64,000 nt of DNA from Acidobacteriota bacterium (lineage in GTDB: Bacteria > Acidobacteriota > Terriglobia > UBA7540): assembly GCA_902812415.1 (NCBI GenBank), contig CADDZJ010000003.1, positions 91,872 through 155,871 on the forward strand, written 5' to 3'. Both the position numbers and the translations under genes were made by a program. This document shows, piece after piece, positions 1 through 64,000 of this stretch (positions are counted from its first letter, which is position 1; every line of letters begins with the position of its first letter). The notes beneath the pieces were generated by a model that saw only the letters and a program-made list of their open reading frames with translations, was not told the DNA's origin and made no database searches.

Positions 1-1
1 T

Positions 2-1054
2 CAGCTTCAGGCCGGCGAAGTGGGCTACATCATTGCCAACATCAAGCGGGTTTCGGATACGCGCATCGGCGACACCATCACCGACCACGACCGGCCCGCC
101 AGCAAACCCCTGCCCGGCTTTGAGGAGATCAAACCGATGGTCTTTGCCGGGCTTTATCCCGTCGAGGCCAGCGAGTATGAAACCCTGCGCGACGCCCTGG
201 AAAAGCTGCGGCTGAATGATTCCTCCTTCTTCTACGAGCCGGAAAACTCCGTCGCCCTGGGGTTTGGCTTTCGGTGCGGCTTCCTGGGCCTGCTGCACAT
301 GGAAATCATCCAGGAGCGGTTGGAGCGTGAATTCAACCTGAGCCTCATCACCACCGCTCCGAGCGTTCGCTACCGCATCACGACCAAGTCCGGAGAAGTT
401 CTGGATGTGGATACGCCCAGCAAGTTTCCGCCCGCTGGCGACATCGCCAAAATCGAAGAACCCATCATCACCGCTTTGATCTTTACCCAGGATGAGTACC
501 TGGGCGGCATTTTGCAGTTGCTGGAAGAAAAGCGCGGCGTGCAGAAGGGTTTTGAATATGTCTCGGAAAAGCGCGTCCTTCTGACTTATGAATTGCCGCT
601 CAACGAAATCGTTCTCGATTTCTATGACCGGCTCAAGAGCGTTTCGCGCGGTTACGCCTCGCTGGATTATCATCTTTCGGGATTCTGGGAGTCCGATCTC
701 GTCAAGGTGGACCTGCTGATTGCCGGCGAACCGGTGGATGCGCTTTCCTTCATCTGCCACCGTGAACAGGCGTATCCGCGAGCGCGAGTCCTGTGCGAAA
801 GAATGCGCAAGCTCATTCCGCGGCAGCTCTTTGAAGTGGCCATCCAGGCCAGCATCGGCGCCAAGATCATTGCTCGTGAGAATGTGGCCGCAATTCGCAA
901 AAACGTCCTGGCGAAATGCTACGGCGGCGACGTGACCCGAAAAAGAAAATTGCTGGAGAAGCAGAAAGAGGGGAAAAAGCGGATGAAACGCGTGGGGAGG
1001 GTGGATATTCCTCAGGAAGCTTTCCTGGCCGTCCTCAAAGTGACCGAATCCTAG
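2..1054 (+). CDS. lepA: Elongation factor 4 (LepA), C-terminal part; 5' end outside window
   Basis: This is the C-terminal part (about 350 residues) of the ribosomal back-translocase EF4/LepA, a cytosolic translational GTPase of about 600 residues. The reading frame is open to the window edge, so the G domain lies upstream and the in-frame GTG at 20 is not a real start. The visible part begins in domain II (GEVGYII, then VRDARVGDT-like residues), passes through the EF-G-like domains and includes the family motif SRGYASLDY. It ends with the diagnostic LepA C-terminal domain: [21 protein letters not shown] residues followed by [11 protein letters not shown]. The stop is at 1052-1054. Nothing downstream looks co-transcribed. 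The family assignment is very secure. Confidence 0.97.
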
Positions 1055-1364
1055 AAAGTGACCTATTGGCGCTCATCCCTGAGAAGGTGCGAATCAATTC
1101 ATCCGCGCCGTTGTAGCGGCGAACTAAGGTCGCCGTAGTTTTTGAAAACCAAAACCCGGCGATCGCAGATCGCGGGTGTCAGCGATCACAGATCGCCGCT
1201 ACAGCGAGATTTTTTCACAACTCCTGAGAGCCGCTTTCCAGAATCTTGCCTGCAAGCCCAAATTGATAGCAAAATAACCCGTTTGAGCAAGGTTTGTGAG
1301 ACCTTCACGGGCCTTCCCACTCAAGAGCAGGCCTTCTGCAAGAAAAAATAAGGAGAAGCCTCTG
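1055..1364. other. Intergenic region with short palindromic repeats
   Basis: This is a 310-bp gap between lepA and the next small gene. It holds two REP-like stretches: one around 1105-1137 (GTAGCGGCGA and TCGCCGTAG arms) and one around 1157-1204, where GCGATCGCAGATCGC and GCGATCACAGATCGCCGC are near-copies followed by TACAG. The same GCCGCTACAG ending recurs elsewhere in the window. No gene is supported here. The promoter for the 1365 gene should lie in its right half, but I see no convincing -35/-10 pair. Confidence 0.5.
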
Positions 1365-1679
1365 ATGAGCGATGCCCCAACCCGAGCGCAATCCCGGGCT
1401 TCGTCTCCCGTCCAGCGGGAGAACGATGCAATTTATCAACGAGGCCAGGTGGTTGCGCGCGTCATTGATCCTGAAATCGACCTTGAAGCTAAGGAAATTC
1501 GCTTCGCGGAGCTCTATAACAGCGATTATCTTCTGCTGCCCGATGAATGCGAATTTCAGCAGCACCGAATTCTGGTTCGCAAGATAGCCTACGCGACGAA
1601 AGTGGAGAAAGAGTCACTGCATAAAGGAAGGATTTTGCGGGGAGTGACGGCGGAGATTCTGGGCTATCGGGAGCACTAG
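1365..1679 (+). CDS. Small conserved-looking protein of unknown function (104 aa)
   Basis: The ATG at 1365 is preceded by AAGGAG at about 1350-1355, a strong Shine-Dalgarno at usable spacing. It is therefore preferred over the in-frame upstream ATG at 1296, which has no such signal. The product is soluble, with no membrane segment or signal peptide. A polar N-terminal tail of about 20 residues is followed by a basic/acidic body containing RGQVVARVIDPEID and YNSDYLLLPDECEFQQHRI. I do not recognise the family. The compact beta-rich C-terminal half and good ribosome binding site suggest a genuine gene. It stands alone between lepA and a repeat element that begins 9 bp after its stop. Confidence 0.6.
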   Translation: MSDAPTRAQSRASSPVQRENDAIYQRGQVVARVIDPEIDLEAKEIRFAELYNSDYLLLPDECEFQQHRILVRKIAYATKVEKESLHKGRILRGVTAEILGYREH

Positions 1680-1687
1680 CCCTCGCG

Positions 1688-1816
1688 AGAACCTGTTTCA
1701 AAACCTCAGACCGCTCATATTGAGCCGTGGGCCTAGCCCGCCACCCAAAATGGCGGCGTAAAGCCGCCGCTACCGCGCGCGCCCGATGCCGCGAAATAGG
1801 TTTTGAAACAGCTTCT
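1688..1816. repeat. MITE-like element with 19-bp terminal inverted repeats
   Basis: Positions 1688-1706 and 1798-1816 are inverted copies with one mismatch; the inner 14 bases (CTGTTTCAAAACCT and its complement) match perfectly. The 91-bp interior is GC-rich and contains its own GGCGGCG/CGCCGCC palindrome. There is no coding capacity. The structure is that of a small non-autonomous mobile element or large REP unit sitting just past a gene stop. Confidence 0.6.
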
Positions 1817-1876
1817 AGCCATCCCTGCTTTCCGGCAAACCCGGCGATGAGCCCGAACGCTCAACGCCAGCACGAT

Positions 1877-2122
1877 CTAATTAATCGATAACTCAAAAGC
1901 TGGAACATCAAGCTGAAGAAGGGTTAAGGCGTCAGTAATATCATCCAGTAGGCTCCGCATACCTTCCACTCCCGCCTCAGCGGCTTGGATCATGCTCCGC
2001 GCGCATTTGACGCAGAGGCACAACCCAGAGCGATCCGCGACATCATTCGGACGGCAGCAAGCACAAGGCCAATCTTTTCGTGAGTGAACCATCAACCCGC
2101 CAGGCGACATTGCGTAGTCCAT
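1877..2122 (-). CDS. Small protein with paired CxxC-type cysteine motifs (81 aa)
   Basis: The start ATG (2122-2120) is preceded by a perfect AGGAGG five bases upstream, one of the strongest ribosome binding sites in the window. This makes a real gene likely despite its small size. The first half is cysteine-rich (CACC, then CLCVKC), with about 15 residues between the pairs, as in small zinc-ribbon or treble-clef proteins. The second half is a predicted helix pair (SMIQAAEAGVEGMRSLLDDITDALTL). No family is recognised. It could be a small zinc-binding regulator; that is inference from cysteine spacing only. It is isolated, with about 450 bp of noncoding DNA upstream. Confidence 0.55.
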   Translation of the reverse strand: MDYAMSPGGLMVHSRKDWPCACCRPNDVADRSGLCLCVKCARSMIQAAEAGVEGMRSLLDDITDALTLLQLDVPAFELSIN

Positions 2123-2577
2123 GGGAACCTCCTGGTCATGGACTGAGCAATTAGGGGGCCATAATCTTATGGAGAACCTATCAAACTGAGATTCGGTGTG
2201 AAGACCTAAGAAGGCTCATTCCGCACTCTCGTGTGATATATTTGTAATCTAATGAAAATAAATGACTTCAAAAAACTGCGGGCGGGAATTCGAAGGTATT
2301 TTGCGAGCTTAACCCGCTTGTTGCATGTGCTTCTGTGGGTATGAAGCTCCGCTGATACCTCCTGTCTAAATCCTTTTTGATCCAAAATGGGATAAGTCGT
2401 TACCGTTTTGCGCCATATCGCTTTCAGGACGAAACCAGGTTTTCTCCATTTTTTTCTAATATTTCAGCATGAGAAACTCAAAGTGCCGCGAAAGATGTAA
2501 AAGCTACACGAAATGGTATAGCCTCGGGGTGAGAGCCAGTTTCACCGAGGCGATGTTCTGTCTCGATGACCATTCAG
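2123..2577. other. AT-rich intergenic region; hairpin at 2521-2551
   Basis: About 455 bp without a supported gene. Near the right end, GCCTCGG-GGTGA (2521 on) pairs with TCACCGAGGC (ending about 2551), giving a stem of about ten pairs with one bulge. It lies just downstream of the minus-strand glycosyltransferase stop, so it may be a weak terminator, although no clear T-run follows. The left part must contain the promoter of the small cysteine-rich gene. Nothing else was recognised. Confidence 0.4.
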
Positions 2578-3774
2578 TCAACCTTTCAAGGCTGCCGCAT
2601 AAGCCCTTAACAATTCCCGCTTCTGCATCTCCCAATTGAGTTCCTCCCGAACCCGCTGATGGCCTGTTTCGCCCAACTGTTGCCGAAGCGTTTCGGAATC
2701 AAGTAACTGGATGATTTTTTCGGCGAAATCTTCGGGATCGTTCGAGCAGGCATAGAGCGCTGCATCGTCTGCCGCGCGGCGGCCCTCCGTAAGATCAAAG
2801 AGCACCACAGGCCGACCATAGGCCATATACTCCAGCACCTTATTCATGGTGGACTTATCATTCATCGGATTCTTCGGGTCAGGCGCCACACAGACATCGG
2901 CGGTGGAAAGGTAAGCCGCCACTTCCTCATCCGGGATTCTTCCTGCGAAGCGAACCATGGAACCGAGGCCGCTTTCTACCGCCCGCTGCTTCAGCCGCGG
3001 CAATTCACTGCCTGCGCCAATCAGAACAAATAGCGTGTCATCTGTTTGACGCCGTTTCCGGAAATAGAGAATAGACTGAAACAACAAATCCAGGCCTTCC
3101 TGAGGGCCCATTACGCCGAGATAAACCACCAGAAACCTCTTCCCGCTTTTCAACTCCGGCTGCGGCGGCTTCTGCTGAATTTTCGATAAATCCGGACTGC
3201 TTCGCACCACAAATACGCGATCGGGCGGCATACCCCCGCGTTCGATGGCGATCTCGCGGTAAGAATCATTGGTGGCAATCGCGACCGCAGCCGCGCGATA
3301 AGTGAGCCGCTCAGCCAACCGGATGAGGCGAAAGAGCAAGCCGCTCTTTCGTCCGAATTTGGCTTCATAAAGCTCAGGATTTAAATCGTGATGATCAAAG
3401 ATGAAGCGAACGCCCAGAGGCCTGAATAACCGGCCAATCAGAAAGATCGTATCCGGGGGATTGCAGGCGTGCAGGATGCGGAATCGGCTGCGCCGGTAAA
3501 CCGTCAGGGCCAGCCAAAGCTCCGCCGCCAAAGCCCATCCGTATTCCACAAGATAGCCCACCGGGCTTGAAGCCTCCCAGAGCGAGTGACGGTAAATTTC
3601 AATGCCTTCTCGGCGCTCATAGGAGCTTTGGAATTCGCCTCGTCTGGGAGAAATGACCGACACCCGGTATCCCGCGTCTCTCAAGGCGCGCGCTTCCTGC
3701 CAGACCCTGCGATCAAAAGGTACAGGCAGGTTTTCAACGATGATGCAGACGGAAATCGGCTGTTGGCCTGACAT
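2578..3774 (-). CDS. GT4-family glycosyltransferase (exopolysaccharide type)
   Basis: This 398-residue retaining GT-B glycosyltransferase is predicted to transfer a sugar from a nucleotide-sugar donor to a growing surface glycan at the cytoplasmic face. The N-terminal Rossmann half starts with CIIVENLPVPFDRRVWQEARAL, a signature I associate with glycosyltransferases of exopolysaccharide and exosortase-linked clusters. FIFDHHDLNPE follows. The C-terminal half has VVYLGVMGPQEGLD, the donor-binding region VLEYMAYGRPVV and downstream acidic residues, as in the GT4/Glycos_transf_1 fold. It is the last gene of a three-gene minus-strand cassette with the amidotransferase 128 bp upstream. A 25-bp palindrome sits in that gap. 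The specific sugar cannot be read from sequence. Confidence 0.9.
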   Translation of the reverse strand: MSGQQPISVCIIVENLPVPFDRRVWQEARALRDAGYRVSVISPRRGEFQSSYERREGIEIYRHSLWEASSPVGYLVEYGWALAAELWLALTVYRRSRFRILHACNPPDTIFLIGRLFRPLGVRFIFDHHDLNPELYEAKFGRKSGLLFRLIRLAERLTYRAAAVAIATNDSYREIAIERGGMPPDRVFVVRSSPDLSKIQQKPPQPELKSGKRFLVVYLGVMGPQEGLDLLFQSILYFRKRRQTDDTLFVLIGAGSELPRLKQRAVESGLGSMVRFAGRIPDEEVAAYLSTADVCVAPDPKNPMNDKSTMNKVLEYMAYGRPVVLFDLTEGRRAADDAALYACSNDPEDFAEKIIQLLDSETLRQQLGETGHQRVREELNWEMQKRELLRAYAAALKG

Positions 3775-3833
3775 AATCAGGAAAACGGCAAGTGAAGCTC
3801 AGACGCCATTAAAATAACGGTTCACATCAGGGT

Positions 3834-3858
3834 GGATTCCCGCTTGCGCGGGAATGAC
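3834..3858. repeat. 25-bp REP-type palindrome, copy 1
   Basis: GGATTCCCGC and GCGGGAAT(GAC) arms flank a TTGC centre. The 25 bases are an exact reverse-complement match to positions 33694-33718, and a degenerate copy lies at 7026-7050. It sits in the gap between the amidotransferase and glycosyltransferase genes. Confidence 0.75.
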
Positions 3859-3902
3859 ACCGCTATTTTCATACCGGGTGATGAGCCGCGCGATCACGGC
3901 GT

Positions 3903-5768
3903 TTAGCCTCCATTCCCCATCCTCTCTCGCCACAGTTCGAAATTCAGGAGCGCCCACAATTGCTTCTGCCGGTCGCGAATGCCGTTCAGGTGCTCTTGAA
4001 CGAAGCATTCCACGCTGGCAGCATTGAAATACCCCTGAGTTTCGAGGCGTGGCGAAAGGAGCAAATCCCGGATCATGGGCTTCAGAGCGCCCTGAAACCA
4101 CAACCCCATTGGAACGGTGAAACCCACTTTGCGCCGCCGAAGCGTTTCCGGCAGAAGCCGCGCGCGGAACATGCGGCGCATGAAAGCTTTGGTTTGAAAG
4201 CCACGCACCAGAAAGCGATCGGGTATACGGGCCGCAAGCTCCACCACCTGATGGTCAAGCAGGGGCAGCCGCTCCTCGATGGAGGCGGCCATCGTCATAT
4301 GGTCTCCGCGCAGCAGAAGATTATCCGGCAGCCAGACCTTCAAGTCGGCATACAGCAGCCGCTTCAGCGGAGAGCGGCTGGGATGGCGCTGGCAATAACC
4401 CGCCAACACTTTCGCCGGATGGCCAGGATCAATCTGGGCCAGAAAATCGCGGCTGAAGAGCGCCGCCTGCTCTTCCCGCGAGAATGAGGCAAACCAATTT
4501 GCGGCGCGCGCAGCCTCTTCGTGAATCGAAAGCGATTCGAGAGCCGTCTGCGCCCGGCGCTGGCTGTAAGGCAGCCATCGCGCCACCCTCCGCACCAGGC
4601 CGGAGGGCAGAAAAGCCGCGAAGCCGGCCAGCCGCTCAGCAGCATATTTGGGATACCCGGCGAAAATCTCATCCCCGCCCTCTCCCGCCAGAACCACTTT
4701 GACGCTACGCGCCGCAAGGCAGGACATGCGATAAAGCGCCACATCGGTGGGTTCAGCCAGCGGCTCCTCGCGCAGAGAAATCAGGTGAGGTAAGTCGTTT
4801 TTGAAATCATCAGCATTGACCACCAGTTCCTGATGTTCGGTCTTAAACTGCCTTGCCACGGCGCGCGCCCAGGGAAGCTCGCTGTAACCCGGCTCGTCGA
4901 AGCCCACGGAAAAAGTTCGCAAAGGCTTCGCGCCAAGTTCCGACATCAGGGCGACCACCGCGCTCGAATCGATCCCGCCGCTCAGGAAAGCCCCCAGCGG
5001 AACATCCGCAATCAGCCGCAGGCGGACCGACTCTCGCAGGCAATCGAGTATTTCATTCGCAAGCTTTTCCGGCGACTGCTCGCTTTCCGGCTCGTTGGGC
5101 GCATCCCAGTAAGATTGAGTCTTGATTCCTCGTGAATCAGCTAAAAGATAGTGTCCAGGAAGAAGCTTTCGAACATCCTGATAGAAGGTGTTGGGCGCAG
5201 GAACGTAGCGAAAGGCGAAGAAATCGTAGACCGCCTGCAGGTCCACTTCAAAACATCGGGCCGCCAACTGGCGGAGCGCCCGCAACTCCGAGGCAAAAAT
5301 GACGCCTTCCCTGGAAGCCGAGTAAAAAAGCGGCTTGATGCCCAGGCGGTCGCGCGCCAGAAACAATCGCCTTTGGCGAGAATCCCACAGGGCGAAGGCA
5401 AACATGCCCCGCAATTCCTTGAGGCAATCTACTCCGCGTTCTTCATAGAGATGCAGAATCACCTCCGTATCCGACGCCGTGCGGAGTTGATGCCCTTTAT
5501 GGATAAGCCCTGACCTTAACTCGCGATAGTTGTAAATCTCGCCGTTAAAAGTGATCCAAAGCGAGGCATCTTCATTTGAAAGCGGTTGATGCCCACCCGG
5601 TAGATCGATAATGCTCAGCCGCCGATTCCCCAGCCCAAGCTCCTGATCAATGTAAAATCCCTCGTCGTCGGGACCGCGATGGGCCATGGCGTCGGCGGCG
5701 CGCTTCAGCCGCTCCGAATCCGCTGGCGCGCGGCTTCCAAAGTTAAACACTCCGCAGATTCCGCACAT
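3903..5768 (-). CDS. asnB: AsnB-type glutamine amidotransferase/asparagine synthase
   Basis: This is a 621-residue class II glutamine-dependent amidotransferase. Met-Cys at the start supplies the N-terminal nucleophile Cys2 (MCGICGVF), so translation must begin at 5768; the 20-residue upstream extension in frame is rejected. The glutaminase domain (about 1-200) has HRGPDDEGF, RRLSIIDL, FNGEIYNY and SDTEV. The synthetase domain has the ATP-pyrophosphatase P-loop SGGIDSS at 263-269 and later AGEGGDEIFAGYPKY. It makes an amide from glutamine nitrogen, either on aspartate or, as AsnB homologues in O-antigen and exosortase clusters are thought to do, on a uronic acid or other glycan substituent. 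Its position between a glycosyltransferase and an alpha/alpha-barrel protein favours the glycan role. That is inference. Confidence 0.92.
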   Translation of the reverse strand: MCGICGVFNFGSRAPADSERLKRAADAMAHRGPDDEGFYIDQELGLGNRRLSIIDLPGGHQPLSNEDASLWITFNGEIYNYRELRSGLIHKGHQLRTASDTEVILHLYEERGVDCLKELRGMFAFALWDSRQRRLFLARDRLGIKPLFYSASREGVIFASELRALRQLAARCFEVDLQAVYDFFAFRYVPAPNTFYQDVRKLLPGHYLLADSRGIKTQSYWDAPNEPESEQSPEKLANEILDCLRESVRLRLIADVPLGAFLSGGIDSSAVVALMSELGAKPLRTFSVGFDEPGYSELPWARAVARQFKTEHQELVVNADDFKNDLPHLISLREEPLAEPTDVALYRMSCLAARSVKVVLAGEGGDEIFAGYPKYAAERLAGFAAFLPSGLVRRVARWLPYSQRRAQTALESLSIHEEAARAANWFASFSREEQAALFSRDFLAQIDPGHPAKVLAGYCQRHPSRSPLKRLLYADLKVWLPDNLLLRGDHMTMAASIEERLPLLDHQVVELAARIPDRFLVRGFQTKAFMRRMFRARLLPETLRRRKVGFTVPMGLWFQGALKPMIRDLLLSPRLETQGYFNAASVECFVQEHLNGIRDRQKQLWALLNFELWRERMGNGG

Positions 5769-5799
5769 TTGTTTATCAACGCCCACTTCTACGGGCTTC

Positions 5800-6933
5800 T
5801 CAAATCGAAAACAGCGAGCGGGAATCACGCCCCGCGCAAGGCAGCAGCAGATGAAACAGAGTCATCGCTTCTGGCCGGGGATAAGAGCGGCTGTCGCGCA
5901 AAAAGCCGTAATCCCCTTCGGAATAAGCGAAACTTCCATCCGGGCGCTGACGGGCGAGCATCCGAGCATAACAACGCTCGCTGAGCTTTTCGGCTTTCTC
6001 AGAAACCCCGAGCCGCGCGGCTTCATGGAGCGCGGCACCCAAGGCCGCCGTATAGTAATCCACTTCAGGCAGCGCTTGGAAGCAATCGGCGGCGCTCGCG
6101 CCCGACGGCGTGACGCCTTTCTCCAGAAACGCCGCAAGCGCCGGCAGCAGCTTTCGCGCTGCGCCGATGGGATCAATTTCGGCAGACCAGGCAAGCTTCA
6201 TCAACTGAAAGGCATTGTACTGAAAGCAAAGGTAATGTTCACGACCACGCTCCAATGGGCTCGCAACGACATAGGGCAACTCTCCCGTGGGCCGTTGAAC
6301 GTCTGCCAGGAACTGGAACATCTCCGCAACATGCGCAAGATATTTTTCATCACTGGCAACCTTCCAGAGCCTCAGAAAAAGCCATGCGGTTTCGACCGAG
6401 TTGTTGGGAACCTTTCCGCGAGGATGGTCAAAATAATTGATGGCTTCGCCACCGTTGTGGGGCTGAAATCCAATGCGATCGATCAGGAACCTGTGCCAAC
6501 GGAGGGCGGCTTCAAGAAATTTCCGTTCTTTCGTCCGCAAGTAAGCTGCCAGCAAACCTGTTGCGCCCCAGTTGCCTTCAACCGTCGCAATCAAATGTTT
6601 CCGCTCGGGCAGAGGATAGCGCCAGTAACCTTCTGAAGTCTGCAACTGCAGGATCGCCTCCGCCGTCTGCAGCGCGAGTTTATGATAACTTTCCTTCTCG
6701 GTTGCATCATAGAGCATCCAATTAGCAAGAACCCAATAACCTTGCGTCTGCATGAAAATATAATCATCATGCCAGGGGATCGCGCTGAGCGCGCTCTTCA
6801 GGAATCGCCAGGCGCGCAAATTGAAACGCACACCCGCATCCGGGCCTTCCAGCAAGCCGCGCCGCAGGAAAGCCCGCTTCAGATGCTGGTGCAATCTCTC
6901 CGCAGACTGTAAAAGTTGGTCGCAATCGGGCAT
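5800..6933 (-). CDS. Predicted (alpha/alpha)6-barrel protein, glycan-linked (377 aa)
   Basis: The first gene of the polysaccharide cassette; the amidotransferase starts 31 bp after its stop. The sequence is almost wholly helical, with recurring aromatic-rich helix-loop units (YIFMQTQGYWVLANWML, GYWRYP, NNSVETAWLFLRLW, FQYNAFQLMKLAW, YYTAALGAALHEAA, RQRPDGSFAYSEGDYGF). This is the pattern of six-hairpin glycosidase, polysaccharide-lyase and epimerase folds. No signal peptide is visible, so it probably acts in the cytosol, or on lipid-linked sugars at the membrane surface. No specific family is recognised. A glycan-modifying enzyme or a glycan-binding scaffold is plausible from the neighbours. 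The start ATG has no obvious ribosome binding site. Confidence 0.7.
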   Translation of the reverse strand: MPDCDQLLQSAERLHQHLKRAFLRRGLLEGPDAGVRFNLRAWRFLKSALSAIPWHDDYIFMQTQGYWVLANWMLYDATEKESYHKLALQTAEAILQLQTSEGYWRYPLPERKHLIATVEGNWGATGLLAAYLRTKERKFLEAALRWHRFLIDRIGFQPHNGGEAINYFDHPRGKVPNNSVETAWLFLRLWKVASDEKYLAHVAEMFQFLADVQRPTGELPYVVASPLERGREHYLCFQYNAFQLMKLAWSAEIDPIGAARKLLPALAAFLEKGVTPSGASAADCFQALPEVDYYTAALGAALHEAARLGVSEKAEKLSERCYARMLARQRPDGSFAYSEGDYGFLRDSRSYPRPEAMTLFHLLLPCAGRDSRSLFSI

Positions 6934-7025
6934 GAGATTTTGAGGAATTCAGCAGCGGCTTCCAGGCCGAAAGCGGTCACTCCTGCGTAGATGGGAATCC
7001 AGCGCCCAGACTGCTTATCCGCCGC

Positions 7026-7050
7026 GGATTCCCGCCTGCCCGGCAATGAC
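7026..7050. repeat. 25-bp REP-type palindrome, degenerate copy
   Basis: GGATTCCCGCC...CGGCAATGAC aligns with the exact 25-mer at 3834-3858, with several changes in the right arm. It lies in the 212-bp divergent gap between the alpha/alpha-barrel gene and the molybdoenzyme gene. Confidence 0.6.
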
Positions 7051-7145
7051 GGCTCCGTGGACGCTGTAGCGAATCATTCCGCGCAGCAATCTAATTTCTC
7101 ATCATATGACCTTAAGCCACTTTTGTGCATCTCATAAATGAGCTT

Positions 7146-8165
7146 ATGAACCGCAGAAAATTCGTCATCGGAGCCATCGCGGGCGGAGTTGGCCTTGCAG
7201 AATATATCTATACCAGCGAATATATGAACCAGCTCGCCGATCCCTCGCGCGATCTTTCGGTGAAGCAGTACGCCCGATATGGCGCCGGGGCGGCGCTTGC
7301 GGCCATCACGCCCAACGATCAGTTTTATATCACCAGCAAGGGCGACACGCCTCGGGTTGAAGCCTCCTCCTGGCGATTAAGAATTGACGGCCTAGTTGCC
7401 CATCCCATCGAAATCACTTACGATCAGTTGCTTGGCCTGCCCCGCGTTGAGCGAATTCTGACGCTTGAGTGCATCTCCAATCCCATTGGCGGCAACGCCA
7501 TTGGCAACGCGCAATGGACCGGCACGCCGTTAAAGCCTCTGCTCGAACGCGCCCGACCCACCAAAGACGCCTCGCACGTGATCATCGAAGCCGCCGATGG
7601 TTACTCCACCGGCCATCCGATTGAGCGCATCTGGAACGAGTACAACTTTCTAGCCTACCGTATGAATGGCGACCCCTTGCCGCCGGTTCACGGATATCCT
7701 ACGCGCGTCTTTATTCCCGGAAAATTCGGCATGAAGCAGCCGAAATGGATCACTCGCATTCGATTTGTGAACCGGCCCTATCTGGGCTACTGGGAAACTC
7801 GCGGCTGGTCTGACGACGCCGAACGCTGGGCGCAGGCTCGGTTTACTGACCTCAAGGACGGCGCAAAACTGCGAGGCCGGGATATTGAGCTTTTTGGCTA
7901 CGCGGTGGGCAATCTCGATGGCATCAAGGCCGTTGAGCTCAGCTTCGATGGGGGCCGCGCCTGGCGGAATGCCGATATTTTCAGCAACCCCTCGCCTCTC
8001 GTCTGGGTGTTCTGGAAATTTCGCTGGAACTCTCCCCAGCGCGGCAAATATGAAATCATGGTGCGAGCCGTCGATGGGGAGGGGCGGATTGAGGGAACCG
8101 ATCCGCTGGGCATTTATCCGGCAGGCGCTACGGGATTACAGCGGGTGAAGGTTGTGGTCGTCTGA
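7146..8165 (+). CDS. Tat-exported sulfite-oxidase-family molybdopterin oxidoreductase
   Basis: This 339-residue periplasmic Mo-cofactor enzyme belongs to the sulfite oxidase family. The ATG at 7146 is chosen because it places a twin-arginine signal at the very N-terminus (MNRRKFVIGA); an in-frame GTG at 7125 is possible but less natural. The Mo-binding domain includes LECISNPIGG, whose Cys109 is the expected molybdenum ligand, then AQWTGTPL and GYPTRVFIPGKFGMKQPKWI. The C-terminal part (VELSFDGGRAWRNADI) is the immunoglobulin-like dimerisation domain typical of sulfite dehydrogenases and absent from MsrP. No haem-binding domain or MsrQ/cytochrome partner is encoded next to it, so the electron acceptor is unknown. 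A hairpin terminator follows. Confidence 0.92.
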   Translation: MNRRKFVIGAIAGGVGLAEYIYTSEYMNQLADPSRDLSVKQYARYGAGAALAAITPNDQFYITSKGDTPRVEASSWRLRIDGLVAHPIEITYDQLLGLPRVERILTLECISNPIGGNAIGNAQWTGTPLKPLLERARPTKDASHVIIEAADGYSTGHPIERIWNEYNFLAYRMNGDPLPPVHGYPTRVFIPGKFGMKQPKWITRIRFVNRPYLGYWETRGWSDDAERWAQARFTDLKDGAKLRGRDIELFGYAVGNLDGIKAVELSFDGGRAWRNADIFSNPSPLVWVFWKFRWNSPQRGKYEIMVRAVDGEGRIEGTDPLGIYPAGATGLQRVKVVVV

Positions 8166-8182
8166 CTCCTCGCTTCAGTGGC

Positions 8183-8219
8183 AGCCACGGCTGGTGCTTT
8201 TCCAACCGTGGGCTTTTTG
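8183..8219 (+). terminator. Rho-independent terminator after the molybdoenzyme gene
   Basis: AGCC-ACGG pairs with CCGT-GGGCT across a loop of about 14 bases, with one bulge, followed directly by TTTTTG. It lies 17 bp after the stop at 8165. The remaining gap to 8373 contains a small GCAGTT/AACTGC hairpin near 8233 and a micro-repeated tract at 8334-8366 (GATTCAAGATTCG, CGCTCATCGCTCATC). No gene is seen there. Confidence 0.7.
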
Positions 8220-8373
8220 TTGGGAGAAACCCGCAGTTAATTCAAACTGCGAGTTAATCGTGGCTACCGTTTTTTCTCATCTTTGCCTCCCATCGAGGGA
8301 GTAGGGCCGGGGTGCAGGGCAGAACATTCGAGATGCGAGATTCAAGATTCGTCGCTCATCGCTCATCACTGTC

Positions 8374-9504
8374 TTAATTAAATTTCCCGCTGAAATTCGT
8401 GTTCACGCTATTGGTGAGATTGCCGGTGCAAGAAGTGCTTGTGCTGGGGTCGCAACAAGGCTGGGCGTTTTCATTATAGCCGCACGCCCAGCCGCCGAAA
8501 TCGCTCAAATCATAAATCCCCTTTAGCGGGATGGCGATCACGTGATATTGGCCTTGCGGAACGACCATCTGGTAGCTGCCGTCCATATTCGTCAGCGTAT
8601 CGGTTACCGCTGCGCCCGAAGTTGCATCCATCACCACTACATGAGACGCAAAGATGCCCGAGCCTCCCAACGTCACTCTTCCGGAAAGCGTTCCGGTCAC
8701 ACCGGCGAAATTCGCGGAAGGATAGACTGAGCCGATGCCGATGGCGTCATCCACCGAAAGGTTGCGCTGCGGAACGCCGCCCGTATCACCAAAAGCAAAC
8801 ATGATGGCGTTGGCGAGGCCGCTGTGATCCATGCCCAGCAGGTGGCCCGCTTCATGCGTCGCAATCGCCTGCAAGTCGAAATCGTTTTGCGGCGTGGTGG
8901 GGGCGGTTGAAAAAGTATCCTTCGGATTGAATTCAATATCCGCATCGACGATGCAGGATTGCAAGGGGCACGTGAAGGTTGCATTGGGATTGGAGGAATG
9001 TGCGCACTGGTAACTCAGCGGCGGCGGTGAGCCAAAAACCGTGGCGATATCCGTGAAAGCGATCGTCCCTGTGGGAAAATCATTGGTGTTGGTATCGGTG
9101 AATCCCACCACGTTCACGCAATCCTGAGAATCTGGCGCCGTGGTTGAACTGGGCGGCCCCTGAGAAATGATCAGGTTGGCCAGCGGCTGGCTATTCAGGC
9201 TTGCATTCTGCCAGGAAGCAAAAGCATTCTGAAGAGCCTGGATAACGGTCGGGCTCCCGACCGTATCCACATTGTTCCCTGTCGGCCCCAGGCTCCAGCT
9301 CACGGTATTTGTGCAAGGAAGACCGTTATTGAAATTTCCGCTGCACCATTTGGTGGCTACCGGTCCGTTCACGTTATCCTGCTCGTGGGTGTAGGCAAAG
9401 AGAAAAACCGTCGTCGATACGAAAAACAGGCAGGCGCCAAGCGCCCGCCAGCGTTTATGAACCCGTGAAGGACCGGCAGGCCGCGATGATCTTCTCCATC
9501 TCAT
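8374..9504 (-). CDS. Secreted matrixin-like zinc metalloprotease with carboxypeptidase-regulatory-like domain
   Basis: A 376-residue exported metzincin. A basic N-terminus and hydrophobic segment at about 22-38 form a signal peptide or anchor. The zinc site HEAGHLLGMDH lies at residues 217-227 and the Met-turn (NAIM) at 232-235, as in M10 matrixins. Around residues 270-330, GRVTLGGSGI...ATSGAAVTDTLTNMDGSYQMVVPQGQYHV is a CarboxypepD_reg-like beta-sandwich. Four or more cysteines in the mature part fit an oxidising compartment. GAGGTG precedes the ATG by about nine bases, and the upstream gene's stop is only 7 bp away, so the two are probably translationally coupled. Substrate unknown. Confidence 0.88.
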   Translation of the reverse strand: MRWRRSSRPAGPSRVHKRWRALGACLFFVSTTVFLFAYTHEQDNVNGPVATKWCSGNFNNGLPCTNTVSWSLGPTGNNVDTVGSPTVIQALQNAFASWQNASLNSQPLANLIISQGPPSSTTAPDSQDCVNVVGFTDTNTNDFPTGTIAFTDIATVFGSPPPLSYQCAHSSNPNATFTCPLQSCIVDADIEFNPKDTFSTAPTTPQNDFDLQAIATHEAGHLLGMDHSGLANAIMFAFGDTGGVPQRNLSVDDAIGIGSVYPSANFAGVTGTLSGRVTLGGSGIFASHVVVMDATSGAAVTDTLTNMDGSYQMVVPQGQYHVIAIPLKGIYDLSDFGGWACGYNENAQPCCDPSTSTSCTGNLTNSVNTNFSGKFN

Positions 9505-9511
9505 AAAGCTT

Positions 9512-10411
9512 TCACCTCGTCATCACCGTCATGCGCTCGCCCTGGAAGGGCGCTTCGCCGCCAGAAACCTGATGGGTGGCCTTGATCGACGCCTCTCGCC
9601 CGCGAATCGAGACCGCTGTCCAATGGAGCGTCCAATGGCCTGCGGTCTTGCTTCCCCATCCATCCACCAGGCTCCCCGCCGGAATCACGGTCTGGGTGTT
9701 GGGATAGACATCCTGCGTGGTCTCGGCTTCCACCTCGATCCTTCCCACCCCGTCAAATGAAACCGAACGGATCACCAGCGGAAGAGCCGTCCCGGAGGGA
9801 ATCACAATGGGCTTGGCGATTGCGCTTGAGACTTTCTGATGGAATTCCTGAAGCGGCATGGTTTCAGGCTGCGTGGTCACGTGGCCGCCGGCCGCTGGCT
9901 GACCGTAGAAGAAACGCCCCATCGGCGTGATCACCCGTTCCTGGCCGGTGCGCTGATCGCGGTAGATGCGATAGGCGCCCTGCATCATCCCCACCACGTG
10001 GTAATGCGCTGGAGTCGCGGGAGCGCGCTCCAGGAACAGCACGTAGCGCGACTGAGGGAAAAAGTGCACTGTACCGGGCACATAGACGCGAAAATGACCG
10101 AGCGTACCGCCCGGCTGCTCCACCACGACCGTAGACGGAGTGTTGCCCTTGGTATCCGAATCCACCGCAATCGTCGTGAGCGTGACAATCTCCGTATGGC
10201 TGGCGTTCCATTCGCTCACCTGGCTCACCACGTGACCTTGCAGCACATTGCTTGCCGCCTGGGTCAGTTGTTGCAAACTTAACTGCACCAGGCTGGTGGC
10301 GGAGGCGGAGACGGACAGGAATAACTCCAAGCCCAACGCTAGCGTCGCCAGCGAAAAGGCGCTTTTACTTCCGCTGAAAGAAAATCCGAGAGATCGAGTG
10401 CAAGTCTTCAT
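9512..10411 (-). CDS. Conserved exported protein, partner of the matrixin-like protease
   Basis: About 299 residues from the ATG at 10411; a TTG at 10432 would overlap the upstream gene and is less likely. The signal peptide has a basic start (MKTCTRS) and hydrophobic core ending near SASATS. The mature part (SLQQLTQAASNVLQGHVVSQVSEW..., TIAVDSDTKGN, VVVEQPGGTLGHFRVYVPGTVHF, GMMQGAYRIYRD) resembles exported proteins I have seen encoded next to acidobacterial matrixins. I know no biochemical role. The gene begins 4 bp after the lipoprotein stop and ends 7 bp before the protease, so the three form a tight operon. It could be an inhibitor, chaperone or surface partner of the protease; that is inference from linkage. 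Confidence 0.75.
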   Translation of the reverse strand: MKTCTRSLGFSFSGSKSAFSLATLALGLELFLSVSASATSLVQLSLQQLTQAASNVLQGHVVSQVSEWNASHTEIVTLTTIAVDSDTKGNTPSTVVVEQPGGTLGHFRVYVPGTVHFFPQSRYVLFLERAPATPAHYHVVGMMQGAYRIYRDQRTGQERVITPMGRFFYGQPAAGGHVTTQPETMPLQEFHQKVSSAIAKPIVIPSGTALPLVIRSVSFDGVGRIEVEAETTQDVYPNTQTVIPAGSLVDGWGSKTAGHWTLHWTAVSIRGREASIKATHQVSGGEAPFQGERMTVMTR

Positions 10412-10415
10412 GCTT

Positions 10416-11255
10416 TTAAGATCCAGAAACAATAACGACTCCGCCTGGAAAAACGGAAATTTCCCCGGCAGGATTTTCGACGATCAGATTGCGCGGCCCC
10501 AGGGCCGCTCCCGGGCTGACGTTGATATTAAAATTCACCGCGGGAGTGTTATCCGTCGTGGTGGTGAAGTCGCTCACCACCGGTTGAGTGATCGTGATAT
10601 CGTTATTGCCGGTTATGATATAGAACGTTCCGGGCTTTATCCCATTTCCAACCACAAAAAGCTGCACATTCTGCGCTCCCGGATTCAAGGTAAGGATTCC
10701 CGCCGTGGCGCTCGTTCCAATCCCGATGGCTTGCAGCAACAATGTGGGAGGATTAAAAGACGGGACAGCGATGTTGACGTTGGAAGTCGTTGCCCCCGCG
10801 CTGACCGACACGTTCGTAGGGCTCAAAGCCGGTACCACGTAGAAGCTTAAGGAGTTGCTAGTTGTGCTGCCCGAAGCGACCGCCACGTTAAAAGTGCCCG
10901 CACTTGAAAGGGCGCTTGCGGGAATCTGGGCTGTCAACTGGCCGGAATTAACAACCGTCGTGGACTCCGACGTTCCGTTAAACACCACCTGGTTACCTGA
11001 TCCGAAGCCGCTGCCATTCACCGTGAGCGTAAAGGCGGGCCCATTCTGCATAACGACAATCGGACTCAGGGATGACAAGGAGACCGAACTGCTCCCTGAG
11101 CCTGACCCACTGCCTGAACCGCCTCCAGAACTCCCGCCGGAGCTTGACCCGCTGCCGCCCCCTCCGCAACAGAGAGTGAAAATAGCCACTGAGAGACATA
11201 ACGTCCCCAGCAGCAAACCTTGCGAAAACCCTTTTCTTTTCACGCCCTTAACCAT
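10416..11255 (-). CDS. IPT/TIG-domain lipoprotein with Gly/Ser linker
   Basis: A 279-residue predicted outer-membrane or surface lipoprotein. The N-terminus has a basic region, a hydrophobic stretch and a lipobox-like TLCC, then a low-complexity Gly/Ser linker (about 32-56). An IPT/TIG immunoglobulin-like domain follows (SLSPIVVMQNGPAFTLTVNGSGF..., VVFNGTSESTTVV), then a second beta-rich domain of about 130 residues ending GVVIVSGS. TIG domains are common in adhesive or scaffold surface proteins. It is the first gene of the minus-strand trio with the exported protein and the metalloprotease. GGCGG lies just before the ATG. Function beyond surface display is not readable. Confidence 0.82.
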   Translation of the reverse strand: MVKGVKRKGFSQGLLLGTLCLSVAIFTLCCGGGGSGSSSGGSSGGGSGSGSGSGSSSVSLSSLSPIVVMQNGPAFTLTVNGSGFGSGNQVVFNGTSESTTVVNSGQLTAQIPASALSSAGTFNVAVASGSTTSNSLSFYVVPALSPTNVSVSAGATTSNVNIAVPSFNPPTLLLQAIGIGTSATAGILTLNPGAQNVQLFVVGNGIKPGTFYIITGNNDITITQPVVSDFTTTTDNTPAVNFNINVSPGAALGPRNLIVENPAGEISVFPGGVVIVSGS

Positions 11256-11410
11256 CCGCCTTTCACTGCGGCAAATTAACCGATAGGGTTAGATGCAGCC
11301 CTTTCACCGATTGTCGCTTCAACTTTACCATGAAGGGGTACTTTCCTGAAAGGATAATATCCATTTATTAACTGACTTTCAATCTCAGCTGATTCTTACA
11401 ATAACTTCCC

Positions 11411-11438
11411 CCACCCCTCCTTCACCAAGGAGGGGTGG
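11411..11438. terminator. Perfect 12-bp hairpin, possible terminator
   Basis: CCACCCCTCCTT pairs exactly with AAGGAGGGGTGG across a CACC loop. It stands downstream of the secretion operon on the minus strand and could stop transcription before the lipoprotein operon. There is no U-run on the minus strand, so it may equally be just a dispersed palindromic repeat. Confidence 0.45.
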
Positions 11439-11495
11439 TCCCTCCGCGAGCGCGAGCTGAGTCCCCGCATCAAGGATGGGAATTCCCCTCCTCTC

Positions 11496-11693
11496 TCAAA
11501 AGGCGCAGCCTCGCGCATAGCCTTCAAGCCAAATCGGGATTCGAGAATTATCTTCGTAACTGCCTGATTTTTCAGCACATCCTCGGTTCGCCTTCATCCG
11601 CCCATGGCCTTCCAGCCATCGCGCCACACCGGGCGCGCCAGCGCGCGGCAGTGAGCCTTGGAGGTGGGCATTGATGGAATTTTTGCGGTCCAT
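11496..11693 (-). CDS. Possible small ORF (65 aa), doubtful
   Basis: The ATG at 11693 has AAAGGAG six bases upstream, which is the only reason to list it. The translation (MDRKNSINAHLQGSLPRAG and on) has no recognisable motif, no signal peptide, and its 3' part runs into repeat-like DNA. It may be a remnant of a mobile or duplicated sequence carrying a start region. Low confidence. Confidence 0.22.
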   Translation of the reverse strand: MDRKNSINAHLQGSLPRAGAPGVARWLEGHGRMKANRGCAEKSGSYEDNSRIPIWLEGYARGCAF

Positions 11694-11903
11694 TGCGCTC
11701 CTTTCATCGCGTCTTCAGCATAGCAGAGCGGAAAGCGCGAAAGGAGACGGATGAGACATTTGAGACACTTTTCCCATTCATCCCCTTAACCAAGGAGAGG
11801 AATTCCCGCCTCCCTGAGAAGGGCAAGCCACGGGGCAGCGGAAAGCGTCGGGCTTGCGGTCCGCTTATTTGGGGATGACAGGGTGAAAGGCGGGAGCATT
11901 ACA

Positions 11904-12668
11904 TCAGTTTGAAAATCCAGAGTCCTGATTCCCGGTTGGCTGGTTATTATTCCCGGGCTGAGAGAACAAGGACGGATTATTCATGCCGCCTGGCTGGTTG
12001 GAGGGGGAACCGGGCTGAGGCGATTGGGTGACCTGGGGTTGCGGAAGGCCGTACTCCACATAGTTGAGACCCAGAAATTCCCATTCATCGTAATGTTTCC
12101 TGCGATCGATCACGCGAATCGATTGCCGGTTGCTGCACGGCGCAACGCCCACAATAAAAGCCCCCAGCAGCGTGCCCGTCTGGCCTGAGGAATCGGAGCC
12201 TGAATCGAGGGACCGATCACAGGTTGAAGGCGGATGCTTTTTGGGCTTTTTCGGTTCGGTCTGCTCGGTGGGCACAGATTCCTGCCCGGAAGGGAGTGTT
12301 GTCGCGTGAGGTTGCACCTGGCTCGGCGTCAGTGTGGACTGAACCCAGGAATCAATCAATACGCCGGCGGCGTTCGCATGGATAAATCGCCACCGGCCAT
12401 TCGGGCTGAGCGGATCACGGTAAGGTTCGCGCAAAAACCGCATGTTATCCGTCTTGAGCAGGTCTTTAACTGAAGTGGGATAACGCCCAAACCGGCGATG
12501 AAAGAGATAGATGGCGCGCTCGTATTGCTCGGCGCGAAAAATCGCCTCTTCTTCCCGCTCCCGCTGCCCTTCCTGATAAATGCTGGGCAGCGCCGCCGTC
12601 AGCGAAATGAGCAGAACCGTGACCATGATCATCATGGCCACAAAAGCGTAGCCGCAAGGGGCCGGCAT
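11904..12668 (-). CDS. Atypical type II secretion/type IV pseudopilin, last gene of the secretion operon
   Basis: About 254 residues from the ATG at 12668, which gives a short leader MPAPCG before the cleavage glycine. The in-frame ATG at 12755 would overlap the PilP-like gene by 50 bp. The class III signal is G|YAFVAMMIMVTVLLISLTAALP. The usual Glu at mature position 5 is replaced by Ala, a feature of tip-type or non-polymerising pseudopilins. The helical stalk (REREEEAIFRAEQYERAI) is followed by a GspG-like head (FGRYPTSVKDLL..., YRDPLSPNGRW). The C-terminus is a disordered Pro/Gln/Asn/Ser-rich tail of about 60 residues. It probably contributes to the pseudopilus built by the neighbouring GspE/GspF machinery. 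Confidence 0.78.
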   Translation of the reverse strand: MPAPCGYAFVAMMIMVTVLLISLTAALPSIYQEGQREREEEAIFRAEQYERAIYLFHRRFGRYPTSVKDLLKTDNMRFLREPYRDPLSPNGRWRFIHANAAGVLIDSWVQSTLTPSQVQPHATTLPSGQESVPTEQTEPKKPKKHPPSTCDRSLDSGSDSSGQTGTLLGAFIVGVAPCSNRQSIRVIDRRKHYDEWEFLGLNYVEYGLPQPQVTQSPQPGSPSNQPGGMNNPSLFSQPGNNNQPTGNQDSGFSN

Positions 12669-12705
12669 GCGCCTCGGGTTCCGGGCGGCGGCGCTTGCGC
12701 TTTTG

Positions 12706-13281
12706 CTATTCGGGGAACGGAAGTTCCACGGTGTGATGGAAAGACTCATCTTCAATTTCGATCAAGGCGGGAGTGATTTTTAACACCCGGTAAGTCTTGT
12801 CAAACACGTCGCCTTCGTGAACCACATAGACCTGCTGCTGGTCGGCAAGATAGGCTTCCATAGGGCCTTGATCCTTCACGCTATAGCCCACGGCCTTGAA
12901 GGGGACGGGCGGAGGCGGCGGCGGGCCGGGCGGCGCAGCGCTCGCGGCTTCCGCGGCTTGCCTTGCGCGAAGCGAGGCTTGAATCTGCTGCGGAGTGGGA
13001 GCAAACGAAAAGGGATCGCGGTCGGGAGCGGTCAGCGGCGTCGATTCCAGGGCCTGGTAAGCAACCAGATTCAGCGCGGGGCTTTCCGGCAAAGCTTGCG
13101 TCGCGGGCGTTCGAGGAATCACGCGGACACGGCTTGCTTCAGGCCGCGCGGGAGGCGGGGTCTGGTCTGCGGCTACGGCGTCCACCGCGCGCATCCGAAA
13201 AGCCAGCCGCAGGAAGAGCGCTACGCAAACCACGCCGAGAAGGATGGTAACGGCTGTTTCAAGGCGCTTCTTCTGTTTCAT
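12706..13281 (-). CDS. pilP: PilP/GspC-like inner-membrane periplasmic protein
   Basis: 191 residues. The N-terminal anchor is at about 8-27 (VTILLGVVCVALFLRLAF), then comes a long Pro/Ala-rich disordered linker (about 40-125) with a run of prolines. A small beta domain at the C-terminus (FKAVGYSVKDQGPMEAYLADQQQVYVVHEGDVFDKTYRVLKI) resembles the PilP homology-region fold that contacts the secretin N-domains. Position after PilM, PilN and PilO supports the PilP role, although a GspC-like anchor instead of a lipobox is visible. Its start overlaps the PilO-like stop by four bases (ATGA), so translation is coupled. Confidence 0.75.
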   Translation of the reverse strand: MKQKKRLETAVTILLGVVCVALFLRLAFRMRAVDAVAADQTPPPARPEASRVRVIPRTPATQALPESPALNLVAYQALESTPLTAPDRDPFSFAPTPQQIQASLRARQAAEAASAAPPGPPPPPPVPFKAVGYSVKDQGPMEAYLADQQQVYVVHEGDVFDKTYRVLKITPALIEIEDESFHHTVELPFPE

Positions 13282-13826
13282 GGCATCAGATAAAGATCGG
13301 CGCGCAGTTCCAAACCGAGGTCGTTATTTGCCGTGGAGGTAAACTTGAAGCTGCGCACCACGATGAAATCGCTCGCCGTCTCAAGCTGGTGAGCAAAGGT
13401 GAGCAGCCCCGCAAACGGCCCCTCCACGCTCACCCGAAGCCCCAGGTGCTCGAAAGGCTCGCCCTTCTCATGTTCCACATTATACGCGATTCCGGAAAGC
13501 TGCACACCCGATTCCTGGGTGAGATGCTGAATCAAAAGCGCCGCCCGGGAAAAACCCTCGCGACGCGGCGGAATGTGTTCGGACAGGAAGGCGCGAAGCT
13601 CGCGGTCTTCAACCGGAATGGCTGCATTGCGCTTTTCAAGCTGAGCCCATCGCGCCTTCTCGCGCAGCCAATCGAGGCGGGTCAGCGTGAACTGCTGCTC
13701 GTCGCGAGCCGCCAGATGAGCCAGCGGGCGCTCGAGGCCGAAATAGGCCGCAAGGTCCAGCCCGATCAGGACCAGGGCGACGATGAGCGTGATTCGAGCC
13801 CAATCTCTTCGCTTCCGCGCAGTCAT
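13278..13826 (-). CDS. pilO: PilO-like alignment-subcomplex protein
   Basis: 182 residues from the ATG at 13826, one base after the PilN-like stop; an upstream in-frame start at 13874 would overlap and is rejected. A short cytoplasmic basic segment, one membrane helix (about 12-31, ITLIVALVLIGLDLAAYFGL), a coiled-coil helix and a ferredoxin-like periplasmic domain (LLIQHLTQESGVQLSGIAY... GLRVSVEGPFAGLLTFAHQLETASDFIVV) match the PilO/GspM architecture. With PilN it would form the inner-membrane periplasmic ring linking the ATPase side to the secretin. Strong gene-order support. Confidence 0.82.
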   Translation of the reverse strand: MTARKRRDWARITLIVALVLIGLDLAAYFGLERPLAHLAARDEQQFTLTRLDWLREKARWAQLEKRNAAIPVEDRELRAFLSEHIPPRREGFSRAALLIQHLTQESGVQLSGIAYNVEHEKGEPFEHLGLRVSVEGPFAGLLTFAHQLETASDFIVVRSFKFTSTANNDLGLELRADLYLMP

Positions 13827-13827
13827 G

Positions 13828-14430
13828 TTACGGCTGCCGCTCCCCCGTTCTCGGATGGGGCCATTCCGCCCCAACGTAGCGCGCGCTGCACGTGAGCGTC
13901 ACCATGCCCTTGTTGGTTCCGTTCGTGTCAAACGCCTGATCCGTAACGGTCACCGCGTTAAAATCCGGAGAGCGTTCAAGATTGCGGAGAAACTGATATA
14001 CCGCCTCGCTTTCGGCGCCTTCCACGCTGAACTTGACGGTGGGGCCGTCTTGGGTCTGGGTCAGCGACAGGCTGGTGAGCCGCGCCTGGCCGGGCAGAAG
14101 CCGGGTGACTTTGGAAGTCAATCCGGAAAGCGAAACCTTCTTCTGGTCGATCAGCGAATTCAGGAAATTGATCTGCTGATAGAGTCTTACGGTCGGCGCG
14201 CCTCGCAAGACTTCCTGCGACTTGGCCTCGCGGATGCGCAATTCGCTGATCTCAGCCTGATACCTTAGAATCGAGCGATGCACCTTGCGATACTCCTCAA
14301 ACTGGCGGCCAGTGGCCATCACGATTTGAACCAGAAGAGCAGCCGCCAGGACCATCACCACCGGCGCTCCGTAACGGAGCATCCGGCGCAGGCGACTTTC
14401 GGGACTGGCCAGATTAATGTCAATCTTCAT
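13828..14430 (-). CDS. pilN: PilN-like alignment-subcomplex protein
   Basis: 200 residues. The PilN N-terminal motif that docks into PilM is present (MKIDINLASPESRLRRML, compare the usual INLLP). A membrane helix follows at about 22-42, then a coiled coil (RQFEEYRKVHRSILRYQAEISELRI), a second helix with QQINFLNSLIDQKKVSLSGLTSKVTRLLP, and a ferredoxin-like domain. The gene overlaps pilM by four bases and pilO follows after one base, so the complex subunits are made in sequence from one transcript. This arrangement is standard for type IV pili rather than for a classical GspL/GspM system. Confidence 0.85.
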   Translation of the reverse strand: MKIDINLASPESRLRRMLRYGAPVVMVLAAALLVQIVMATGRQFEEYRKVHRSILRYQAEISELRIREAKSQEVLRGAPTVRLYQQINFLNSLIDQKKVSLSGLTSKVTRLLPGQARLTSLSLTQTQDGPTVKFSVEGAESEAVYQFLRNLERSPDFNAVTVTDQAFDTNGTNKGMVTLTCSARYVGAEWPHPRTGERQP

Positions 14431-15401
14431 GAAAGTTTTCCGCAGTTTGCAAGCAGACCCGCCAGCGGAGCGCCAAACGCGGCGAAAAGCGGGCGCTCCT
14501 CCGCGCTGAGGGGTTGTTCGAGATTCGCGCCGCAGGGGAGATTCTCAACCGGCAGACCAAGAGCTTCGGATAGAGCCGGATTGAGTCGATCGCCGGCCGC
14601 CGGGCGAGCGCAACACCACGCCCGCGCAATCTCCACGCCCATGCGGTCGCGGGCGCTGGCCGCCGCGCGCGCCGCTTCAGAAACGATCTCCGCCGTCTGA
14701 TCCCCTTCCGGCCAGGCCAGCCGCCGGCTTCGCCAGAACCGCAACCGCTCGCCTTCCACCACCGCATGAGTGACGTATCCCGAGCAGACATGCGTCAGAA
14801 GCTGGCCGCCGGCTTCCGCCTCCGAAAGCAGCGGCAGCAATGCCATGGTGGTCGGAAGGATCAAAAAAGCCCTGCCGCGGAATGGCTCAAGCAGGCTCTC
14901 GTACTCCGCGAGCACCGCCTGATTCACGGCCACAACAAGCAGTTCAATGCGGCTGGGTTCCTGATGGATAATTTGATAAGAAAGATGCGCTTCCTCAGCC
15001 GGAAATCCCAGGCTATCCTTGATCTTCCAACGGATTAGAGCCTCTAACTCCTTCGCTTTTGCGGGCAATGCCTCAAAGTTCAGCACACTGACCCGAACCA
15101 CGACATCCGGAATTAAGAGACCGTATCTCCCCCCTCCGTTGCCTACCGCTTTTGAAATTTTTCCGAGCGCCTGACTCAATCCCTCCGGCTGTTTGACGTT
15201 CGATTGCGCAGGCGAGGGATCGAGGATGCCCGGGTCGAGGCCCGCCACCGCCATGCGACGCAGCGCGGGAGACGCGCCGCCTCCCCACCGCGCTCCGACG
15301 ACAAACTCAGACTCGATCTCGATGAGGCCAGCCGGCAGGCTGCGCCGCGATTCGCGCGCGATGAATGCCGGCAGCTTTTGTTTTGAGTCTTTCGGATCCA
15401 T
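14427..15401 (-). CDS. pilM: PilM/GspL-like actin-fold cytoplasmic protein
   Basis: 324 residues, soluble. The sequence has the PilM layout but is divergent. It shows LLIPDVVVRVSVLNFEALPAKAKELEALIRWKIKDSLGFP, which corresponds to the helix and strand region of PilM where the membrane-proximal contacts form, and a C-terminal ATPase-like half (LSEALGLPVENLP). The nucleotide-binding motifs of actin-type folds are weak. It is assigned from its place immediately before PilN and PilO, with a 4-bp overlap. It would bind the PilN N-terminal peptide at the cytoplasmic face. A 140-bp gap containing a dispersed repeat separates it from gspE. Confidence 0.75.
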   Translation of the reverse strand: MDPKDSKQKLPAFIARESRRSLPAGLIEIESEFVVGARWGGGASPALRRMAVAGLDPGILDPSPAQSNVKQPEGLSQALGKISKAVGNGGGRYGLLIPDVVVRVSVLNFEALPAKAKELEALIRWKIKDSLGFPAEEAHLSYQIIHQEPSRIELLVVAVNQAVLAEYESLLEPFRGRAFLILPTTMALLPLLSEAEAGGQLLTHVCSGYVTHAVVEGERLRFWRSRRLAWPEGDQTAEIVSEAARAAASARDRMGVEIARAWCCARPAAGDRLNPALSEALGLPVENLPCGANLEQPLSAEERPLFAAFGAPLAGLLANCGKLS

Positions 15402-15445
15402 AATGGGGCGCTTTTAGGCCGAAGATGCGGTCTCACGGGAACTGC

Positions 15446-15526
15446 AAATTATAAAGTGACAACATTATTCTTTGGCGGCGCTGTCCCAGCGCCGAAAAAC
15501 CGCCGGTGAGGACACCAGCGCTACAG
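15446..15526. repeat. Dispersed CAGCGCC/GCGCTACAG repeat, copy A
   Basis: It begins with AAATTATAAAGTGACA and continues with GGCGGCGCTGTCCCAGCGCC, an A-run, CGCCGGTGAGGACACCAGCG and CTACAG. It is closely similar to copies at 47757-47816 and 55148-55244. The element lies inside the secretion operon, between the gspE and pilM genes. Confidence 0.7.
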
Positions 15527-15541
15527 CCGAGCACGGCGCGC

Positions 15542-17152
15542 CTATTCGACAAACGTCACCTTATTAATCTCGCGCAGCGTCGTCACGCCTTCGCGGACTT
15601 TCTCGAGCGCTGATTCGCGCAAGGTCACCATGCCCTCGCGTCGCGCCGCGCGGCGCAGTTCCGAAGTGGATTTCCGCTCGAGGATCAGCTCGCGGATGGT
15701 GTCCGTCAGGGCCATCAGTTCCCCGATCGCCGTGCGCCCGCGGAAGCCCGTCTGGTTGCAAAGGGGGCAGCCTGCGCCTTCATACATCACCACGCCGCGC
15801 CAGGCTTCGAAATCCAGGCCCGATTCCTCATAAAGCTCCAGGGGAACCTCCACCGGCCGTTTGCAGGCTTCGCAGATCATCCGCACCAGGCGCTGCGCCA
15901 GAATGCAATTGAGCGCCGAAACAAAATGGTAGGAGTCCACGCCCATGTTCAGAAAGCGGCTCAGAACGTCCACCACGTTGTTGGCGTGGACGGTGGTGAA
16001 AACCAGGTGGCCGGTCAGCGCGGACTGGATGGCGATCTGGGCTGTCTCATTGTCTCGAATCTCGCCCACCATGATCTTGTCAGGATCATGCCGCAAAATC
16101 GACCGCAGCCCGCGGGCAAACGTCAGCCCCTTCTTCTCATTCACCGGCACCTGCGTGATGCCGCGAATCTGGTATTCCACGGGATCTTCGATGGTGATGA
16201 TCTTGTCTTCGTCGCTCTTGATTTCCGAGATGGCCGCGTAAAGCGTGGTGGTTTTGCCGCTGCCGGTCGGCCCGGTGACCAGCACCATGCCATAAGGCTC
16301 GCGGATGAACCGACGCAGGCGCTTGAGTTCCCGATCATGAAAGCCCAGAACGTCCAGCCGCAACTGGCGGAACTTCTCACTGAGCGATTCCTTATCCAGG
16401 ATGCGGAGCACCGCATCCTCCCCATTAATCGACGGCATGATGGACACCCGGAAATCAATCGAGCGGCCTTTGTAGAAAACTCGGAAGCGGCCATCCTGCG
16501 GCACGCGCCGTTCAGCGATGTCAAGCTCCGCCATCACTTTGATGCGCGTGATCAGGTTGGACTGATACTCCTGCGCGAGAGGCGTCATCGCCTCCTGCAA
16601 TACGCCATCGATCCGGTTTTTCACCACCACGGCGTTGTCATGGCATTCAATATGAATGTCGCTGGCGCGGCGTTCCAATCCGGCAAAGATGATGGAATCC
16701 ACCAGACGGATCATCGGATTGACGTCACGCCCTTCGACCAGATGTTCCAGGGATAAGACGGCTTCCTCATCCTGCTCCGCCCCGGCGGTGGTGACGCGAA
16801 AATCTTCCGTGGCCTGATCCAGCACCCGCCGTGAAGGTTCCGTCATCTTCAGCAGATCACGCAACTGGTTCGCCGCCGCTACGCGGATGGTCAGGCGGCG
16901 GTTCAGCTTCAATTCCAGCTCCTCAAACCGGTCGAGCGCGGCAGGGTCAGCGACGGCAATGGCCAGGGAATGGTCGTGCGCCTCCAGAGGGAAGAACTCG
17001 TATTTCACCATCAGGTCGAGCGGAATCGATTGCAGCAACGCCTGATCAGCCTCAAAGCCGCGCAGGTCCACAAACTCAAAGTGGTAGCGCGATGCAAGTT
17101 CCCGGGCTCGGTCCAGTTCAGTCTGGCTTTGTAATTGGACTTCCTCAGCCAT
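15542..17152 (-). CDS. gspE: GspE/PilB-type assembly ATPase of the secretion operon
   Basis: 536 residues. A GspE N-terminal domain (about 15-110) is followed by the RecA-like ATPase core: GPTGSGKT at 294-301 (Walker A), ITIEDPVEYQI (Asp box), DKIMVGEIRD at 357-366 (Walker B), and GHLVFTTVHANNV (His box). A four-cysteine zinc motif (C426, C429, C461, C464) sits in the C-terminal domain, as in GspE and PilB. GGAGGTG stands just upstream of the ATG. This hexamer would power extension of the pseudopilus through the GspF platform encoded 180 bp upstream. It is distinct from the pilB gene at 58.9-60.7 kb. Confidence 0.95.
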   Translation of the reverse strand: MAEEVQLQSQTELDRARELASRYHFEFVDLRGFEADQALLQSIPLDLMVKYEFFPLEAHDHSLAIAVADPAALDRFEELELKLNRRLTIRVAAANQLRDLLKMTEPSRRVLDQATEDFRVTTAGAEQDEEAVLSLEHLVEGRDVNPMIRLVDSIIFAGLERRASDIHIECHDNAVVVKNRIDGVLQEAMTPLAQEYQSNLITRIKVMAELDIAERRVPQDGRFRVFYKGRSIDFRVSIMPSINGEDAVLRILDKESLSEKFRQLRLDVLGFHDRELKRLRRFIREPYGMVLVTGPTGSGKTTTLYAAISEIKSDEDKIITIEDPVEYQIRGITQVPVNEKKGLTFARGLRSILRHDPDKIMVGEIRDNETAQIAIQSALTGHLVFTTVHANNVVDVLSRFLNMGVDSYHFVSALNCILAQRLVRMICEACKRPVEVPLELYEESGLDFEAWRGVVMYEGAGCPLCNQTGFRGRTAIGELMALTDTIRELILERKSTSELRRAARREGMVTLRESALEKVREGVTTLREINKVTFVE

Positions 17153-17331
17153 TCTTCACCTCCGAAAGCATCAGACCTGCGCCATTTTTAGTCGTCTGTC
17201 ACTAACGTTTCTGGACAATGTGTGGTCAAGGCCAGGATGGCCATGCCACCATCGTGGCACGGGCGTCCCGCTCGCGGGTCCGGTCCAGGTGTTGATGGGA
17301 CATACGACTTGACGCATATTCATCTGCCGCG

Positions 17332-18534
17332 CTAAGCCACCTGTGAGTAAAGCGAGAACAGCGGCAGATAGAACGCAATCAAAATAAAAGCCACCACCAC
17401 CGCGACGGCGGCGATCATGAGCGGATCGACCAGCGCCACCAGCGCCGCAAGATCGATGTTTACATCCTCTTCGTAAAATTCGGCGACGCTGTCGAGCATG
17501 GCCGCCAGGGCGCCCGTGGTCTCGCCCACCTCGACCATATCCAGGGCGGTTGAGGGGAAAAGCCCGCTCGCCTGGAGGCTCGAGAACAACGAGTGGCCGC
17601 CCGTCACTTCCTTGGCGGCGTTACCGATGGCCCTGGCAATCAAGGGGCTGGTGATGGAAGCCTGTGTCGTTTCCAGCGCTTCGACAATCGGCACCCCTCC
17701 TTGCAGCAACGTCCCGAGCGAGCGCGCAAACTCGCCGACGGAAAACTTCAGCAGAAGAGGCCCAACGCCGGGCAAGCCAAACTTCAGGCGATCCCATGCC
17801 AGGCGCACGCGCGGAGATTTCCATGCCGCACGGAGCGCGAACGCTAAAAGAATAACCGCGATGAAGATTTCCAGCGCCGAATGACGCGCGCCCAGCGCAA
17901 AGGCGATGGTCATCTGCGTGATCTGCGGCAACTGAATGTTCAGATCACGGTAAAGCATGGCGAAATTGGGCACAATGAAGCTGACCACGAAGCTCACCAG
18001 AACGCACAGGAAGAAAACCAAAAAGGCAGGGTAAATGAGAGCCGCCAGAATCTTTTTGCGAAAACCGCGGCTGATTTTCTGATAGGAAAGATATTGGGCG
18101 AGCACCTTGTCCAGGCTGCCGCTGCGCTCGCCGGCGCGGATCGTAGCCGCATAGAGCTTGGGAAAGCGGCCGGTCGCCTCAAAAGCGTCCGAGAGCAACG
18201 CCCCGGAACGCACCGAGTCTCGCACTTTTTCAAGCGCCGCTCGCATTTCCTGGCTGCGGGCCTGGCGCGCCAGCAATTCCAGGGATTTCTGAAGCGGCAA
18301 CCCGGATCGGGAAAGGGTGAGAAACTGCTGGTTAAAAATCACGAACTCATCCGCGCGAATCTTGCGCCGACTCAGGAAGGCCAGGTTGGCGTGCAGCCAA
18401 TCCTTAGACCGCACCGAGAAGATGTAGTAGCCTTGTGCCGCCAGTCGCTGCCGGACTTCTGTTTCGGATTCCGCCTGCTCGGTCTGGTTCAGCACCTGAC
18501 CGCCAGCCGTGGCAACTTTACAGATAAATTCCAT
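17332..18534 (-). CDS. gspF: GspF/PilC-type inner-membrane platform protein
   Basis: 400 residues with two GspF domains. The N-terminal one starts about residue 67 (FVIFNQQFLTLSRSGLPLQKSLELLA) and ends in a membrane pair (PAFLVFFLCVLVSFVVSFIVP). The second one (FARSLGTLLQGGVPIVEALETTQ, then MVEVGETTGALAAMLDSVAEFYEEDV) precedes a final helix (LMIAAVAVVVAFILIAFYLPLFSLY). It forms the rotating inner-membrane platform on which the ATPase acts. The ATG has no clear Shine-Dalgarno. It lies 113 bp after the first-transcribed pseudopilins and before gspE. Confidence 0.93.
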   Translation of the reverse strand: MEFICKVATAGGQVLNQTEQAESETEVRQRLAAQGYYIFSVRSKDWLHANLAFLSRRKIRADEFVIFNQQFLTLSRSGLPLQKSLELLARQARSQEMRAALEKVRDSVRSGALLSDAFEATGRFPKLYAATIRAGERSGSLDKVLAQYLSYQKISRGFRKKILAALIYPAFLVFFLCVLVSFVVSFIVPNFAMLYRDLNIQLPQITQMTIAFALGARHSALEIFIAVILLAFALRAAWKSPRVRLAWDRLKFGLPGVGPLLLKFSVGEFARSLGTLLQGGVPIVEALETTQASITSPLIARAIGNAAKEVTGGHSLFSSLQASGLFPSTALDMVEVGETTGALAAMLDSVAEFYEEDVNIDLAALVALVDPLMIAAVAVVVAFILIAFYLPLFSLYSQVA

Positions 18535-18647
18535 AATTCCGAGCCGTGGAAGGACGTTTCAACCTGATTTGTGCGGAGACATTTGTACGATGGATGGATA
18601 ATGGAACTTCCGTTCCTGCTTTTCTGCCTTCCGCTTTCCGCTCTTTC

Positions 18648-19157
18648 TTACCAGTCACTATAATGCGTTCCATCCAGCGCGGTGGCGTCCGACCCGCTGT
18701 GTACGTCTACAACCCCCGACTGCGCCTGGTCAGACGAGGTCGGCACATCTTCGATATCCACTTTCCAGGTTTCGCTGGACCCCGTCATCGGGTCCACAGG
18801 AATGCCGCCGCGCAGATAACCCGCGTCCACCAAATCCTGCAAAGCGGCGGGCGGTTGCTGCTTATCCACGGTGTATTCGTCAATGAGATGGCGCATCGTA
18901 TAAAGATCATCGCGCAGGACGGCCTCCCGCGCCCGCCGGATAGCCGTTGTATAGGTGGGAACCGCAAACGAAGCCAGAATCATGATCAACGTCAGCACCA
19001 CCATCAGTTCAAGCAGGGTAAAGCCGACTGGGAAGGTCCTCTGTCGGTTGTCCGTAGCTCGTCGTCCATCCTTCGTCCTGCTTCGCACCTGACACCTGAC
19101 GCCTGACACCCGTTTTCTTAAGGCTATCTTTGCTTGTCTGGCGTTCATCCTGATCAT
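18648..19157 (-). CDS. gspG: GspG-type pseudopilin with unusually long leader
   Basis: 169 residues. The prepilin signal is G|FTLLELMVVLTLIMILASFAVP, with Glu5 present. It is followed by an amphipathic stalk and a GspG-type head (RHLIDEYTVDKQQPPAALQDLVDAGYL..., IPVDPMTGSSETW) ending DGTHYSDW. The leader is about 45 residues when the ATG at 19157 is used, far longer than usual. It encodes VSGVRCQV and RRATDNRQR from a micro-repeated DNA tract (19034-19111). A shorter product cannot be excluded, as there is no Met or good ribosome site nearer the signal. The gene starts 9 bp after the stop of the other GspG-type gene. Confidence 0.85.
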   Translation of the reverse strand: MIRMNARQAKIALRKRVSGVRCQVRSRTKDGRRATDNRQRTFPVGFTLLELMVVLTLIMILASFAVPTYTTAIRRAREAVLRDDLYTMRHLIDEYTVDKQQPPAALQDLVDAGYLRGGIPVDPMTGSSETWKVDIEDVPTSSDQAQSGVVDVHSGSDATALDGTHYSDW

Positions 19158-19166
19158 CCATTCACT

Positions 19167-19640
19167 CTACCAACTCGAATATGGCGTGCCATCCAGGCCC
19201 GTGCCGTTACTCTTGGAATACACGTCAAAGACATTTTCACCGCCCCACGAGGTCGAGTCCGGATCGTCCTGCATCGAGCGCAATCCCCAATCAGCCTGTC
19301 CCGTCATCGGATCGACGGGGATTTTACGCAAAAAGCGATAGCGAAGCTTTGAAGACCCTTTCACCGGGACGCCTTTTACGAGCGTTTCGAGATCGGGCGG
19401 GTAGCCAAACGTATCGGGCTGAACCGGAATCAGGCCCCGATCTGAGAAATCCTTATAGTGGTCAATGGCCGTTCGGATTTCGCGCAAGTCGCGCCGCAAC
19501 TCCACTTCTCTCAAATGCTGAGCGTGCATTTGCGCGAGCGGCAGAGCCACGCTGGCCAGAAGCGCCATGAGCGCCATGGTCACCACCAGTTCCAGCAGCG
19601 TAAAGCCGCGTTCGGCATTTTTCTCAATGCCTTCTTTCAA
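19167..19640 (-). CDS. gspG: GspG-type pseudopilin, TTG start overlapping the secretin stop
   Basis: 157 residues if translation begins at the TTG at 19640-19638. That codon overlaps the secretin stop (TTGA) and has AAGGAG exactly seven bases upstream (about 19648-19653). The leader is then a normal 12 residues (KEGIEKNAERG before the cleavage site). An ATG at 19721 would sit 85 bp inside the secretin gene and is rejected. The mature N-terminus FTLLELVVTMALMALLASVALP has Glu5. The head carries REIRTAIDHYKDFSDRG, the GspG signature IPVDPMTGQADWGLRS and a C-terminal DGTPYSSW. It is a major-pseudopilin candidate, paired with the next gene. Confidence 0.87.
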   Translation of the reverse strand: MKEGIEKNAERGFTLLELVVTMALMALLASVALPLAQMHAQHLREVELRRDLREIRTAIDHYKDFSDRGLIPVQPDTFGYPPDLETLVKGVPVKGSSKLRYRFLRKIPVDPMTGQADWGLRSMQDDPDSTSWGGENVFDVYSKSNGTGLDGTPYSSW

Positions 19641-21460
19641 CGCCGGACTCCTTGAGGCTGCTGGCTTGGCGCGACGGGTTTCGAGCCTTCGACCGGTGGA
19701 GGCGGAGAGGGCGGATTCCATCGCTGAGCTTCAAGATCGTCCGGCAGCCGCACGATGCGCGGGTTGAGCATGATCAAAACCTCTTCGTCCCTCACCTCGT
19801 AGCTCTGATCGGAAAAGAAGTACTTCAGCAAAGGAATGTCCGCCAAACCCGGCAATCCCGACACAATGCGATTCGTCTGCGACTGAATCAGCCCTCCGAG
19901 CAGGCTCACCTCGCCTTCCTTCAGGCGGATGGTGTGTTCCACCGTGCGTTGCGTGAACGTAGGCTCCTCCACACCCCCGATATTCACCGGCGTTCCCACT
20001 GATGAAATATCGATCTTGGCTTTCAGAATGATGTCGCCATTGGCCGCAACAAAGGGGGTAATATCCAGATTCACGCCTACGTCCTGGTACTGAAACTGCG
20101 TATTCGCCAAAAGACCGAAAGCGCTGGTCCCGCCGCCTAACACACCCGCTGTCGGCACGCCAAAGCTGCCGGTTGCGAAGGGAACGCGCTGGCCAATCCG
20201 CAATTTGGCGTCTTCGCCCGCTGTGACACGAAGCTGCGGATTCTGCAAGACATGAGTCTGGTTATCAGTCAGCAAAGCGTTGGCGATGACGCCCGGCAAA
20301 GCCACGGAGAAATCCCCTGTTGTCAGTTTGCCCAGCCGGTTCAACTGCAAAGTGGGAGCGGTCGGCGTCGTCTGGCCATTTGAGCCGGTCGTCGAAGAAC
20401 TGCTGCCGGGCGGGTTAAAGCCAAAAGCCATCAGGGTATTGCCGGAAAGAGGCACTGGAGAAAGGCCCAGGTCGCGCAGTCGATCTTTATCCGCTTCGAG
20501 CACCGTCACATCGATCAATACTTCCGCCTTCCCGCGATCGAGACTATGGATCAATTTTTCAGCGGTCGCAACCTTATCCGGCGTTCCGTAAATGATGATC
20601 GAGTTCGTTTCCGGATTATCGTAGGCCTTCTGGATTCCAACCACCTGCTTGACGGCGGTCAGGATCGCGGTGCGGTCCGTGGGCGAGAGCGGGTTCTGGA
20701 GATAAACCGTCTTCATAACCTCCAGTTCCATTTCCCGGCGGTTCGACGGGCTGTCCGTCACTACCAGAATCGTATTCGGCGTGATCGGCTTCCAGAAGAC
20801 GCCCGCTTCAACCGCAGCCGCCTGAAGGGCTTCGCCGATAGTGACGTTGGTCAGGTCAAGGGAGACGGGCCGGGGCTGAAAATTATAATAGAAAACCACA
20901 TTGATGCCGGCCAGCTTGGCCAGCGTCTCAAACACGCGGCGGCTATCTGCGGAAATATGGAGGTGAGCGATGGGCTCAGTGGAAAGCGGCTTCAACTCGG
21001 CGGCGCCGGCGGTTTCGGTCTGCTGCCCGCGTTCCATCGCCCTGCGAATCTCATTCTCGCGCCGCCTCTTGGCGGCAGATTCCTGCCATAAAATTCGCTG
21101 AAGTTCCTCAGCCGCCGCTTGATTGCTGGGATCAATGCTGACAGCTTTCTGAAACTCTCCAGCCGCCTCCGAAGGACGATTTTCAGCCAGCAGTTGCTTC
21201 CCCTTGGCGTAGTGAGTCAGCGAGGCTTTCGTGCGGGCTTCGTGCTCGTAGATCAGAAAACGAGGATTATTCGGCTGAATCTGAAGGGCTTTCTGGAAGT
21301 TGATGACGGCGGTATCGTAGTCTTTCTGCTCTTCGGCTTTCCGGCCCTGGCGAAAAGCGACCGTCGCCGGACTGCAACTGACGCAGAGTAAAACGGCTCC
21401 CAGCACAACCGCCAGCCATAGCCTTCCGCCCTGCGCCTTCTGCCCAAACTTGCCTGACAT
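19637..21460 (-). CDS. gspD: Lipidated TPR-containing secretin (GspD/PilQ family)
   Basis: 607 residues; first gene of the operon. A signal peptide with lipobox-like LCVSC (lipid on Cys29) is followed by two to three TPR-like helices (about 31-125: AFRQGRKAEEQKDYDTAVINFQKAL and SEAAGEFQKAVSIDPSNQAAAEELQ). A secretin short N-terminal (STN-like) domain follows (about 165-235: VFETLAKLAGINVVFYY), then an N1-like domain (NSIIIYGTPDKVATAEKLIHSLD), and the secretin beta-barrel domain with VLQNPQLRVTAGEDAKLRIG and the closing motif VPLLKYFFS-like (DIPLLKYFF). It forms the outer-membrane gated channel. The N-terminal TPRs and lipid may replace a separate pilotin. AGAAGG precedes the ATG. Confidence 0.92.
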   Translation of the reverse strand: MSGKFGQKAQGGRLWLAVVLGAVLLCVSCSPATVAFRQGRKAEEQKDYDTAVINFQKALQIQPNNPRFLIYEHEARTKASLTHYAKGKQLLAENRPSEAAGEFQKAVSIDPSNQAAAEELQRILWQESAAKRRRENEIRRAMERGQQTETAGAAELKPLSTEPIAHLHISADSRRVFETLAKLAGINVVFYYNFQPRPVSLDLTNVTIGEALQAAAVEAGVFWKPITPNTILVVTDSPSNRREMELEVMKTVYLQNPLSPTDRTAILTAVKQVVGIQKAYDNPETNSIIIYGTPDKVATAEKLIHSLDRGKAEVLIDVTVLEADKDRLRDLGLSPVPLSGNTLMAFGFNPPGSSSSTTGSNGQTTPTAPTLQLNRLGKLTTGDFSVALPGVIANALLTDNQTHVLQNPQLRVTAGEDAKLRIGQRVPFATGSFGVPTAGVLGGGTSAFGLLANTQFQYQDVGVNLDITPFVAANGDIILKAKIDISSVGTPVNIGGVEEPTFTQRTVEHTIRLKEGEVSLLGGLIQSQTNRIVSGLPGLADIPLLKYFFSDQSYEVRDEEVLIMLNPRIVRLPDDLEAQRWNPPSPPPPVEGSKPVAPSQQPQGVRR

Positions 21461-21597
21461 AAGCCTTCTGATTATCCCGCATGGCGGTTTGCGAATGCAA
21501 GGGTAATCGCGCTCCGCAAGACCTTGGATAGGAAGACTATGCCCTTATAAATTCGGATAACAAGCCAGAAGAACAGTTGCAGATGAGGATCGGGCGA

Positions 21598-22131
21598 TTA
21601 TGAACCTGAGGGGATAATGCCAAACAAGGATTGACCGTACTCAACAGGTTGGCCGTTCTGGAGGTAAATCTCGGCAACTTCACCGGCAATTTCGGCCTCG
21701 ATTTCGTTCATCAACTTCATCGCTTCGATGATGCACAGCACCTGCCCTTTTTGGATCTTGTCCCCTACCTTGACATAGGGTGGGGCCTCCGGGCTAGAGG
21801 AGGCATAAAAAGTGCCGACGATGGGCGACCGGATGACATGAAGATTTTCAGGAGCGCGATCTCGGACCTCAGCCTTGGCGGACGCAGGGGTCTCAATCGG
21901 CGTTGTCGGCGCCGTGATCGGATGTGTCGCCGCCCGCTCCGTATGCGCAGTCATTCCCTGCTCCGCGGAGCTTTCCAAAACAACCCCCCGCTTGATGCGA
22001 ATTCGAAAGCCATTCTTCTCCATCTCAAATTCGCTGATGCTCCGTTCGCTCAACAGGTCCACAATCTCTCGGAGGGCCTCCAGGTTCAAAAGCTCTTGCC
22101 GTTCCTCTTTGCGCGAGGTTTTTCCAGGCAT
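21598..22131 (-). CDS. accB: Biotin carboxyl carrier protein of acetyl-CoA carboxylase
   Basis: 177 residues, carrier subunit for the first step of fatty-acid synthesis. The N-terminal helix-rich part (LREIVDLLSERSISEFEMEKNGFRIRIKR) is typical of bacterial AccB. A Thr/Pro/Ala hinge follows (about 55-95). The biotinyl domain shows SPIVGTFYASSSPEAPPYVKVGD, the biotin site EAMKLMNEIE with Lys139, and the protruding-thumb region expected for AccB. The usual partner accC is not downstream; the secretin operon follows instead. The aminopeptidase P-type gene lies upstream on the same strand, an order known from other bacteria, where efp often intervenes. Confidence 0.95.
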   Translation of the reverse strand: MPGKTSRKEERQELLNLEALREIVDLLSERSISEFEMEKNGFRIRIKRGVVLESSAEQGMTAHTERAATHPITAPTTPIETPASAKAEVRDRAPENLHVIRSPIVGTFYASSSPEAPPYVKVGDKIQKGQVLCIIEAMKLMNEIEAEIAGEVAEIYLQNGQPVEYGQSLFGIIPSGS

Positions 22132-22191
22132 TATGGCTAATACTCCAATAAGGTATAAGGGTATATAAGCTGTGCCAAAACTGCTCTTCTA

Positions 22192-22257
22192 GCGGGCAAT
22201 GTCTCCACCGCCAGTTTTTATTTCAATCACTCGGGCGCGCGGGACATTGCCGCTACA
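22192..22257. repeat. Palindromic intergenic element
   Basis: TAGCGGGCAATGTC (from about 22191) and GACATTGCCGCTA (ending about 22255) are inverted copies with a single indel, separated by about 38 bp. It lies in the gap between the aminopeptidase-type gene and accB and ends in the CCGCTACAG string shared by other repeats in this window. Confidence 0.55.
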
Positions 22258-22314
22258 GTGAATCTTTCAGCCTCTTCACTCACGCTCCGGAACTGTGAAG
22301 AATTCAAAGCCGGT

Positions 22315-23409
22315 CTATTCAATCCACCACCGGTCCTTGACCGCCTCAGTCAGAACTTCAGTTCCTGTCTCGGTCACCAACACGGTGTCTTCAATCCGAA
22401 TTCCGCCAAAGTCTTTCAGATAAATCCCGGGTTCAACCGTCACGACAGCCCCCGCAGGCACGCGCTTCTTTTCACTTTTTCCAAGGCGAGGCGGTTCGTG
22501 AATTTCAATTCCGACCCCGTGGCCTGTGCTATGCGTGAAGCGATCCGCCAGGCCCTTCCTGGCGAGCGACCTTCGGGCGGCGGCATCCACCTTCTGAGCT
22601 TTCACGCCCGCCCGAAGGTCTTCCATGGCGCGTTCTTGAGCGTTGAGCACCGACCCATAGAGCGAGCGCACACGCCGACCCGGCGTTCCCAGATAAAGGG
22701 TGCGTGTCATATCCGCCATATAGCCGCCGAGTATAGCACCAAGATCGAGGATCACCAACTCACCCGGCTCTAATAGCTTAGCTGAAGCGCGGGCGTGAGG
22801 CAAAGCGGCTCGCGCGCCCGAAGCGACAATGGTCTCAAAGGCCGCCCCTTCAGCGCCTTTGCGGCGCATGCGGAATTCAAGCTCCCCGGCGATATCCTTC
22901 TCTGAGATTCCCGGCCGCACCTCGCCGACAATTTCCTCATAAACCTCCGACGTCAGAAGGCATGCCTTCCGAATCTGGGAAATTTCCAGATCGTCTTTCA
23001 CCACTCGCAGATTCTCAAGCAAGCTCCCCGCAGGCAACCACTTCATGGCGGCGGGCGATCCGCGGCGAAGAGCCTGGAATCCCTCCCAGGTGAGAAACGA
23101 CTCCTCAAAACCGGCTCGCTTTTCGCGCCTCTTCCTGAACCAACGCGCCGCCGCTCGCAGAAGCCCGTCCCGGACTTCTACCACCTCCACCCCATGAGCC
23201 TGTTCTTGCGCCTGAAGCGTGTATCGCGGATCGACCAGCAGAAGAGCTTCTGTACCACTCCAGATTGTGACGCCGGCGCTGCCGCGAAAGCCGGTAAGAT
23301 AAAAGACGTTTGCCGGCTTCGTGACCATCAATAAGGGCAGCTTGCGGGCCGCCATTTTCCGTCGTAACGCCTTCTGCCGGGCTTCAAAATATTTTAAATT
23401 CGATTCCAC
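22315..23409 (-). CDS. Aminopeptidase P/Xaa-Pro dipeptidase family metallopeptidase
   Basis: 364 residues of the M24 pita-bread family, cleaving N-terminal residues next to proline. The creatinase-like N-terminal domain contains KPANVFYLTGFRGSAGVTIW. The catalytic half has dinuclear-metal ligands in ILDLGAILGGYMADMTRTLYLG (two Asp), HSTGHGVGIEIHEPP (His), VVTVEPGIYL (Glu) and GGIRIEDTVLVTE (Glu). The start codon is GTG (23409-23407) with AAGGGG about ten bases upstream. Cytosolic, no signal peptide. It precedes accB by 183 bp, so the two may be co-transcribed. Confidence 0.93.
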   Translation of the reverse strand: MESNLKYFEARQKALRRKMAARKLPLLMVTKPANVFYLTGFRGSAGVTIWSGTEALLLVDPRYTLQAQEQAHGVEVVEVRDGLLRAAARWFRKRREKRAGFEESFLTWEGFQALRRGSPAAMKWLPAGSLLENLRVVKDDLEISQIRKACLLTSEVYEEIVGEVRPGISEKDIAGELEFRMRRKGAEGAAFETIVASGARAALPHARASAKLLEPGELVILDLGAILGGYMADMTRTLYLGTPGRRVRSLYGSVLNAQERAMEDLRAGVKAQKVDAAARRSLARKGLADRFTHSTGHGVGIEIHEPPRLGKSEKKRVPAGAVVTVEPGIYLKDFGGIRIEDTVLVTETGTEVLTEAVKDRWWIE

Positions 23410-23592
23410 CCGTCTTTTACCCCTTACTCAGCATTTCTCCCATGTTATCTGAAATCATGGGCCATGAACCCGGTTGATTTTAGGATTAGGGTTTTCTAAT
23501 GCAAATCTCGCTGGGGCGAGCGCGAGGTTGAAAAATACGCCAGGGAACTTATGAAATGCGCCACTAAGGTATAATTTCCTGAAGGACATTTC

Positions 23593-24759
23593 ATGAAGCT
23601 GCCGATTTACTTCGATCACCACGCCACAACGCCGGTAGACCCTCGCGTTCTGGAAGCGATGCTGCCCTACTTCACGGAAAAGTTTGGCAACGCCGCCAGC
23701 CGAAGCCATCGTTTCGGCTGGGAAGCCGCGGAAGCTGTTGAGACAGCTCGGAAACAAGTGGCTCGGCTGATTCATGCGCGCCCGCAGGAAATTCTCTTCA
23801 CTTCCGGAGCCACCGAATCCGACAACCTGGCCCTCAAAGGCGTTGCCCGAGCGCATCGCGAAAAGGGCAATCACATCATCACGCTTCCTACCGAGCACAA
23901 AGCTGTGCTGGATTCATGCCACCGGCTCGAGCAGGAAGGTTTTCGCGTAACCTATCTACCCGTGAACCGCGACGGCCTGATTGACCTCGACCGGCTGAAA
24001 GCGGCCTTCACTCCGCAGACCATTCTGGTCAGCGTCATGGCGGCTCATAACGAGATTGGCGTCGTCCAGGCCCTGACGGCTATCGGCCAGCTTTGTGGCG
24101 AGCGCGGTGTTCTATTTCATACTGATGCGGCGCAGGCTGCCGGTAAAATCCCAATCCATGTCGAGAGTATGCAGATCGATCTTCTCTCGATCAGCGCTCA
24201 TAAGATGTACGGCCCAAAGGGTGTGGGAGCGCTTTACGTGCGTGAGCGCAAGCCTCCGCTGGCCATTGAGCCTCTGATTGATGGCGGCGGCCATGAACGC
24301 GGGATGCGTTCCGGGACGCTCAACGTTCCCGGGATCGTGGGCCTGGGGAAGGCTTGCGAAATCTGCCGGCAAGAGATGCCGCAGGAATCCGAGCGGCTTT
24401 GCAGCTTGCGCGACCGCCTGCGGGATGGGATTCTCTCACGTTTGGATGACGTCTACGTTAACGGCAGCATGGAGCGCCGCCTGCCCCACAATTTGAATCT
24501 GAGTTTCGCTTCAGTCGATTCCGAATCGCTCCTGGTGGCGCTGAACGATATCGCTTTATCCACCGGTTCCGCCTGCACTTCCGCCAAATCGGAACCTTCC
24601 TACGTGCTGAAGGCGTTGGGCGTGCCGGATGAACTCGCCTACGCCTCCCTTCGTTTCGGCCTGGGCCGTTTCAATACTGAAGAAGAAGTGGACTACGTGG
24701 TGGATCGCGTCGCCGAAGCCGTAACCAACTTGCGAAGTCTCTCCCCGGCCCTGGAATAG
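23593..24759 (+). CDS. iscS: Cysteine desulfurase (NifS/IscS type)
   Basis: 388 residues, PLP-dependent enzyme that takes sulfur from cysteine for Fe-S clusters and thiolated tRNA. It starts [17 protein letters not shown], shows the PLP-ring region [22 protein letters not shown], the substrate Asp/Gln stretch [12 protein letters not shown], and the Schiff-base Lys204 in [10 protein letters not shown]. The catalytic Cys328 sits in the flexible loop [16 protein letters not shown] precedes the ATG by six bases. No iscU, iscA or thiI is next to it. An antisense ORF across its 5' half is a shadow. A palindromic element follows 38 bp after the stop. Confidence 0.96.
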
Positions 24760-24797
24760 AGCCCTCATCGCCAGGCGCCGCGTTGCAGAAAAGAAGC

Positions 24798-24924
24798 TGT
24801 CATTCTGAGCGAGCGCGGCGAGCGAAGAATCTCGGTATTGGCGAAATTGTGCGAAATATGCGGATTCTTCACAGGGTTTATCTTGAGCGTAATACCGGGA
24901 TCCTTCGCTCCGCTCAGGATGACA
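24798..24924. repeat. Palindromic MITE-like element (TGTCATTCTGAG family), copy 1
   Basis: The left arm (TGTCATTCTGAG...GAAGAATCTCGGTATT, 24798-24839) is inverted in the right arm (AATACCGGGATCCTTCG...CTCAGGATGACA, 24891-24924). A partial third copy of the phrase lies between them. The same arms occur at 41964-42054, and a half copy at 49147-49184. It is noncoding and follows the cysteine desulfurase gene. Confidence 0.7.
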
Positions 24925-25007
24925 AGACCCAAAGTTTTTGCTTGGAAAACCAGATGGACGACCTTGCCATACAACGCCCGCATTGCAGCGTTGCGACGTT
25001 ATCCAGA

Positions 25008-25616
25008 TCACACATGGATGTGCAGGTACCACAAATTCAGGCTGATCAATTCGCGCAGAGAATATAAAGTTCGGAGGTAGGAATCCGCTTCAATCGAACT
25101 ATTCGGAACAGGCGAGCCATAGGCCGTGACGCCAAACTTTGCAAACAGAAGCTTGATTCGATAAAGATGGAATCCATCGCTCACCGCGATGCAGGTATGC
25201 GCATGGCGCTGGTTGAGGATCTGAGCGGCAGCGTATACGCTCTGATACGTGGTGGCGCCTTCCGCCGTGCTGAGGATTTTTCCGGCCGCGACTCCTTTCT
25301 GGATGAGATAATCGCGCCCCACACCCGCTTCGGTGTAATGCGGGTCGCCGCCGCTTCCACCGGTGGTGATGATGAGAGGCGCAAGGCCGCGCTCTTCCAG
25401 GCTGAAAGCGTGATCAAGCCGCGCCTGATAGACAGGCGAGGGCGCGCCATCGTATTCCGCTGCGCCCATCACCACGATGGCGGCAGCCGGCTTGGCCTCA
25501 TCCGTCATCGCCTGGGCGCGGATGGCGCGATAAAGAGAGCGTTCAAAGAGTGCCCCGACCGCCAGAGCGATGAGGATTCCGGCGTAAATCCAACGATGGG
25601 GATGAAAGCGTCTCAG
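25008..25616 (-). CDS. Membrane-anchored DUF218 (ElyC/SanA/YdcF-like) protein, probable CTG start
   Basis: 202 residues when read from the CTG at 25616-25614. The in-frame ATG at 25508 would give only the soluble domain. Upstream of it the frame stays open and encodes RRFHPHRWIYAGILIALAVGALFERSLYRA in two short pieces, a basic start plus membrane helix typical of DUF218 proteins. AAGGAG lies eight bases before the CTG, which overlaps the stop of the upstream gene (CTGA). The domain contains AIVVMGAAEYDGAPSPVYQARLDHA, LIITTGGSGGD, TEAGVGRDYLIQKGV and ATTYQSVYAAAQIL, the DUF218 pattern. Relatives affect envelope polymer assembly, but the reaction is unknown. Confidence 0.82.
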   Translation of the reverse strand: MRRFHPHRWIYAGILIALAVGALFERSLYRAIRAQAMTDEAKPAAAIVVMGAAEYDGAPSPVYQARLDHAFSLEERGLAPLIITTGGSGGDPHYTEAGVGRDYLIQKGVAAGKILSTAEGATTYQSVYAAAQILNQRHAHTCIAVSDGFHLYRIKLLFAKFGVTAYGSPVPNSSIEADSYLRTLYSLRELISLNLWYLHIHV

Positions 25617-26242
25617 CCGAGCAACTCCTTAAGGGCCTCTTCAGAAATAGGCCCATGGCGTAGGACGCGCGGATGATCCCCCGCCAGGTCTACCACGGTG
25701 GATGCCTCGTCGCTGCCGGTAGACCCTCCATCCAGTATGAGAGGCAGATGGCGGCCAATCTGCTCGTCCACCTCGGCAGCCGTCTTGCAAACGTGGTGAT
25801 CGGAAAGATTGGCGCTGGTTCCGGTCAGCGGCCTTCCTGCGGCCGCGATGAGCGCAACCGCCAGCGGCGCGCGCGGCCAGCGCAATCCAACATTGCCGGT
25901 GTTGCCGGTCACCTTGAGGGGGATGAGCTTTGAAGCAGGCACCACCAGCGTCAGCGGGCCGGGCCAGTACTTCTCGGCAAGTTCAAAGAAGAGGTGCGGA
26001 GGATCATTCGTGAGTTCAATGGCTTGGTCAATTGAACTCACCAGCAGCGGCAGCGGCCGGTTAAAGGCGCGCCCCTTGACGCGAAAAACCTCAGCCACGG
26101 CGGAAAGATTGAACGGATCCGCGCCTAAACCGTAAACCGTATCCGTTGGAAACGCCACCACTTTGCCATCGGTAATCAGCCGGGTGGCGCACTCCAAAAC
26201 GTATTCCAGTCTTGAGCCTTCAACTTTCAAAATCTCTGCCAT
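25613..26242 (-). CDS. tsaC: L-threonylcarbamoyladenylate synthase (TsaC/Sua5 family)
   Basis: 209 residues of the YrdC fold. It makes threonylcarbamoyl-AMP from threonine, bicarbonate and ATP, the first step of t6A modification at tRNA position 37. Visible motifs: VAFPTDTVYGLGADPFN, VKGRAFNRPLPLLV (the Lys-Arg binding region), WPGPLTLVVPA, VGLRWPRAP, and the conserved TGTSANLS. The C-terminal Sua5 domain is absent, as in short TsaC proteins. It overlaps the DUF218 gene by four bases, so the two are translationally coupled. Confidence 0.93.
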   Translation of the reverse strand: MAEILKVEGSRLEYVLECATRLITDGKVVAFPTDTVYGLGADPFNLSAVAEVFRVKGRAFNRPLPLLVSSIDQAIELTNDPPHLFFELAEKYWPGPLTLVVPASKLIPLKVTGNTGNVGLRWPRAPLAVALIAAAGRPLTGTSANLSDHHVCKTAAEVDEQIGRHLPLILDGGSTGSDEASTVVDLAGDHPRVLRHGPISEEALKELLG

Positions 26243-26401
26243 AAAGCTTTACCGTTCGCCAATTTGCGCGTGGCGCTGACCGTAGCACAGGCCGGAATTC
26301 GCGTCAAGCCGATATCCCTGAAGATACCACTCGGAGGGGGCAGCATCGGCAAATTTCTTGCCGACGCCGTAGCCCGAAACGATGTGAACAATTCGGATGA
26401 G

Positions 26402-29032
26402 TTATTGGCTGGAGAGAAACAATTGCTGGAAGCCGAGCGCATTCACATCCGTGAAACGTGGAGTGCCGGGGGGAAGGTCAGAAATGTTTTGAAAATCTGC
26501 ATCAAAGCTATAACCGCGAGTCGGCGGGCTATAAACGGTAGTGCAGCACTTGAATACTCCGGTTGCCTGACGGGAATAGTAGAAATCTGCAATGGAACCC
26601 TTGTAGTAAAGCGTCTGGCCACCCCAGTTTTCGAGCATACGCAAGAAGTTATGCACGCCGCCGTCGGTGCCAAAGTCCTGCGAAATAGAGTAACCATAAA
26701 TCGGACTTGTCCCTCCCGATTGAAATGTCTGAAAAGGCACGTTGGTGCCCCCCATCACAGCGGTACGGTAGTAGGTAGTCGATGCAGGGCGGTTGCCGGG
26801 GTTGGTAGGCGAAGTAAAGCTTTCAAGGTCTGTCCAGCTATTGGAAAGCAGCGTGACGGCGTCTCCCATCACTGCAGACGGAACATGGCAAGCGCCCGGA
26901 ATATCGCTAAATGATGAGCCTCCGGCTGGCGCGGCATTATAATCACCGAGGAGATAAACAGGATTTTCCGCCGCGACAGTGAATCCTCCTGAGCCGTTTG
27001 ACCCTTCAGGCGTCGAACAGTTTGCCACATTCAAAGGAGGCAGATTCCCCAGTGTTCCATCCATCAAACGCAAGGCGCGCCGGAAGAAGATAACGGGATT
27101 TTTTTCAGCCTGCCCGGCCGAGAGCGTGGTTCTGGGAGTAGCGGTGGGACCGAGTGGCGCAATACTCTGGCAAGGATAGAGCGGAGAAGTGGCGCTGGCG
27201 CATGAGGGTTTCGCGCCATAGGTATCAAACGAATCCTGGTTCCAATTGCTTGTGCCCGCGTTGGCTCCGTCCACGTCTTCGGGAGCTTCCATCGCGCCAT
27301 CCGGAGCGCCGGTAGGCGAAGCAGGGTTCACAATATCCTCGTTGCCGAACATGCCCGTTTCTCCGACCCCAGGAGCAAAGTTACCCCGCCGGTCCGAAAA
27401 ATAAACGATATAACCTCCGTTATTCAGCGCCATCGTTCCGCTGCTGCCGAACTGTCCGGCAAACCAGCGCTGAAGATTCGCAACATCCAATTCAACAACG
27501 CTCATCACTCCATTGAGGTAAATATTTCCATCATTGACGTCGCGTAAACTTCCCTCGCGGGTGTCGTACATGTTGATCGGGACGTAATCATAGGGGTTCA
27601 GGCTGCCCACCGGGTTTGTGACACACGGACCTGACTTCGCACCAGGAGTCAAGCCCGGATTAGGATTGCAGTTATAACGATTGGGCTCTTCCAGATGAAC
27701 AATAGGATGGTTTGTGCACGAAAGAGGCAAAGTGCTATTGGCCGTGATGCCCTGTTTAAGGATTTCTGTGGTCACATTTTGCCAGGCGCCAGAACTTACT
27801 TGAATATCGATCTCAATGTATCCGCCAATCAGAGATATATTCGCAGGAATCAGAAAATCATTGTCCTGTTCAAGGATGGCGCGCAGCGGCTTACCCTTAA
27901 ACGTCGGTACTGAGCCGGGAGACAGCGCGAGAGGCGCATGGCAAGGGTCCACTGTATACCAGGTAATCGGGAACGCTGTGTTCAGCGAAACCGCGCCCGA
28001 GGGGTTCGGAAGACTGTTTGCACTATCCGAGAGAAGAATCCGCATGCTGGCCTGATTTTCCAGGCGGGCCTGCGCGAGCAACGGCGTATCTGCCCCTTGA
28101 GCGCGTTCAATAATCGAAATGGGGGCGGCGCCCTGAAAGGCGATGGCCATATTGAGCTGCTTAACGCCCGTGGCAGAAGTCTGAATATTCCCGTAATACG
28201 TGTTGAGCGAGAGCGCCTTCCAGCCAGAGTTAGGAGCGCTGCCCAGCCCTCCGGTCAGGCTGCCTTCGTTCCGGGCCAGGGGACGATAATTACCCGGCGT
28301 GGTCACCACATTGACGTTTCCATTGTAGCTGGCGGAGGTTGTCCAGCCATTCGAGAGCTGCGCCCGAATCACATTCTGGTAGGCGGTTACCTTCGAAGGG
28401 AGCGTCAAGTTGCTGCCATCGCCCTCAGCCAGATAAAGATTACCGTTGGTGGCTACGCGGCCACCGAAGCTGAAGTCAGGCCCCGCAAAAAAGGAGAGGT
28501 CATTGTTCGAGAAGATGCCAAATTCAAAGATAGGCACCGCAACTTCCTGAATCTCCCGCACCAGTTTAACCTCGGTGTTGTCGGCGCCTTCCGCAATGGC
28601 CGTCAAGGTGAAGTGGGTAATCGCGCCCTGCAGTCCCGCCAGTGGACCGCTGCCTCCAATCGTGCCGGAGGTCGATAAGAGGCCTCCGTTGGAGTTAGTC
28701 TGATAGCCGATGTAATAACCGCCTGAAGGAAACTGGCCGCCGGCTGGCGGGAAAATCACGCCTGGAATAGCCGGCGGCTGGGTATCTAAAGCATTGATCT
28801 GCGCAGGCGTCGGCGAGGCGGTATGAGAAAAAAGCGTGTCGATCTGCGCGCTCATGTTCTCCAGCGCTCCCTCAGCCCCATAGAAAGCCACCGAATTATC
28901 CACTCCGCTCGCCACCGTCTTCTGTTCATCCATCACCATATAGATGAACCCGGCCGCTGCAAGCGAAAAAATGGTGAGCGTCAACAACGTGACGATCAAG
29001 GCGATCCCGGATTGTTTTCTGCGGCTTGGCAT
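26402..29032 (-). CDS. Very large PilX-type minor pilin-associated protein (876 aa)
   Basis: Last gene of the left minor-pilin set. The N-terminus is a PilX-like signal, short basic MPSRRKQSG then IALIVTLLTLTIFSLAAAGFIYMVMDEQ, which keeps the IAL pattern but lacks Glu5. Most PilX proteins are under 200 residues; this one has about 840 beyond the helix. The large region is Gly/Ser/Asn-rich, with a FGGRVATNGNLYLAEGD-type section, a WFAGQFG...YIVYFSDRRGNFAPG section and a cysteine-poor C-terminal domain ending QQLFLSSQ. I recognise no known adhesin fold. AGGGGA precedes the ATG. It may carry the surface-binding role usually held by PilY1, which is not encoded here. Confidence 0.78.
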   Translation of the reverse strand: MPSRRKQSGIALIVTLLTLTIFSLAAAGFIYMVMDEQKTVASGVDNSVAFYGAEGALENMSAQIDTLFSHTASPTPAQINALDTQPPAIPGVIFPPAGGQFPSGGYYIGYQTNSNGGLLSTSGTIGGSGPLAGLQGAITHFTLTAIAEGADNTEVKLVREIQEVAVPIFEFGIFSNNDLSFFAGPDFSFGGRVATNGNLYLAEGDGSNLTLPSKVTAYQNVIRAQLSNGWTTSASYNGNVNVVTTPGNYRPLARNEGSLTGGLGSAPNSGWKALSLNTYYGNIQTSATGVKQLNMAIAFQGAAPISIIERAQGADTPLLAQARLENQASMRILLSDSANSLPNPSGAVSLNTAFPITWYTVDPCHAPLALSPGSVPTFKGKPLRAILEQDNDFLIPANISLIGGYIEIDIQVSSGAWQNVTTEILKQGITANSTLPLSCTNHPIVHLEEPNRYNCNPNPGLTPGAKSGPCVTNPVGSLNPYDYVPINMYDTREGSLRDVNDGNIYLNGVMSVVELDVANLQRWFAGQFGSSGTMALNNGGYIVYFSDRRGNFAPGVGETGMFGNEDIVNPASPTGAPDGAMEAPEDVDGANAGTSNWNQDSFDTYGAKPSCASATSPLYPCQSIAPLGPTATPRTTLSAGQAEKNPVIFFRRALRLMDGTLGNLPPLNVANCSTPEGSNGSGGFTVAAENPVYLLGDYNAAPAGGSSFSDIPGACHVPSAVMGDAVTLLSNSWTDLESFTSPTNPGNRPASTTYYRTAVMGGTNVPFQTFQSGGTSPIYGYSISQDFGTDGGVHNFLRMLENWGGQTLYYKGSIADFYYSRQATGVFKCCTTVYSPPTRGYSFDADFQNISDLPPGTPRFTDVNALGFQQLFLSSQ

Positions 29033-29090
29033 GACGTTTTCCCCTCATATGGCTCCCGCCCTCAGCGGCTCTCGGCGCGTCGGAACGTTT

Positions 29091-30260
29091 TTAATATTTA
29101 TCTACATACTCCAGGTTACGAAGCGTAATCGCTGAAGCAACTGAGTTGCTGTAATACTGGCGACTTCTCCGCAAGGCGTGGCTTGATATTCCGGAGATCC
29201 ACAGATTCACCTTGCTGATCTGGTTCGGATTGGGCGGGCTTGGCAGGTTGGTATTCCCCGCCCCTCCCGTCGACAGATCATAGGTGAATTGCAGGTTATC
29301 AATTCCGTAAGCGACAGGATTGGGCGCACTGTTGTCCAGTTCGCGCATCAACGTGTATGGATGCGCCGGATTCGAGTTATCGAGATAATAGGTGATCATG
29401 TCCACTTTAGTCAGCGTCACCGGAGGATACCTTCCTCCAGACTGCAAACTGTCAATGGTTCCGCCGCACCCTGGCGCGCCAGCACACACCTGATCCAGAC
29501 CAAGCGGGTCTGACACGAAATAAAGAATGTTGCTGTTCGTATCGACTTGAGTCACCATTCCCAGAGCGTAGCCCGCACTGCTCGAAAACATCATCAGGTC
29601 GCCGACATTCACGTTATAAGCGCCTCCGGGCGCCATCGTGCAGTTTTGAGTGCAGGTTGGAGGTCCCGGGACGTTAACGCTGACGGTATAGCCGCTGGAT
29701 GAAGACGATGTGATATTCGCCACGGGCAGATTCTGGGAAATCCAGCGCTCATCTGTCGTAAGGATGGTCACCTCATCAGAAAGTTTGCCGTTGATGAATC
29801 CACTCAAGCCCTGACCCGGCGTGATCACGGAAAGAACAATGCCGCCGCTGCCATTGCCGGTGGAGGGAAAAACCGTCTTGCCGGGTCCCGGGCGTTTCAC
29901 GCTCGTGATGCCGTTCATGCTGGGTATCGGAACTCCTCCAATGGGAATCGAAGTCCCAGCCGCGTAAAAATCACGCGCGATCAGGTCTGCGGAAGCGCGC
30001 AGATTTTCATTGACCTCCGACATGGCGGAAACGCTTTCCGTCATGCTCTGAAGATCATTCAAGAAGCCGAAAGCCACACCCAGTAAAACGACGGTGAGGG
30101 CCAGCGCCACCAGCACTTCGATAAGAGCCATGCCTTGATCTGACGCCCAATGCGGCTTGGGCAACCCTGCCCTGTGACAGGCGCCTGATCGGCAAAGCAG
30201 CGTTGACCGCGGAAGTGAGAATCTCTGTTCCATCTGTAGCTTCGTCAACTGATCAGACAT
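29091..30260 (-). CDS. PilW-type minor pilin (left set)
   Basis: 389 residues. The prepilin signal G|MALIEVLVALALTVVLLGVAFGFL has Glu5, preceded by a long leader of about 43 residues from the ATG at 30260. The leader begins MSDQLTKLQMEQRF and is partly Cys- and Arg-rich. The stalk (SMTESVSAMSEVNENLRASADLIARDFYAAG) matches PilW. The large beta-rich head ends with a PilW-like segment (VDMITYYLDNSNPAHPYTLMRELD..., VAYGIDNLQFTYDL, ISKVNLWISGISSH). Its start overlaps the PilV-type stop by eight bases. It is part of the tip or priming complex of a type IV filament. Confidence 0.83.
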   Translation of the reverse strand: MSDQLTKLQMEQRFSLPRSTLLCRSGACHRAGLPKPHWASDQGMALIEVLVALALTVVLLGVAFGFLNDLQSMTESVSAMSEVNENLRASADLIARDFYAAGTSIPIGGVPIPSMNGITSVKRPGPGKTVFPSTGNGSGGIVLSVITPGQGLSGFINGKLSDEVTILTTDERWISQNLPVANITSSSSSGYTVSVNVPGPPTCTQNCTMAPGGAYNVNVGDLMMFSSSAGYALGMVTQVDTNSNILYFVSDPLGLDQVCAGAPGCGGTIDSLQSGGRYPPVTLTKVDMITYYLDNSNPAHPYTLMRELDNSAPNPVAYGIDNLQFTYDLSTGGAGNTNLPSPPNPNQISKVNLWISGISSHALRRSRQYYSNSVASAITLRNLEYVDKY

Positions 30261-30762
30261 AAGGGGAGATGTAGCAATTCAATTGATAGCTTCCTGTCAC
30301 ATTTGTGGGCGTCAGATAAGTGATCGTGATGGTGATTTGTTTTAAGACGTTGCTGATCGTCGTGATTTTGATCTCTCGCTTATACCCATTCAGTGGGACG
30401 GCCACGCCGTCCGAAAGCATGCCGTCCGGCCCTGGCATGATGATGGTTTCCACCGGTCCGTCGTCGGCTGTATTAACCATGCCATCGCTGCCGGGACTCG
30501 TAAGAGGTTGGGGACCATCAAGAAAAATGCCGCCATTGCTGATGTTGTTAATCTGATTCCAAGTGAGTGTTTCATTGTTTCGCGCCGTGAGCACATCTTC
30601 CATGGCCTCTCGGGCTTTCTGACGAGCAAGCGCCTCCTGCTGACAGGACATGACAACGGTCATGCCCTGACCATACATATAGGCCAAACTCAGGAGACCA
30701 ACGGTCAGGATGACTCCTGAAATCATGACCTCGATCAATCCGAAACCACGTTCGCTGTTCAT
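30253..30762 (-). CDS. PilV-type minor pilin (left set)
   Basis: 169 residues with a very short leader: MNSERG|FGLIEVMISGVILTVGLLSLAYMYGQ, Glu5 present, followed by the stalk CQQEALARQKAREAMEDVLTARN characteristic of PilV. The head is small and ends YQLNCYISPYV. The gene is second in the left set, 51 bp after the FimT/GspH-type gene, and its end overlaps the PilW-type start. It is expected to help initiate filament assembly. Confidence 0.85.
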   Translation of the reverse strand: MNSERGFGLIEVMISGVILTVGLLSLAYMYGQGMTVVMSCQQEALARQKAREAMEDVLTARNNETLTWNQINNISNGGIFLDGPQPLTSPGSDGMVNTADDGPVETIIMPGPDGMLSDGVAVPLNGYKREIKITTISNVLKQITITITYLTPTNVTGSYQLNCYISPYV

Positions 30763-30813
30763 GGCAACGAGCCTCCTCTCCTCACCTGCGATAGCCTTTC
30801 CCCGTTCGGATGT

Positions 30814-31392
30814 TCAAAACCAACGGGTTCCGTTATAGCTGTACCCTTTGATTCTCGCCGTGGCGCCCATTACAGTTACTGCCCTCGCGGCCGACGGCTT
30901 GCCTAGGATGCCCATGAAAACCGTTCCATTCACCAACCGTCCCATCCCATCCGTCGCAGTATCATCCCCCAGGAAGATCACCGTATTCCCGCCCGCAAAA
31001 TTAACAGGAAGTCCGTTTCCAAACCCGTCCGGCGTATCGGGTACCGTGGGAAACACCGTATAGATCACTCCCTGGCTGAGAAAGTTATCCGCGATCGGTG
31101 TGAGCGCCCCGTCCAGTTCTTGCCTCACAACGGTGATCTCATTGGCGCCTTTGAAGGTGACGATGAAATTCCGCCGCTGGTCAATAGCTGCTTGCCTGGC
31201 CTGGCGAAGCTGCGCCACAACCAGTTCAACGGAATTATCGGCGCGGACGCCGGGAAGAATATCCGTGACAATTTCGGTCGCCATTCCTGTCGCAATTGCG
31301 AGAATGAGAATGACTACCAAAATCTCAATCAGGCTGAATCCAGTCTCACTGCGCTTCAACTGCGCTTGATTTGGGGCAATTGGGCCACTCAT
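30814..31392 (-). CDS. FimT/GspH-type minor pseudopilin (left set)
   Basis: 192 residues from the ATG at 31392; a TTG start at 31434 is possible but unsupported. The leader MSGPIAPNQAQLKRSETG precedes FSLIEILVVILILAIATGMATEIV with Glu5. The stalk is followed by the GspH hallmark LVVAQLRQARQAAIDQRRNFIVTFKGANEITV. The head includes a GFGNGLPVNFAGGNTVIFLGDDTATDGMGR section and ends IKGYSYNGTRWF. It is the first gene of the left set and opens directly onto the 785-bp divergent control region. Confidence 0.85.
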   Translation of the reverse strand: MSGPIAPNQAQLKRSETGFSLIEILVVILILAIATGMATEIVTDILPGVRADNSVELVVAQLRQARQAAIDQRRNFIVTFKGANEITVVRQELDGALTPIADNFLSQGVIYTVFPTVPDTPDGFGNGLPVNFAGGNTVIFLGDDTATDGMGRLVNGTVFMGILGKPSAARAVTVMGATARIKGYSYNGTRWF

Positions 31393-32177
31393 CGGGCATT
31401 TCCCAGTTATTGAATATACAATCCTGAAGTTCAAAACTTTTTATCGGTATTTTGAAAAAAAAAATTAGCTCCTGCTTGACGGAAACTGCTAAGCCTGATA
31501 ACTTGTTAGTAAATAGGAACGCCTGGGTCTCCCTTTATAATGCAGGTTTGGGCGTGACTCTTTCCCCTCGGTTGAAGACGAAATCTCTGAATCGGCCGAG
31601 AAGAATCGTGCTCTTCATCAACTTGCAAAGGCCGCGTACCGTCTACCGCAACCATACGGCTTTCCTTGAACATTCTCTAACATGGACGCAGGCGAAACAG
31701 GCAAGGCATCTGGAAAGGCTCCCTGTCGGCAGCTTAAAGTCGGGCGGAAGCTTGCAGGAATTCAGGCTCCAGCAGCAGAAGCTTCGAGAACCCTTTTCAT
31801 CTTTTCCTGAGAAAGACTCAGAGTTGACTCAATGCGTGACGACAACAAAAAAAATGTTTAGGGTCGGTGAACGCAAGAAAATACCATCTTGCTGAAAGCA
31901 AGGATGTTATTGGCTTCTTATTGGCTTACCTTTGACCAATAATTTCAAAAATTTCTTGTATCTTAAAGAATCTAAATGACTTATGGATTTAATGTGTTCG
32001 TTTCTTGTAATTAAAAGAAAAGAAGGAACTTAACATAAAAATAGGGAAATTGTTCGTCGTCCGACGACATGAAATTAAAAAATAGCGACGCATCGTGACA
32101 TGCACGCTCTACCGAAGAAAAGGCTCTGAAATTGGGGAGTTCTCAGGTCAGAGCCGTCATCCGCCGATGGAGTCTAT
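31393..32177. promoter_or_regulatory. AT-rich divergent control region between the two minor-pilin sets
   Basis: 785 bp without a convincing gene. The part from about 31850 to 32100 is clearly more AT-rich than its surroundings. Features seen: a tandem TTATTGGCTT pair near 31908-31927; an exact 13-base dyad GTCGTCCGACGAC at 32056-32068; and a stem GGCTCTGA/TCAGAGCC at 32122-32155 in the presumed leader of the right set. A 147-residue plus-strand ORF starting at 31452 has no ribosome site and no family resemblance, and is rejected. Promoters for both sets must lie here, but I cannot fix -35/-10 or -24/-12 elements. Confidence 0.6.
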
Positions 32178-32852
32178 ATGGAAACCCCGGAGCAGGGTCA
32201 TGAAATTAAGAATCCGGGCATACAGATGGGATCGGAAAAGGTCTGCGGCTTTTCATTGATCGAACTGATCATCGGGGTGGCGGTGGCCGGCATTATAGCC
32301 GCCATGACAGTGCCGATGGCTCTCACCTCCCTGAAAGACTACCACCTGAATGCGGATGCCGCCAACCTCGCCAACTTCGCCAATGTGGCGAGGATGAAAG
32401 CGGCCTCGCAGTACGCTCCATACCGGCTGAATATCAGCACGACCAATGGGACTTTTACGATGGAAAGACTCTGCGGCGATACCCCTTCTTCCGTGGACAG
32501 CAACTGTTCCGGAGGACTGAATCCTTACAACCCATTCAGCACGCCCCAAATTGACCTTGGAACGCAATACGCAGCCCAGGGTGATGCGTATTCCAGTTGT
32601 CGGCCGAACGGCATTAGCGTGTTCCCCGGGGATATCACCGCCGACCCAGCGAACTGCCCCGCGCTTCTCCAGATTTACTTTAACACCCGCGGCGTGCCTG
32701 TTAACAGCAACGGCGGCCCACTCACCAACAGCGGCGCAGTCGTCTATATCACAAACCCGGATAATCTCGTGGACGCCGTAACTTTTTCCCTGGGCGGGCG
32801 AGTTGCGGTATGGACCTGGAATTCCGGCACATCCCAATGGGTGATGAGGTAG
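32178..32852 (+). CDS. FimT/GspH-type minor pseudopilin (right set)
   Basis: 224 residues. A leader of about 24 residues (METPEQGHEIKNPG...KVCG) precedes FSLIELIIGVAVAGIIAAMTVPMAL with Glu5. The stalk and first strand (DAANLANFANVARMKAASQYAPYRLNI) match GspH/FimT. The head carries two cysteine pairs (RLCGDTPSS, DSNCSGG, SSCRPNG, ANCPALLQIYF) and ends GRVAVWTWNSGTSQWVMR. First gene of the rightward set; the PilV-type start follows 5 bp after its stop. It is clearly different in sequence from its left-set counterpart, so the sets are not a recent duplication. Confidence 0.85.
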   Translation: METPEQGHEIKNPGIQMGSEKVCGFSLIELIIGVAVAGIIAAMTVPMALTSLKDYHLNADAANLANFANVARMKAASQYAPYRLNISTTNGTFTMERLCGDTPSSVDSNCSGGLNPYNPFSTPQIDLGTQYAAQGDAYSSCRPNGISVFPGDITADPANCPALLQIYFNTRGVPVNSNGGPLTNSGAVVYITNPDNLVDAVTFSLGGRVAVWTWNSGTSQWVMR

Positions 32853-32856
32853 AAGA

Positions 32857-33588
32857 ATGAACCCAGCCGGCGAGAATCGCAACCGCGTCATTCGGATTGC
32901 AGCGCGGGACCGCAAAAGAAAGAGCCTGGGGCCGACAGTTGGAAAGAAACTAGAGCTTTCTGAAATGATCCGCCACTCTTCACTCATCACTCGTCACTGG
33001 CATGATGATCGCGGCCTGAGCCTGATTGAAACCATGGTTGCGGTGCTGATCGCTTTGTTCGCAGTTTTCAGCCTGGGAGCCATCATTTTCACCGCTTCGG
33101 TGACCGGCAAAAATCAGGGCTCCGAAGTGACTCGGGCCACCATTTACGCGCAGGATAAGATGGAAAAGCTGCTTTCCCTTGGCGCGCAGACCCAGACTCC
33201 GGTTAATCCTCCTGACTTTTCGAGTTGCACCAAACCCGCGTCCTCACAACCGTCTCAGTGCAACACCACCGGAATTACAGGAAGCAGTTGGGCAACCGGA
33301 TTGCTAGCGGGCGGCTCGATCAGCGCCACAACGCCCAGTTGTTCCTCTGTAAGCCCTGGTTATGCTGACTTTCTGGACGTTAATGGAATTCAGCTTACGG
33401 GAGGCGGTTGCGCAAGCTTCTCTAACATTGCCTATATCCGCGAGTGGCAGATTACGGACCTTGTTTCTCCCACCGGCGGGCCAGCCATGAAACAAATCAC
33501 GGTTGCCGTTTTTGCGTTAAGCGCCGAGAACCCGGTAGGCGGCCAGCCGATTATCGTTCTGACCAGCGTGCTGTCTAATCCCAATTAG
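32857..33588 (+). CDS. PilV-type minor pilin with long leader (right set)
   Basis: 243 residues. GAGGT lies just upstream of the ATG at 32857, right after the previous stop, so this start is supported. It gives a leader of about 53 residues before G|LSLIETMVAVLIALFAVFSLGAII. The end of the leader (MIRHSSLITRHWHDD) comes from a micro-repeated tract (CACTCTTCACTCATCACTCG), and Met37 at 32965 is an alternative start. The mature part has the PilV stalk (NQGSEVTRATIYAQDKMEKLLSLG), several cysteines and ends GQPIIVLTSVLSNPN. Tip or priming component. Confidence 0.82.
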   Translation: MNPAGENRNRVIRIAARDRKRKSLGPTVGKKLELSEMIRHSSLITRHWHDDRGLSLIETMVAVLIALFAVFSLGAIIFTASVTGKNQGSEVTRATIYAQDKMEKLLSLGAQTQTPVNPPDFSSCTKPASSQPSQCNTTGITGSSWATGLLAGGSISATTPSCSSVSPGYADFLDVNGIQLTGGGCASFSNIAYIREWQITDLVSPTGGPAMKQITVAVFALSAENPVGGQPIIVLTSVLSNPN

Positions 33589-33598
33589 AAGCGATGCC

Positions 33599-34591
33599 AT
33601 GAAGATACAACCTCAGATCAATTTAACCGCCGCTGTTGACGCAAGACATCGCGCCGAAATTGCGAAGGGCCTTCTCGGAAATCGCCCGTGGCAGTCATTC
33701 CCGCGCAAGCGGGAATCCATGAGCCAGACCTCCGCCGCCAGAAAGCGAGAACAGGAATCGATCCTCTCCACGGCTGGCTTTTCAATGCTGGAGCTGCTGG
33801 TCAGCGTTGCCATCATCACGTTGATTATGGGCGCGGTGTTCCAATTTATGGCCCAGGTTCAGAAGAGATACCAGGGCAATCAGGTAACCACCGAATCCAA
33901 TCAAAGCGCGCGCGCCGCCCTGGAGGTGATGACCCAGGAGATTGGCCAGGCGGGGTATAACTCAAATCCAAATCCCAATACCAGTCAGCCCGCTGAAAAT
34001 ACTTACCAACTTCCCTACGTCAACGGCATTCTCTATGATTCTTCACTCACCCAGTCGAACGATCACACGCTGGATTTTTATGGAGACATCAACAACGACG
34101 GGAACCAGGACTACGTGTCCTATAGTCTCTATGCGCCTTCGGGCGCGCCTTCGGTGACCATCAATGGGGTTCCATATACGCTTTACACGCTCTATCGCTC
34201 CTTCACTCAGCTTCCTACGACCACTCCCCCATTGCCGGCCGTCACGAGCCAGCCGGCCTATCCGATGGTGCAGAATGTTCTCTATAACATGGCCAACGGC
34301 AAAGGGCCATCGGGGCAACCCATCTTCAGTTTTTCCGGAACCAGCCAGATTTTGATCGTGCCGAACAACATCACGGTGGTGGGTACGGTGGTCATCAATC
34401 TTTGCGTGGCAGTGAACCCTGAGAGTCTGGAAACGGGCGCCGTGCAATGGTACACCATGGCTACCCAGATTCGGCCTGTGAATCTGGCGGCGGGAGCGGA
34501 AATCAATAACGAAAATGCCAGCGTCTATCTGCCAGCGCCTCTGGTGACCAATGCCAGCGCGATCACCATTCCACCCAACTATTATCAGTGA
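33599..34591 (+). CDS. PilW-type minor pilin with REP-derived leader (right set)
   Basis: 330 residues from ATG 33599; Met41 at 33719 is an equally good start and gives a normal 20-residue leader. Between them lies the exact 25-bp REP palindrome, translated as SFPRKRES. The mature N-terminus is FSMLELLVSVAIITLIMGAVFQF with Glu5, then the PilW stalk QVTTESNQSARAALEVMTQEIGQAGY. The head contains a DYVSYSLYAPSGAP section and ends with VINLCVAVNPESLETGAVQWYTM...QIRPVNL, resembling PilW heads. It is followed by the PilX-type gene after 3 bp. Confidence 0.82.
   Translation: MKIQPQINLTAAVDARHRAEIAKGLLGNRPWQSFPRKRESMSQTSAARKREQESILSTAGFSMLELLVSVAIITLIMGAVFQFMAQVQKRYQGNQVTTESNQSARAALEVMTQEIGQAGYNSNPNPNTSQPAENTYQLPYVNGILYDSSLTQSNDHTLDFYGDINNDGNQDYVSYSLYAPSGAPSVTINGVPYTLYTLYRSFTQLPTTTPPLPAVTSQPAYPMVQNVLYNMANGKGPSGQPIFSFSGTSQILIVPNNITVVGTVVINLCVAVNPESLETGAVQWYTMATQIRPVNLAAGAEINNENASVYLPAPLVTNASAITIPPNYYQ
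33694..33718. repeat. 25-bp REP-type palindrome, copy inside a prepilin leader
   Basis: It is the exact reverse complement of positions 3834-3858 (GTCATTCCCGC...GCGGGAATCC). It lies in frame within the PilW-type gene, upstream of the prepilin cleavage site. Confidence 0.8.
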
Positions 34592-34594
34592 GAA

Positions 34595-36373
34595 ATGGCT
34601 ATGAGCATGCGAACAAGACGGCAAATAAATCTTTACAACGCTAAAAAAAGTTTGGAGCGCCTCATTCGGAATGCAGCGCAGGCTGTGGCGGGCTTCCTGA
34701 CGCTTCGCAAGCCCGCTGTTGCCTTCACCCCTGTTGTCGCCAACAGGACGCTTGGCCGCTACCGCGCGCGGTGCAAGGAACGAGGCATTGCCTTGATCCT
34801 GGTGATGCTGGCCGTACTGGTGCTTTCAGTTCTCGTGGCCGGCATCGTTTTTTCCAGCCGCTCTGAAACCCTTGCCAGCTACAACTACAAACTCAATACC
34901 GAGGCGGACTACCTCGCCAAGGCCGGCATCCAGGAAGCGCTAAATTGGTTCCGAAGCCAGAACTATGTCGCGATGACCCAAAGCCAGGCGGCGCTCCGAT
35001 ATCAAGTGGGCGTGAACAGCGTCACTTGTATCCTGGGCTGTCCGGCAATTGGCCCTGTGCAGTTCATCACGTTTGGATCCGGACAGTCGAATTATCCGAA
35101 CAACGTGGTCAGCAACTCCTTCGCAAGTTCGCTTTCCAATGTCCGGGTAACAGGCGACGCCAACGACTCAGGCACGTTTTCTGTAAACGCTGTCCTGCTG
35201 AGCTATCAGTCCGTCAATGCAGCCCATTGCTCTCGATCCTGGGATCCCACACCTTGCCCGACTGAAACCTGGCTCATTACCTCGCAAGGAACCTGGACAG
35301 GCCGTTCAAGCTCTTCAGCAACAGTAGCCAAGGCTGTGGAGAGAGCCGTTGTCCAGACGTTATTTTCCGGCACGACGTCTTCCAGCTACACCTTTACAAA
35401 CGCAATCTACGCCTTGTGCTCGGTCACGATGAACGGCAGCGCGGGAACTTGCACCGACGCGTACGACTCCAAGAAAGGCCCCTATGGCGGGGGCTTGAAT
35501 CCTGCTGGAAACTGCGACTCGTCCTCTCCCAATATCATTGACACGGGCGCTTCCGTCGGCTCGAATGGAGGGGTAACTTTCACCGGAAATGTCACTGCGG
35601 GTGGGAACGTCATCATCGGGACGGGCGCTCCGGCAGGCTGCCCAACGGGCTATTCAGGTTCAGCCAAAAATGTTCTGGGGAAAGTCGTCACAGGGTCTCA
35701 GGTTGTTCCACCGCCCTTGTCACCGCCCTTCCCTCCTGCAAATTACTCTCAGTTTGCCTCAAACCCCGGTGCAGCGCCCAGCTATAGCACAACTACGACA
35801 TTGGGGTCAGGAGCAACCATCCCGTGCGCCTCCGGAGTCACCTGTAACGGAACATCGTCGAACCCTTATTTGATCAATAACATCAATATTTCGGGACAAA
35901 ATTCGATCACTTTGGTGGGGGGAACCTCCTCCTCACCGGCGGTCTATTACATTAACACTCTCTCTGAGTCCGGTCAGGCCCAGATTAACGTCACAGGGCC
36001 CGGCGGGCAGCCAGGTTACGTCATTCTGAATGTTCTAAGCACGTTTTCGATCACCGGCCAGGGTCTGGTGAGCAACTCCAACAACCTGCCAGCCCAGGTC
36101 ATCGTGAATGACAATTGCAACGGCTGTAATATTACCTTATCCGGAAACGGTGCCATCTCCGCCGTGGTCGACGCGCCAGGAGCCAACGTCACGCTAAGTG
36201 GCGGCGGCAGCAGCGGTTATTCCGTAGGAGCGATATTGGCCAATAACGTGACCATGAGCGGTGGCCGTCCTCTCCATTACGACACGGAGTTGGGCAATCT
36301 CTCCGTGGGCGGAGGACCCAGCGGCACGCTCAGCCCGCCACTCATCACCACCTACAGCCGGCAAAAGTTTTAG
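34595..36373 (+). CDS. Large PilX-type protein with beta-helix-like C-terminal region (right set)
   Basis: 592 residues; last gene of the right set. A leader of about 64 residues (containing the GCGGGCTT/AAGCCCGC palindrome around 34687-34716) precedes G|IALILVMLAVLVLSVLVAGIVFSS, again without Glu5, as in PilX. The PilX stalk (YNYKLNTEADYLAKAGIQEALNWF) is clear. From about residue 310 the sequence is a Gly/Asn/Ser-rich series of short strands (GVTFTGNVTAGGNVIIGTG, NNINISGQNSITLVGG, GNGAISAVVDAPGANVTLSGGG, YSVGAILANNVTMSGG), as in polymer-forming beta-helix domains found on PilX-like proteins. A surface-exposed tip or adhesive role is likely. Confidence 0.82.
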   Translation: MAMSMRTRRQINLYNAKKSLERLIRNAAQAVAGFLTLRKPAVAFTPVVANRTLGRYRARCKERGIALILVMLAVLVLSVLVAGIVFSSRSETLASYNYKLNTEADYLAKAGIQEALNWFRSQNYVAMTQSQAALRYQVGVNSVTCILGCPAIGPVQFITFGSGQSNYPNNVVSNSFASSLSNVRVTGDANDSGTFSVNAVLLSYQSVNAAHCSRSWDPTPCPTETWLITSQGTWTGRSSSSATVAKAVERAVVQTLFSGTTSSSYTFTNAIYALCSVTMNGSAGTCTDAYDSKKGPYGGGLNPAGNCDSSSPNIIDTGASVGSNGGVTFTGNVTAGGNVIIGTGAPAGCPTGYSGSAKNVLGKVVTGSQVVPPPLSPPFPPANYSQFASNPGAAPSYSTTTTLGSGATIPCASGVTCNGTSSNPYLINNINISGQNSITLVGGTSSSPAVYYINTLSESGQAQINVTGPGGQPGYVILNVLSTFSITGQGLVSNSNNLPAQVIVNDNCNGCNITLSGNGAISAVVDAPGANVTLSGGGSSGYSVGAILANNVTMSGGRPLHYDTELGNLSVGGGPSGTLSPPLITTYSRQKF

Positions 36374-36424
36374 TCGGTAGGGACGAATCCAGAGGGTTTT
36401 CTGCTACCGCTACGCAGAGAGTAG

Positions 36425-36463
36425 GGGTAGCTACGGTCAGGAAAACACTGACCGTGGCTACCC
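36425..36463. terminator. 16-bp hairpin downstream of the right minor-pilin set
   Basis: GGGTAGCTACGGTCAG pairs with CTGACCGTGGCTACCC (one mismatch) across a 7-base loop. It lies 51 bp past the PilX-type stop. It has no U-run, so it is a terminator candidate or a dispersed palindrome. Confidence 0.5.
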
Positions 36464-36573
36464 GTTACGACACGCTGAAGGTCACCGCGATTCTCAAACC
36501 ATAAAACGCACAACGGAGCCCGCTACGCGCCGATCCCGGCGCTTTTGCGCACCTCCTCCCGCTCCTATGCCGT

Positions 36574-36617
36574 GATTCCTCTCACCTGACGCCTTTACAC
36601 GTCAGGTGAGAGGAATC
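36574..36617. repeat. Perfect 17-bp hairpin in the convergent intergenic region
   Basis: GATTCCTCTCACCTGAC and its exact complement GTCAGGTGAGAGGAATC flank a 10-base loop. It lies between the converging PilX-type and TPR lipoprotein genes. The CACCTGAC string also appears in the micro-repeated leader at 19076-19107. The surrounding 36374-36779 gap holds no gene. Confidence 0.6.
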
Positions 36618-36703
36618 AGCCACACCGAAGCTTGCCAGCTTGAAATACTGCGCGCGACAAATCATCCCGAGCAACTCGACGCAAAATCAACTGTAGAAAC
36701 AGA

Positions 36704-36731
36704 AAAGCCTCGGTGATCATACCGAGGCTTT
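36704..36731 (-). terminator. Rho-independent terminator of the tgt-sec-tonB-TPR run
   Basis: AAAGCCTCGGT pairs perfectly with ACCGAGGCTTT across a 6-base loop. On the minus strand it is followed by TTCTGTTTC, giving a U-rich tail. It is 49 bp past the stop of the TPR lipoprotein gene. On the plus strand it may also stop readthrough from the pilin set. Confidence 0.75.
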
Positions 36732-36779
36732 CACAGGACTTCGATTTTTAAGACGTAAACGTTGTTCTAAGCGCGCAAG

Positions 36780-37589
36780 CTAGCTCGCGCTCGGCTTGGC
36801 TTTTGCCGCCGCCGCTTTCATCAAAGCGAGGGCCTTTTGGGTCAATTCATCCGCCTTTTTCAGATCAGCTTGCCTTGCCTCCTCCGTCGGTTCGAGATCC
36901 GCCTTCTGCCGATACATCAGATTCAGATAAGAATAGGCGTTCCCATCGTTGGGCTTAAGTTCAATCGCTTTTTCCAAAGACTTAATGCCTTCGTCAACGA
37001 GCGCTTCGTTCTGCTGCGCCAACTCTTCGCGCGCTTTTTTGGGCAAAGGCGGAAGCGTGTCGGGATTTGCCGGATTCTTCGGAACCGTCAAATTGAGCTT
37101 CTGCCGAAGCTCCATCTGGCGCTTGGCGCATGGAATCCAGTTCAGCACTCCAATCCAATAGTAGGGATCAGGATTGTCAGGCTGGAGCTTCATCAACTGC
37201 AGTTGATATTGCTTCGCCTTGTCGAAATCCTTCATCTCGTAATAAATCTGGGCGATGCTACCAAGGGCGTTAGTATTTTTCGGGTCAATCTGCAGGACAT
37301 CTTCGTACGCCTTGATGGCCTGGTCGCCAATCTTGATGTTGTCTGCGCTCTCGCCGCCCGGCACGTACTGCTGAGCGTATGCCGTTGCGAGATAAAGCCT
37401 GGCCGTGATCAGGGAAGGGTCCAGGGAAACCGCCTGTTGGAAATGTTCCACCGACTGCGCAAACTGCGCATTGCGGAAAGCAATCACCCCTTTATTAAGC
37501 TGGTCACGAGCCTTGAGCTTGTTGCATCCGGTTGAGAGACCCGCAAGCAGAAGCGCTAAGCCCACCGGGGCAAACTTATAGAATTTCAT
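36780..37589 (-). CDS. TPR-repeat lipoprotein
   Basis: About 269 residues from the ATG at 37589, which has GGAGGG eight bases upstream; a start at 37607 is not needed. The signal peptide ends in a good lipobox (LAGLSTGC). Four to five TPR units follow: ARDQLNKGVIAFRNAQFAQSVEHFQQAVSL, AIKAYEDVLQIDPKNTNALGSIAQIYYE, FDKAKQYQLQLMKLQPDNPDPYYWIGVL and GIKSLEKAIELKPNDGNAYSYLNLMY. The tail is Ala/Lys-rich. It is the terminal gene of the tonB-exbB-exbD-exbD run and is probably a periplasm-facing scaffold for that complex or for the envelope. Its partner is unknown. Confidence 0.88.
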   Translation of the reverse strand: MKFYKFAPVGLALLLAGLSTGCNKLKARDQLNKGVIAFRNAQFAQSVEHFQQAVSLDPSLITARLYLATAYAQQYVPGGESADNIKIGDQAIKAYEDVLQIDPKNTNALGSIAQIYYEMKDFDKAKQYQLQLMKLQPDNPDPYYWIGVLNWIPCAKRQMELRQKLNLTVPKNPANPDTLPPLPKKAREELAQQNEALVDEGIKSLEKAIELKPNDGNAYSYLNLMYRQKADLEPTEEARQADLKKADELTQKALALMKAAAAKAKPSAS

Positions 37590-37624
37590 ATAAAACCCTC
37601 CATCCATTGGCCAAAGAGCGGGGA

Positions 37625-38047
37625 TTACTGGTTTTCGAGTTGTTTGGTGATCAATCCGATCTTGTCAACGCCCGCGCCATGAGCGATATCAATCACCTGC
37701 GCCACTGTCCCAAAAGGTATATTGGGATCGCCTTTTACGAACATGATTCGCTCATTGCGAGTCTTGAAGATATTTTCCAGGCGATTTCCAAGGTCCTGCA
37801 TGGAGACGGGCGTCTGGTTGATCGCAACCTGCTGATTGGCATCGATCGTCACCACGACCGTTCGTTCCAAGACCGCCTCGTTCTGCTTTTTGTTCTTATT
37901 GGGCTGCGGAACGAGCGCGCTCAACCCGTGGGGCGTGCGGGGAACGATGATCATGAAAATGATCAACAAAACGAGCAGCACGTCAATCAACGGCGTGACG
38001 TTGATATCGTTCATAGGGCCGCCCTTCTTGCCAACGGCCATTGCCAT
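37625..38047 (-). CDS. exbD: ExbD/TolR-family proton-channel subunit (second copy)
   Basis: 140 residues. Topology is a short cytoplasmic end, one membrane helix (VLLVLLIIFMIIVP) and a periplasmic domain. The key Asp lies in NDINVTPLIDVLLVLLIIF, the proton-carrying residue of ExbD/TolR. The periplasmic part has VVVTIDANQQVAINQTPVSMQDLGNRL and RIMFVKGDPNIPFGTVAQVIDIAHGAG, as in the family. AAGGAGGA precedes the ATG. It lies 47 bp after the first ExbD gene. Paired ExbD genes are common where the motor serves TonB or gliding-type complexes. Confidence 0.94.
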   Translation of the reverse strand: MAMAVGKKGGPMNDINVTPLIDVLLVLLIIFMIIVPRTPHGLSALVPQPNKNKKQNEAVLERTVVVTIDANQQVAINQTPVSMQDLGNRLENIFKTRNERIMFVKGDPNIPFGTVAQVIDIAHGAGVDKIGLITKQLENQ

Positions 38048-38094
38048 AGTCGTATCCTCCTTAATCCGAAAAGGGCCGGATTGCGTCAGTCAGG

Positions 38095-38541
38095 TTATGG
38101 GGTTGCAGTCGATGGGACTCCCGGCCGACGCTCGACCTTTTCGGTCAGCAGGCCCAGGTCCTCGACGCCTGCCGCCCGGATGTCATCCACCACACTGGTC
38201 ACGTCACCATACTTGGCGCGAGCATCGCACCTTAGATAGACCGTCTTATCGAGCTTATTTTCGATCTGATCCTTGACCTTGCTCGTCACGTCATCCGCAT
38301 TAATCACTTTCGAGCCTAGGTAGATTTTCCCGTCGCGCGTAATGGCAATGACGACTGCGTTGGTCTTATTGGCATTCGCCATATCCACCGCATTGAGCGC
38401 CTTGGCCATATCCACGCTCACCCCCTTTTGCAGCATGGGGGTGATCACCATAAAGATGATCAACAGAACGAGCATCACATCCACCAGCGGGGTGACGTTG
38501 ATGTCTGACACTTCACTCGGTGCTTTGCCGATGACTGCCAT
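38095..38541 (-). CDS. exbD: ExbD/TolR-family proton-channel subunit (first copy)
   Basis: 148 residues with the same plan as its neighbour: SDINVTPLVDVMLVLLIIFMVITPM contains the conserved Asp in the membrane helix, followed by GVSVDMAKALNAVD and the periplasmic fold (AVVIAITRDGKIYLGSKVINADDVTSKV, YLRCDARAKYGDVTSVVDDIRAAGVEDLGLLTE). Its ATG overlaps the ExbB stop by one base (TAATG). With ExbB and the second ExbD it should form a proton-driven motor for the TonB protein encoded upstream. Confidence 0.95.
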   Translation of the reverse strand: MAVIGKAPSEVSDINVTPLVDVMLVLLIIFMVITPMLQKGVSVDMAKALNAVDMANANKTNAVVIAITRDGKIYLGSKVINADDVTSKVKDQIENKLDKTVYLRCDARAKYGDVTSVVDDIRAAGVEDLGLLTEKVERRPGVPSTATP

Positions 38542-39275
38542 TACTTCTTCCCCCGTTCGGTTCTCTTAATGAAGTAGTCGATAAGCTCCGATGAGGAATT
38601 ATCCATCTCCACATCGAAAGCTTCCAGCTTGCTGCTGAAGTAGTTATAGAGCCAGACAGCCGGAATCGCGACGAGAAGGCCGATGGCCGTGGTGACCAAA
38701 GCTTCTGCGATGCCGCCCGCGACTGCGCCCAATCCGGTGGTGTGTTCGGCTGAAATGCCCTCAAACGCGTGGATGATGCCGAGCACCGTTCCGAACAAGC
38801 CGACGAACGGAGCCGTGGAGCCCACCGTGGCCAAGGCCGGAACGCCCCGCTTCAATTCCGCGTGAACGATGGCCGAGGCTCGCTCGAGAGCCCGCTTGGA
38901 CGCCTCAATTTCTTCGCCGGAAATCTCCGCAGTCGCCTGATGCGCCTGGAATTCCTGCAAACCTGCCGTAACGACTTTGGCCAAGTGGCTTCGCTTATTC
39001 TGTTCTGCAATCGCAATGGCCTCGTCAATCTTGCCTTCCTTTAAAGCTCCCGCAACCGCCGGCGCAAAAAGCCGCGACTGCTTGCGAGCAGCCTGGAAAG
39101 CAATGTAACGGTCAATCATCACCGCAATGGACCAGGCGGACATGATGAACAATACAATCACGACCGCGCGCGCCGGCCATCCCATGGAATGCCACATGCT
39201 CATGGGATCAAAGCCCACAGAAGCCTGCTCCTGGAATAACCAAGCCCCCAATGCAAGGAATTTCGCCCCAATCAT
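38541..39275 (-). CDS. exbB: ExbB/TolQ/MotA-family proton channel
   Basis: 244 residues with three membrane helices: AVVIVLFIMSAWSIAVMIDRYIAFQAARK near the N-terminus, then a cytoplasmic domain, then ALATVGSTAPFVGLFGTVLGIIHAFEGI and EALVTTAIGLLVAIPAVWLYNYF. The motifs in the last two helices line the proton path in this family. AGGAGGA stands nine bases before the ATG. It converts proton-motive force into TonB movement, together with the two ExbD proteins. Confidence 0.95.
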   Translation of the reverse strand: MIGAKFLALGAWLFQEQASVGFDPMSMWHSMGWPARAVVIVLFIMSAWSIAVMIDRYIAFQAARKQSRLFAPAVAGALKEGKIDEAIAIAEQNKRSHLAKVVTAGLQEFQAHQATAEISGEEIEASKRALERASAIVHAELKRGVPALATVGSTAPFVGLFGTVLGIIHAFEGISAEHTTGLGAVAGGIAEALVTTAIGLLVAIPAVWLYNYFSSKLEAFDVEMDNSSSELIDYFIKRTERGKK

Positions 39276-39458
39276 AATGTTTTATCCTCCTAAAAAGGTT
39301 GTTAAAGAAATAACATTCAGCGATCAGCCCTCACCTCTCAGCAAGCAACTCCGTAAAACTCGGGCTCTGCATGCTGAAAACCAACGGCTGACCGCTGTCG
39401 GCTTTTCCACCGCCTCGCTCGATGCTGCGGGCGGAGAGAAAAGCCATGCACGATGCTG

Positions 39459-40496
39459 TTAATCCGACAGCGTGAAATTCACATCGATCTCGGTGACCAC
39501 TTCCACCGGAACGCCGTTCAGCAACGTCGGCTCATATCGCCATTGCTTCACCGCGTTTAAGGCAGCCTGCACCAGCAACGGATGGCCGCTAAGAACCTTC
39601 AGGTCCTGAATGGTGCCATCCTTGCTGATCACGGCCTCCAGCCGAACAACGCCCTGGATGCGCGCCATCTTGGCCAGAGGTGGATAGGTGGGCATCGGTC
39701 GATAGATGGCCTTGGCCGCTTCCACCTGGCCGCCCACGCGAATTCGCGTCGGCACTTTGGGCTTCGGGGGCGGTGGAGGGGGAGCCCCGGTGCCAAGGCC
39801 GCCCAGCACGCCTCCAATCACTCCACTTTCGCTGCCTCCCGGGACTCCACCCGGAACTCCGCCCACCACGCCGGCGTTTGTGGGCGGCTCGGGCTCATCT
39901 TTAATCTGCTTGATGGTTTTGGGAATAACGGTCGGCGCTTTCATCAGGTCTTGCACCGACACTCGATGGACCACCACCTTCGGCGGAGCAGCCGCAGGGG
40001 GTGGAGGAGGAGGCGGAGGCGGGGGCGGAGCCGCCAGGAAGGTCATCAGTTGAGCCTTCGGCAGCGCCTGCGTGTAAATCAAGGGGATTAAGACCATGAC
40101 GCCCACCGCAATTCCATCGATAATGTACGCAATGGGCATTGTGGCTCTTTTCCAGTTTTTGGTCTTGTTCGCTGTGTAAATCAGATAGACCAGAAATCCG
40201 GCGAAACTGAAGATCAGGGTCACGATAAACCACAGGATGGTGTTGAACCCCGTCCGGTGTGAGTCTGCGTAAACGTAGCAAAGCATCAGCGCCGTTAAGA
40301 ACAAAGGAACGAACCCGAAAACAAGCCCTTGAACATACAGCGCCGTGTGCGACTCAGGACGCCCAAAGACTAACGAGCCGACGAAATACCAAGCGAGGAA
40401 GCCCAACACACCCACCACGACCGAAATGATCCAATGGATCGCGCCCAGGACCGGCGCCCGTTCCGGCGATGAATCAAGCAATGCTTGGTCAAACAT
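39459..40496 (-). CDS. tonB: TonB-family energy transducer with multi-spanning N-terminus
   Basis: 345 residues. Unlike classical TonB (one anchor), the N-terminal 150 residues hold about four membrane helices (AIHWIISVVVGVLGFLAWYFV, LVFGFVPLFLTALMLCYVY, FIVTLIFSFAGFLVYLIY, IAYIIDGIAVGVMVLIPLIY). A periplasm-spanning segment follows with runs of prolines (about 153-165) and Gly-rich repeats (VVGGVPGGVPGG, GGVLGGLGTG). The TonB C-terminal domain is clear: YPPLAKMARIQGVVRLEAVISKDGTIQDLKVLSGHPLLVQAALNAVKQWRYEP. GGGAGG precedes the ATG. It powers outer-membrane TonB-dependent transporters with the adjacent ExbB/ExbD motor. Confidence 0.92.
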   Translation of the reverse strand: MFDQALLDSSPERAPVLGAIHWIISVVVGVLGFLAWYFVGSLVFGRPESHTALYVQGLVFGFVPLFLTALMLCYVYADSHRTGFNTILWFIVTLIFSFAGFLVYLIYTANKTKNWKRATMPIAYIIDGIAVGVMVLIPLIYTQALPKAQLMTFLAAPPPPPPPPPPPAAAPPKVVVHRVSVQDLMKAPTVIPKTIKQIKDEPEPPTNAGVVGGVPGGVPGGSESGVIGGVLGGLGTGAPPPPPPKPKVPTRIRVGGQVEAAKAIYRPMPTYPPLAKMARIQGVVRLEAVISKDGTIQDLKVLSGHPLLVQAALNAVKQWRYEPTLLNGVPVEVVTEIDVNFTLSD

Positions 40497-40561
40497 GGGT
40501 GAATCCTCCCAAAAAAGTTACCATGCGCTTTATCGAAAAAAATCATCTTTCATCTGCGCTT

Positions 40562-41839
40562 TCACCTGCGCGCGCCGGCCGGCTCGCGCTTCGCCCGCCT
40601 GTCTTTGCCAGCCGGCTGTGGGGCGGGAGCCGGGGCAACTGACTTTTTCACCCCCCCGCCGCCATAAGCCGTCGCTCGCGCCCGATCCTCCCAGTACAGC
40701 ACCAGCGGACTGGCGATGGCAAAAGACGAATACGTGCCAATTATCACGCCCACCACCAAGACCAAAGAGAAGCCGTGAATCACTTCTCCGCCGAAAAGGA
40801 AAAGAGCCAGCACGGCAATAAATGTCAAACCCGAGGTCAGAATCGTCCGGCTCAACACCTGGTTGATGCTGCGGTTAACCAGATCGCGGAAATTCTCCCG
40901 CTTATTCAAGTGCATGTTCTCGCGGATGCGATCGAATGTCACGATCGTATCATTCATCGAATAGCCGATCAGGGTCAGAAACGCAGCAATCACCGTCAAT
41001 GTAATTTCCTTGTTCAGAAGGGAAAAAATCCCCAGCGTAATGATGACGTCGTGAAATGTCGCAATGATTGCGGCGACCCCGAATATTAACTCAAATCGGA
41101 ACCAAACGTAAACCAGCATCGCCGCCAGGCCCGCCAGCACCACGTAGAGCGCCTGCTGGCGCAGTTTCGCCCCCACCTTGGGGCCCACAATCTGCGTATT
41201 GAAGACGGAGAACTGAGAAAGATAGAAATCTTTTTCGAGGTCCGAAATGACCTGATTATTAACGCCCGGCACCGCCGAAAGATCGCTAAAGTTTGCAATC
41301 AGACCTTCACGAGGCGGCGTGTTGCGGTAGTTCACCATGGCCTGAGCCAGGCGGCTATATGTGTTTTGCGCAACGTCAGCGCCCTTTCCGGCCAGGCGCA
41401 GAGGGTCATTTACCAGCAAATGATCGGCGATGGTCTGAGCGCCGGCATTGTTGAAATCGATTTTGCCCGCCGGGCCCCGGCCATAAAGATTGGTCAAGGC
41501 CTTCACAATAGCCTGTTTGCCAGCATCCAGCGCGTTCTGGCTTGCGGTGGTCTGCAAATCCAGGCCAATCATAATCTCATGCTTGGACTCAGCATCATAG
41601 CGCACCAGGGTCGCCCGATGGAGGTTTTCCTGATCCAGTTGGCGCCGGATCGCATCCAGGTCGGGATTGTGGGCGAATTTCACATACACCAGCGTTCCAC
41701 CCCGGAAGTCAATTCCATATTGCAAACCATGCTTCACGATGATGGAAGCGATGCCGGCGATCAGAAGAATAACCGACACGACGATGAAGTATTTCTTCTT
41801 CCCCATCCAATCAACCTGGGGATTATGAAAGAACTCCAT
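40562..41839 (-). CDS. secF: Protein-export membrane protein SecF
   Basis: 425 residues, longer than the roughly 300 typical of SecF. It has the N-terminal helix (KYFIVVSVILLIAGIASIIV), the YGIDFRGGTLVYVKF motif, then an enlarged periplasmic loop with an insertion of about 100 residues (roughly 105-200: GRGPAGKIDFNNAGAQ..., QAMVNYRNTPPREG). Next come the five C-terminal helices with AALAAMLVYVWFRFE, IATFHDVIITLGIFSLL, LTLIGYSMNDTIVTFDRIREN and ILTSGLTFIAVLALFLFGG. The C-terminus is basic and Pro/Ala-rich. With SecD and YajC it uses proton-motive force to pull proteins through SecYEG. Confidence 0.95.
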   Translation of the reverse strand: MEFFHNPQVDWMGKKKYFIVVSVILLIAGIASIIVKHGLQYGIDFRGGTLVYVKFAHNPDLDAIRRQLDQENLHRATLVRYDAESKHEIMIGLDLQTTASQNALDAGKQAIVKALTNLYGRGPAGKIDFNNAGAQTIADHLLVNDPLRLAGKGADVAQNTYSRLAQAMVNYRNTPPREGLIANFSDLSAVPGVNNQVISDLEKDFYLSQFSVFNTQIVGPKVGAKLRQQALYVVLAGLAAMLVYVWFRFELIFGVAAIIATFHDVIITLGIFSLLNKEITLTVIAAFLTLIGYSMNDTIVTFDRIRENMHLNKRENFRDLVNRSINQVLSRTILTSGLTFIAVLALFLFGGEVIHGFSLVLVVGVIIGTYSSFAIASPLVLYWEDRARATAYGGGGVKKSVAPAPAPQPAGKDRRAKREPAGARR

Positions 41840-41963
41840 GCGCTATCTGCCTTTCCTTCCTTCTAGATTTGACACCTGTCAGACAATTTAAGTTCCCTGA
41901 ATTTTACCCAGGATTTCTTCGCGCAATGTGCGCCTTACTGATTGCTGAAAAACCCCTGCTTTC

Positions 41964-42054
41964 TGTCATCCTGAGGAGCCGATGGAGACGAAGGATCTCG
42001 GTATTAAATCTAGTTTCCAAATACAGAGATTCTTCGATGTCGCTCAGAATGATA
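41964..42054. repeat. Palindromic MITE-like element, copy 2, inside the sec operon
   Basis: TGTCATCCTGAGGAGC...GAAGGATCTCGGTATT (41964-42005) is inverted as AATACAGAGATTCTTCG...CGCTCAGAATGATA (42020-42054). The arms match those of the element at 24798-24924. It sits in the 243-bp gap between secD and secF. Confidence 0.7.
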
Positions 42055-42082
42055 GAGCGCATCATCGTTTTTCAGCCACTGG

Positions 42083-43672
42083 CTAAACGCTCAGCGCTTC
42101 CCCTCGTTCTCGCCTGGAGAGCACGTAATCAAAGATTACCCTCGAAACGAAGACCGAGGTAAACAGGTTAGCCACCAGACCGATGGTCAACGTCACGGCA
42201 AAACCCTTGACGGGACCCGTGCCGAAGGTGAACAAAATGGCCGCCGCAGCCACGGTGGTGACGTGCGTATCGATGATCGTCTTGAAAGCGTGATCGAATC
42301 CGCCCGCCACCGCTGCGGGCGCCGTCTTGCCCATCCGCAATTCTTCGCGGATTCTTTCAAAGATCAGGACGTTTGAATCCACGCCCATGCCGACAGTCAG
42401 GATCACGCCCGCAATGCCCGGCAGCGTCAGCACGCCGCCAAAATAAGCCAGCGCCGCGATCAGGATCAAAAGATTCAGAATCAGCGCGACATCCGCATTC
42501 ACGCCTGCGCCGCGATAATAAACGAGCATGAAAAGCAGAATAGCCACGAAGCCGATAATGCAGGCTTCCACGCCGTGGCGAATGGAATCGGCGCCCAGCG
42601 AGGGCCCCACCGTCTGTTCCTGAAGATACGAGATGGAAGCCGGCAGCGCGCCGGAACGGAGCTTCAGAGCCAGATCGGCAACCTGCTGTGTGGTGAAATT
42701 CCCTTCAATCTGGCCGCGATCGCTGATCTGGTTTTCAATCACCGGCGCGCTTTGCACGCGGTTATCCAGAATAATCGCCAGTTGCTTGCCGATATTCCGC
42801 TGGGTGATTTCGGCAAACCGCGAGGCGCCGGCGCGAGTGAGAGTGAAATTCACATCGGGGCGCCCATTGGCGTCCTGGGAAGGTTCCGCGCCGCTCAGGT
42901 CGCGCCCGGTGATGGCCGCAATGCGGTCCACCAGATACCAGGCTGGCGCGCCCGAGTCGCTCGTGCCCGGGAGCAGTTCGGTATCCGGCGGCAGAACGCC
43001 GCCAAATGAGGCCATCGCTTCCTCTTTACTGGAGTAAGGCCCGCCGCGAACAATCTTGAGCTCCAGCATGGCCGTGGACTGGATAATATCCTTGACGCGA
43101 GTGGGGTCGCTGACGCCCGGCAGTTCGACCACCAGTTCATAGCTTCCCTGCCCGTACTCTGCGATTTCCGGCTCCGTGATCCCCAGCGCGTCCACGCGCC
43201 GCCGGATGGTAGCCATCGCTTCGGTATAAGCGTCGTTCTTGATCGTCGCCACTTCGCTGGTTTTGAGCGTCATCAGCCGCGACGTGGGGTCGCCTGCCAC
43301 CCGTTCCACATACCAGTCCGGGAATTGATCCTGCGCCAGCGCCTGCACTTCCTCCCAGCGATTCTGAGGTATGCCCTTAATCATAATGTGCGTGGCATCG
43401 GTCTTTCGCACCTCAGCATAGGGAATATTCCGCGTGCGCAGATCATCCCGCAGCCGGCTTACCGCGAGATCCGACGTGGTATTAACCGCGTCTTCCACGT
43501 GAACCTGAAGCACCAGGTAGGTGCCGCCTTTCAAGTCCAACCCTAGTTTGATGCGGTCAGTTATATTGTCTTTAAGTCTTTGAAAGGTGGAAGGAAAACC
43601 GATGATGCCGAAAATACAGACCAGGACCACAATGATAATCAGGATGGTGCGATTCCGAATGCTTTTTTCCAT
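42083..43672 (-). CDS. secD: Protein-export membrane protein SecD
   Basis: 529 residues, the standard SecD size. N-terminal helix (ILIIIVVLVCIFGIIGFP), RIKLGLDLKGGTYLVLQV (the D1 motif), a large P1 head (RRRVDALGITEPEIAEYGQGSYELVVELPGVSDPTRVKDII) and FAEITQRNIGKQLAIILDN are present. The membrane domain contains GVEACIIGFVAILLFMLVYYRGAG, LTLPGIAGVILTVGMGVDSNVLIFERIREE and FGTGPVKGFAVTLTIGLVANLFTSVF, where the Asp and Arg of the RND-like proton path are visible. It follows yajC by 75 bp in the usual order. Confidence 0.97.
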   Translation of the reverse strand: MEKSIRNRTILIIIVVLVCIFGIIGFPSTFQRLKDNITDRIKLGLDLKGGTYLVLQVHVEDAVNTTSDLAVSRLRDDLRTRNIPYAEVRKTDATHIMIKGIPQNRWEEVQALAQDQFPDWYVERVAGDPTSRLMTLKTSEVATIKNDAYTEAMATIRRRVDALGITEPEIAEYGQGSYELVVELPGVSDPTRVKDIIQSTAMLELKIVRGGPYSSKEEAMASFGGVLPPDTELLPGTSDSGAPAWYLVDRIAAITGRDLSGAEPSQDANGRPDVNFTLTRAGASRFAEITQRNIGKQLAIILDNRVQSAPVIENQISDRGQIEGNFTTQQVADLALKLRSGALPASISYLQEQTVGPSLGADSIRHGVEACIIGFVAILLFMLVYYRGAGVNADVALILNLLILIAALAYFGGVLTLPGIAGVILTVGMGVDSNVLIFERIREELRMGKTAPAAVAGGFDHAFKTIIDTHVTTVAAAAILFTFGTGPVKGFAVTLTIGLVANLFTSVFVSRVIFDYVLSRRERGEALSV

Positions 43673-43747
43673 GCCTTACTTCCCAAACGATGTCATTTGT
43701 TTCTCATCGGCTGCCTGTTGAACCTGCGCCGCTACAACACAAAAAAT

Positions 43748-44140
43748 TTACTTCCGTCCTTTGGCCGACGCTGAAACCTCCCGCGCCGCAGAGGGTTCTG
43801 CCCGTTTGGCCGCTGCAGACGTTTCCCCACTTTGCAGTCCGCTGATGGCCGACCGAACAACTTCAATTTTGACCTGGTTCGCAATTTGCAACTGGACGGT
43901 GTTATCGCCGAAGCCGACAATGGTTCCCAGAATGCCCCCGTTCGTGACAACGCGGTCTCCGGTTTTGAGCGTAGCCAGCATCTCCTGGGTCTTGCGGCGT
44001 TGACGGCTCTGCGGGCGGATGATGAGGAGATACCAGATGAGGATGAGCGGACCCAGAAGAAGAATAAAACTGGTTAAACCCTGCGCCCCGGAAGGTTCAG
44101 CAGCTAGCAGGATGGGTAAAACCAACATGCGATCTAACAC
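43748..44140 (-). CDS. yajC: Preprotein translocase subunit YajC
   Basis: 130 residues from a GTG at 44140, or 126 from the ATG at 44128; both have only modest ribosome sites. A single membrane helix (LTSFILLLGPLILIWYLLII) is followed by RPQSRQRRKTQEMLATLKTGDRVVTNGGILGTIVGFGDNTVQLQIANQVKIEVVRSAI, the YajC/preprotein translocase fold. The C-terminal tail is Ala/Ser/Lys-rich and probably disordered. Accessory partner of SecD and SecF, encoded just before them. Confidence 0.95.
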   Translation of the reverse strand: MLDRMLVLPILLAAEPSGAQGLTSFILLLGPLILIWYLLIIRPQSRQRRKTQEMLATLKTGDRVVTNGGILGTIVGFGDNTVQLQIANQVKIEVVRSAISGLQSGETSAAAKRAEPSAAREVSASAKGRK

Positions 44141-44243
44141 CTGTCAACCTTATTCCTATTGTACTGATTAAGGACCGTGCCTGTCTAAAGGGATCAAAAG
44201 GCGGGGCGGCTTGACTTTTACCATCTTGCTCTTTGGAAGTCCA

Positions 44244-45383
44244 TTATGCCAAGGGGCCTGCCCGGACCTTTGAGAGGAAACTTCCAAAATTTCCCGCGTC
44301 GATAGCCTGCCTGATTTTCCTCATCGTGTCAAGGTAAAAATAAAGATTGTGGTAAGTGGCCAGAATCGCCGCAAGCATCTCACCGGCGGAAAAAAGGTGA
44401 CGAATGTAGGCCCGAGAATAGCGGCGGCAGACCGCGCACTCGCATGCAAGATCAAGCGGACGCTCGTCCCGCGCGTATCGCGCGCTCTTGATCACCATTC
44501 GCCCTTCGGACGTGAAGATGCCGGCGTTGCGCGCGTTCCGCGTGGGCATGACGCAATCAAACTGATCGATTCCGCGCGCCACGCACTCCACCAGATCGCG
44601 GGGCGTGCCCACACCCATGAGATAGCGCGGCGACTCCTCCGGCGTGAGCGCCGCAGTGAATTCCGTCACGTCGTAAGTGGCGGATTTGGGCTCGCCCACC
44701 GAAAGGCCTCCCAAAGCGTATCCTTCAAAACCGATTTCCATCATCTCTTCGGCGCTTTCCTGGCGCAGGGAGTTATCCACCCCTCCCTGGATGATTCCAT
44801 AAAGAACTCCAGAAGATATGTCCTCCCGCCGGTTGATCGACTCAAGAAAAAAATTCCGGGCGCGGCGCGCCCAACGGCCCGTCAGTTTGACCGCCCGCTT
44901 CGTCGCCTCTTCGCTCGAAGGATAAGCAACGCATTCATCCAGAATCATCAGAATGTCCGAACCGAGAGCCTGCTGAATTTCCACCACGCGCTCGGGAGAA
45001 AAGAAGTGAGAGGAACCATCAAGATGGGAGCGAAACTCGACGCCCTCCTCGGTGATGCGCTGCAAGCCTTTTAAACTCATCACCTGGAAGCCGCCGCTAT
45101 CGGTCAGAATCGGGTGGGGCCAACTGATGAAACGGTGCAGCCCGCCCATCTCGCGGATAATTTCATGGCCCGGCCTTAAATATAGATGATAGGTATTGCC
45201 GAGAATAATCTGTGTTCCCAACTCCTCCAGCAGCTCTTGCGTCATCGCCTTGACCGCGCCGCAGGTTCCCACCGGCATGAAGCAGGGCGTCTCAACGGTT
45301 CCGTGCGGCGTATGCAGCCGTCCGCGGCGCGCGCGCGTTTCGGAATCGCGCGCGAGAATCTCAAATTTAAAATGGGAAAGCAT
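44244..45383 (-). CDS. tgt: tRNA-guanine transglycosylase
   Basis: 379 residues from the ATG at 45383; the frame extends to 45413, but the shorter start matches the family. It exchanges guanine-34 for preQ1 in queuosine tRNAs. Motifs: TPHGTVETPCFMPVGTCGAVKAM, DSGGFQVMSL (substrate Asp), GIIQGG, ALGGLSVGE, and the nucleophile region FDCVMPTRNARN. The zinc site is CECAVCRRYSRAYIRHL. The usual order tgt-yajC-secD is seen; queA is not in the window. Confidence 0.96.
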   Translation of the reverse strand: MLSHFKFEILARDSETRARRGRLHTPHGTVETPCFMPVGTCGAVKAMTQELLEELGTQIILGNTYHLYLRPGHEIIREMGGLHRFISWPHPILTDSGGFQVMSLKGLQRITEEGVEFRSHLDGSSHFFSPERVVEIQQALGSDILMILDECVAYPSSEEATKRAVKLTGRWARRARNFFLESINRREDISSGVLYGIIQGGVDNSLRQESAEEMMEIGFEGYALGGLSVGEPKSATYDVTEFTAALTPEESPRYLMGVGTPRDLVECVARGIDQFDCVMPTRNARNAGIFTSEGRMVIKSARYARDERPLDLACECAVCRRYSRAYIRHLFSAGEMLAAILATYHNLYFYLDTMRKIRQAIDAGNFGSFLSKVRAGPLA

Positions 45384-45465
45384 GGAAAGCAGTGTGACAG
45401 CCGACGGGCGCAAGAAGTGGGGATGGAATGATTTCCGCGACGATGTCAGCCGCTCATGGCCCTGG

Positions 45466-46212
45466 TCAGATGGCCGCCAGCCCGGCTTTGATCAGCACCC
45501 AGATCACCCATAAACCCAGGAAGCAGAAAAAAACGCTTCGTGGGCGAGCCTTGCGTCCGGTTGCGGCTGCAAACCCAATCCCCAGCAACCCCAGAACCCA
45601 AAAGGTAAAGAAGTCTATAGAAGTGGCAATGCTGTAAAGCGGCCTTGAAGTTGATTGCTGCGAAAGGAAAAATCCAATGTTAGTGGGCTCGATATTCTGA
45701 GGATTGAAGCTGGCGGGATCGCCCAGGGCAATGACAATCATCCCCAGGATCGCGCCGATAATTGTAGGTAAAAAAGCATAGGCTGAGATTGAAAAGGCTG
45801 TTTTAAAACCGACGGGATGTCCGAAGACCAGTTTCAGGATCAGCATGCCCAGCGCCGCGACAATCACCAGCACGATCACCAATGAAACAAATCCGAGGTG
45901 AGCGAAGACAGCGCCAATCTTTGCTCCTTGTTCCACCGCTTTCTGCATCTGATCGGGAGTCATGCTGTTTGCCCGCCCGCTCATCTCAATGGACCGCCGA
46001 ACGATCTCCTCCATGCTGATCCGGTGAAGCATCAACTCAGTGATAGCAATAACGAAGACGATTAAGGCGACGAGCGGCGCCCAGAAATCCGGCTTGCGCG
46101 CGATGGCGGCAAAAGTTTCCACCGGATCGGTGAAGATGCCGAAGAACCGCTGCACTCTGCTTAGATCAGCCTGCGGTTGAGATGGCATGGTCTGCTCAGC
46201 TCCGTTGGCCAC
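45466..46212 (-). CDS. Yip1-family multi-spanning membrane protein
   Basis: 248 residues, GTG start (46212-46210) with GAGGAGG eight bases upstream. A cytoplasmic N-terminus (LSRVQRFFGIFTDPVETFAAIARKPDFWAPL, the bacterial Yip1/DUF1282-like lead-in) precedes five membrane helices. Polar loops carry ISMEEIVRRSIEMSGRANSM between the first and second. Function is unknown; such proteins are often near envelope biogenesis genes. It is the first gene of the long minus-strand run ending at the 36.7-kb terminator, 82 bp upstream of tgt. Confidence 0.85.
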   Translation of the reverse strand: MANGAEQTMPSQPQADLSRVQRFFGIFTDPVETFAAIARKPDFWAPLVALIVFVIAITELMLHRISMEEIVRRSIEMSGRANSMTPDQMQKAVEQGAKIGAVFAHLGFVSLVIVLVIVAALGMLILKLVFGHPVGFKTAFSISAYAFLPTIIGAILGMIVIALGDPASFNPQNIEPTNIGFFLSQQSTSRPLYSIATSIDFFTFWVLGLLGIGFAAATGRKARPRSVFFCFLGLWVIWVLIKAGLAAI

Positions 46213-46625
46213 GATAAGCCTCCTCTATTATTCGCTCCCAGAGCACCCCCACCCCGGCCCCTCTCCCCAAAGGGGAGGTAAGATCCCTGTTTTTACTTCT
46301 CCCGCTTGCAAAAAGAGAGGCCACCGACGTGCGAGCGCCAAACCTGTTCCCTCTCTCCCCGCAAGCGGGGAGAGAGAGCCCCGACTCGTTGGGGCAGATG
46401 AGGAGCAGCAAAAATATGTCAGCGCTTATGAAATGCAGCACTTAGTGTAGTGGTTTACCTCGCGCTTGGCAATGGAAACGGCGTCCAGGCCGCGGAGCTG
46501 AATCCTGATCTTCATCACGCGCCCGGCCCTGCGCGAGCGAACAATGAATCCTGGTCCTCACCATGCATCAGTCTATGTTAGAATCGTGCGCTACTCGAAC
46601 CACTACATCCCCTGGCGAGGTCTTC
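46213..46625. other. Divergent intergenic region with boilerplate palindromes
   Basis: 413 bp between the Yip1-family gene and the GH172-type gene. It holds the CCCTCTCCCCAAAGGGGAGG stretch near 46259 and a perfect 12-bp hairpin at 46351-46376 (CTCTCTCCCCGC and complement, two-base loop). Both are of the dispersed repeat type seen near 11.4 kb. Both flanking genes point outward, so promoters should be here; none is clear. Confidence 0.5.
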
Positions 46626-47702
46626 ATGAAAAAACCGCTTGTTCTCGTGGCATGCCTTTTAATGTTCTCAGGACTTCTTGCAGCGCAAGAGTGGAACAAC
46701 GCGCTCTTCAGCCTCACTCAGCCTCATGATTACATCTCCAAACGTTCTTCCAGTTACGATCGCACGGGCGGCAACGCCGATTATCGCCGTCTCGATCCGG
46801 GCAAATCTCTGGTGCTGATGGATGCCGACGGCCCGGGCATGATCGCTCACGTCTGGATCACCATTGCCAGCCGCGAGCGATGGCAGCTTAAGACGCTTGT
46901 CCTGCGCATATACTGGGACCATGAGACGACGCCCAGCGTCGAAGCTCCGGTGGGCGATTTCTTCGGCCTCGGCCTGGGGGAATACATCACCTATCATTCC
47001 GCGCCTCTGATGGTCTCTCCTGAAAAGGCTTTGAACTGTTTCTTCCCTATGCCCTTCCGCAAGCACGCACTCATCACCCTGACCAACGAAGGAAAGGAGT
47101 CGGCGGAGGCCGTCTATTACAATATCGACTATCAGCAATACCGCCATCCGCTTCCAGCAAACACGCTTTATTTTCATGCCGAGTATCACCAGGCCACTCC
47201 GAATGAAGGCCATCCGGGCGCAACCATCAATTTATACGGCGAAAATAACTACGTCTGGATGGAAGCGAAGGGGCGAGGGCAATTCGTGGGCGTCACGATG
47301 TCAGTCATCGAGAATCAGGACGGTTGGTGGGGCGAGGGCGATGATATGTTCTTTGTTGATGGCAGCAAGCTGCCCACCGTTCAAGGGACCGGCTCCGAGG
47401 ATTTCTTCCTGGGAGCGTGGGACTTTGGCGGCAAGTCGTTCTATTATCCCTTATATGGGGCGCCCATTGTGGGCAGGGAACTTCAAGGTTCGCGATGGTC
47501 GATGTACCGCTTTATGCTCGCCTCGCCGATCACATTTACAAAATCGATTCGAGCCACCATCGAGCATGGCACAGCAGATGACCGCTCGGATAACTTTTAC
47601 TCCGTGGCCTATTGGTATCAGACGGAGCCTCACGCGCCGTTTGCTCCCCTGCCCTCTGTGAACGACCGCATTCCGCGCGTGATCCCGGTCAAGGCGGAAT
47701 AA
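46626..47702 (+). CDS. Secreted DUF2961/GH172-family glycoside hydrolase
   Basis: 358 residues from the ATG at 46626, preceded by GAGGT. The signal peptide (MKKPLVLVACLLMFSGLLAAQ) directs export. The mature part matches DUF2961, which I recall being classified as GH172 (fructo- and arabinofuranosidase activities): SYDRTGGNADYRRLDPGKSLVLMDADGPGMIAHVWI, RIYWDHETTPSVEAPVGDFFGLG, FPMPFRKHALITLTNEG, EGDDMFFVDGS, GTGSEDFFLGAWDFGG, and YRFMLASPITF. Several acidic residues in DFFGLG and GTGSEDFF are candidate catalytic carboxylates. It probably cleaves furanose-containing glycans outside the cell. It stands alone. Confidence 0.87.
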   Translation: MKKPLVLVACLLMFSGLLAAQEWNNALFSLTQPHDYISKRSSSYDRTGGNADYRRLDPGKSLVLMDADGPGMIAHVWITIASRERWQLKTLVLRIYWDHETTPSVEAPVGDFFGLGLGEYITYHSAPLMVSPEKALNCFFPMPFRKHALITLTNEGKESAEAVYYNIDYQQYRHPLPANTLYFHAEYHQATPNEGHPGATINLYGENNYVWMEAKGRGQFVGVTMSVIENQDGWWGEGDDMFFVDGSKLPTVQGTGSEDFFLGAWDFGGKSFYYPLYGAPIVGRELQGSRWSMYRFMLASPITFTKSIRATIEHGTADDRSDNFYSVAYWYQTEPHAPFAPLPSVNDRIPRVIPVKAE

Positions 47703-47756
47703 AGACGCGCCATTTTCATGCAGTGTGGTGAGCCGAAGGCTCGTGGCTTCTTCGTT

Positions 47757-47816
47757 CAGGGCAGGCTCCCAGCGCCGAAAAAATCGCCGGTGCGGACACC
47801 GGCGCTACAGCAGAGG
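47757..47816. repeat. Dispersed CAGCGCC/GCGCTACAG repeat, copy B, supplying a ribosome site
   Basis: GCTCCCAGCGCC, an A-run, CGCCGGTGCGGACACCGGCG, then CTACAGCAGAGG. It is near-identical to copies A and C. Its last bases AGAGG (47812-47816) lie five bases upstream of the nitrilase-family ATG at 47822. Confidence 0.7.
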
Positions 47817-47821
47817 TCGTC

Positions 47822-48646
47822 ATGAAAATCGCTGCGGTCCAGATGGACATCAAAATTCTCGATAAGGCTGCGAATCTGGCCAGGATTCTTCAGACGCTTG
47901 AGGCCGCGTCGCAGAATGGGGCTCGAATTGTAGTCTTCCCCGAATGCGCCCTGACTGGATACTGTTTCGAGAGCCTGGAGGAAGCTCGTCCCGTAGCCGA
48001 ATCTGTTCCGGGCCCTTCCACTCAGCAAATTGCGCAGGCAGCGCAACGGCTTCATTCAACAGCCATCGTGGGTATGCTCGAAGCGGACGGGGAGAAAATT
48101 TATAATGCTGCGGCGGTGATTTCCCCCGAAGGCATTCTCGGCACACATCGCAAAATTCATCTGCCCTATCTCGGCATCGATCGCTACGTCGCGCCCGGGG
48201 ATAAACCTTTTCCGATCTTCGCCACCCCGCACGGCAGGCTGGGCGTCAACATCTGCTACGACTGCACGTTTCCCGAGTCCGGCCGCGTGGTGAAATTGAA
48301 GGGGGCGCAACTGCTGGCGATCCCCACCAACTTCCCGATCGGGTCAGATTCCTGGCAGCACGTGCCCAATGTGCGCGCTACCGAAAATCACTTGATTGTA
48401 GTCGCCGCCGACCGCGTGGGCGAGGAGCGCGGCTTCCGCTTTGCCGGCCATTCGCAGATTGTCGATTTTATGGGCAAAGTCCATGCTGAGGCAGGCGAGA
48501 CGGAGGAAACTATCCTCTACGCTGATGTGGACCTTGCGGCTGCAGACCAGAACCGCATCGCTCGCATTCCCGGAATTTATGAAATTAACCGCATTGCCGA
48601 CCGCCGCCCGGAAATGTACTCCCCTATTACCGCAGCCAAGAATTGA
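47822..48646 (+). CDS. Carbon-nitrogen hydrolase (nitrilase superfamily amidase)
   Basis: 274 residues, cytosolic. The Glu-Lys-Cys triad is complete: Glu41 in VVFPECALTGY, Lys111 in GTHRKIHLPYLG, Cys145 in VNICYDCTFPE. The rest fits the superfamily: IAAVQMDIKILDKAANL at the N-terminus, AIPTNFPIGSDSWQHVPNVRATENHLIVVAADRVG, and a final FMGKVHAEAG...ADVDL. It hydrolyses an amide, nitrile or carbamoyl group; the substrate cannot be named. The ATG is preceded by AGAGG, which comes from the upstream repeat element. Confidence 0.92.
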   Translation: MKIAAVQMDIKILDKAANLARILQTLEAASQNGARIVVFPECALTGYCFESLEEARPVAESVPGPSTQQIAQAAQRLHSTAIVGMLEADGEKIYNAAAVISPEGILGTHRKIHLPYLGIDRYVAPGDKPFPIFATPHGRLGVNICYDCTFPESGRVVKLKGAQLLAIPTNFPIGSDSWQHVPNVRATENHLIVVAADRVGEERGFRFAGHSQIVDFMGKVHAEAGETEETILYADVDLAAADQNRIARIPGIYEINRIADRRPEMYSPITAAKN

Positions 48647-49356
48647 ATCAAGCTCGACGGATCGCCCCTGCTCGATCTCCGCCCGACGGGTCGCTGAAGC
48701 CTGTCCGCGTCTTGATTTTTGTAGACTACTAATGTAGACTATCTACAAGCCTTAACGCGTCGACCTTTGTTGGGCGGACCGAGGTAAGAATATTGGGAGC
48801 AGAACATGAAACCTTCCACTACAAGCGGAGACCGCACGGTTAACGGATGTCTGGTCATTGCACTGACGAAGGCAGTTTGCAAGGCTGGGGAGGATAGGCA
48901 AAGAATAGGATTTTTCCCAACGAACCCTAATCAATCTTTAGAATCAACGAAGAATATTTTGCCGCGGTCTCTGAGACCGCAAAGTGGCTGGGACTTGGGA
49001 GAAATGCAATCCAACACATTTTTTCGAAACGAACCCTAACTATATAATTTTTATATGAGTGATTTTCATAAAATGAAATCTGTAGTGGAAGTTAATTTTG
49101 GCTGGGTTGCCGGATAGACGAATTCCGGTGAGGGCGAAAATACGGGGATTCTTCCGCCTCGCTGCGCTTGGCGCCAGAATGACAAGCCTGGTAACGCTTT
49201 CGGCAGCCAGATACCGCAAATCGAGTGGTATGTCAATACAGTGACTACCTGATAGGCTATTACCGAATTCGGGAATTCATGGTTGCAATCTTGACAATCG
49301 TCGGGGGTCGGACTAATTTGCATAGACACACACAATTTCAAAGGGAGGTTAGTGCT
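48647..49356. other. Long intergenic region with partial repeats
   Basis: 710 bp. GTAGACTACTAATGTAGACTATCTAC (in two short phrases, 48720-48746) is a direct and partly inverted repeat. The string CGAACCCTAA occurs twice (48920 and 49029). A half copy of the TGTCATTCTGAG element lies at 49147-49184. A 77-residue ORF from 48806 lacks family features and is not called. The promoter and leader of the PEP-CTERM gene must lie at the right end. Confidence 0.45.
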
Positions 49357-50550
49357 ATGCGTCCCCGGCCCACGAACCGCTCCTTTTACCTGTTCCTTGC
49401 TACGCTTGTCATACTCTGCATGATCCCTTCACTCATGCAGGCGCAGTATGTGCAAACCAATCTGGTCTCAAACAGCAGCGCCATTCCTGCAACGACAACC
49501 GATCCGAATCTGATTAATCCCTGGGGTATGGTTCAGGGACCCTCAACGCCTTTCTGGGTTTCGGATCAGGGCACGAATGTTTCGACTCTTTATACAGGCA
49601 CGGGCGCGAAGCTTCCATTGACTGTCAATGTTCCTACCGTGTCCTCCGTGAATGGATTCCCGCCCAACGGGCCAACGGGAGTTGTGTTCAATACCGGCTC
49701 GGGATTCCCCCTCGCTACCCAAGGAACCGCAACCGTCAAGTCGATTTTCATCTTTGCGAATCTGAACGGCACGATTTCGGGATGGAATCCGGGAAGCACG
49801 GGCGGCCTTACAAGCGCCGTGATCGAGGTCAACAACTCAGTCAGCGCTCCTCCCCCGAAAGATGTGTATACAGGGCTGGCCATCAACGGCACGGGGAGCC
49901 TCCTCTATGCCGCCAACTTCAACGCCAACGGCGGAATCGAAGTCTTCAACAGCGACTGGAGCGCCAACACCAAGCTTTCAATCACCGACCCCAGCCTGCC
50001 TTCGGGCTACGAGCCTTATAACGTCGAGGATATGAATGGCACGCTCTTCGTCGCTTACGCTCCGATCGGTAAAGACGGGCTGCCTGAGGTAGGAGATGGC
50101 AACGGCGCCGTGGCGGAATTCAACGATGCAACCGGCGCGTTCATCAAGCAACTCATTAATCCGGGGAAAGGTGATGGCCTTAACGTCCCCTGGGGCATGG
50201 CGATGGCGCCCTCCGATTTCGGTCCTTTCAGCAACGACCTGCTGGTAGGCAATTTTGGCAGCGGCGAAATCAGCGCCTATAACCCCTCGAACGGAGACTT
50301 CCTGGGCATGCTGGATGATCTCTCCGGCAAGCCCATCACCAACGTCGCCCTCTGGACGCTGGTCTTTGGCAACGGCAAGGCGGGCACTCAAAAGAACGCG
50401 CTTTACATCACCGCCGGTGTTACCCTTGCGCAAACCCAGGGGGTGATGGCGGAAATTACTCCCACGCCGGAGCCCGCCACCTTGTTTTTGCTGGGCGGCG
50501 GTTTGCTGGCGGTCGGCTTGATTTCCTGGCGCCGCATGAAGAAGGTGTAG
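49357..50550 (+). CDS. TIGR03118-like exported protein with PEP-CTERM sorting signal
   Basis: 397 residues from the ATG at 49357, with AAGGGAGG nine bases upstream; an ORF extension to 49225 is rejected. The signal peptide (FYLFLATLVILCMIPSLMQAQ) is followed by a beta-propeller-like body matching TIGR03118: LVSNSSAIPATTTDPNLINPWGM, PFWVSDQGTNVSTLY, GPTGVVFNTG, ATVKSIFIFANLNGTISGWNP, VPWGMAMAPSDFGPFSNDLLVGNFGSG. The C-terminus is a classic PEP-CTERM: TPEPATLFLLGGGLLAVGLISW, then RRMKK. Exosortase should cleave it at the inner membrane, but no exosortase gene is in the window. Confidence 0.92.
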   Translation: MRPRPTNRSFYLFLATLVILCMIPSLMQAQYVQTNLVSNSSAIPATTTDPNLINPWGMVQGPSTPFWVSDQGTNVSTLYTGTGAKLPLTVNVPTVSSVNGFPPNGPTGVVFNTGSGFPLATQGTATVKSIFIFANLNGTISGWNPGSTGGLTSAVIEVNNSVSAPPPKDVYTGLAINGTGSLLYAANFNANGGIEVFNSDWSANTKLSITDPSLPSGYEPYNVEDMNGTLFVAYAPIGKDGLPEVGDGNGAVAEFNDATGAFIKQLINPGKGDGLNVPWGMAMAPSDFGPFSNDLLVGNFGSGEISAYNPSNGDFLGMLDDLSGKPITNVALWTLVFGNGKAGTQKNALYITAGVTLAQTQGVMAEITPTPEPATLFLLGGGLLAVGLISWRRMKKV

Positions 50551-50591
50551 AGACGCCAGGACTCGCTACGGCCAAAAGCTCCTGGCTCTTG

Positions 50592-51347
50592 TCAGCGGCT
50601 TTTCAGCAGCCAGAGATTGCTGCTCAGGTTCTCTTCGGTAAAGGCGATGTGATGGCCGTCAGGAGAGAGAAAGACATCGGGCGAGAAAGGATTGGAAAGT
50701 GTAAGGAGAACCGTCGATCTGCCCTGCGGGTCCACGTAAAGCAGCGCCCAACTCGCCGGCAACTGTGTCGTCACATACCATCCCTTTCCGTCTGCTGACC
50801 ACGTAAGGGTGTGGAAGTGCGACGCTCCTTCGACCGTGACCTCGCGTTCACCTCTGGCTTGAATCAGGCCGTCAGCGCCGCCGGAGAGTGAGAGAACGTG
50901 AATGTGAGCTTCTGCCGGATCCCACTTGATCCAGGCCAGACGAAGACCATCCGGCGCGAGCACCCAATTGGTGCGATAGCTCGGATCGTAATCCATGCGG
51001 GCGACCGCCTTCCTTCCTGGTTCAAACCCCTTTTGAGGATCAAAAGCGCGAAAAACCGTTTGGTTTCCTTCGCGCTGGGCTAATACGCAAGGCATTCCGG
51101 GGCGGCGAGGACACTCAAAATGCAACCCCCATTCAGAAAACCGGGAGGCTTTCAGCACAAGTTGGGCGGGCCCGCCGGAGATGGGAACCCGCATCTGGGA
51201 AGGCTTGCGGTAAAGCCTCGGCTTGCTCAGCCCGGGGAAAGCTGACAACATCCGATAACACCGGCTGGCGCGCAACCGCTTCGGAGCGGCGGCCACCGCC
51301 CACGTTAACAGGGTTAAAGTTCCGCCCCCACGGGTCGGCGGTTTCAC
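50592..51347 (-). pseudogene. C-terminal fragment of a TolB/WD40-like beta-propeller protein
   Basis: The 3' two thirds (from about MRVPISGGPAQLVLKASRFSEWG) read as a continuous TolB-like beta-propeller: LAPDGLRLAWIKWDPAEAHIHVLSLSGGADGLI, FHTLTWSADGKGWYVTTQLPASWALLYVDPQGRSTVLL, SPDGHHIAFTEENLSSNLWLLKSR. I associate this form with C-terminal sensor domains of acidobacterial Ser/Thr kinases or winged-helix regulators. The 5' 50 codons do not resemble the family, no kinase or DNA-binding domain is present, and there is no good start, so this is a truncated remnant. Its broken end faces another broken gene. Confidence 0.65.
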
Positions 51348-51434
51348 CGGCTGGCACTGCGGATAAGGATGTTTTCTCCAGCTGTCGCACGACCTCTACG
51401 GACCGCAAGTCGCTCTCGGGGACTTCCGTTTTCC

Positions 51435-51963
51435 ATGACGATTATGGTCGCCAATTCCGGCGACATCGCAGCCTTCGTCACACTGGCGAACGGCGGGAAA
51501 ATTTCCGTCAGCGCCGGCGCAACCCTCGGCGTCGGCAACGCCGGCATTGTCCCCGGAGGCCCGGGCTACGTGATGACGCCCACTGGAACGCTCGATGAGC
51601 TGATTTCAAGCGCTACGAGCTTCGGGACGATTGATGTGAGCGGACCGGCAGCGCTCGATGGCATACTCGATGTGACGCTCGAAAACGGCTTTGTTCCCAC
51701 CGTCGGCGAGCAATTTGCTTTCTTGGACTTCACCCCCCGGCGATCTTACCGGAACGTTCGCCAATTTCCTCGGCCCGACATTCGACAACGGGCTTGAGAA
51801 GTGGGCGCTCGACTATGACAATGCCGACGGTCGCGTTCTGCTCGTCGCCGAGGCGAACACCGCCGCCCGCACCCCCGAGCCTGCCAGCATATTCCTGTTT
51901 GGCACGGGCCTGCTGGGGCTGGCGTTCTTCGCGCGCCGCCTCAACGCAAGGCCCGCTGACTGA
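51435..51963 (+). pseudogene. Frameshifted, 5'-truncated PEP-CTERM protein gene
   Basis: Two frames join at the C-run 51733-51738. Before it: LANGGKISVSAGATLGVGNAGIVPGG, ATSFGTIDVSGPAALDGILDVTLENGFVPTVGEQFAFLDF. After it, in the other frame: GDLTGTFANFLGPTFDNGLEKWALDYDNADGRVLLVAEAN, then the PEP-CTERM tail TPEPASIFLFGTGLLGLAFFARR. Deleting one C restores one continuous frame (DFTPGDLTGTF). The upstream half lacks a signal peptide. It looks like the C-terminal part of a beta-helical, autotransporter-like surface protein that lost its front. Confidence 0.75.
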
Positions 51964-52151
51964 CCTGCACCCATTGCCAGCACCTCCAGACATAACAGCG
52001 TATTGACGTCGACGCGGCTTTACTCCGCTATCCGGCAGCTAAACTCACTGCTACAAAATCGAACGGAGATACAACCCTACAATGTGCCTTCCTTGACACC
52101 CGAAGCAGCACTGATGCCATAATAACTTTCGATGGAAGGGGAACTCTTGCC

Positions 52152-52727
52152 TTGTCGGATCATCCTCAAAGTCCTCACGAGATGCTAGGCCAGGCGCGCG
52201 CGCGAGTTCAGGAGGAGATCGGCCGGTTTGGTGAGCTGCTTCAGGCCATCGAACACAGCGTTCAGGAGTTGCGCGCCCAGTTCGAGCGCTCAATCACCGC
52301 GGTGAATGCCCAATTTGAGGGGCTTGAAAAGGCCTGGCGCGCCGGAGGCGCAGCTTCAACCTCGGAGTCGGTTTCTGAGAAGCCCGCGATAGATGTTCCG
52401 CGTCCGGTGGAAAGCGCCGCGGAAGCAACACTTTCGCGGCTCAGCGACGCCGGACAAAAGCTGCACCAGGACGCGATGCGATATGCCCGCCTTCTGGTCT
52501 CGGAGATCGAGCTTTATAACCGAGACGAGGTGGAGCAGGGGCGGTCCCACAAAGACCTCTATCGCCGCCTCAGATTTCACATCGACCGGAGCCGGCAGGC
52601 TTACGAAAGCCGCTTCGGCCCTGGAGTGATCGAGGAGAGAAATTACTTTCACGAGGAAATCGTGAGGATTCTGGCTCGCAGCGACGCAACCCTCCTGGGA
52701 CCGGATTATCCCCTGCCTGCAAAGTGA
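52152..52727 (+). CDS. Coiled-coil protein coupled to the lytic transglycosylase
   Basis: 191 residues from TTG 52152, preceded by GGAAGGGGA; ATG 52182 is an alternative. No signal peptide. The first 65 residues are helical and Gln/Glu-rich (ARARVQEEIGRFGELLQAIEHSVQELRAQFERSITAVNAQFEGL), a likely coiled coil. A linker follows, then a C-terminal helical region with AMRYARLLVSEIELYNRDEVEQGRSHKDLYRRLRFHIDRSRQAYESRFG, a sequence style I have met in acidobacterial hypothetical proteins. Its stop overlaps the transglycosylase start (GTGA), so the two are translationally coupled. Function unknown. Confidence 0.78.
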   Translation: MSDHPQSPHEMLGQARARVQEEIGRFGELLQAIEHSVQELRAQFERSITAVNAQFEGLEKAWRAGGAASTSESVSEKPAIDVPRPVESAAEATLSRLSDAGQKLHQDAMRYARLLVSEIELYNRDEVEQGRSHKDLYRRLRFHIDRSRQAYESRFGPGVIEERNYFHEEIVRILARSDATLLGPDYPLPAK

Positions 52728-55042
52728 AATTCTCCTGCTCCCAACATCGACACCTGCTCGCCGCGCTCGTGGCCCTGGCGATCGGCCTCGCGGGAATCCC
52801 ATCGCGCGCGGCGGTAAGCCCGGCCCTTAAGACGCTTGCCGCGCGGGCCGTATCCCGCCGCGGCTGGAACGCCTTGCGGCGCTACGCGCGCTCAACCCGC
52901 AGCGATGAGGCTCGCGGGCTGGCCTACTTTACTCTGGGGTATCGGGAATACGAGGCTGGAATGTACGAAGCCTCGGCGGAAGATCTGGCGAAAGCGGTTG
53001 AAGCGGAATGTTCCCTTTCAGGCTTCGCCGAATATTACGAGGCGCTGGCGGACCAACGTCTGCATCGCGATGAAGACGCCATCCACACGCTCACCGGCTT
53101 TAACCTCAGGCACCCCGAAAGCGCCAGCCAATTGCGCGTGATGGACCTTCTGGCTAGCCTGCTCATCCAGGCTGGCCACCCGGATCGTGCGCTCGCAGTT
53201 CTGAATGCAAACCCGAAAGCAAGCTCTCGCCCATCCTCGCTGCTGCTTTATGCGAAAGCCTATACGGCCCAGCAAAACGACCTTGCCGCTGCGCGCGCCT
53301 ACCAGCAGTTGTACTATAACTTTCCCACCGCTTCAGAGGCTGCAAGCGCCCAAAGCGCTCTCCGCGAGCTTCGGTCGCGCCTCGGCTCCCGCTTTCCGGA
53401 AGTCTCCGATGAAATCAAGACCGAACGGGCGCAGAAATTCTTCGAGCGCGGCCTTGATGAACGCGCGCTCAATGAATACGACAATCTGCTGCTAAGCGAA
53501 CCGCAAAGCCCGCTACAGGAATCATGGCGCCTGGCGCGGGCGCGATGCTTGATCGGCCTGCGCCGCTATTCGGAGGCCATCCAGGCCCTCAGCCAGCCGA
53601 TACCCCAGAATCCAGAGGCGGATGCGCAACGACTCTCCTTGCTGGTCGATGCCTATGGGCGGGCTGACGATGAGCCTTCCATGCTGCACGCGCTCGATGA
53701 GATTTACCAGCACTATCCCCGTTCGCCTTACTACGGCAATGCTCTGGCTTTAGCAGGGAGCTATTTTGTACGCCAGGGTTTCTGGCAGACCGCAGCGCCT
53801 TACTATGAACATCTGCTGCACGATTTCCCGCAAAACCCATTCGCTCCCGAGGCCTCGTGGCGCGTGGCGTGGACGAACGTGCTGGCCGGGAAAATGGATG
53901 ATGCGCAAGCTGCATTGCGCGATTTTATAAACCATTATCCCAGCTCTTCACGCGCTCCGGCCGCCCTCTATTGGCTGGGCTGGCTCAAGAGCCGTCAGGG
54001 CGATTCTTCCCAGGCCGATGAGTTTTTCCGATTTCTGGAGCGACGCTTTGCCAACAGCTATTACGGCCTCAAGGCCAGGCGCTGGCTTCGGAACAGTTCC
54101 GAGCGAGCAGCCACAGGAACATCGGCTTCGGATATAACCCATCCCGCGTCTGCGCTCGCAGACCTGGGAATCGTGATTCCCGCCCGCGCGCCGGTTGAAA
54201 TCAGCGTCTGCGAAAACGACACGGATACGAACGAATTTCTGGAACCTGCCGACACACTCGCGGCCCTCAGTCTTTATGATTTGGCGGAACAATACCTCAA
54301 GGACGCAATCGCCAGCCGCCCGCAGGACGCCAACGTTTTTTTGGCTTTGGCCCGCATTTACGTTGCGGAGAAAGATACGGCCAACGCCTTGTTTGCAGCC
54401 CGCCGCGCGGTCCCGCGTTATAGCGAATATCCGTTCGATTCTTTAACGAGAGAGTTCTGGACCATCCTTTACCCTCGCGCTTACTGGAATATCGTGCGGC
54501 GTTACGCGCGGGCCAACCGCCTGGACCCGTATCTGGTGATGGGCATCATTCGTCAGGAGTCGGCGTTTAACCCCCACGCTACTTCCCCGACCCAGGCCCG
54601 TGGCCTGATGCAGATGGAGCCTGGCACGGCAACCTTGCGCGTACGCGGGCGGCGACGGCGGCGAAGGATAACCCGGGCGCTCTACAGCCCAAGCTATAAC
54701 ATACGCGTCAGTTGCCGCTATCTTCGCAATCTGCTGCGCTCGTTTAACGGAAACGTCCCTGAAACTCTGGCCGCCTACAATGCCGGGGATTTTCGCGTGA
54801 AAAAGTGGCTGGCGAATAGCAAGGTGCAGGATCCGGACCAGTTCATCGAAACCATTCCCTTCACCGACACTCGGGCGTATGTGGAAGCGGTGCTTCGCGA
54901 CAGCATGATTTACCGCAGCCTGCTCACAAGCGACGCGCGCTTTAAGCGCTGCCCGCGCTCAGGCCAAGAGCGCCGCGCGGTTGCGGACTCCGCTCGTCCG
55001 ATCAGTAAATCCGAACCACGTCGGGCCTTGCCGCACCAGTGA
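52724..55042 (+). CDS. slt: Soluble lytic murein transglycosylase with TPR-like superhelix (Slt70 type)
   Basis: 772 residues; GTG start overlapping the upstream stop. A signal sequence (HLLAALVALAIGLAGIPSRAA) leads to a long helical-repeat superhelix (about 35-600) of TPR-like units (AYFTLGYREYEAGMYEASAEDLAKAVE, YYGNALALAGSYFVRQGFWQTAAPYYEHLL, ALYWLGWLKSRQGDSSQADEFF). The catalytic domain has LDPYLVMGIIRQESAFNPHATSPTQARGLMQM with the catalytic Glu in RQES. It ends with YNIRVSCRYLRNLLRSFNGNVPETLAAYNAGDFRVKKWL. An arginine-dense loop (RVRGRRRRRRITRA) replaces the usual loop before the last part. It cleaves peptidoglycan strands to anhydro-muropeptides. Confidence 0.93.
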   Translation: MKFSCSQHRHLLAALVALAIGLAGIPSRAAVSPALKTLAARAVSRRGWNALRRYARSTRSDEARGLAYFTLGYREYEAGMYEASAEDLAKAVEAECSLSGFAEYYEALADQRLHRDEDAIHTLTGFNLRHPESASQLRVMDLLASLLIQAGHPDRALAVLNANPKASSRPSSLLLYAKAYTAQQNDLAAARAYQQLYYNFPTASEAASAQSALRELRSRLGSRFPEVSDEIKTERAQKFFERGLDERALNEYDNLLLSEPQSPLQESWRLARARCLIGLRRYSEAIQALSQPIPQNPEADAQRLSLLVDAYGRADDEPSMLHALDEIYQHYPRSPYYGNALALAGSYFVRQGFWQTAAPYYEHLLHDFPQNPFAPEASWRVAWTNVLAGKMDDAQAALRDFINHYPSSSRAPAALYWLGWLKSRQGDSSQADEFFRFLERRFANSYYGLKARRWLRNSSERAATGTSASDITHPASALADLGIVIPARAPVEISVCENDTDTNEFLEPADTLAALSLYDLAEQYLKDAIASRPQDANVFLALARIYVAEKDTANALFAARRAVPRYSEYPFDSLTREFWTILYPRAYWNIVRRYARANRLDPYLVMGIIRQESAFNPHATSPTQARGLMQMEPGTATLRVRGRRRRRRITRALYSPSYNIRVSCRYLRNLLRSFNGNVPETLAAYNAGDFRVKKWLANSKVQDPDQFIETIPFTDTRAYVEAVLRDSMIYRSLLTSDARFKRCPRSGQERRAVADSARPISKSEPRRALPHQ

Positions 55043-55147
55043 CCATTTTCGGCTTTAAACTTGCAGCAGTTCACTGTAAACTGCTTCGAGTGGTGTAGGA
55101 GGAAGATTCGGGAAATGAAGTCGCACCTCCGCACGACAGAGGTCCGT

Positions 55148-55244
55148 AAATTATAGTGACAGCGTTTTTGTAGCGGCGTTGCCCCAGCGCCAGAAACCGC
55201 TGGTGTGGACACCGGCGCTACAGCAGAGGTTGCCACCATAATTT
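55148..55244. repeat. Dispersed CAGCGCC/GCGCTACAG repeat, copy C, with short terminal inverted repeats
   Basis: AAATTAT (55148-55154) and ATAATTT (55238-55244) bound the element, which contains GTGACAGCG, TAGCGGCGTTGCCCCAGCGCC, AAACCGCTGGTGTGGACACC and GGCGCTACAGCAGAGG. Copy A at 15446-15526 shares the left end. It lies in the 220-bp gap between the transglycosylase and aminotransferase genes. Confidence 0.7.
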
Positions 55245-55262
55245 GCAGTCATCACTAAGATT

Positions 55263-56435
55263 ATGCAAATCACACGACGCGCGTTGACTTCGCGCAAGGC
55301 GCAACAATTCACGGAATCCGTGATCCGCGAGATGACGCGATTGGCCATGGAGCATGACGCCCTGAACCTGGCGCAGGGATTTCCGGATTTTCCCGCGCCG
55401 GAACAGGTGAAAGAAGCCGCCATTCGCGCCATCCGCGCCGACGTGAATCAGTACTCCATCACCTGGGGCGCCAAAGAATTCCGGCAGGCCATTGCGGAGC
55501 GATTCGAGCGCGACACAGGCTTGATTATCGATCCGGAGCGCGAATTGACGGTTTGCTGCGGCGCGACCGAAGCCATGATCTCTTCCCTCCTTGCCATCGT
55601 CGATCCGGGTGAAGAGGTAGTGGTTTTCGAGCCTTTTTATGAGAATTACGGGCCTGATTCCATCATTTGCGGCGCTGTTCCCCGCTTTGTCTCACTCAGG
55701 CCGCCTGCCTGGACGTTTGACCCGGAAGAGTTAGCCGTCGCTTTCAACGAGCGCACGCGCGCGATTGTGTTAAACACTCCCAACAATCCCACGGGGAAAG
55801 TCTTTACCCGCGCTGAGCTTGAAACCATCGCGGAGCTTTGTCGGCGCTGGGATGCTTACGCCGTTTCTGATGAAATTTATCAGTATCTCGTTTACGATGG
55901 CGCTCAGCACATTTCGATTGCGGCTCTGCCCGGCATGCGCGAGCGCAGCATCACGATCAACAGCATGTCGAAAACTTACAGCGTGACCGGCTGGCGTGTG
56001 GGTTACGCTGTGGCGCCGCCGGAGACTTCCAACGCCATCCGAAAGATGCACGATTTTATCACCGTAGGCGCGCCGGCGCCGCTTCAGGAAGCGGGCACGG
56101 TAGCGCTGCGAATGCCGGACGATTATTACGAGAAAATCAGGCAGGAGTACGCCGCGCGACGCGACCGATTCCTGCCGGCGCTCGAAAAGGCAGGATTCCG
56201 CTGCTATAAGCCGCAGGGCGCCTATTACATCATGACGGATATTTCAGATTTCGGCTTTGCGAACGATGTGGAATTTGCGCGCTATCTGGTGAGAGAAATC
56301 GGAGTGGCTGTCGTCCCTGGAAGCAGCTTCTACAGCCGGCCAGAGCTTGGCAGTCAGCAAATCCGCTTTTGCTACAGCAAGACGGATGCAACGCTCAACG
56401 AAGCAGCCCAGCGACTGATGCAGTTGCAAAGTTAA
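55263..56435 (+). CDS. Class I/II PLP-dependent aminotransferase
   Basis: 390 residues of fold type I. N-terminal ALNLAQGFPDFPAPEQVKEAA and the aromatic/substrate loop NQYSITWGAKEFRQAIAERFE resemble the YbdL/kynurenine-glutamine transaminase branch. Cofactor residues: CCGATEAM, NTPNNPTGKVF, AVSDEIYQYLVYDG, and the Schiff-base Lys in SMSKTYSVTGWRVGYAVAP. The C-terminal Arg for the substrate carboxylate is in QIRFCYSKTD. The substrate may be methionine, glutamine or an aromatic amino acid. No ribosome site is evident before the ATG. A terminator hairpin begins at its stop codon. Confidence 0.93.
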   Translation: MQITRRALTSRKAQQFTESVIREMTRLAMEHDALNLAQGFPDFPAPEQVKEAAIRAIRADVNQYSITWGAKEFRQAIAERFERDTGLIIDPERELTVCCGATEAMISSLLAIVDPGEEVVVFEPFYENYGPDSIICGAVPRFVSLRPPAWTFDPEELAVAFNERTRAIVLNTPNNPTGKVFTRAELETIAELCRRWDAYAVSDEIYQYLVYDGAQHISIAALPGMRERSITINSMSKTYSVTGWRVGYAVAPPETSNAIRKMHDFITVGAPAPLQEAGTVALRMPDDYYEKIRQEYAARRDRFLPALEKAGFRCYKPQGAYYIMTDISDFGFANDVEFARYLVREIGVAVVPGSSFYSRPELGSQQIRFCYSKTDATLNEAAQRLMQLQS

Positions 56436-56462
56436 AGACGAAAGACGATCGGCTTTCGTCTT
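56435..56462. terminator. Hairpin between converging aminotransferase and pilC genes
   Basis: AAGACGAAAG and CTTTCGTCTT form a perfect 10-bp stem around an 8-base loop. GCCGCAATTTTT follows on the plus strand. It is positioned to stop the aminotransferase transcript, and possibly pilC from the other side. Confidence 0.7.
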
Positions 56463-56472
56463 GCCGCAATTT

Positions 56473-57687
56473 TTATCCTGCGCTGCCGGCCAGCTTTCCA
56501 ATCAGGCTGAAGAGCGGCAGATACATCGAGATCACCACTCCTCCGACCACCACGCCGAGGAACAAAATAATGATCGGTTCCATGGCTGTCAGCAGATCGG
56601 CCACAGCGGCGTCAACCTCGTCTTCGTAAAAGTCCGCAATCTTCTGGAGCATGGCGTCGAGCGCTCCGGTCTGTTCGCCCACGCCGATCATCTGCACGAC
56701 CATATTGGGAAAAACTTCGGTCGCCTTGAGAGGATCGACGATGGTCTGCCCTCCCTCGACCTCTTTGCGGACATCCAGAATGGCTTTCTCAATCACTGCG
56801 TTGCCGGAAGAGCGCGCCGTAATATCCATCGCCTCGAGCATCGGAACGCCGCTGGTGATCAAAGTGCCGAGGGTGCGCGTGAAGCGCGCCACGGCGATCT
56901 TTCTCATCAGCATCCCGATGACGGGAATCTTCAGAATGAACCGGTCAATTTTCATGCGGCCTTCAGGCGTTGCGTAATAGCGTTTCACCGCATAGACGGA
57001 AGCGCCCGCAGCTAGAATAACGATCCAGGCAAAATGCGCGACGGCATGGCTCAACGCGATGACGATGCGCGTGGGGAGGGGCAACTCCACTCCCAGCCCC
57101 ACAAACAGACTCGCAAAGATGGGAACCACTTTCCACAGCAGCAGGAAGATAACGCCCGCCGCGATAATGAGCACCGCCGCCGGATAAATCATCGCGGATT
57201 GCACCGCGCGTCTCAGCTTCACCGCTTTCTCGATGTAAGTGGACAAGCGGCGCAGGATGCCGTCCAGGATGCCGCCCGCCTCGCCCGCTTCCACCATGTT
57301 GGTATAGAGGTCGTCAAAGATTCTGGGAAACAGGCGCATGGAATTAGCCAGAGTTGAACCGCTCTCAACCGATCCGCGCACACGCCTCAGGGCCTCAGAG
57401 AAATGCTTATTCTGCTGTTGCGAGGCGAGAATTTCGAGGCACTGCACCAGGGGAAGGCCAGCATCAATCATCACGGAGAACTGGCGGGTGAAAATCGCCA
57501 GTTCCTTGGACTTGACCTTGCCGATTTTGGGCTGCGCTTCGCTTTCCGCCGCGCGAGTTTTTTCGACGGCTGGCTTTCCGGCTGCCGCCAAACGAAACGG
57601 CTTGGCCGTTCCACTGGGAGTCAAGACCCTGGCGCCTCCCTGCATCTGAGGCCTTCCGGAGGATTGAGGAAATTGCAACGTCGGCAT
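56473..57687 (-). CDS. pilC: Type IV pilus inner-membrane platform protein PilC
   Basis: 404 residues from the ATG at 57687, which has GAAGGAGC nine bases upstream; the frame extends to 57792 without a ribosome site. The first GspF domain (LAIFTRQFSVMIDAGLPLVQCLEILASQQ) ends in two helices (MIYPAAVLIIAAGVIFLLLWKVVPIF). The second (FTRTLGTLITSGVPMLEAMDIT, MIGVGEQTGALDAMLQKIADFYEDEVD) precedes the last helix (MEPIIILFLGVVVGGVVISMYLPLFSLIG). The N-terminal 60 residues are extra and Ala/Lys-rich. Last gene of pilB-pilT-pilC. Confidence 0.95.
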   Translation of the reverse strand: MPTLQFPQSSGRPQMQGGARVLTPSGTAKPFRLAAAGKPAVEKTRAAESEAQPKIGKVKSKELAIFTRQFSVMIDAGLPLVQCLEILASQQQNKHFSEALRRVRGSVESGSTLANSMRLFPRIFDDLYTNMVEAGEAGGILDGILRRLSTYIEKAVKLRRAVQSAMIYPAAVLIIAAGVIFLLLWKVVPIFASLFVGLGVELPLPTRIVIALSHAVAHFAWIVILAAGASVYAVKRYYATPEGRMKIDRFILKIPVIGMLMRKIAVARFTRTLGTLITSGVPMLEAMDITARSSGNAVIEKAILDVRKEVEGGQTIVDPLKATEVFPNMVVQMIGVGEQTGALDAMLQKIADFYEDEVDAAVADLLTAMEPIIILFLGVVVGGVVISMYLPLFSLIGKLAGSAG

Positions 57688-57799
57688 AATGAAAGCTCCT
57701 TCGAGCAGCCCTATCCCCAATGATGGATACCGGACTGCTTCAAGAATCCATTGACGCGCCGCCTCGCTGTGGGACAGGCGCGGCAAGTGCAAAAGCGCT

Positions 57800-58927
57800 T
57801 TAGCGTTTGCCCACCGGCGTCAGGACAGCCGGGCGGGCGCTTGCCGGAGCCTGAGCGCCGCGCTGAATCATGTCCAGAAGCTCCTCGGGAAGACCCGACC
57901 TTCCGAGGGCTGTTTCCTGCGTAATCAGGCCGCGCTGGTAAAGCAAATAAAGCGATTGGTTAAATGTCTGCATGCCGAATTTTTCCTGGCCCGACTGCAT
58001 CATGGAATAGATCTGGTGAACCTTGTCCTCACGGATCAAATTGCGAATCGCCGGATTGGGCGTCAGAATTTCCATCGCCATCACCCGGCCTTTGCCGTCC
58101 GCACGAGGCAAAAGCGCCTGGCATAAAATCCCTTCCAATACCAGCGAAAGCTGCGCCCGCACCTGCGACTGCTGGTGCGCGGGAAAAACATCGATGATGC
58201 GATTGATCGTGGAGGCGGCGGAATTGGTGTGCAAAGTTCCAAACGTCAGGTGGCCGGTTTCCGCGATGCGCAGAGCGGATTCAATCGTCTCCAGATCGCG
58301 CATTTCCCCGATCAACACCACGTCCGGATCTTCACGGAGCGCCGCCCTCAAGGCATTCGAGAACGAGTGAGTATCCGCATGCACCTCGCGCTGGTTTACC
58401 AGGCAGCGCTTGTGATTGTGAAGAAACTCGATCGGATCTTCGATGGTGATCATGTGCTCGTAGCGCGTTTCATTAATCAAATCGAGCATCGTCGCCAGGG
58501 TTGTGGATTTTCCGCTGCCCGTCGGGCCGGTCACCAGAATCAGGCCGCGCGGTTTCTGGCAGAGCTTGCGAAGCACCGGAGGAAGGCCCAGTTGCTCAAA
58601 GGTCCTGATCTCAAATGGAATCACTCGGAAAACGGCCGCCGTTGATCCGCGCTGGTTAAATAAATTGCCTCGGAAGCGGGCCAGGTCCCTGATTCCGAAA
58701 GAGAAGTCCAGTTCCAATGTTTCCTCAAAGCGATGTTTCTGCGTTTCGGTCAGCACGCTATAGGCAAGCTGTTTGGTCTCGGCAGGCCCCAGGGCCGGAA
58801 GGTCATCCAGAGGCTTCAATTCGCCATGGATGCGAATGCGCGGAGGGGAATTAGTGGTGATGTGAAGGTCGGAACCTCCCATCTCCACCAGGCGTTTCAG
58901 CAGATCACTCAGGGTTGGAAGCGGCAT
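57800..58927 (-). CDS. pilT: Pilus retraction ATPase PilT
   Basis: 375 residues. A PAS-like N-terminal part (LLKRLVEMGGSDLHITTNSPPRIRIHGEL) precedes the ATPase: GPTGSGKS at 134-141, ITIEDPIEFLHNH (Asp box), DPDVVLIGEMRDLETI (Walker B) and GHLTFGTLHTNSA (His box). The PilT-specific C-terminal AIRNLIREDKVHQIYSMMQSG motif, needed for retraction in characterised PilT proteins, is intact. AGGGAGA precedes the ATG. Its presence means the pilus is probably retractable. The gene follows pilB by 16 bp. Confidence 0.97.
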   Translation of the reverse strand: MPLPTLSDLLKRLVEMGGSDLHITTNSPPRIRIHGELKPLDDLPALGPAETKQLAYSVLTETQKHRFEETLELDFSFGIRDLARFRGNLFNQRGSTAAVFRVIPFEIRTFEQLGLPPVLRKLCQKPRGLILVTGPTGSGKSTTLATMLDLINETRYEHMITIEDPIEFLHNHKRCLVNQREVHADTHSFSNALRAALREDPDVVLIGEMRDLETIESALRIAETGHLTFGTLHTNSAASTINRIIDVFPAHQQSQVRAQLSLVLEGILCQALLPRADGKGRVMAMEILTPNPAIRNLIREDKVHQIYSMMQSGQEKFGMQTFNQSLYLLYQRGLITQETALGRSGLPEELLDMIQRGAQAPASARPAVLTPVGKR

Positions 58928-58943
58928 AACGGATCAATTCTCC

Positions 58944-60710
58944 CTAAAGCACGGTCTCACGGATAACTTCCTCAAGCGTCGTCATGCCCGACTTGACCTT
59001 AATCAATCCGCTGCGACGCAACGTAATCATCCCCTGCTCGATGGCTTTTCGCTTCAATTCGAGCGCGGAAGCTCCCACCAGGATGAGATCACGAATTTCG
59101 TCGGTGATTTCCATCACTTCATAAAGGCCCACGCGCCCTTTGTAGCCTCGCCCGCCACACGTATTGCAACCTTTTCCCTTATATGGCATCGCGGTCCGGG
59201 CCTCTTCAGGCGTAAAACCAGCATCTATCAGAACCTGCGGGCTTGCCGGGTCTGGAATCTTGCAATCCGAGCAGATGCGGCGCACCAGGCGTTGAGCGCA
59301 AATGAGGTGAACCGAAGTTGCCACCAGAAAAGGCTCAATGCCCATATTCATCAGACGAGAGATCGTTGAAGGCGCATCGTTCGTGTGCAAAGTGGAAAGC
59401 ACCAGGTGGCCTGTGAGCGCTGCTTTGATCGCAATTTCCGCTGTCTCAAAATCGCGGATTTCGCCGACGAGAATAATATTGGGATCCTGGCGCAGGAAAG
59501 ACCTCAAGGCTGCGGCGAAATTCAGGCCGATTTGCTCCTTCATCTGAACCTGATTAATTCCGGGCAACTGAAACTCCACCGGGTCTTCAGCGGTCATGAT
59601 GTTGGTGTCTTCTTTATTAAGCTGGGCAATGGAAGAATAAAGCGTATTGGTCTTGCCGCTCCCCGTAGGTCCGGTTACGAGCACCATGCCATAGGGTTTG
59701 AAGATAGCCTTCTGAAACTTTTCCAGCGACTCAGGCTCAAAGCCGAGTTTCGTCATGTCGAGCCTCAGGTTTTCCTTATCCAGCAGGCGCATGACGATCT
59801 TTTCGCCATGCAGGGTCGGCAGCACAGAAACGCGCAGGTCGAGCTGCTTTCTCTTGCCTTGGTGCATCAACTTCAGCATAATGCGCCCATCCTGCGGCAA
59901 CCGCTTTTCTGCAATGTCGAGCCGGGCCATAATCTTGATGCGGCTGATGATGGCATCCCTGAGCTTGAGCGGCGGATTCATGACGGATTGCAGCAGGCCA
60001 TCAATGCGGTAACGGACACGATAGTCCTTCTCATAAGGCTCCAGGTGAATGTCGCTTGCACCGCGTTTTACCGCATCCATCAGAATGTAGTTCACCAGGC
60101 GGATGACGGGCGCTTCCTCAGCGGCTCTTTCAAGGTCCGCCAGGTTCAGCGTGCCTTCCTCGTCTTCATCCAGCTCCACGCTTTCGGCTGTGCCCTCGTC
60201 CAGGAAGCTTACCAGTTCGTCGATTTCCTTTTTCCGCGCAACATCTTCAGCCGTGCCGTAATGATTTTTGATCGCCTGATCGATTTCAGTTTCAGACGCC
60301 AGCACCGGTTCAATATGCAGTCCGGTGAGGAATTTCACATCGTCCAAAGCGAAAACGTTGGAAGGGTCGCTGATGGCCAGCGTCAGGGAGGAGCCGGTTC
60401 TCACCAGCGGCAGCACGTGATGCTTCGTCGCCATCTCCATAGGGATCAGCTTGACGACGGCAGGATCAACTGGAAATTCGCTGAGTTTGACCGAAGGAAT
60501 TCCGTATTGCGCAGCAAGCGCTTCCGTCACGTGTTCGTGGGTCAGAAAACCCAGATTCACCAGCGCTTCTCCCAGCTTTCCTCCGTGCGACCGTTGGTGT
60601 TCAAGCGCAAGTTGGAGCTGTTGAAGCGAAATCCGGCTTTCCCTCAGCAGAATCTCTCCCAGCCTGCCCGACATAGATTGCGCGCTCAGAGATACATTCT
60701 CGGTCAACAT
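58944..60710 (-). CDS. pilB: Pilus extension ATPase PilB
   Basis: 588 residues. Two GspE-N (MshEN) modules at the N-terminus, the first with SMSGRLGEILLRESRISLQQLQLALEHQR and the second around residues 55-155 (TEALAAQYGIPSVKLSEFPVDPAVVKLIP). Such modules bind cyclic di-GMP in some PilB/MshE proteins, so that control is possible here. The ATPase core has GPTGSGKT at 347-354, AEDPVEFQLPG, DPNIILVGEIRDFETAE, GHLVLSTLHTNDA, and a four-Cys zinc motif (CSDC, CNTC). First gene of pilB-pilT-pilC; the divergent gene starts 116 bp away. Confidence 0.96.
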   Translation of the reverse strand: MLTENVSLSAQSMSGRLGEILLRESRISLQQLQLALEHQRSHGGKLGEALVNLGFLTHEHVTEALAAQYGIPSVKLSEFPVDPAVVKLIPMEMATKHHVLPLVRTGSSLTLAISDPSNVFALDDVKFLTGLHIEPVLASETEIDQAIKNHYGTAEDVARKKEIDELVSFLDEGTAESVELDEDEEGTLNLADLERAAEEAPVIRLVNYILMDAVKRGASDIHLEPYEKDYRVRYRIDGLLQSVMNPPLKLRDAIISRIKIMARLDIAEKRLPQDGRIMLKLMHQGKRKQLDLRVSVLPTLHGEKIVMRLLDKENLRLDMTKLGFEPESLEKFQKAIFKPYGMVLVTGPTGSGKTNTLYSSIAQLNKEDTNIMTAEDPVEFQLPGINQVQMKEQIGLNFAAALRSFLRQDPNIILVGEIRDFETAEIAIKAALTGHLVLSTLHTNDAPSTISRLMNMGIEPFLVATSVHLICAQRLVRRICSDCKIPDPASPQVLIDAGFTPEEARTAMPYKGKGCNTCGGRGYKGRVGLYEVMEITDEIRDLILVGASALELKRKAIEQGMITLRRSGLIKVKSGMTTLEEVIRETVL

Positions 60711-60826
60711 AACTTTTTCAACGAGCCTCGCAGAAATTCAGCCGCTTCCCGAAAGCCTTCCAAGCGCCTGCGTACGAGGCTGCCTAATCTTGACATCGTC
60801 ATTTCCAGAGCATAACTTTAACCCAT

Positions 60827-61582
60827 ATGGGAATACCCGAGACCGCTTCCGACCGGCAGCGGCGAGCATTGCTCATCCACTATTACCGGACGCTCCTTGA
60901 AACGTTGGGCCCTCAAGGCTGGTGGCCGGCCCGCACGCGCATGGAGGTGATCCTGGGGGCAATTCTCACCCAGAATACGACGTGGCGGAATGCGGCTCTA
61001 GCTCTCGCGCGCCTGCGCAAGGCCGGTTTGTTCAAACTGAAAAAACTTCGCCAGATGAGCCCGCAAGAGCTTGAAATTTACGTGCGCCCGGCAGGTTTCT
61101 TTCGACAGAAGGCGGCAACGATCTCGAATTTCGTCGCCTGGCTGGATCGCCGCCATCAAGGCTCGCTTTATTCGTTGTTCTCGACCCCTTCAGAATTGCT
61201 GCGACAGGAACTGATGAAGTTGAAGGGGCTGGGGGATGAGACGATAGATGCCATCCTGCTTTATGCGGGCCGAAAGCCTTTTTTCGTCGCCGATGCCTAC
61301 ACGCGGCGGATTCTTTCCCGCCATGGATGGCTCCCGTCAAACGCCGATTATGCAACCGCCCAGGAATTGATCCATCGCCAACTGCCCCGGGACCCGCAGC
61401 TCTTCAATGAGTTTCATGCCTTGCTGGTTGAAATTGGCAAGCATCACTGCAAAAAGCAGGCGCCCGACTGCGGGAAATGCCCGCTCGCGGAATATCTGCC
61501 TCAGCGGGATCTTTCCCATAATGGAGAAAAGCCGCTTATCTCTTCAGAGCAGGAAAGCCGGATTGAGCCTTCCCCTGCATGA
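60827..61582 (+). CDS. HhH-GPD DNA glycosylase, endonuclease III/MagIII-like, with altered active site
   Basis: 251 residues. Helix-hairpin-helix: LMKLKGLGDETIDAILLYAGRK (about 130-150). The catalytic Asp156 is present (FVADAYTRRILSRHG). The Lys that makes endonuclease III a lyase (in GVGRKTA) is Glu138 here, so a monofunctional glycosylase is expected, as in MagIII-like enzymes. The Fe-S loop has Cys208, Cys215 and Cys218 at endonuclease III spacing, but the fourth position is Leu224. The start ATG has no evident ribosome site. It overlaps no gene, and the kinase gene starts 9 bp after its stop. It probably removes alkylated or deaminated bases. Confidence 0.85.
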   Translation: MGIPETASDRQRRALLIHYYRTLLETLGPQGWWPARTRMEVILGAILTQNTTWRNAALALARLRKAGLFKLKKLRQMSPQELEIYVRPAGFFRQKAATISNFVAWLDRRHQGSLYSLFSTPSELLRQELMKLKGLGDETIDAILLYAGRKPFFVADAYTRRILSRHGWLPSNADYATAQELIHRQLPRDPQLFNEFHALLVEIGKHHCKKQAPDCGKCPLAEYLPQRDLSHNGEKPLISSEQESRIEPSPA

Positions 61583-61591
61583 AGTCGCGCC

Positions 61592-63826
61592 ATGGATGAG
61601 AAAACACAAAAGTCGCATCGCGCGTTTCTGATCTTCCTGCTCATTCTTGTGCCGGTTCTGTTTCTGCTAGGATGGAGCCAGGCTTCGCTCAATCTCAGCT
61701 TCATTCACCCCCGCAACGCCCTTCAAACCTTCCTTCTGGCCGCGGCCTCCGCCTTCGTTTTCATCGCCTTTGTGATCTTCGCGCTCATCCTGATGCGCAT
61801 TCTGCTGAAGCTTCTGGTCGAGCGCCGGCAGAATCAACTCGGTTCCCGCTTTAAGACCAAAATGGTCGTGGCGTTTCTGGGGCTTTCACTGGTCCCAGTC
61901 TGCTTTCTGTTCCTCTTTGCCTACGGATTGATCAATCGCAGCATCGACAAATGGTTTGGCATTCCTTTTGATACGGTCCGCCGGGATGCCGCCGAGATTA
62001 CCAAAGAGCTCTCCCGCCAATCCCAGCAGGCGGCTCTCGAGAGTTCTGAACATCTTGCAGGGCTCGTTCGGCTCCAGAACGATATGGAAGCTGGCAATCG
62101 GGCGAATCTCGCCAGACATCTGAGGCATCTGAACGAAGCCCTTGGACTGGAGTCAGTGCTATGCCTCGACTCTTCCGGACACTTGCTCGCCCGGGCCGGC
62201 GAGCCGGAGCCCTCCCTTGAAGAGATCCAGCGCGCCTTCCCTGCCCTAGCCACCGGAAAGATTCCCCCCGACGGCCTCACCACCAGCATGCGCTCCGCGG
62301 ATTCGGAACTATTTTTAGCCGCGCAGCGCGTTGAGGACGCAAGCGGAAATAACCTGGGCGCAGTCGTCAGCGTTCACCGCCTGCCCCTCAACATTCAACA
62401 GATTGCCAATCAGATTCAACAGGAATCCCAGCGCTACGATCAACTCAGCCGGGAAAAGAACTCCCTGAAGCGGCTTTACCTGCTGATTCTGTTGCTGCTC
62501 ACCCTCCTGATTCTTTTTGTCGCCACGTGGTTCGCCATGTTCTTCTCCAAGCAGGTTACGGTTCCCGTGCAGGCTTTGGCAGAGGCCACTCACGAAGTTT
62601 CCAAAGGCAACCTCGGCTGGCAGATTACTGCGCGCGCAGACGGCGAACTTGGCAGCTTGATTCGCCTGTTCAATCAGATGACCGCGCAGCTTCAGGAAAG
62701 CCACCGCGCCATTGAGAAGGCCACGGCCGACTTGCAGCGAGCCAATCGGGAGCTTGAGGAGCGCAAGAATACGATTGAGGTGATCCTTAAAAACGTTCCC
62801 ACCGGCGTCATCTCCTTTAACCCTCAGGGCGAAGTCACCCAGATGAATACCACCGCCGAGCGGATGTTCGGCAACGAGAGCGCCAAAGCGGGGCGCAATC
62901 TCACAGACCTTTTCGCTCCGGATGAAGCCCGCGAAATTTCCCGGCTTTTCCGTCGCGCCCGGCGCCAGGGAGTGGTGACCCGCCAGTTGACGCTGGGGCT
63001 GAGCGGGCAGCGCGCGTTTGTGGGGCTCACCCTTTCCTTCGTCGCCGCGCAGCACGGCGCAGTGGGGTTCATTATGGTGCTCGAAGACCTCACCGAACTG
63101 GTCAAAGCGCAGCGGAGCGCCGCCTGGCAGGAGGTGGCGCAACGCATCGCCCACGAAATCAAAAATCCTCTCACGCCCATCCGGCTCTCCGCTGATCGCA
63201 TCGAGCGTCTGATTGAAAAATCCGCGCCTGACGGCGCGCCACCTCATCTTCTGTCCTCGATAGTGGAGAGCGCTTCGCTCATCAGCCGCGAAGTAACTAC
63301 GCTCAAAACGCTGGTGGATGAATTCTCAAACTTCGCCCGTTTTCCCGCCTCTCAGCCCGTCCCCACCGACCTCAACAGGATCATCGAGCAGGCTCTGGAA
63401 GTTTTCGACGGGCGCCTGGCCAGCGTCACCATTCACAGGAATCTGGCGGCAGACCTCCCCGTGGTGCGCGCCGATCCCGAACAGATGAAGCGGGCCGTGG
63501 TGAACCTGATCGATAATGCCGCCGAAGCTCTGGAAAGCTCCGTGACCAAGGATATCTGGGTGCGTACCCGCCTGGAAGCCGAGCGGGAAATGGTCACGCT
63601 GGTCGTGGCCGACAGCGGCCCAGGCATTCCGCCGGAAGCCAAGGAGCGATTGTTTTTGCCCTATTTTTCCACCAAGTCGCGCGGCACGGGGTTAGGATTG
63701 GCCATCGTAAGCCGGATCGTCTCCGAACATCATGGAAACATCCGCGTGGAGGAAAACTGGCCTGTCGGAACTCAGTTTATTATTGAATTGCCGCTTGAAT
63801 ACGCGCCCGCTTTCAACGTTGAGTAA
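61592..63826 (+). CDS. ntrY: NtrY-type membrane sensor histidine kinase
   Basis: 744 residues. Three to four membrane helices: FLIFLLILVPVLFLLGW, LLAAASAFVFIAFVIFALILM, VVAFLGLSLVPVCFLFLFAYG, then a sensory loop of about 180 residues and LYLLILLLLTLLILFVATWFAMFF. HAMP domain at about 325-375 (ITVPVQALAEATHEVSKGNLGW-like), PAS domain (about 393-505: VILKNVPTGVISFNPQGEVTQMNTTAERMFG). H-box with His521 (QRIAHEIKNPLTPIRLSADRI), N-box (NLIDNAAEA), G1 (DSGPGIP), F-box (LPYFSTK) and G2 (GTGLGLAIV) are complete. The architecture is that of NtrY; the NtrX partner is expected just beyond the window. Confidence 0.93.
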   Translation: MDEKTQKSHRAFLIFLLILVPVLFLLGWSQASLNLSFIHPRNALQTFLLAAASAFVFIAFVIFALILMRILLKLLVERRQNQLGSRFKTKMVVAFLGLSLVPVCFLFLFAYGLINRSIDKWFGIPFDTVRRDAAEITKELSRQSQQAALESSEHLAGLVRLQNDMEAGNRANLARHLRHLNEALGLESVLCLDSSGHLLARAGEPEPSLEEIQRAFPALATGKIPPDGLTTSMRSADSELFLAAQRVEDASGNNLGAVVSVHRLPLNIQQIANQIQQESQRYDQLSREKNSLKRLYLLILLLLTLLILFVATWFAMFFSKQVTVPVQALAEATHEVSKGNLGWQITARADGELGSLIRLFNQMTAQLQESHRAIEKATADLQRANRELEERKNTIEVILKNVPTGVISFNPQGEVTQMNTTAERMFGNESAKAGRNLTDLFAPDEAREISRLFRRARRQGVVTRQLTLGLSGQRAFVGLTLSFVAAQHGAVGFIMVLEDLTELVKAQRSAAWQEVAQRIAHEIKNPLTPIRLSADRIERLIEKSAPDGAPPHLLSSIVESASLISREVTTLKTLVDEFSNFARFPASQPVPTDLNRIIEQALEVFDGRLASVTIHRNLAADLPVVRADPEQMKRAVVNLIDNAAEALESSVTKDIWVRTRLEAEREMVTLVVADSGPGIPPEAKERLFLPYFSTKSRGTGLGLAIVSRIVSEHHGNIRVEENWPVGTQFIIELPLEYAPAFNVE

Positions 63827-64000
63827 ACAGGATCACAGGTCTCATCGCTCGCGTGCAGGATGGGGAAGAATTTACCACAGCGCAGCAGAGCTGCAACCAA
63901 AGCCAGATTTCAGAAGCAGTATTCACGAAAACAAGAGACAGTTTGCATCTTATTCTTATGACAGCCGCTTTCTGAAATCTTGAATCTGAAATTTGGTTTT
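63827..64000. other. Window-end intergenic stretch
   Basis: 174 bp after the kinase stop with no supported gene. It contains CAGATTTCAGAA near 63905 and an inverted TTTCTGAAATCTTG near 63971, part of a micro-repeated AT-rich tract (GAAATCTTGAATCTGAAATTT). Any response regulator gene would start beyond the end. Confidence 0.4.

Follow-up and report, generated by a model that had tools for sequence, protein, structure and literature searches.

Why should a genome with one set of type IV pilus machinery carry two minor-pilin cassettes that face away from each other? The question is raised by a 64,000-nucleotide stretch of an Acidobacteriota genome (hereafter, the window), in which eight prepilin-type open reading frames (ORFs) form two four-gene sets—L on the minus strand and R on the plus strand—that diverge from the interval 31393–32177. 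Going outward, each set is ordered FimT/GspH, PilV, PilW and PilX, and the ORFs lie where an earlier sequence-only reading of this DNA had placed two complete sets of these four types (Table 1).

Table 1. Genes of the two minor-pilin cassettes, the gap between them and the pilus machine encoded in the window (positions within the window).
Feature	Position	Strand	Evidence
L4, giant PilX-type pilin, 876 aa, without Glu5	26402..29032	-	PilX_N over cut-off
L3, PilW-type minor pilin	29091..30260	-	Pfam and NCBIfam matches
L2, PilV-type minor pilin	30253..30762	-	N_methyl 21.8 bits; PilV TIGR02523 E 3e-9, below cut-off
L1, FimT/GspH-type minor pilin, first L gene	30814..31392	-	ATG start; N_methyl 27.8 bits; GspH below cut-off
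Gap separating L and R	31393..32177	.	785 bases; AT-rich at about 31900-32050; weak direct and inverted repeats
R1, FimT/GspH-type minor pilin, first R gene	32178..32852	+	N_methyl 22.1 bits
R2, PilV-type minor pilin	32857..33588	+	every Pfam/NCBIfam match below cut-off
R3, PilW-type minor pilin	33599..34591	+	Pfam N_methyl below cut-off; NCBIfam match
R4, large PilX-type pilin, 592 aa, without Glu5	34595..36373	+	DUF7305 near C terminus
PilC-type platform protein, T4aP machine	56473..57792	-	clear PilC/GspF model matches, below cut-off
PilT-type retraction ATPase	57800..58927	-	NCBIfam over cut-off
PilB extension ATPase	58944..60710	-	NCBIfam over cut-off

In Pfam searches, L1–L4 and R1 scored over the cut-off for N_methyl or PilX_N; N_methyl in R2 and R3 and PilX_N in R4 fell below it, and R4 passed for DUF7305. 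The NCBIfam model IV_pilin_GFxxxE was over its cut-off in L1, L3, R1 and R3. None of the eight cassette proteins reached an NCBIfam equivalog cut-off, so the names FimT, PilV, PilW and PilX reflect gene order together with weak, mostly N-terminal matches. The reading frame of L1 stays open up to a TTG at 31434, which is the start used in the ORF list. Direct reading of the translations showed that Glu5 after the predicted cleavage site is present in the six small pilins and absent from both PilX types; in the aligned relatives, it was likewise found in 0/21 readable L4 rows (out of 22, one being truncated) and 0/21 R4 rows.

The two sets are not copies of each other in any recent sense. BLASTP comparison of the partners gave E values of 0.03 (L1–R1), 0.01 (L2–R2, the best) and 0.6 (L4–R4), with no match for L3–R3, and the similarity is short and weak, extending little past the prepilin N terminus. 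Together with the sizes of the PilX types (876 versus 592 aa), this agrees with the earlier statement that the partners differ strongly and do not stem from a fresh duplication, and a recent duplication of one set is thereby ruled out. Each giant PilX protein is a member of a broad family—624 proteins for L4 and 224 for R4 at E up to 0.001—which indicates that the pattern is not due to chance, and the cassette pair is real and probably old.

We then consider the machinery that these pilins could serve in their own genome, the assembly of which is 96% complete. The pilB-pilT-pilC core that had been proposed at 56–61 kb was recovered, with PilB and PilT over their NCBIfam cut-offs and PilC below. 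PilM and PilQ were over cut-off as well, and pilN, pilO and pilP were assigned from position alone. Two secretins were found, i.e., PilQ, encoded close to pilM on contig C1, and a second in an operon at 12–21 kb of the window (11904–21460, minus strand). The latter operon is T2SS-like and includes a TPR-bearing secretin and two GspG-like pilins; no GspH-I-J-K set of its own was found in it. A prepilin motif search of the genome (E up to 1) returned nine matches, corresponding to the six small L and R pilins, the two GspG-like pilins of the T2SS-like operon and one PilA-like pilin encoded on another contig, the match of which was below cut-off. No third minor-pilin set emerged from the searches of this genome. 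Since one type IVa pilus (T4aP) core set and one PilA-type pilin thus accompany two minor-pilin sets, the assignment of both sets to one pilus is the best reading. On the strength of sequence comparisons, we hold it somewhat probable that each of the two very different cassettes would provide its own initiation-and-tip complex, i.e., two tips for one type IVa pilus. Beside this machinery, a HAMP-PAS histidine kinase (61592–63826, plus strand) is encoded divergently from pilB, with one HhH-GPD DNA repair gene in between, and could act as a pilus regulator. Elsewhere in the window, a plus-strand gene (49225–50550) encodes a protein with a PEP-CTERM sorting motif.

If the two cassettes are alternatives, genomes with either one should be informative. 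Among 39 genomes of the family (PilX matches with E up to 1e-20; several genomes are incomplete), L occurred in 10, R in 20, both in two and neither in 11. Either set was thus present in 28 genomes and only one set in 26 of these; the single-set family genomes that fall within a draw of 151 genomes of the class all have pilM. As single-cassette genomes of either type possess pilM, one cassette seems to be enough. Four of the 'neither' genomes (G091, G107, G127 and G111) hold pilin clusters that matched only weakly, which suggests that further cassette types exist. Both sets are present in the genome of the window and in G070, from another genus, and lie head to head in each; the twin layout therefore recurs in a second genus. 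The flanks of the window locus are unlike those of the seven loci compared gene by gene, two of its own genus included, and the close species G035, G048 and G083 have flanks in common with each other.

The survey also took in 80 L loci of named genomes; upstream sequence amounted to 2.5 kb or more in 58 of them and downstream sequence in 67. A divergent second pilin cluster was found beside L in three of the 58 (L037, L074 and L013, the last read as the locus of G070), and L024, with 2.2 kb of upstream sequence present, is a fourth such locus. Tandem second clusters stand upstream of L in L051 and L084 and downstream of it in L048 and L084 (of the 67). The neighboring clusters in L024 and L084 are R-like, with 27–37% identity to the window proteins by tblastn; those in L037 and L074 gave weak matches. 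Cassette adjacency is hence recurrent, yet the majority of L cassettes are solitary. More than one cassette or PilX gene (two or three, from a single type or from both) was also present in G115 (L158, L187 and L188), G290 (L191 and L192), G117, G052 and L084.

This distribution bears on the possibility that both cassettes act jointly, either with eight pilins in one larger tip or with both sets needed under the same conditions. The side-by-side position of the sets in both family genomes that hold L and R, and the R-like set adjoining L in L024 and L084, would be in keeping with such a joint role. However, we judge it improbable in view of the 26/28 family genomes with one set only (several being incomplete) and of pilM in all of those within the class draw. 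The gene trees are relevant here, too. In the L4 tree, G070 and G087 (100/99) stand beside the window protein, G095, G296 and G012 (95/94); G070 groups with the window and G075 in the R1 tree (88/92), and with the window, G075 and four divergent rows in the R4 tree (91/96). Most simply read, the pair was already present in the ancestor shared by the window genome and G070, and one of its halves was retained in some descendants. Transfer instead of loss is possible when the L and R gene trees are read alone. If the loss scenario is right, each half is dispensable to the other, which fits alternative tips better than a joint one.

A related question is whether the cassettes follow the pilus or the secretion system. 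Taking PilX matches with E below 1e-50 as the mark of a strong carrier, 39 of the 151 class genomes qualified (L in 25, R in 16). All 39 have pilM, which is found in 90/151 class genomes overall; outside the window's own family, pilM accompanied 20/20 strong L carriers versus 64/125 genomes. The respective P values, 2e-11 and 3e-7, ignore relatedness. When any weak PilX match was counted, pilM was present in 72/76 genomes (absent from G015, G049, G066 and G137), and 18 of the 90 pilM-positive genomes had no match to either PilX profile. The secretin of the T2SS-like operon, by comparison, occurs in 149/151 class genomes, with or without L or R, so that the presence of the cassettes (strong L or R in 39/151) does not follow the T2SS-like system. 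Overall, it is the pilus with which the cassettes are associated.

These counts also weigh on the proposition that one cassette supplies the minor pseudopilins GspH-I-J-K to the T2SS-like operon, with the other serving the pilus—a reading that we regard as slightly more improbable than the joint tip. The operon, devoid of its own H-I-J-K set, lies 5 kb from L4, the order of the four cassette genes equals that of gspH-I-J-K, and weak matches link L1 to GspH (E 1e-8) and R4 to GspK (E 4e-4). However, the latter two reached 35 of 80 and 20 of 130 bits, respectively, and no GspH/I/J/K equivalog cut-off was attained by any cassette protein. Moreover, the near-universal secretin mostly occurs in genomes without strong L or R, from which it follows that the T2SS-like system does not need the cassettes, and G060 has an R match in the absence of a secretin match. 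The sequence-only reading would have fallen if one set had belonged to the T2SS-like operon only; the invariable presence of pilM in strong carriers and of the secretin regardless of them speaks otherwise.

Turning to the large PilX proteins, which would set the two tips apart, both L4 and R4 combine a pilin N terminus with a large extra part, the trait of modular type IV pilins. PilX_N spans residues 8–58 of 876 in L4 and, below cut-off, residues 63–112 of 592 in R4. The relatives are similarly large, with a median of 938 aa for L4 proteins (69 complete sequences) and 622 aa for R4 proteins (12). DUF7305 is found in 18 of 21 aligned proteins comprising R4 and its relatives. The HpsA model matches 22/22 aligned L4 relatives (best E 7e-17), far under its cut-off, and the match is located at the C terminus of the window protein. 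This C-terminal part is among the most conserved L4 regions in the alignment of relatives, a pattern that favors a structural or priming role, or an unchanging ligand, over a rapidly evolving adhesin. The predicted structures of L4 and R4 were poor (mean pLDDT of 57 and 56), a fold search with these models yielded nothing with E at or below 0.001, and no solved relative of either protein was found by sequence. The least probable of the alternatives holds that L has a polysaccharide-linked function like that of the cyanobacterial hps genes and R alone primes the pilus: the matches of all L4 relatives to HpsA and of L3 and R3 to HpsC, along with the strong conservation of the distal part of L4, lend it some color, but L4 scores 38 bits against an HpsA cut-off of 400, R3 (E 2e-8) fares better than L3 (E 3e-4) against HpsC—so that this match does not separate the sets—and family genomes with L and without R (G012, G087 and G095) keep pilM.

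With both cassettes placed on the pilus as putative alternative tips, the partner that one would expect next to them is PilY1, and its absence is the most interesting feature of the cassettes. The PilY1 profile PF05567 gave no match in the window's own genome and in 0/151 class genomes, in runs in which no control genome matched. In a draw across the phylum, 48/149 genomes matched, 39 of them over cut-off, so the profile does work in Acidobacteriota; it covers part of PilY1, and a divergent PilY1 could therefore be missed. L-type PilX (E up to 1e-20) was present in 27 of the same 149 genomes, with no overlap with the 48 PilY1 genomes where 8.7 would be expected (P of 7e-6 with genomes as units and 4e-5 with genera as units, neither corrected for relatedness). 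The families with PilY1 and those with L never overlap, and the exclusion may thus reflect few evolutionary events. We read 12 of the 48 PilY1 loci, chosen from among the strongest matches. In 11 of these, a small ORF of 141–349 aa occupies the PilX slot directly before PilY1 (1090–1369 aa) and behind the PilW and PilV slots, with weak PilX-slot profile matches of 13–37 bits; the remaining locus had no visible pilin. In other words, loci with PilY1 end their pilin series with a small protein, and the last pilin is large where the search revealed no PilY1. The length of the PilX proteins in the window (592 and 876 aa), set against 141–349 aa in these relatives, and the missing PilY1 lead us to predict the distal part as a PilY1 substitute; the large PilX part may have taken over the role of PilY1.

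A PilY1 hidden behind the giant PilX was considered and rejected. Among loci with at least 2.5 kb of downstream sequence (60 for L and 12 for R), a co-directional ORF of at least 500 aa begins within 500 bases of PilX in 4/60 L loci and 7/12 R loci; nine of these 11 candidates were scanned, and none is a PilY1. The two others are 81–85% identical to the scanned HtrA-type ORF of L153. The neighbors themselves deserve mention. In four of the 12 R loci (L152, L153, L155 and L157), a co-directional gene for an HtrA/DegP-type protease begins within 500 bases of R4. In three others (L158, L159 and L166), R4 is followed by a co-directional gene for a protein with a class III cyclase, TPRs and HD_5, a hint that the tip cassette may respond to a second messenger. 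On the L side, the window encodes a matrixin-type metalloprotease and a second protein (8374–10432, minus strand) 16 kb from L4, the metalloprotease matching weakly the myxosortase-dependent MXAN_2677/2678 family; in 9/80 L loci, homologs of the pair are encoded immediately downstream of L4 on the other strand.

How the choice between two tips would be made is a separate issue, and the claim that both sets are switched from one control region found no backing in the gap. No Rfam family was over threshold in the window, and a relaxed search gave six matches, all far below their thresholds. A strict sigma-70 scan of the gap found no site where 1.2 were expected; the relaxed scan, run without a shuffle control, gave ten weak sites, the best with 9 of 12. 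Two sigma-54 sites with 8 matches, compared with a mean of 0.57 in base shuffles, were rated as chance-level. As repeats, the gap contains an identical 10-base sequence at both 31907 and 31918, at a spacing of 11 bases, along with imperfect pairs, e.g., 31952–32032. Beyond one marginal 52-base match, the gap bears no resemblance to other loci, and the corresponding interval of G070 measures about 250 bases if the divergent ORFs are taken at full length. Invertible pilus-tip switches of the PilV shufflon type have alternatives flanked by inverted repeats. No good inverted repeat was found around the cassettes: the region 26000–36800 holds one 31-nt pair, 71% complementary, with its arms inside the coding sequences of L4 and R4, and an invertible switch was accordingly discarded. 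The 785-base gap can accommodate two independent promoters, and reciprocal expression of L and R is conceivable. Of the sequence-only reading, two different tip sets on a common core are supported—by two sets with one T4aP core and one PilA, by the tracking with pilM and by the twin in G070—and the shared switch is not.

The closest precedent is found in Myxococcus xanthus, for which the text available from PMC7541494 describes three FimU-PilV-PilW-PilX-PilY1 clusters operating with one PilA and one pilus; cluster 1 or cluster 3 alone suffices, PilY1 and the minor pilins prime the pilus and occupy its tip, and the PilX proteins also lack Glu5. The locus of the window resembles these clusters in its several minor-pilin sets per major pilin and machine and in the missing Glu5 of PilX. 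In PMC9109919, M. xanthus without HsfA, a protein of the HsfBA phosphorelay, shows a lower level of pilY1.1 and a higher one of pilY1.3, and accessorised tips are offered as a speculation; that the two clusters respond in opposite directions suggests that their tips can be exchanged. Sections of a 2026 study on myxobacteria (PMC13190605) discuss PilY1 classes and their pilin operons. According to these texts, it is already known that one pilus can have several minor-pilin sets and that two such sets can be regulated oppositely, and the cassettes can hardly be called an undescribed functional unit, as the sequence-only reading had proposed. In contrast to the Myxococcus clusters, each of which includes PilY1 in the text consulted, PilY1 was not found here, the PilX proteins are much larger, and the two sets stand head to head.

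Other comparisons are instructive as well. The 12 PilX-PilY1 loci of other Acidobacteriota have their pilin slots in the same order, whereas their small PilX is followed by PilY1 and the set of the window ends with the large one. PilB and PilC of Streptococcus sanguinis similarly join a pilin N terminus to a large part for which display at the tip has been proposed, as given in portions of PMC8179133 and PMC9934059; the vWA and lectin modules named there are replaced here by a DUF7305 or HpsA-like end with poor fold models. A 2025 review (PMC12288463, available in part) hypothesizes that the minor-pilin sets of Synechocystis form different tip complexes. As to the cyanobacterial hps genes, the HpsA and HpsC models match L4, L3 and R3 weakly and far below the family cut-offs. 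Of the traits of a T4aP priming cassette, the locus displays the four-gene order, the Glu5 pattern and the presence of a core machine and a major pilin in the genome; a PilY1 partner was found neither there nor in the 151 class genomes. Our literature search on Acidobacteriota and pilins returned no paper on this subject, judging by title and abstract.

Taken together, the FimT-, PilV- and PilW-type pilins of each cassette would form a short bundle that starts the filament, and the PilX-type pilin encoded by the last gene, without Glu5, would come to lie at its very end. There, the distal part of the giant PilX would stand in for PilY1 as a tip contact or priming domain, and the cell would be able to fit either of two tips to a single pilus machine. 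In this scheme, we infer pilus assembly, tip position, an adhesive or priming role of the large domains and alternative rather than joint use. A wider version appears doubtful: the whole class may have given up PilY1 and moved the tip function into the giant PilX, with the cassettes as an interchangeable pool and the old pair as a two-position selector. A T4aP lineage without detectable PilY1, and with an enlarged PilX in the adjacent slot, would make it possible to test both the necessity of PilY1 and whether a pilin can replace it—and the cassette pair would be a natural tip-exchange experiment.
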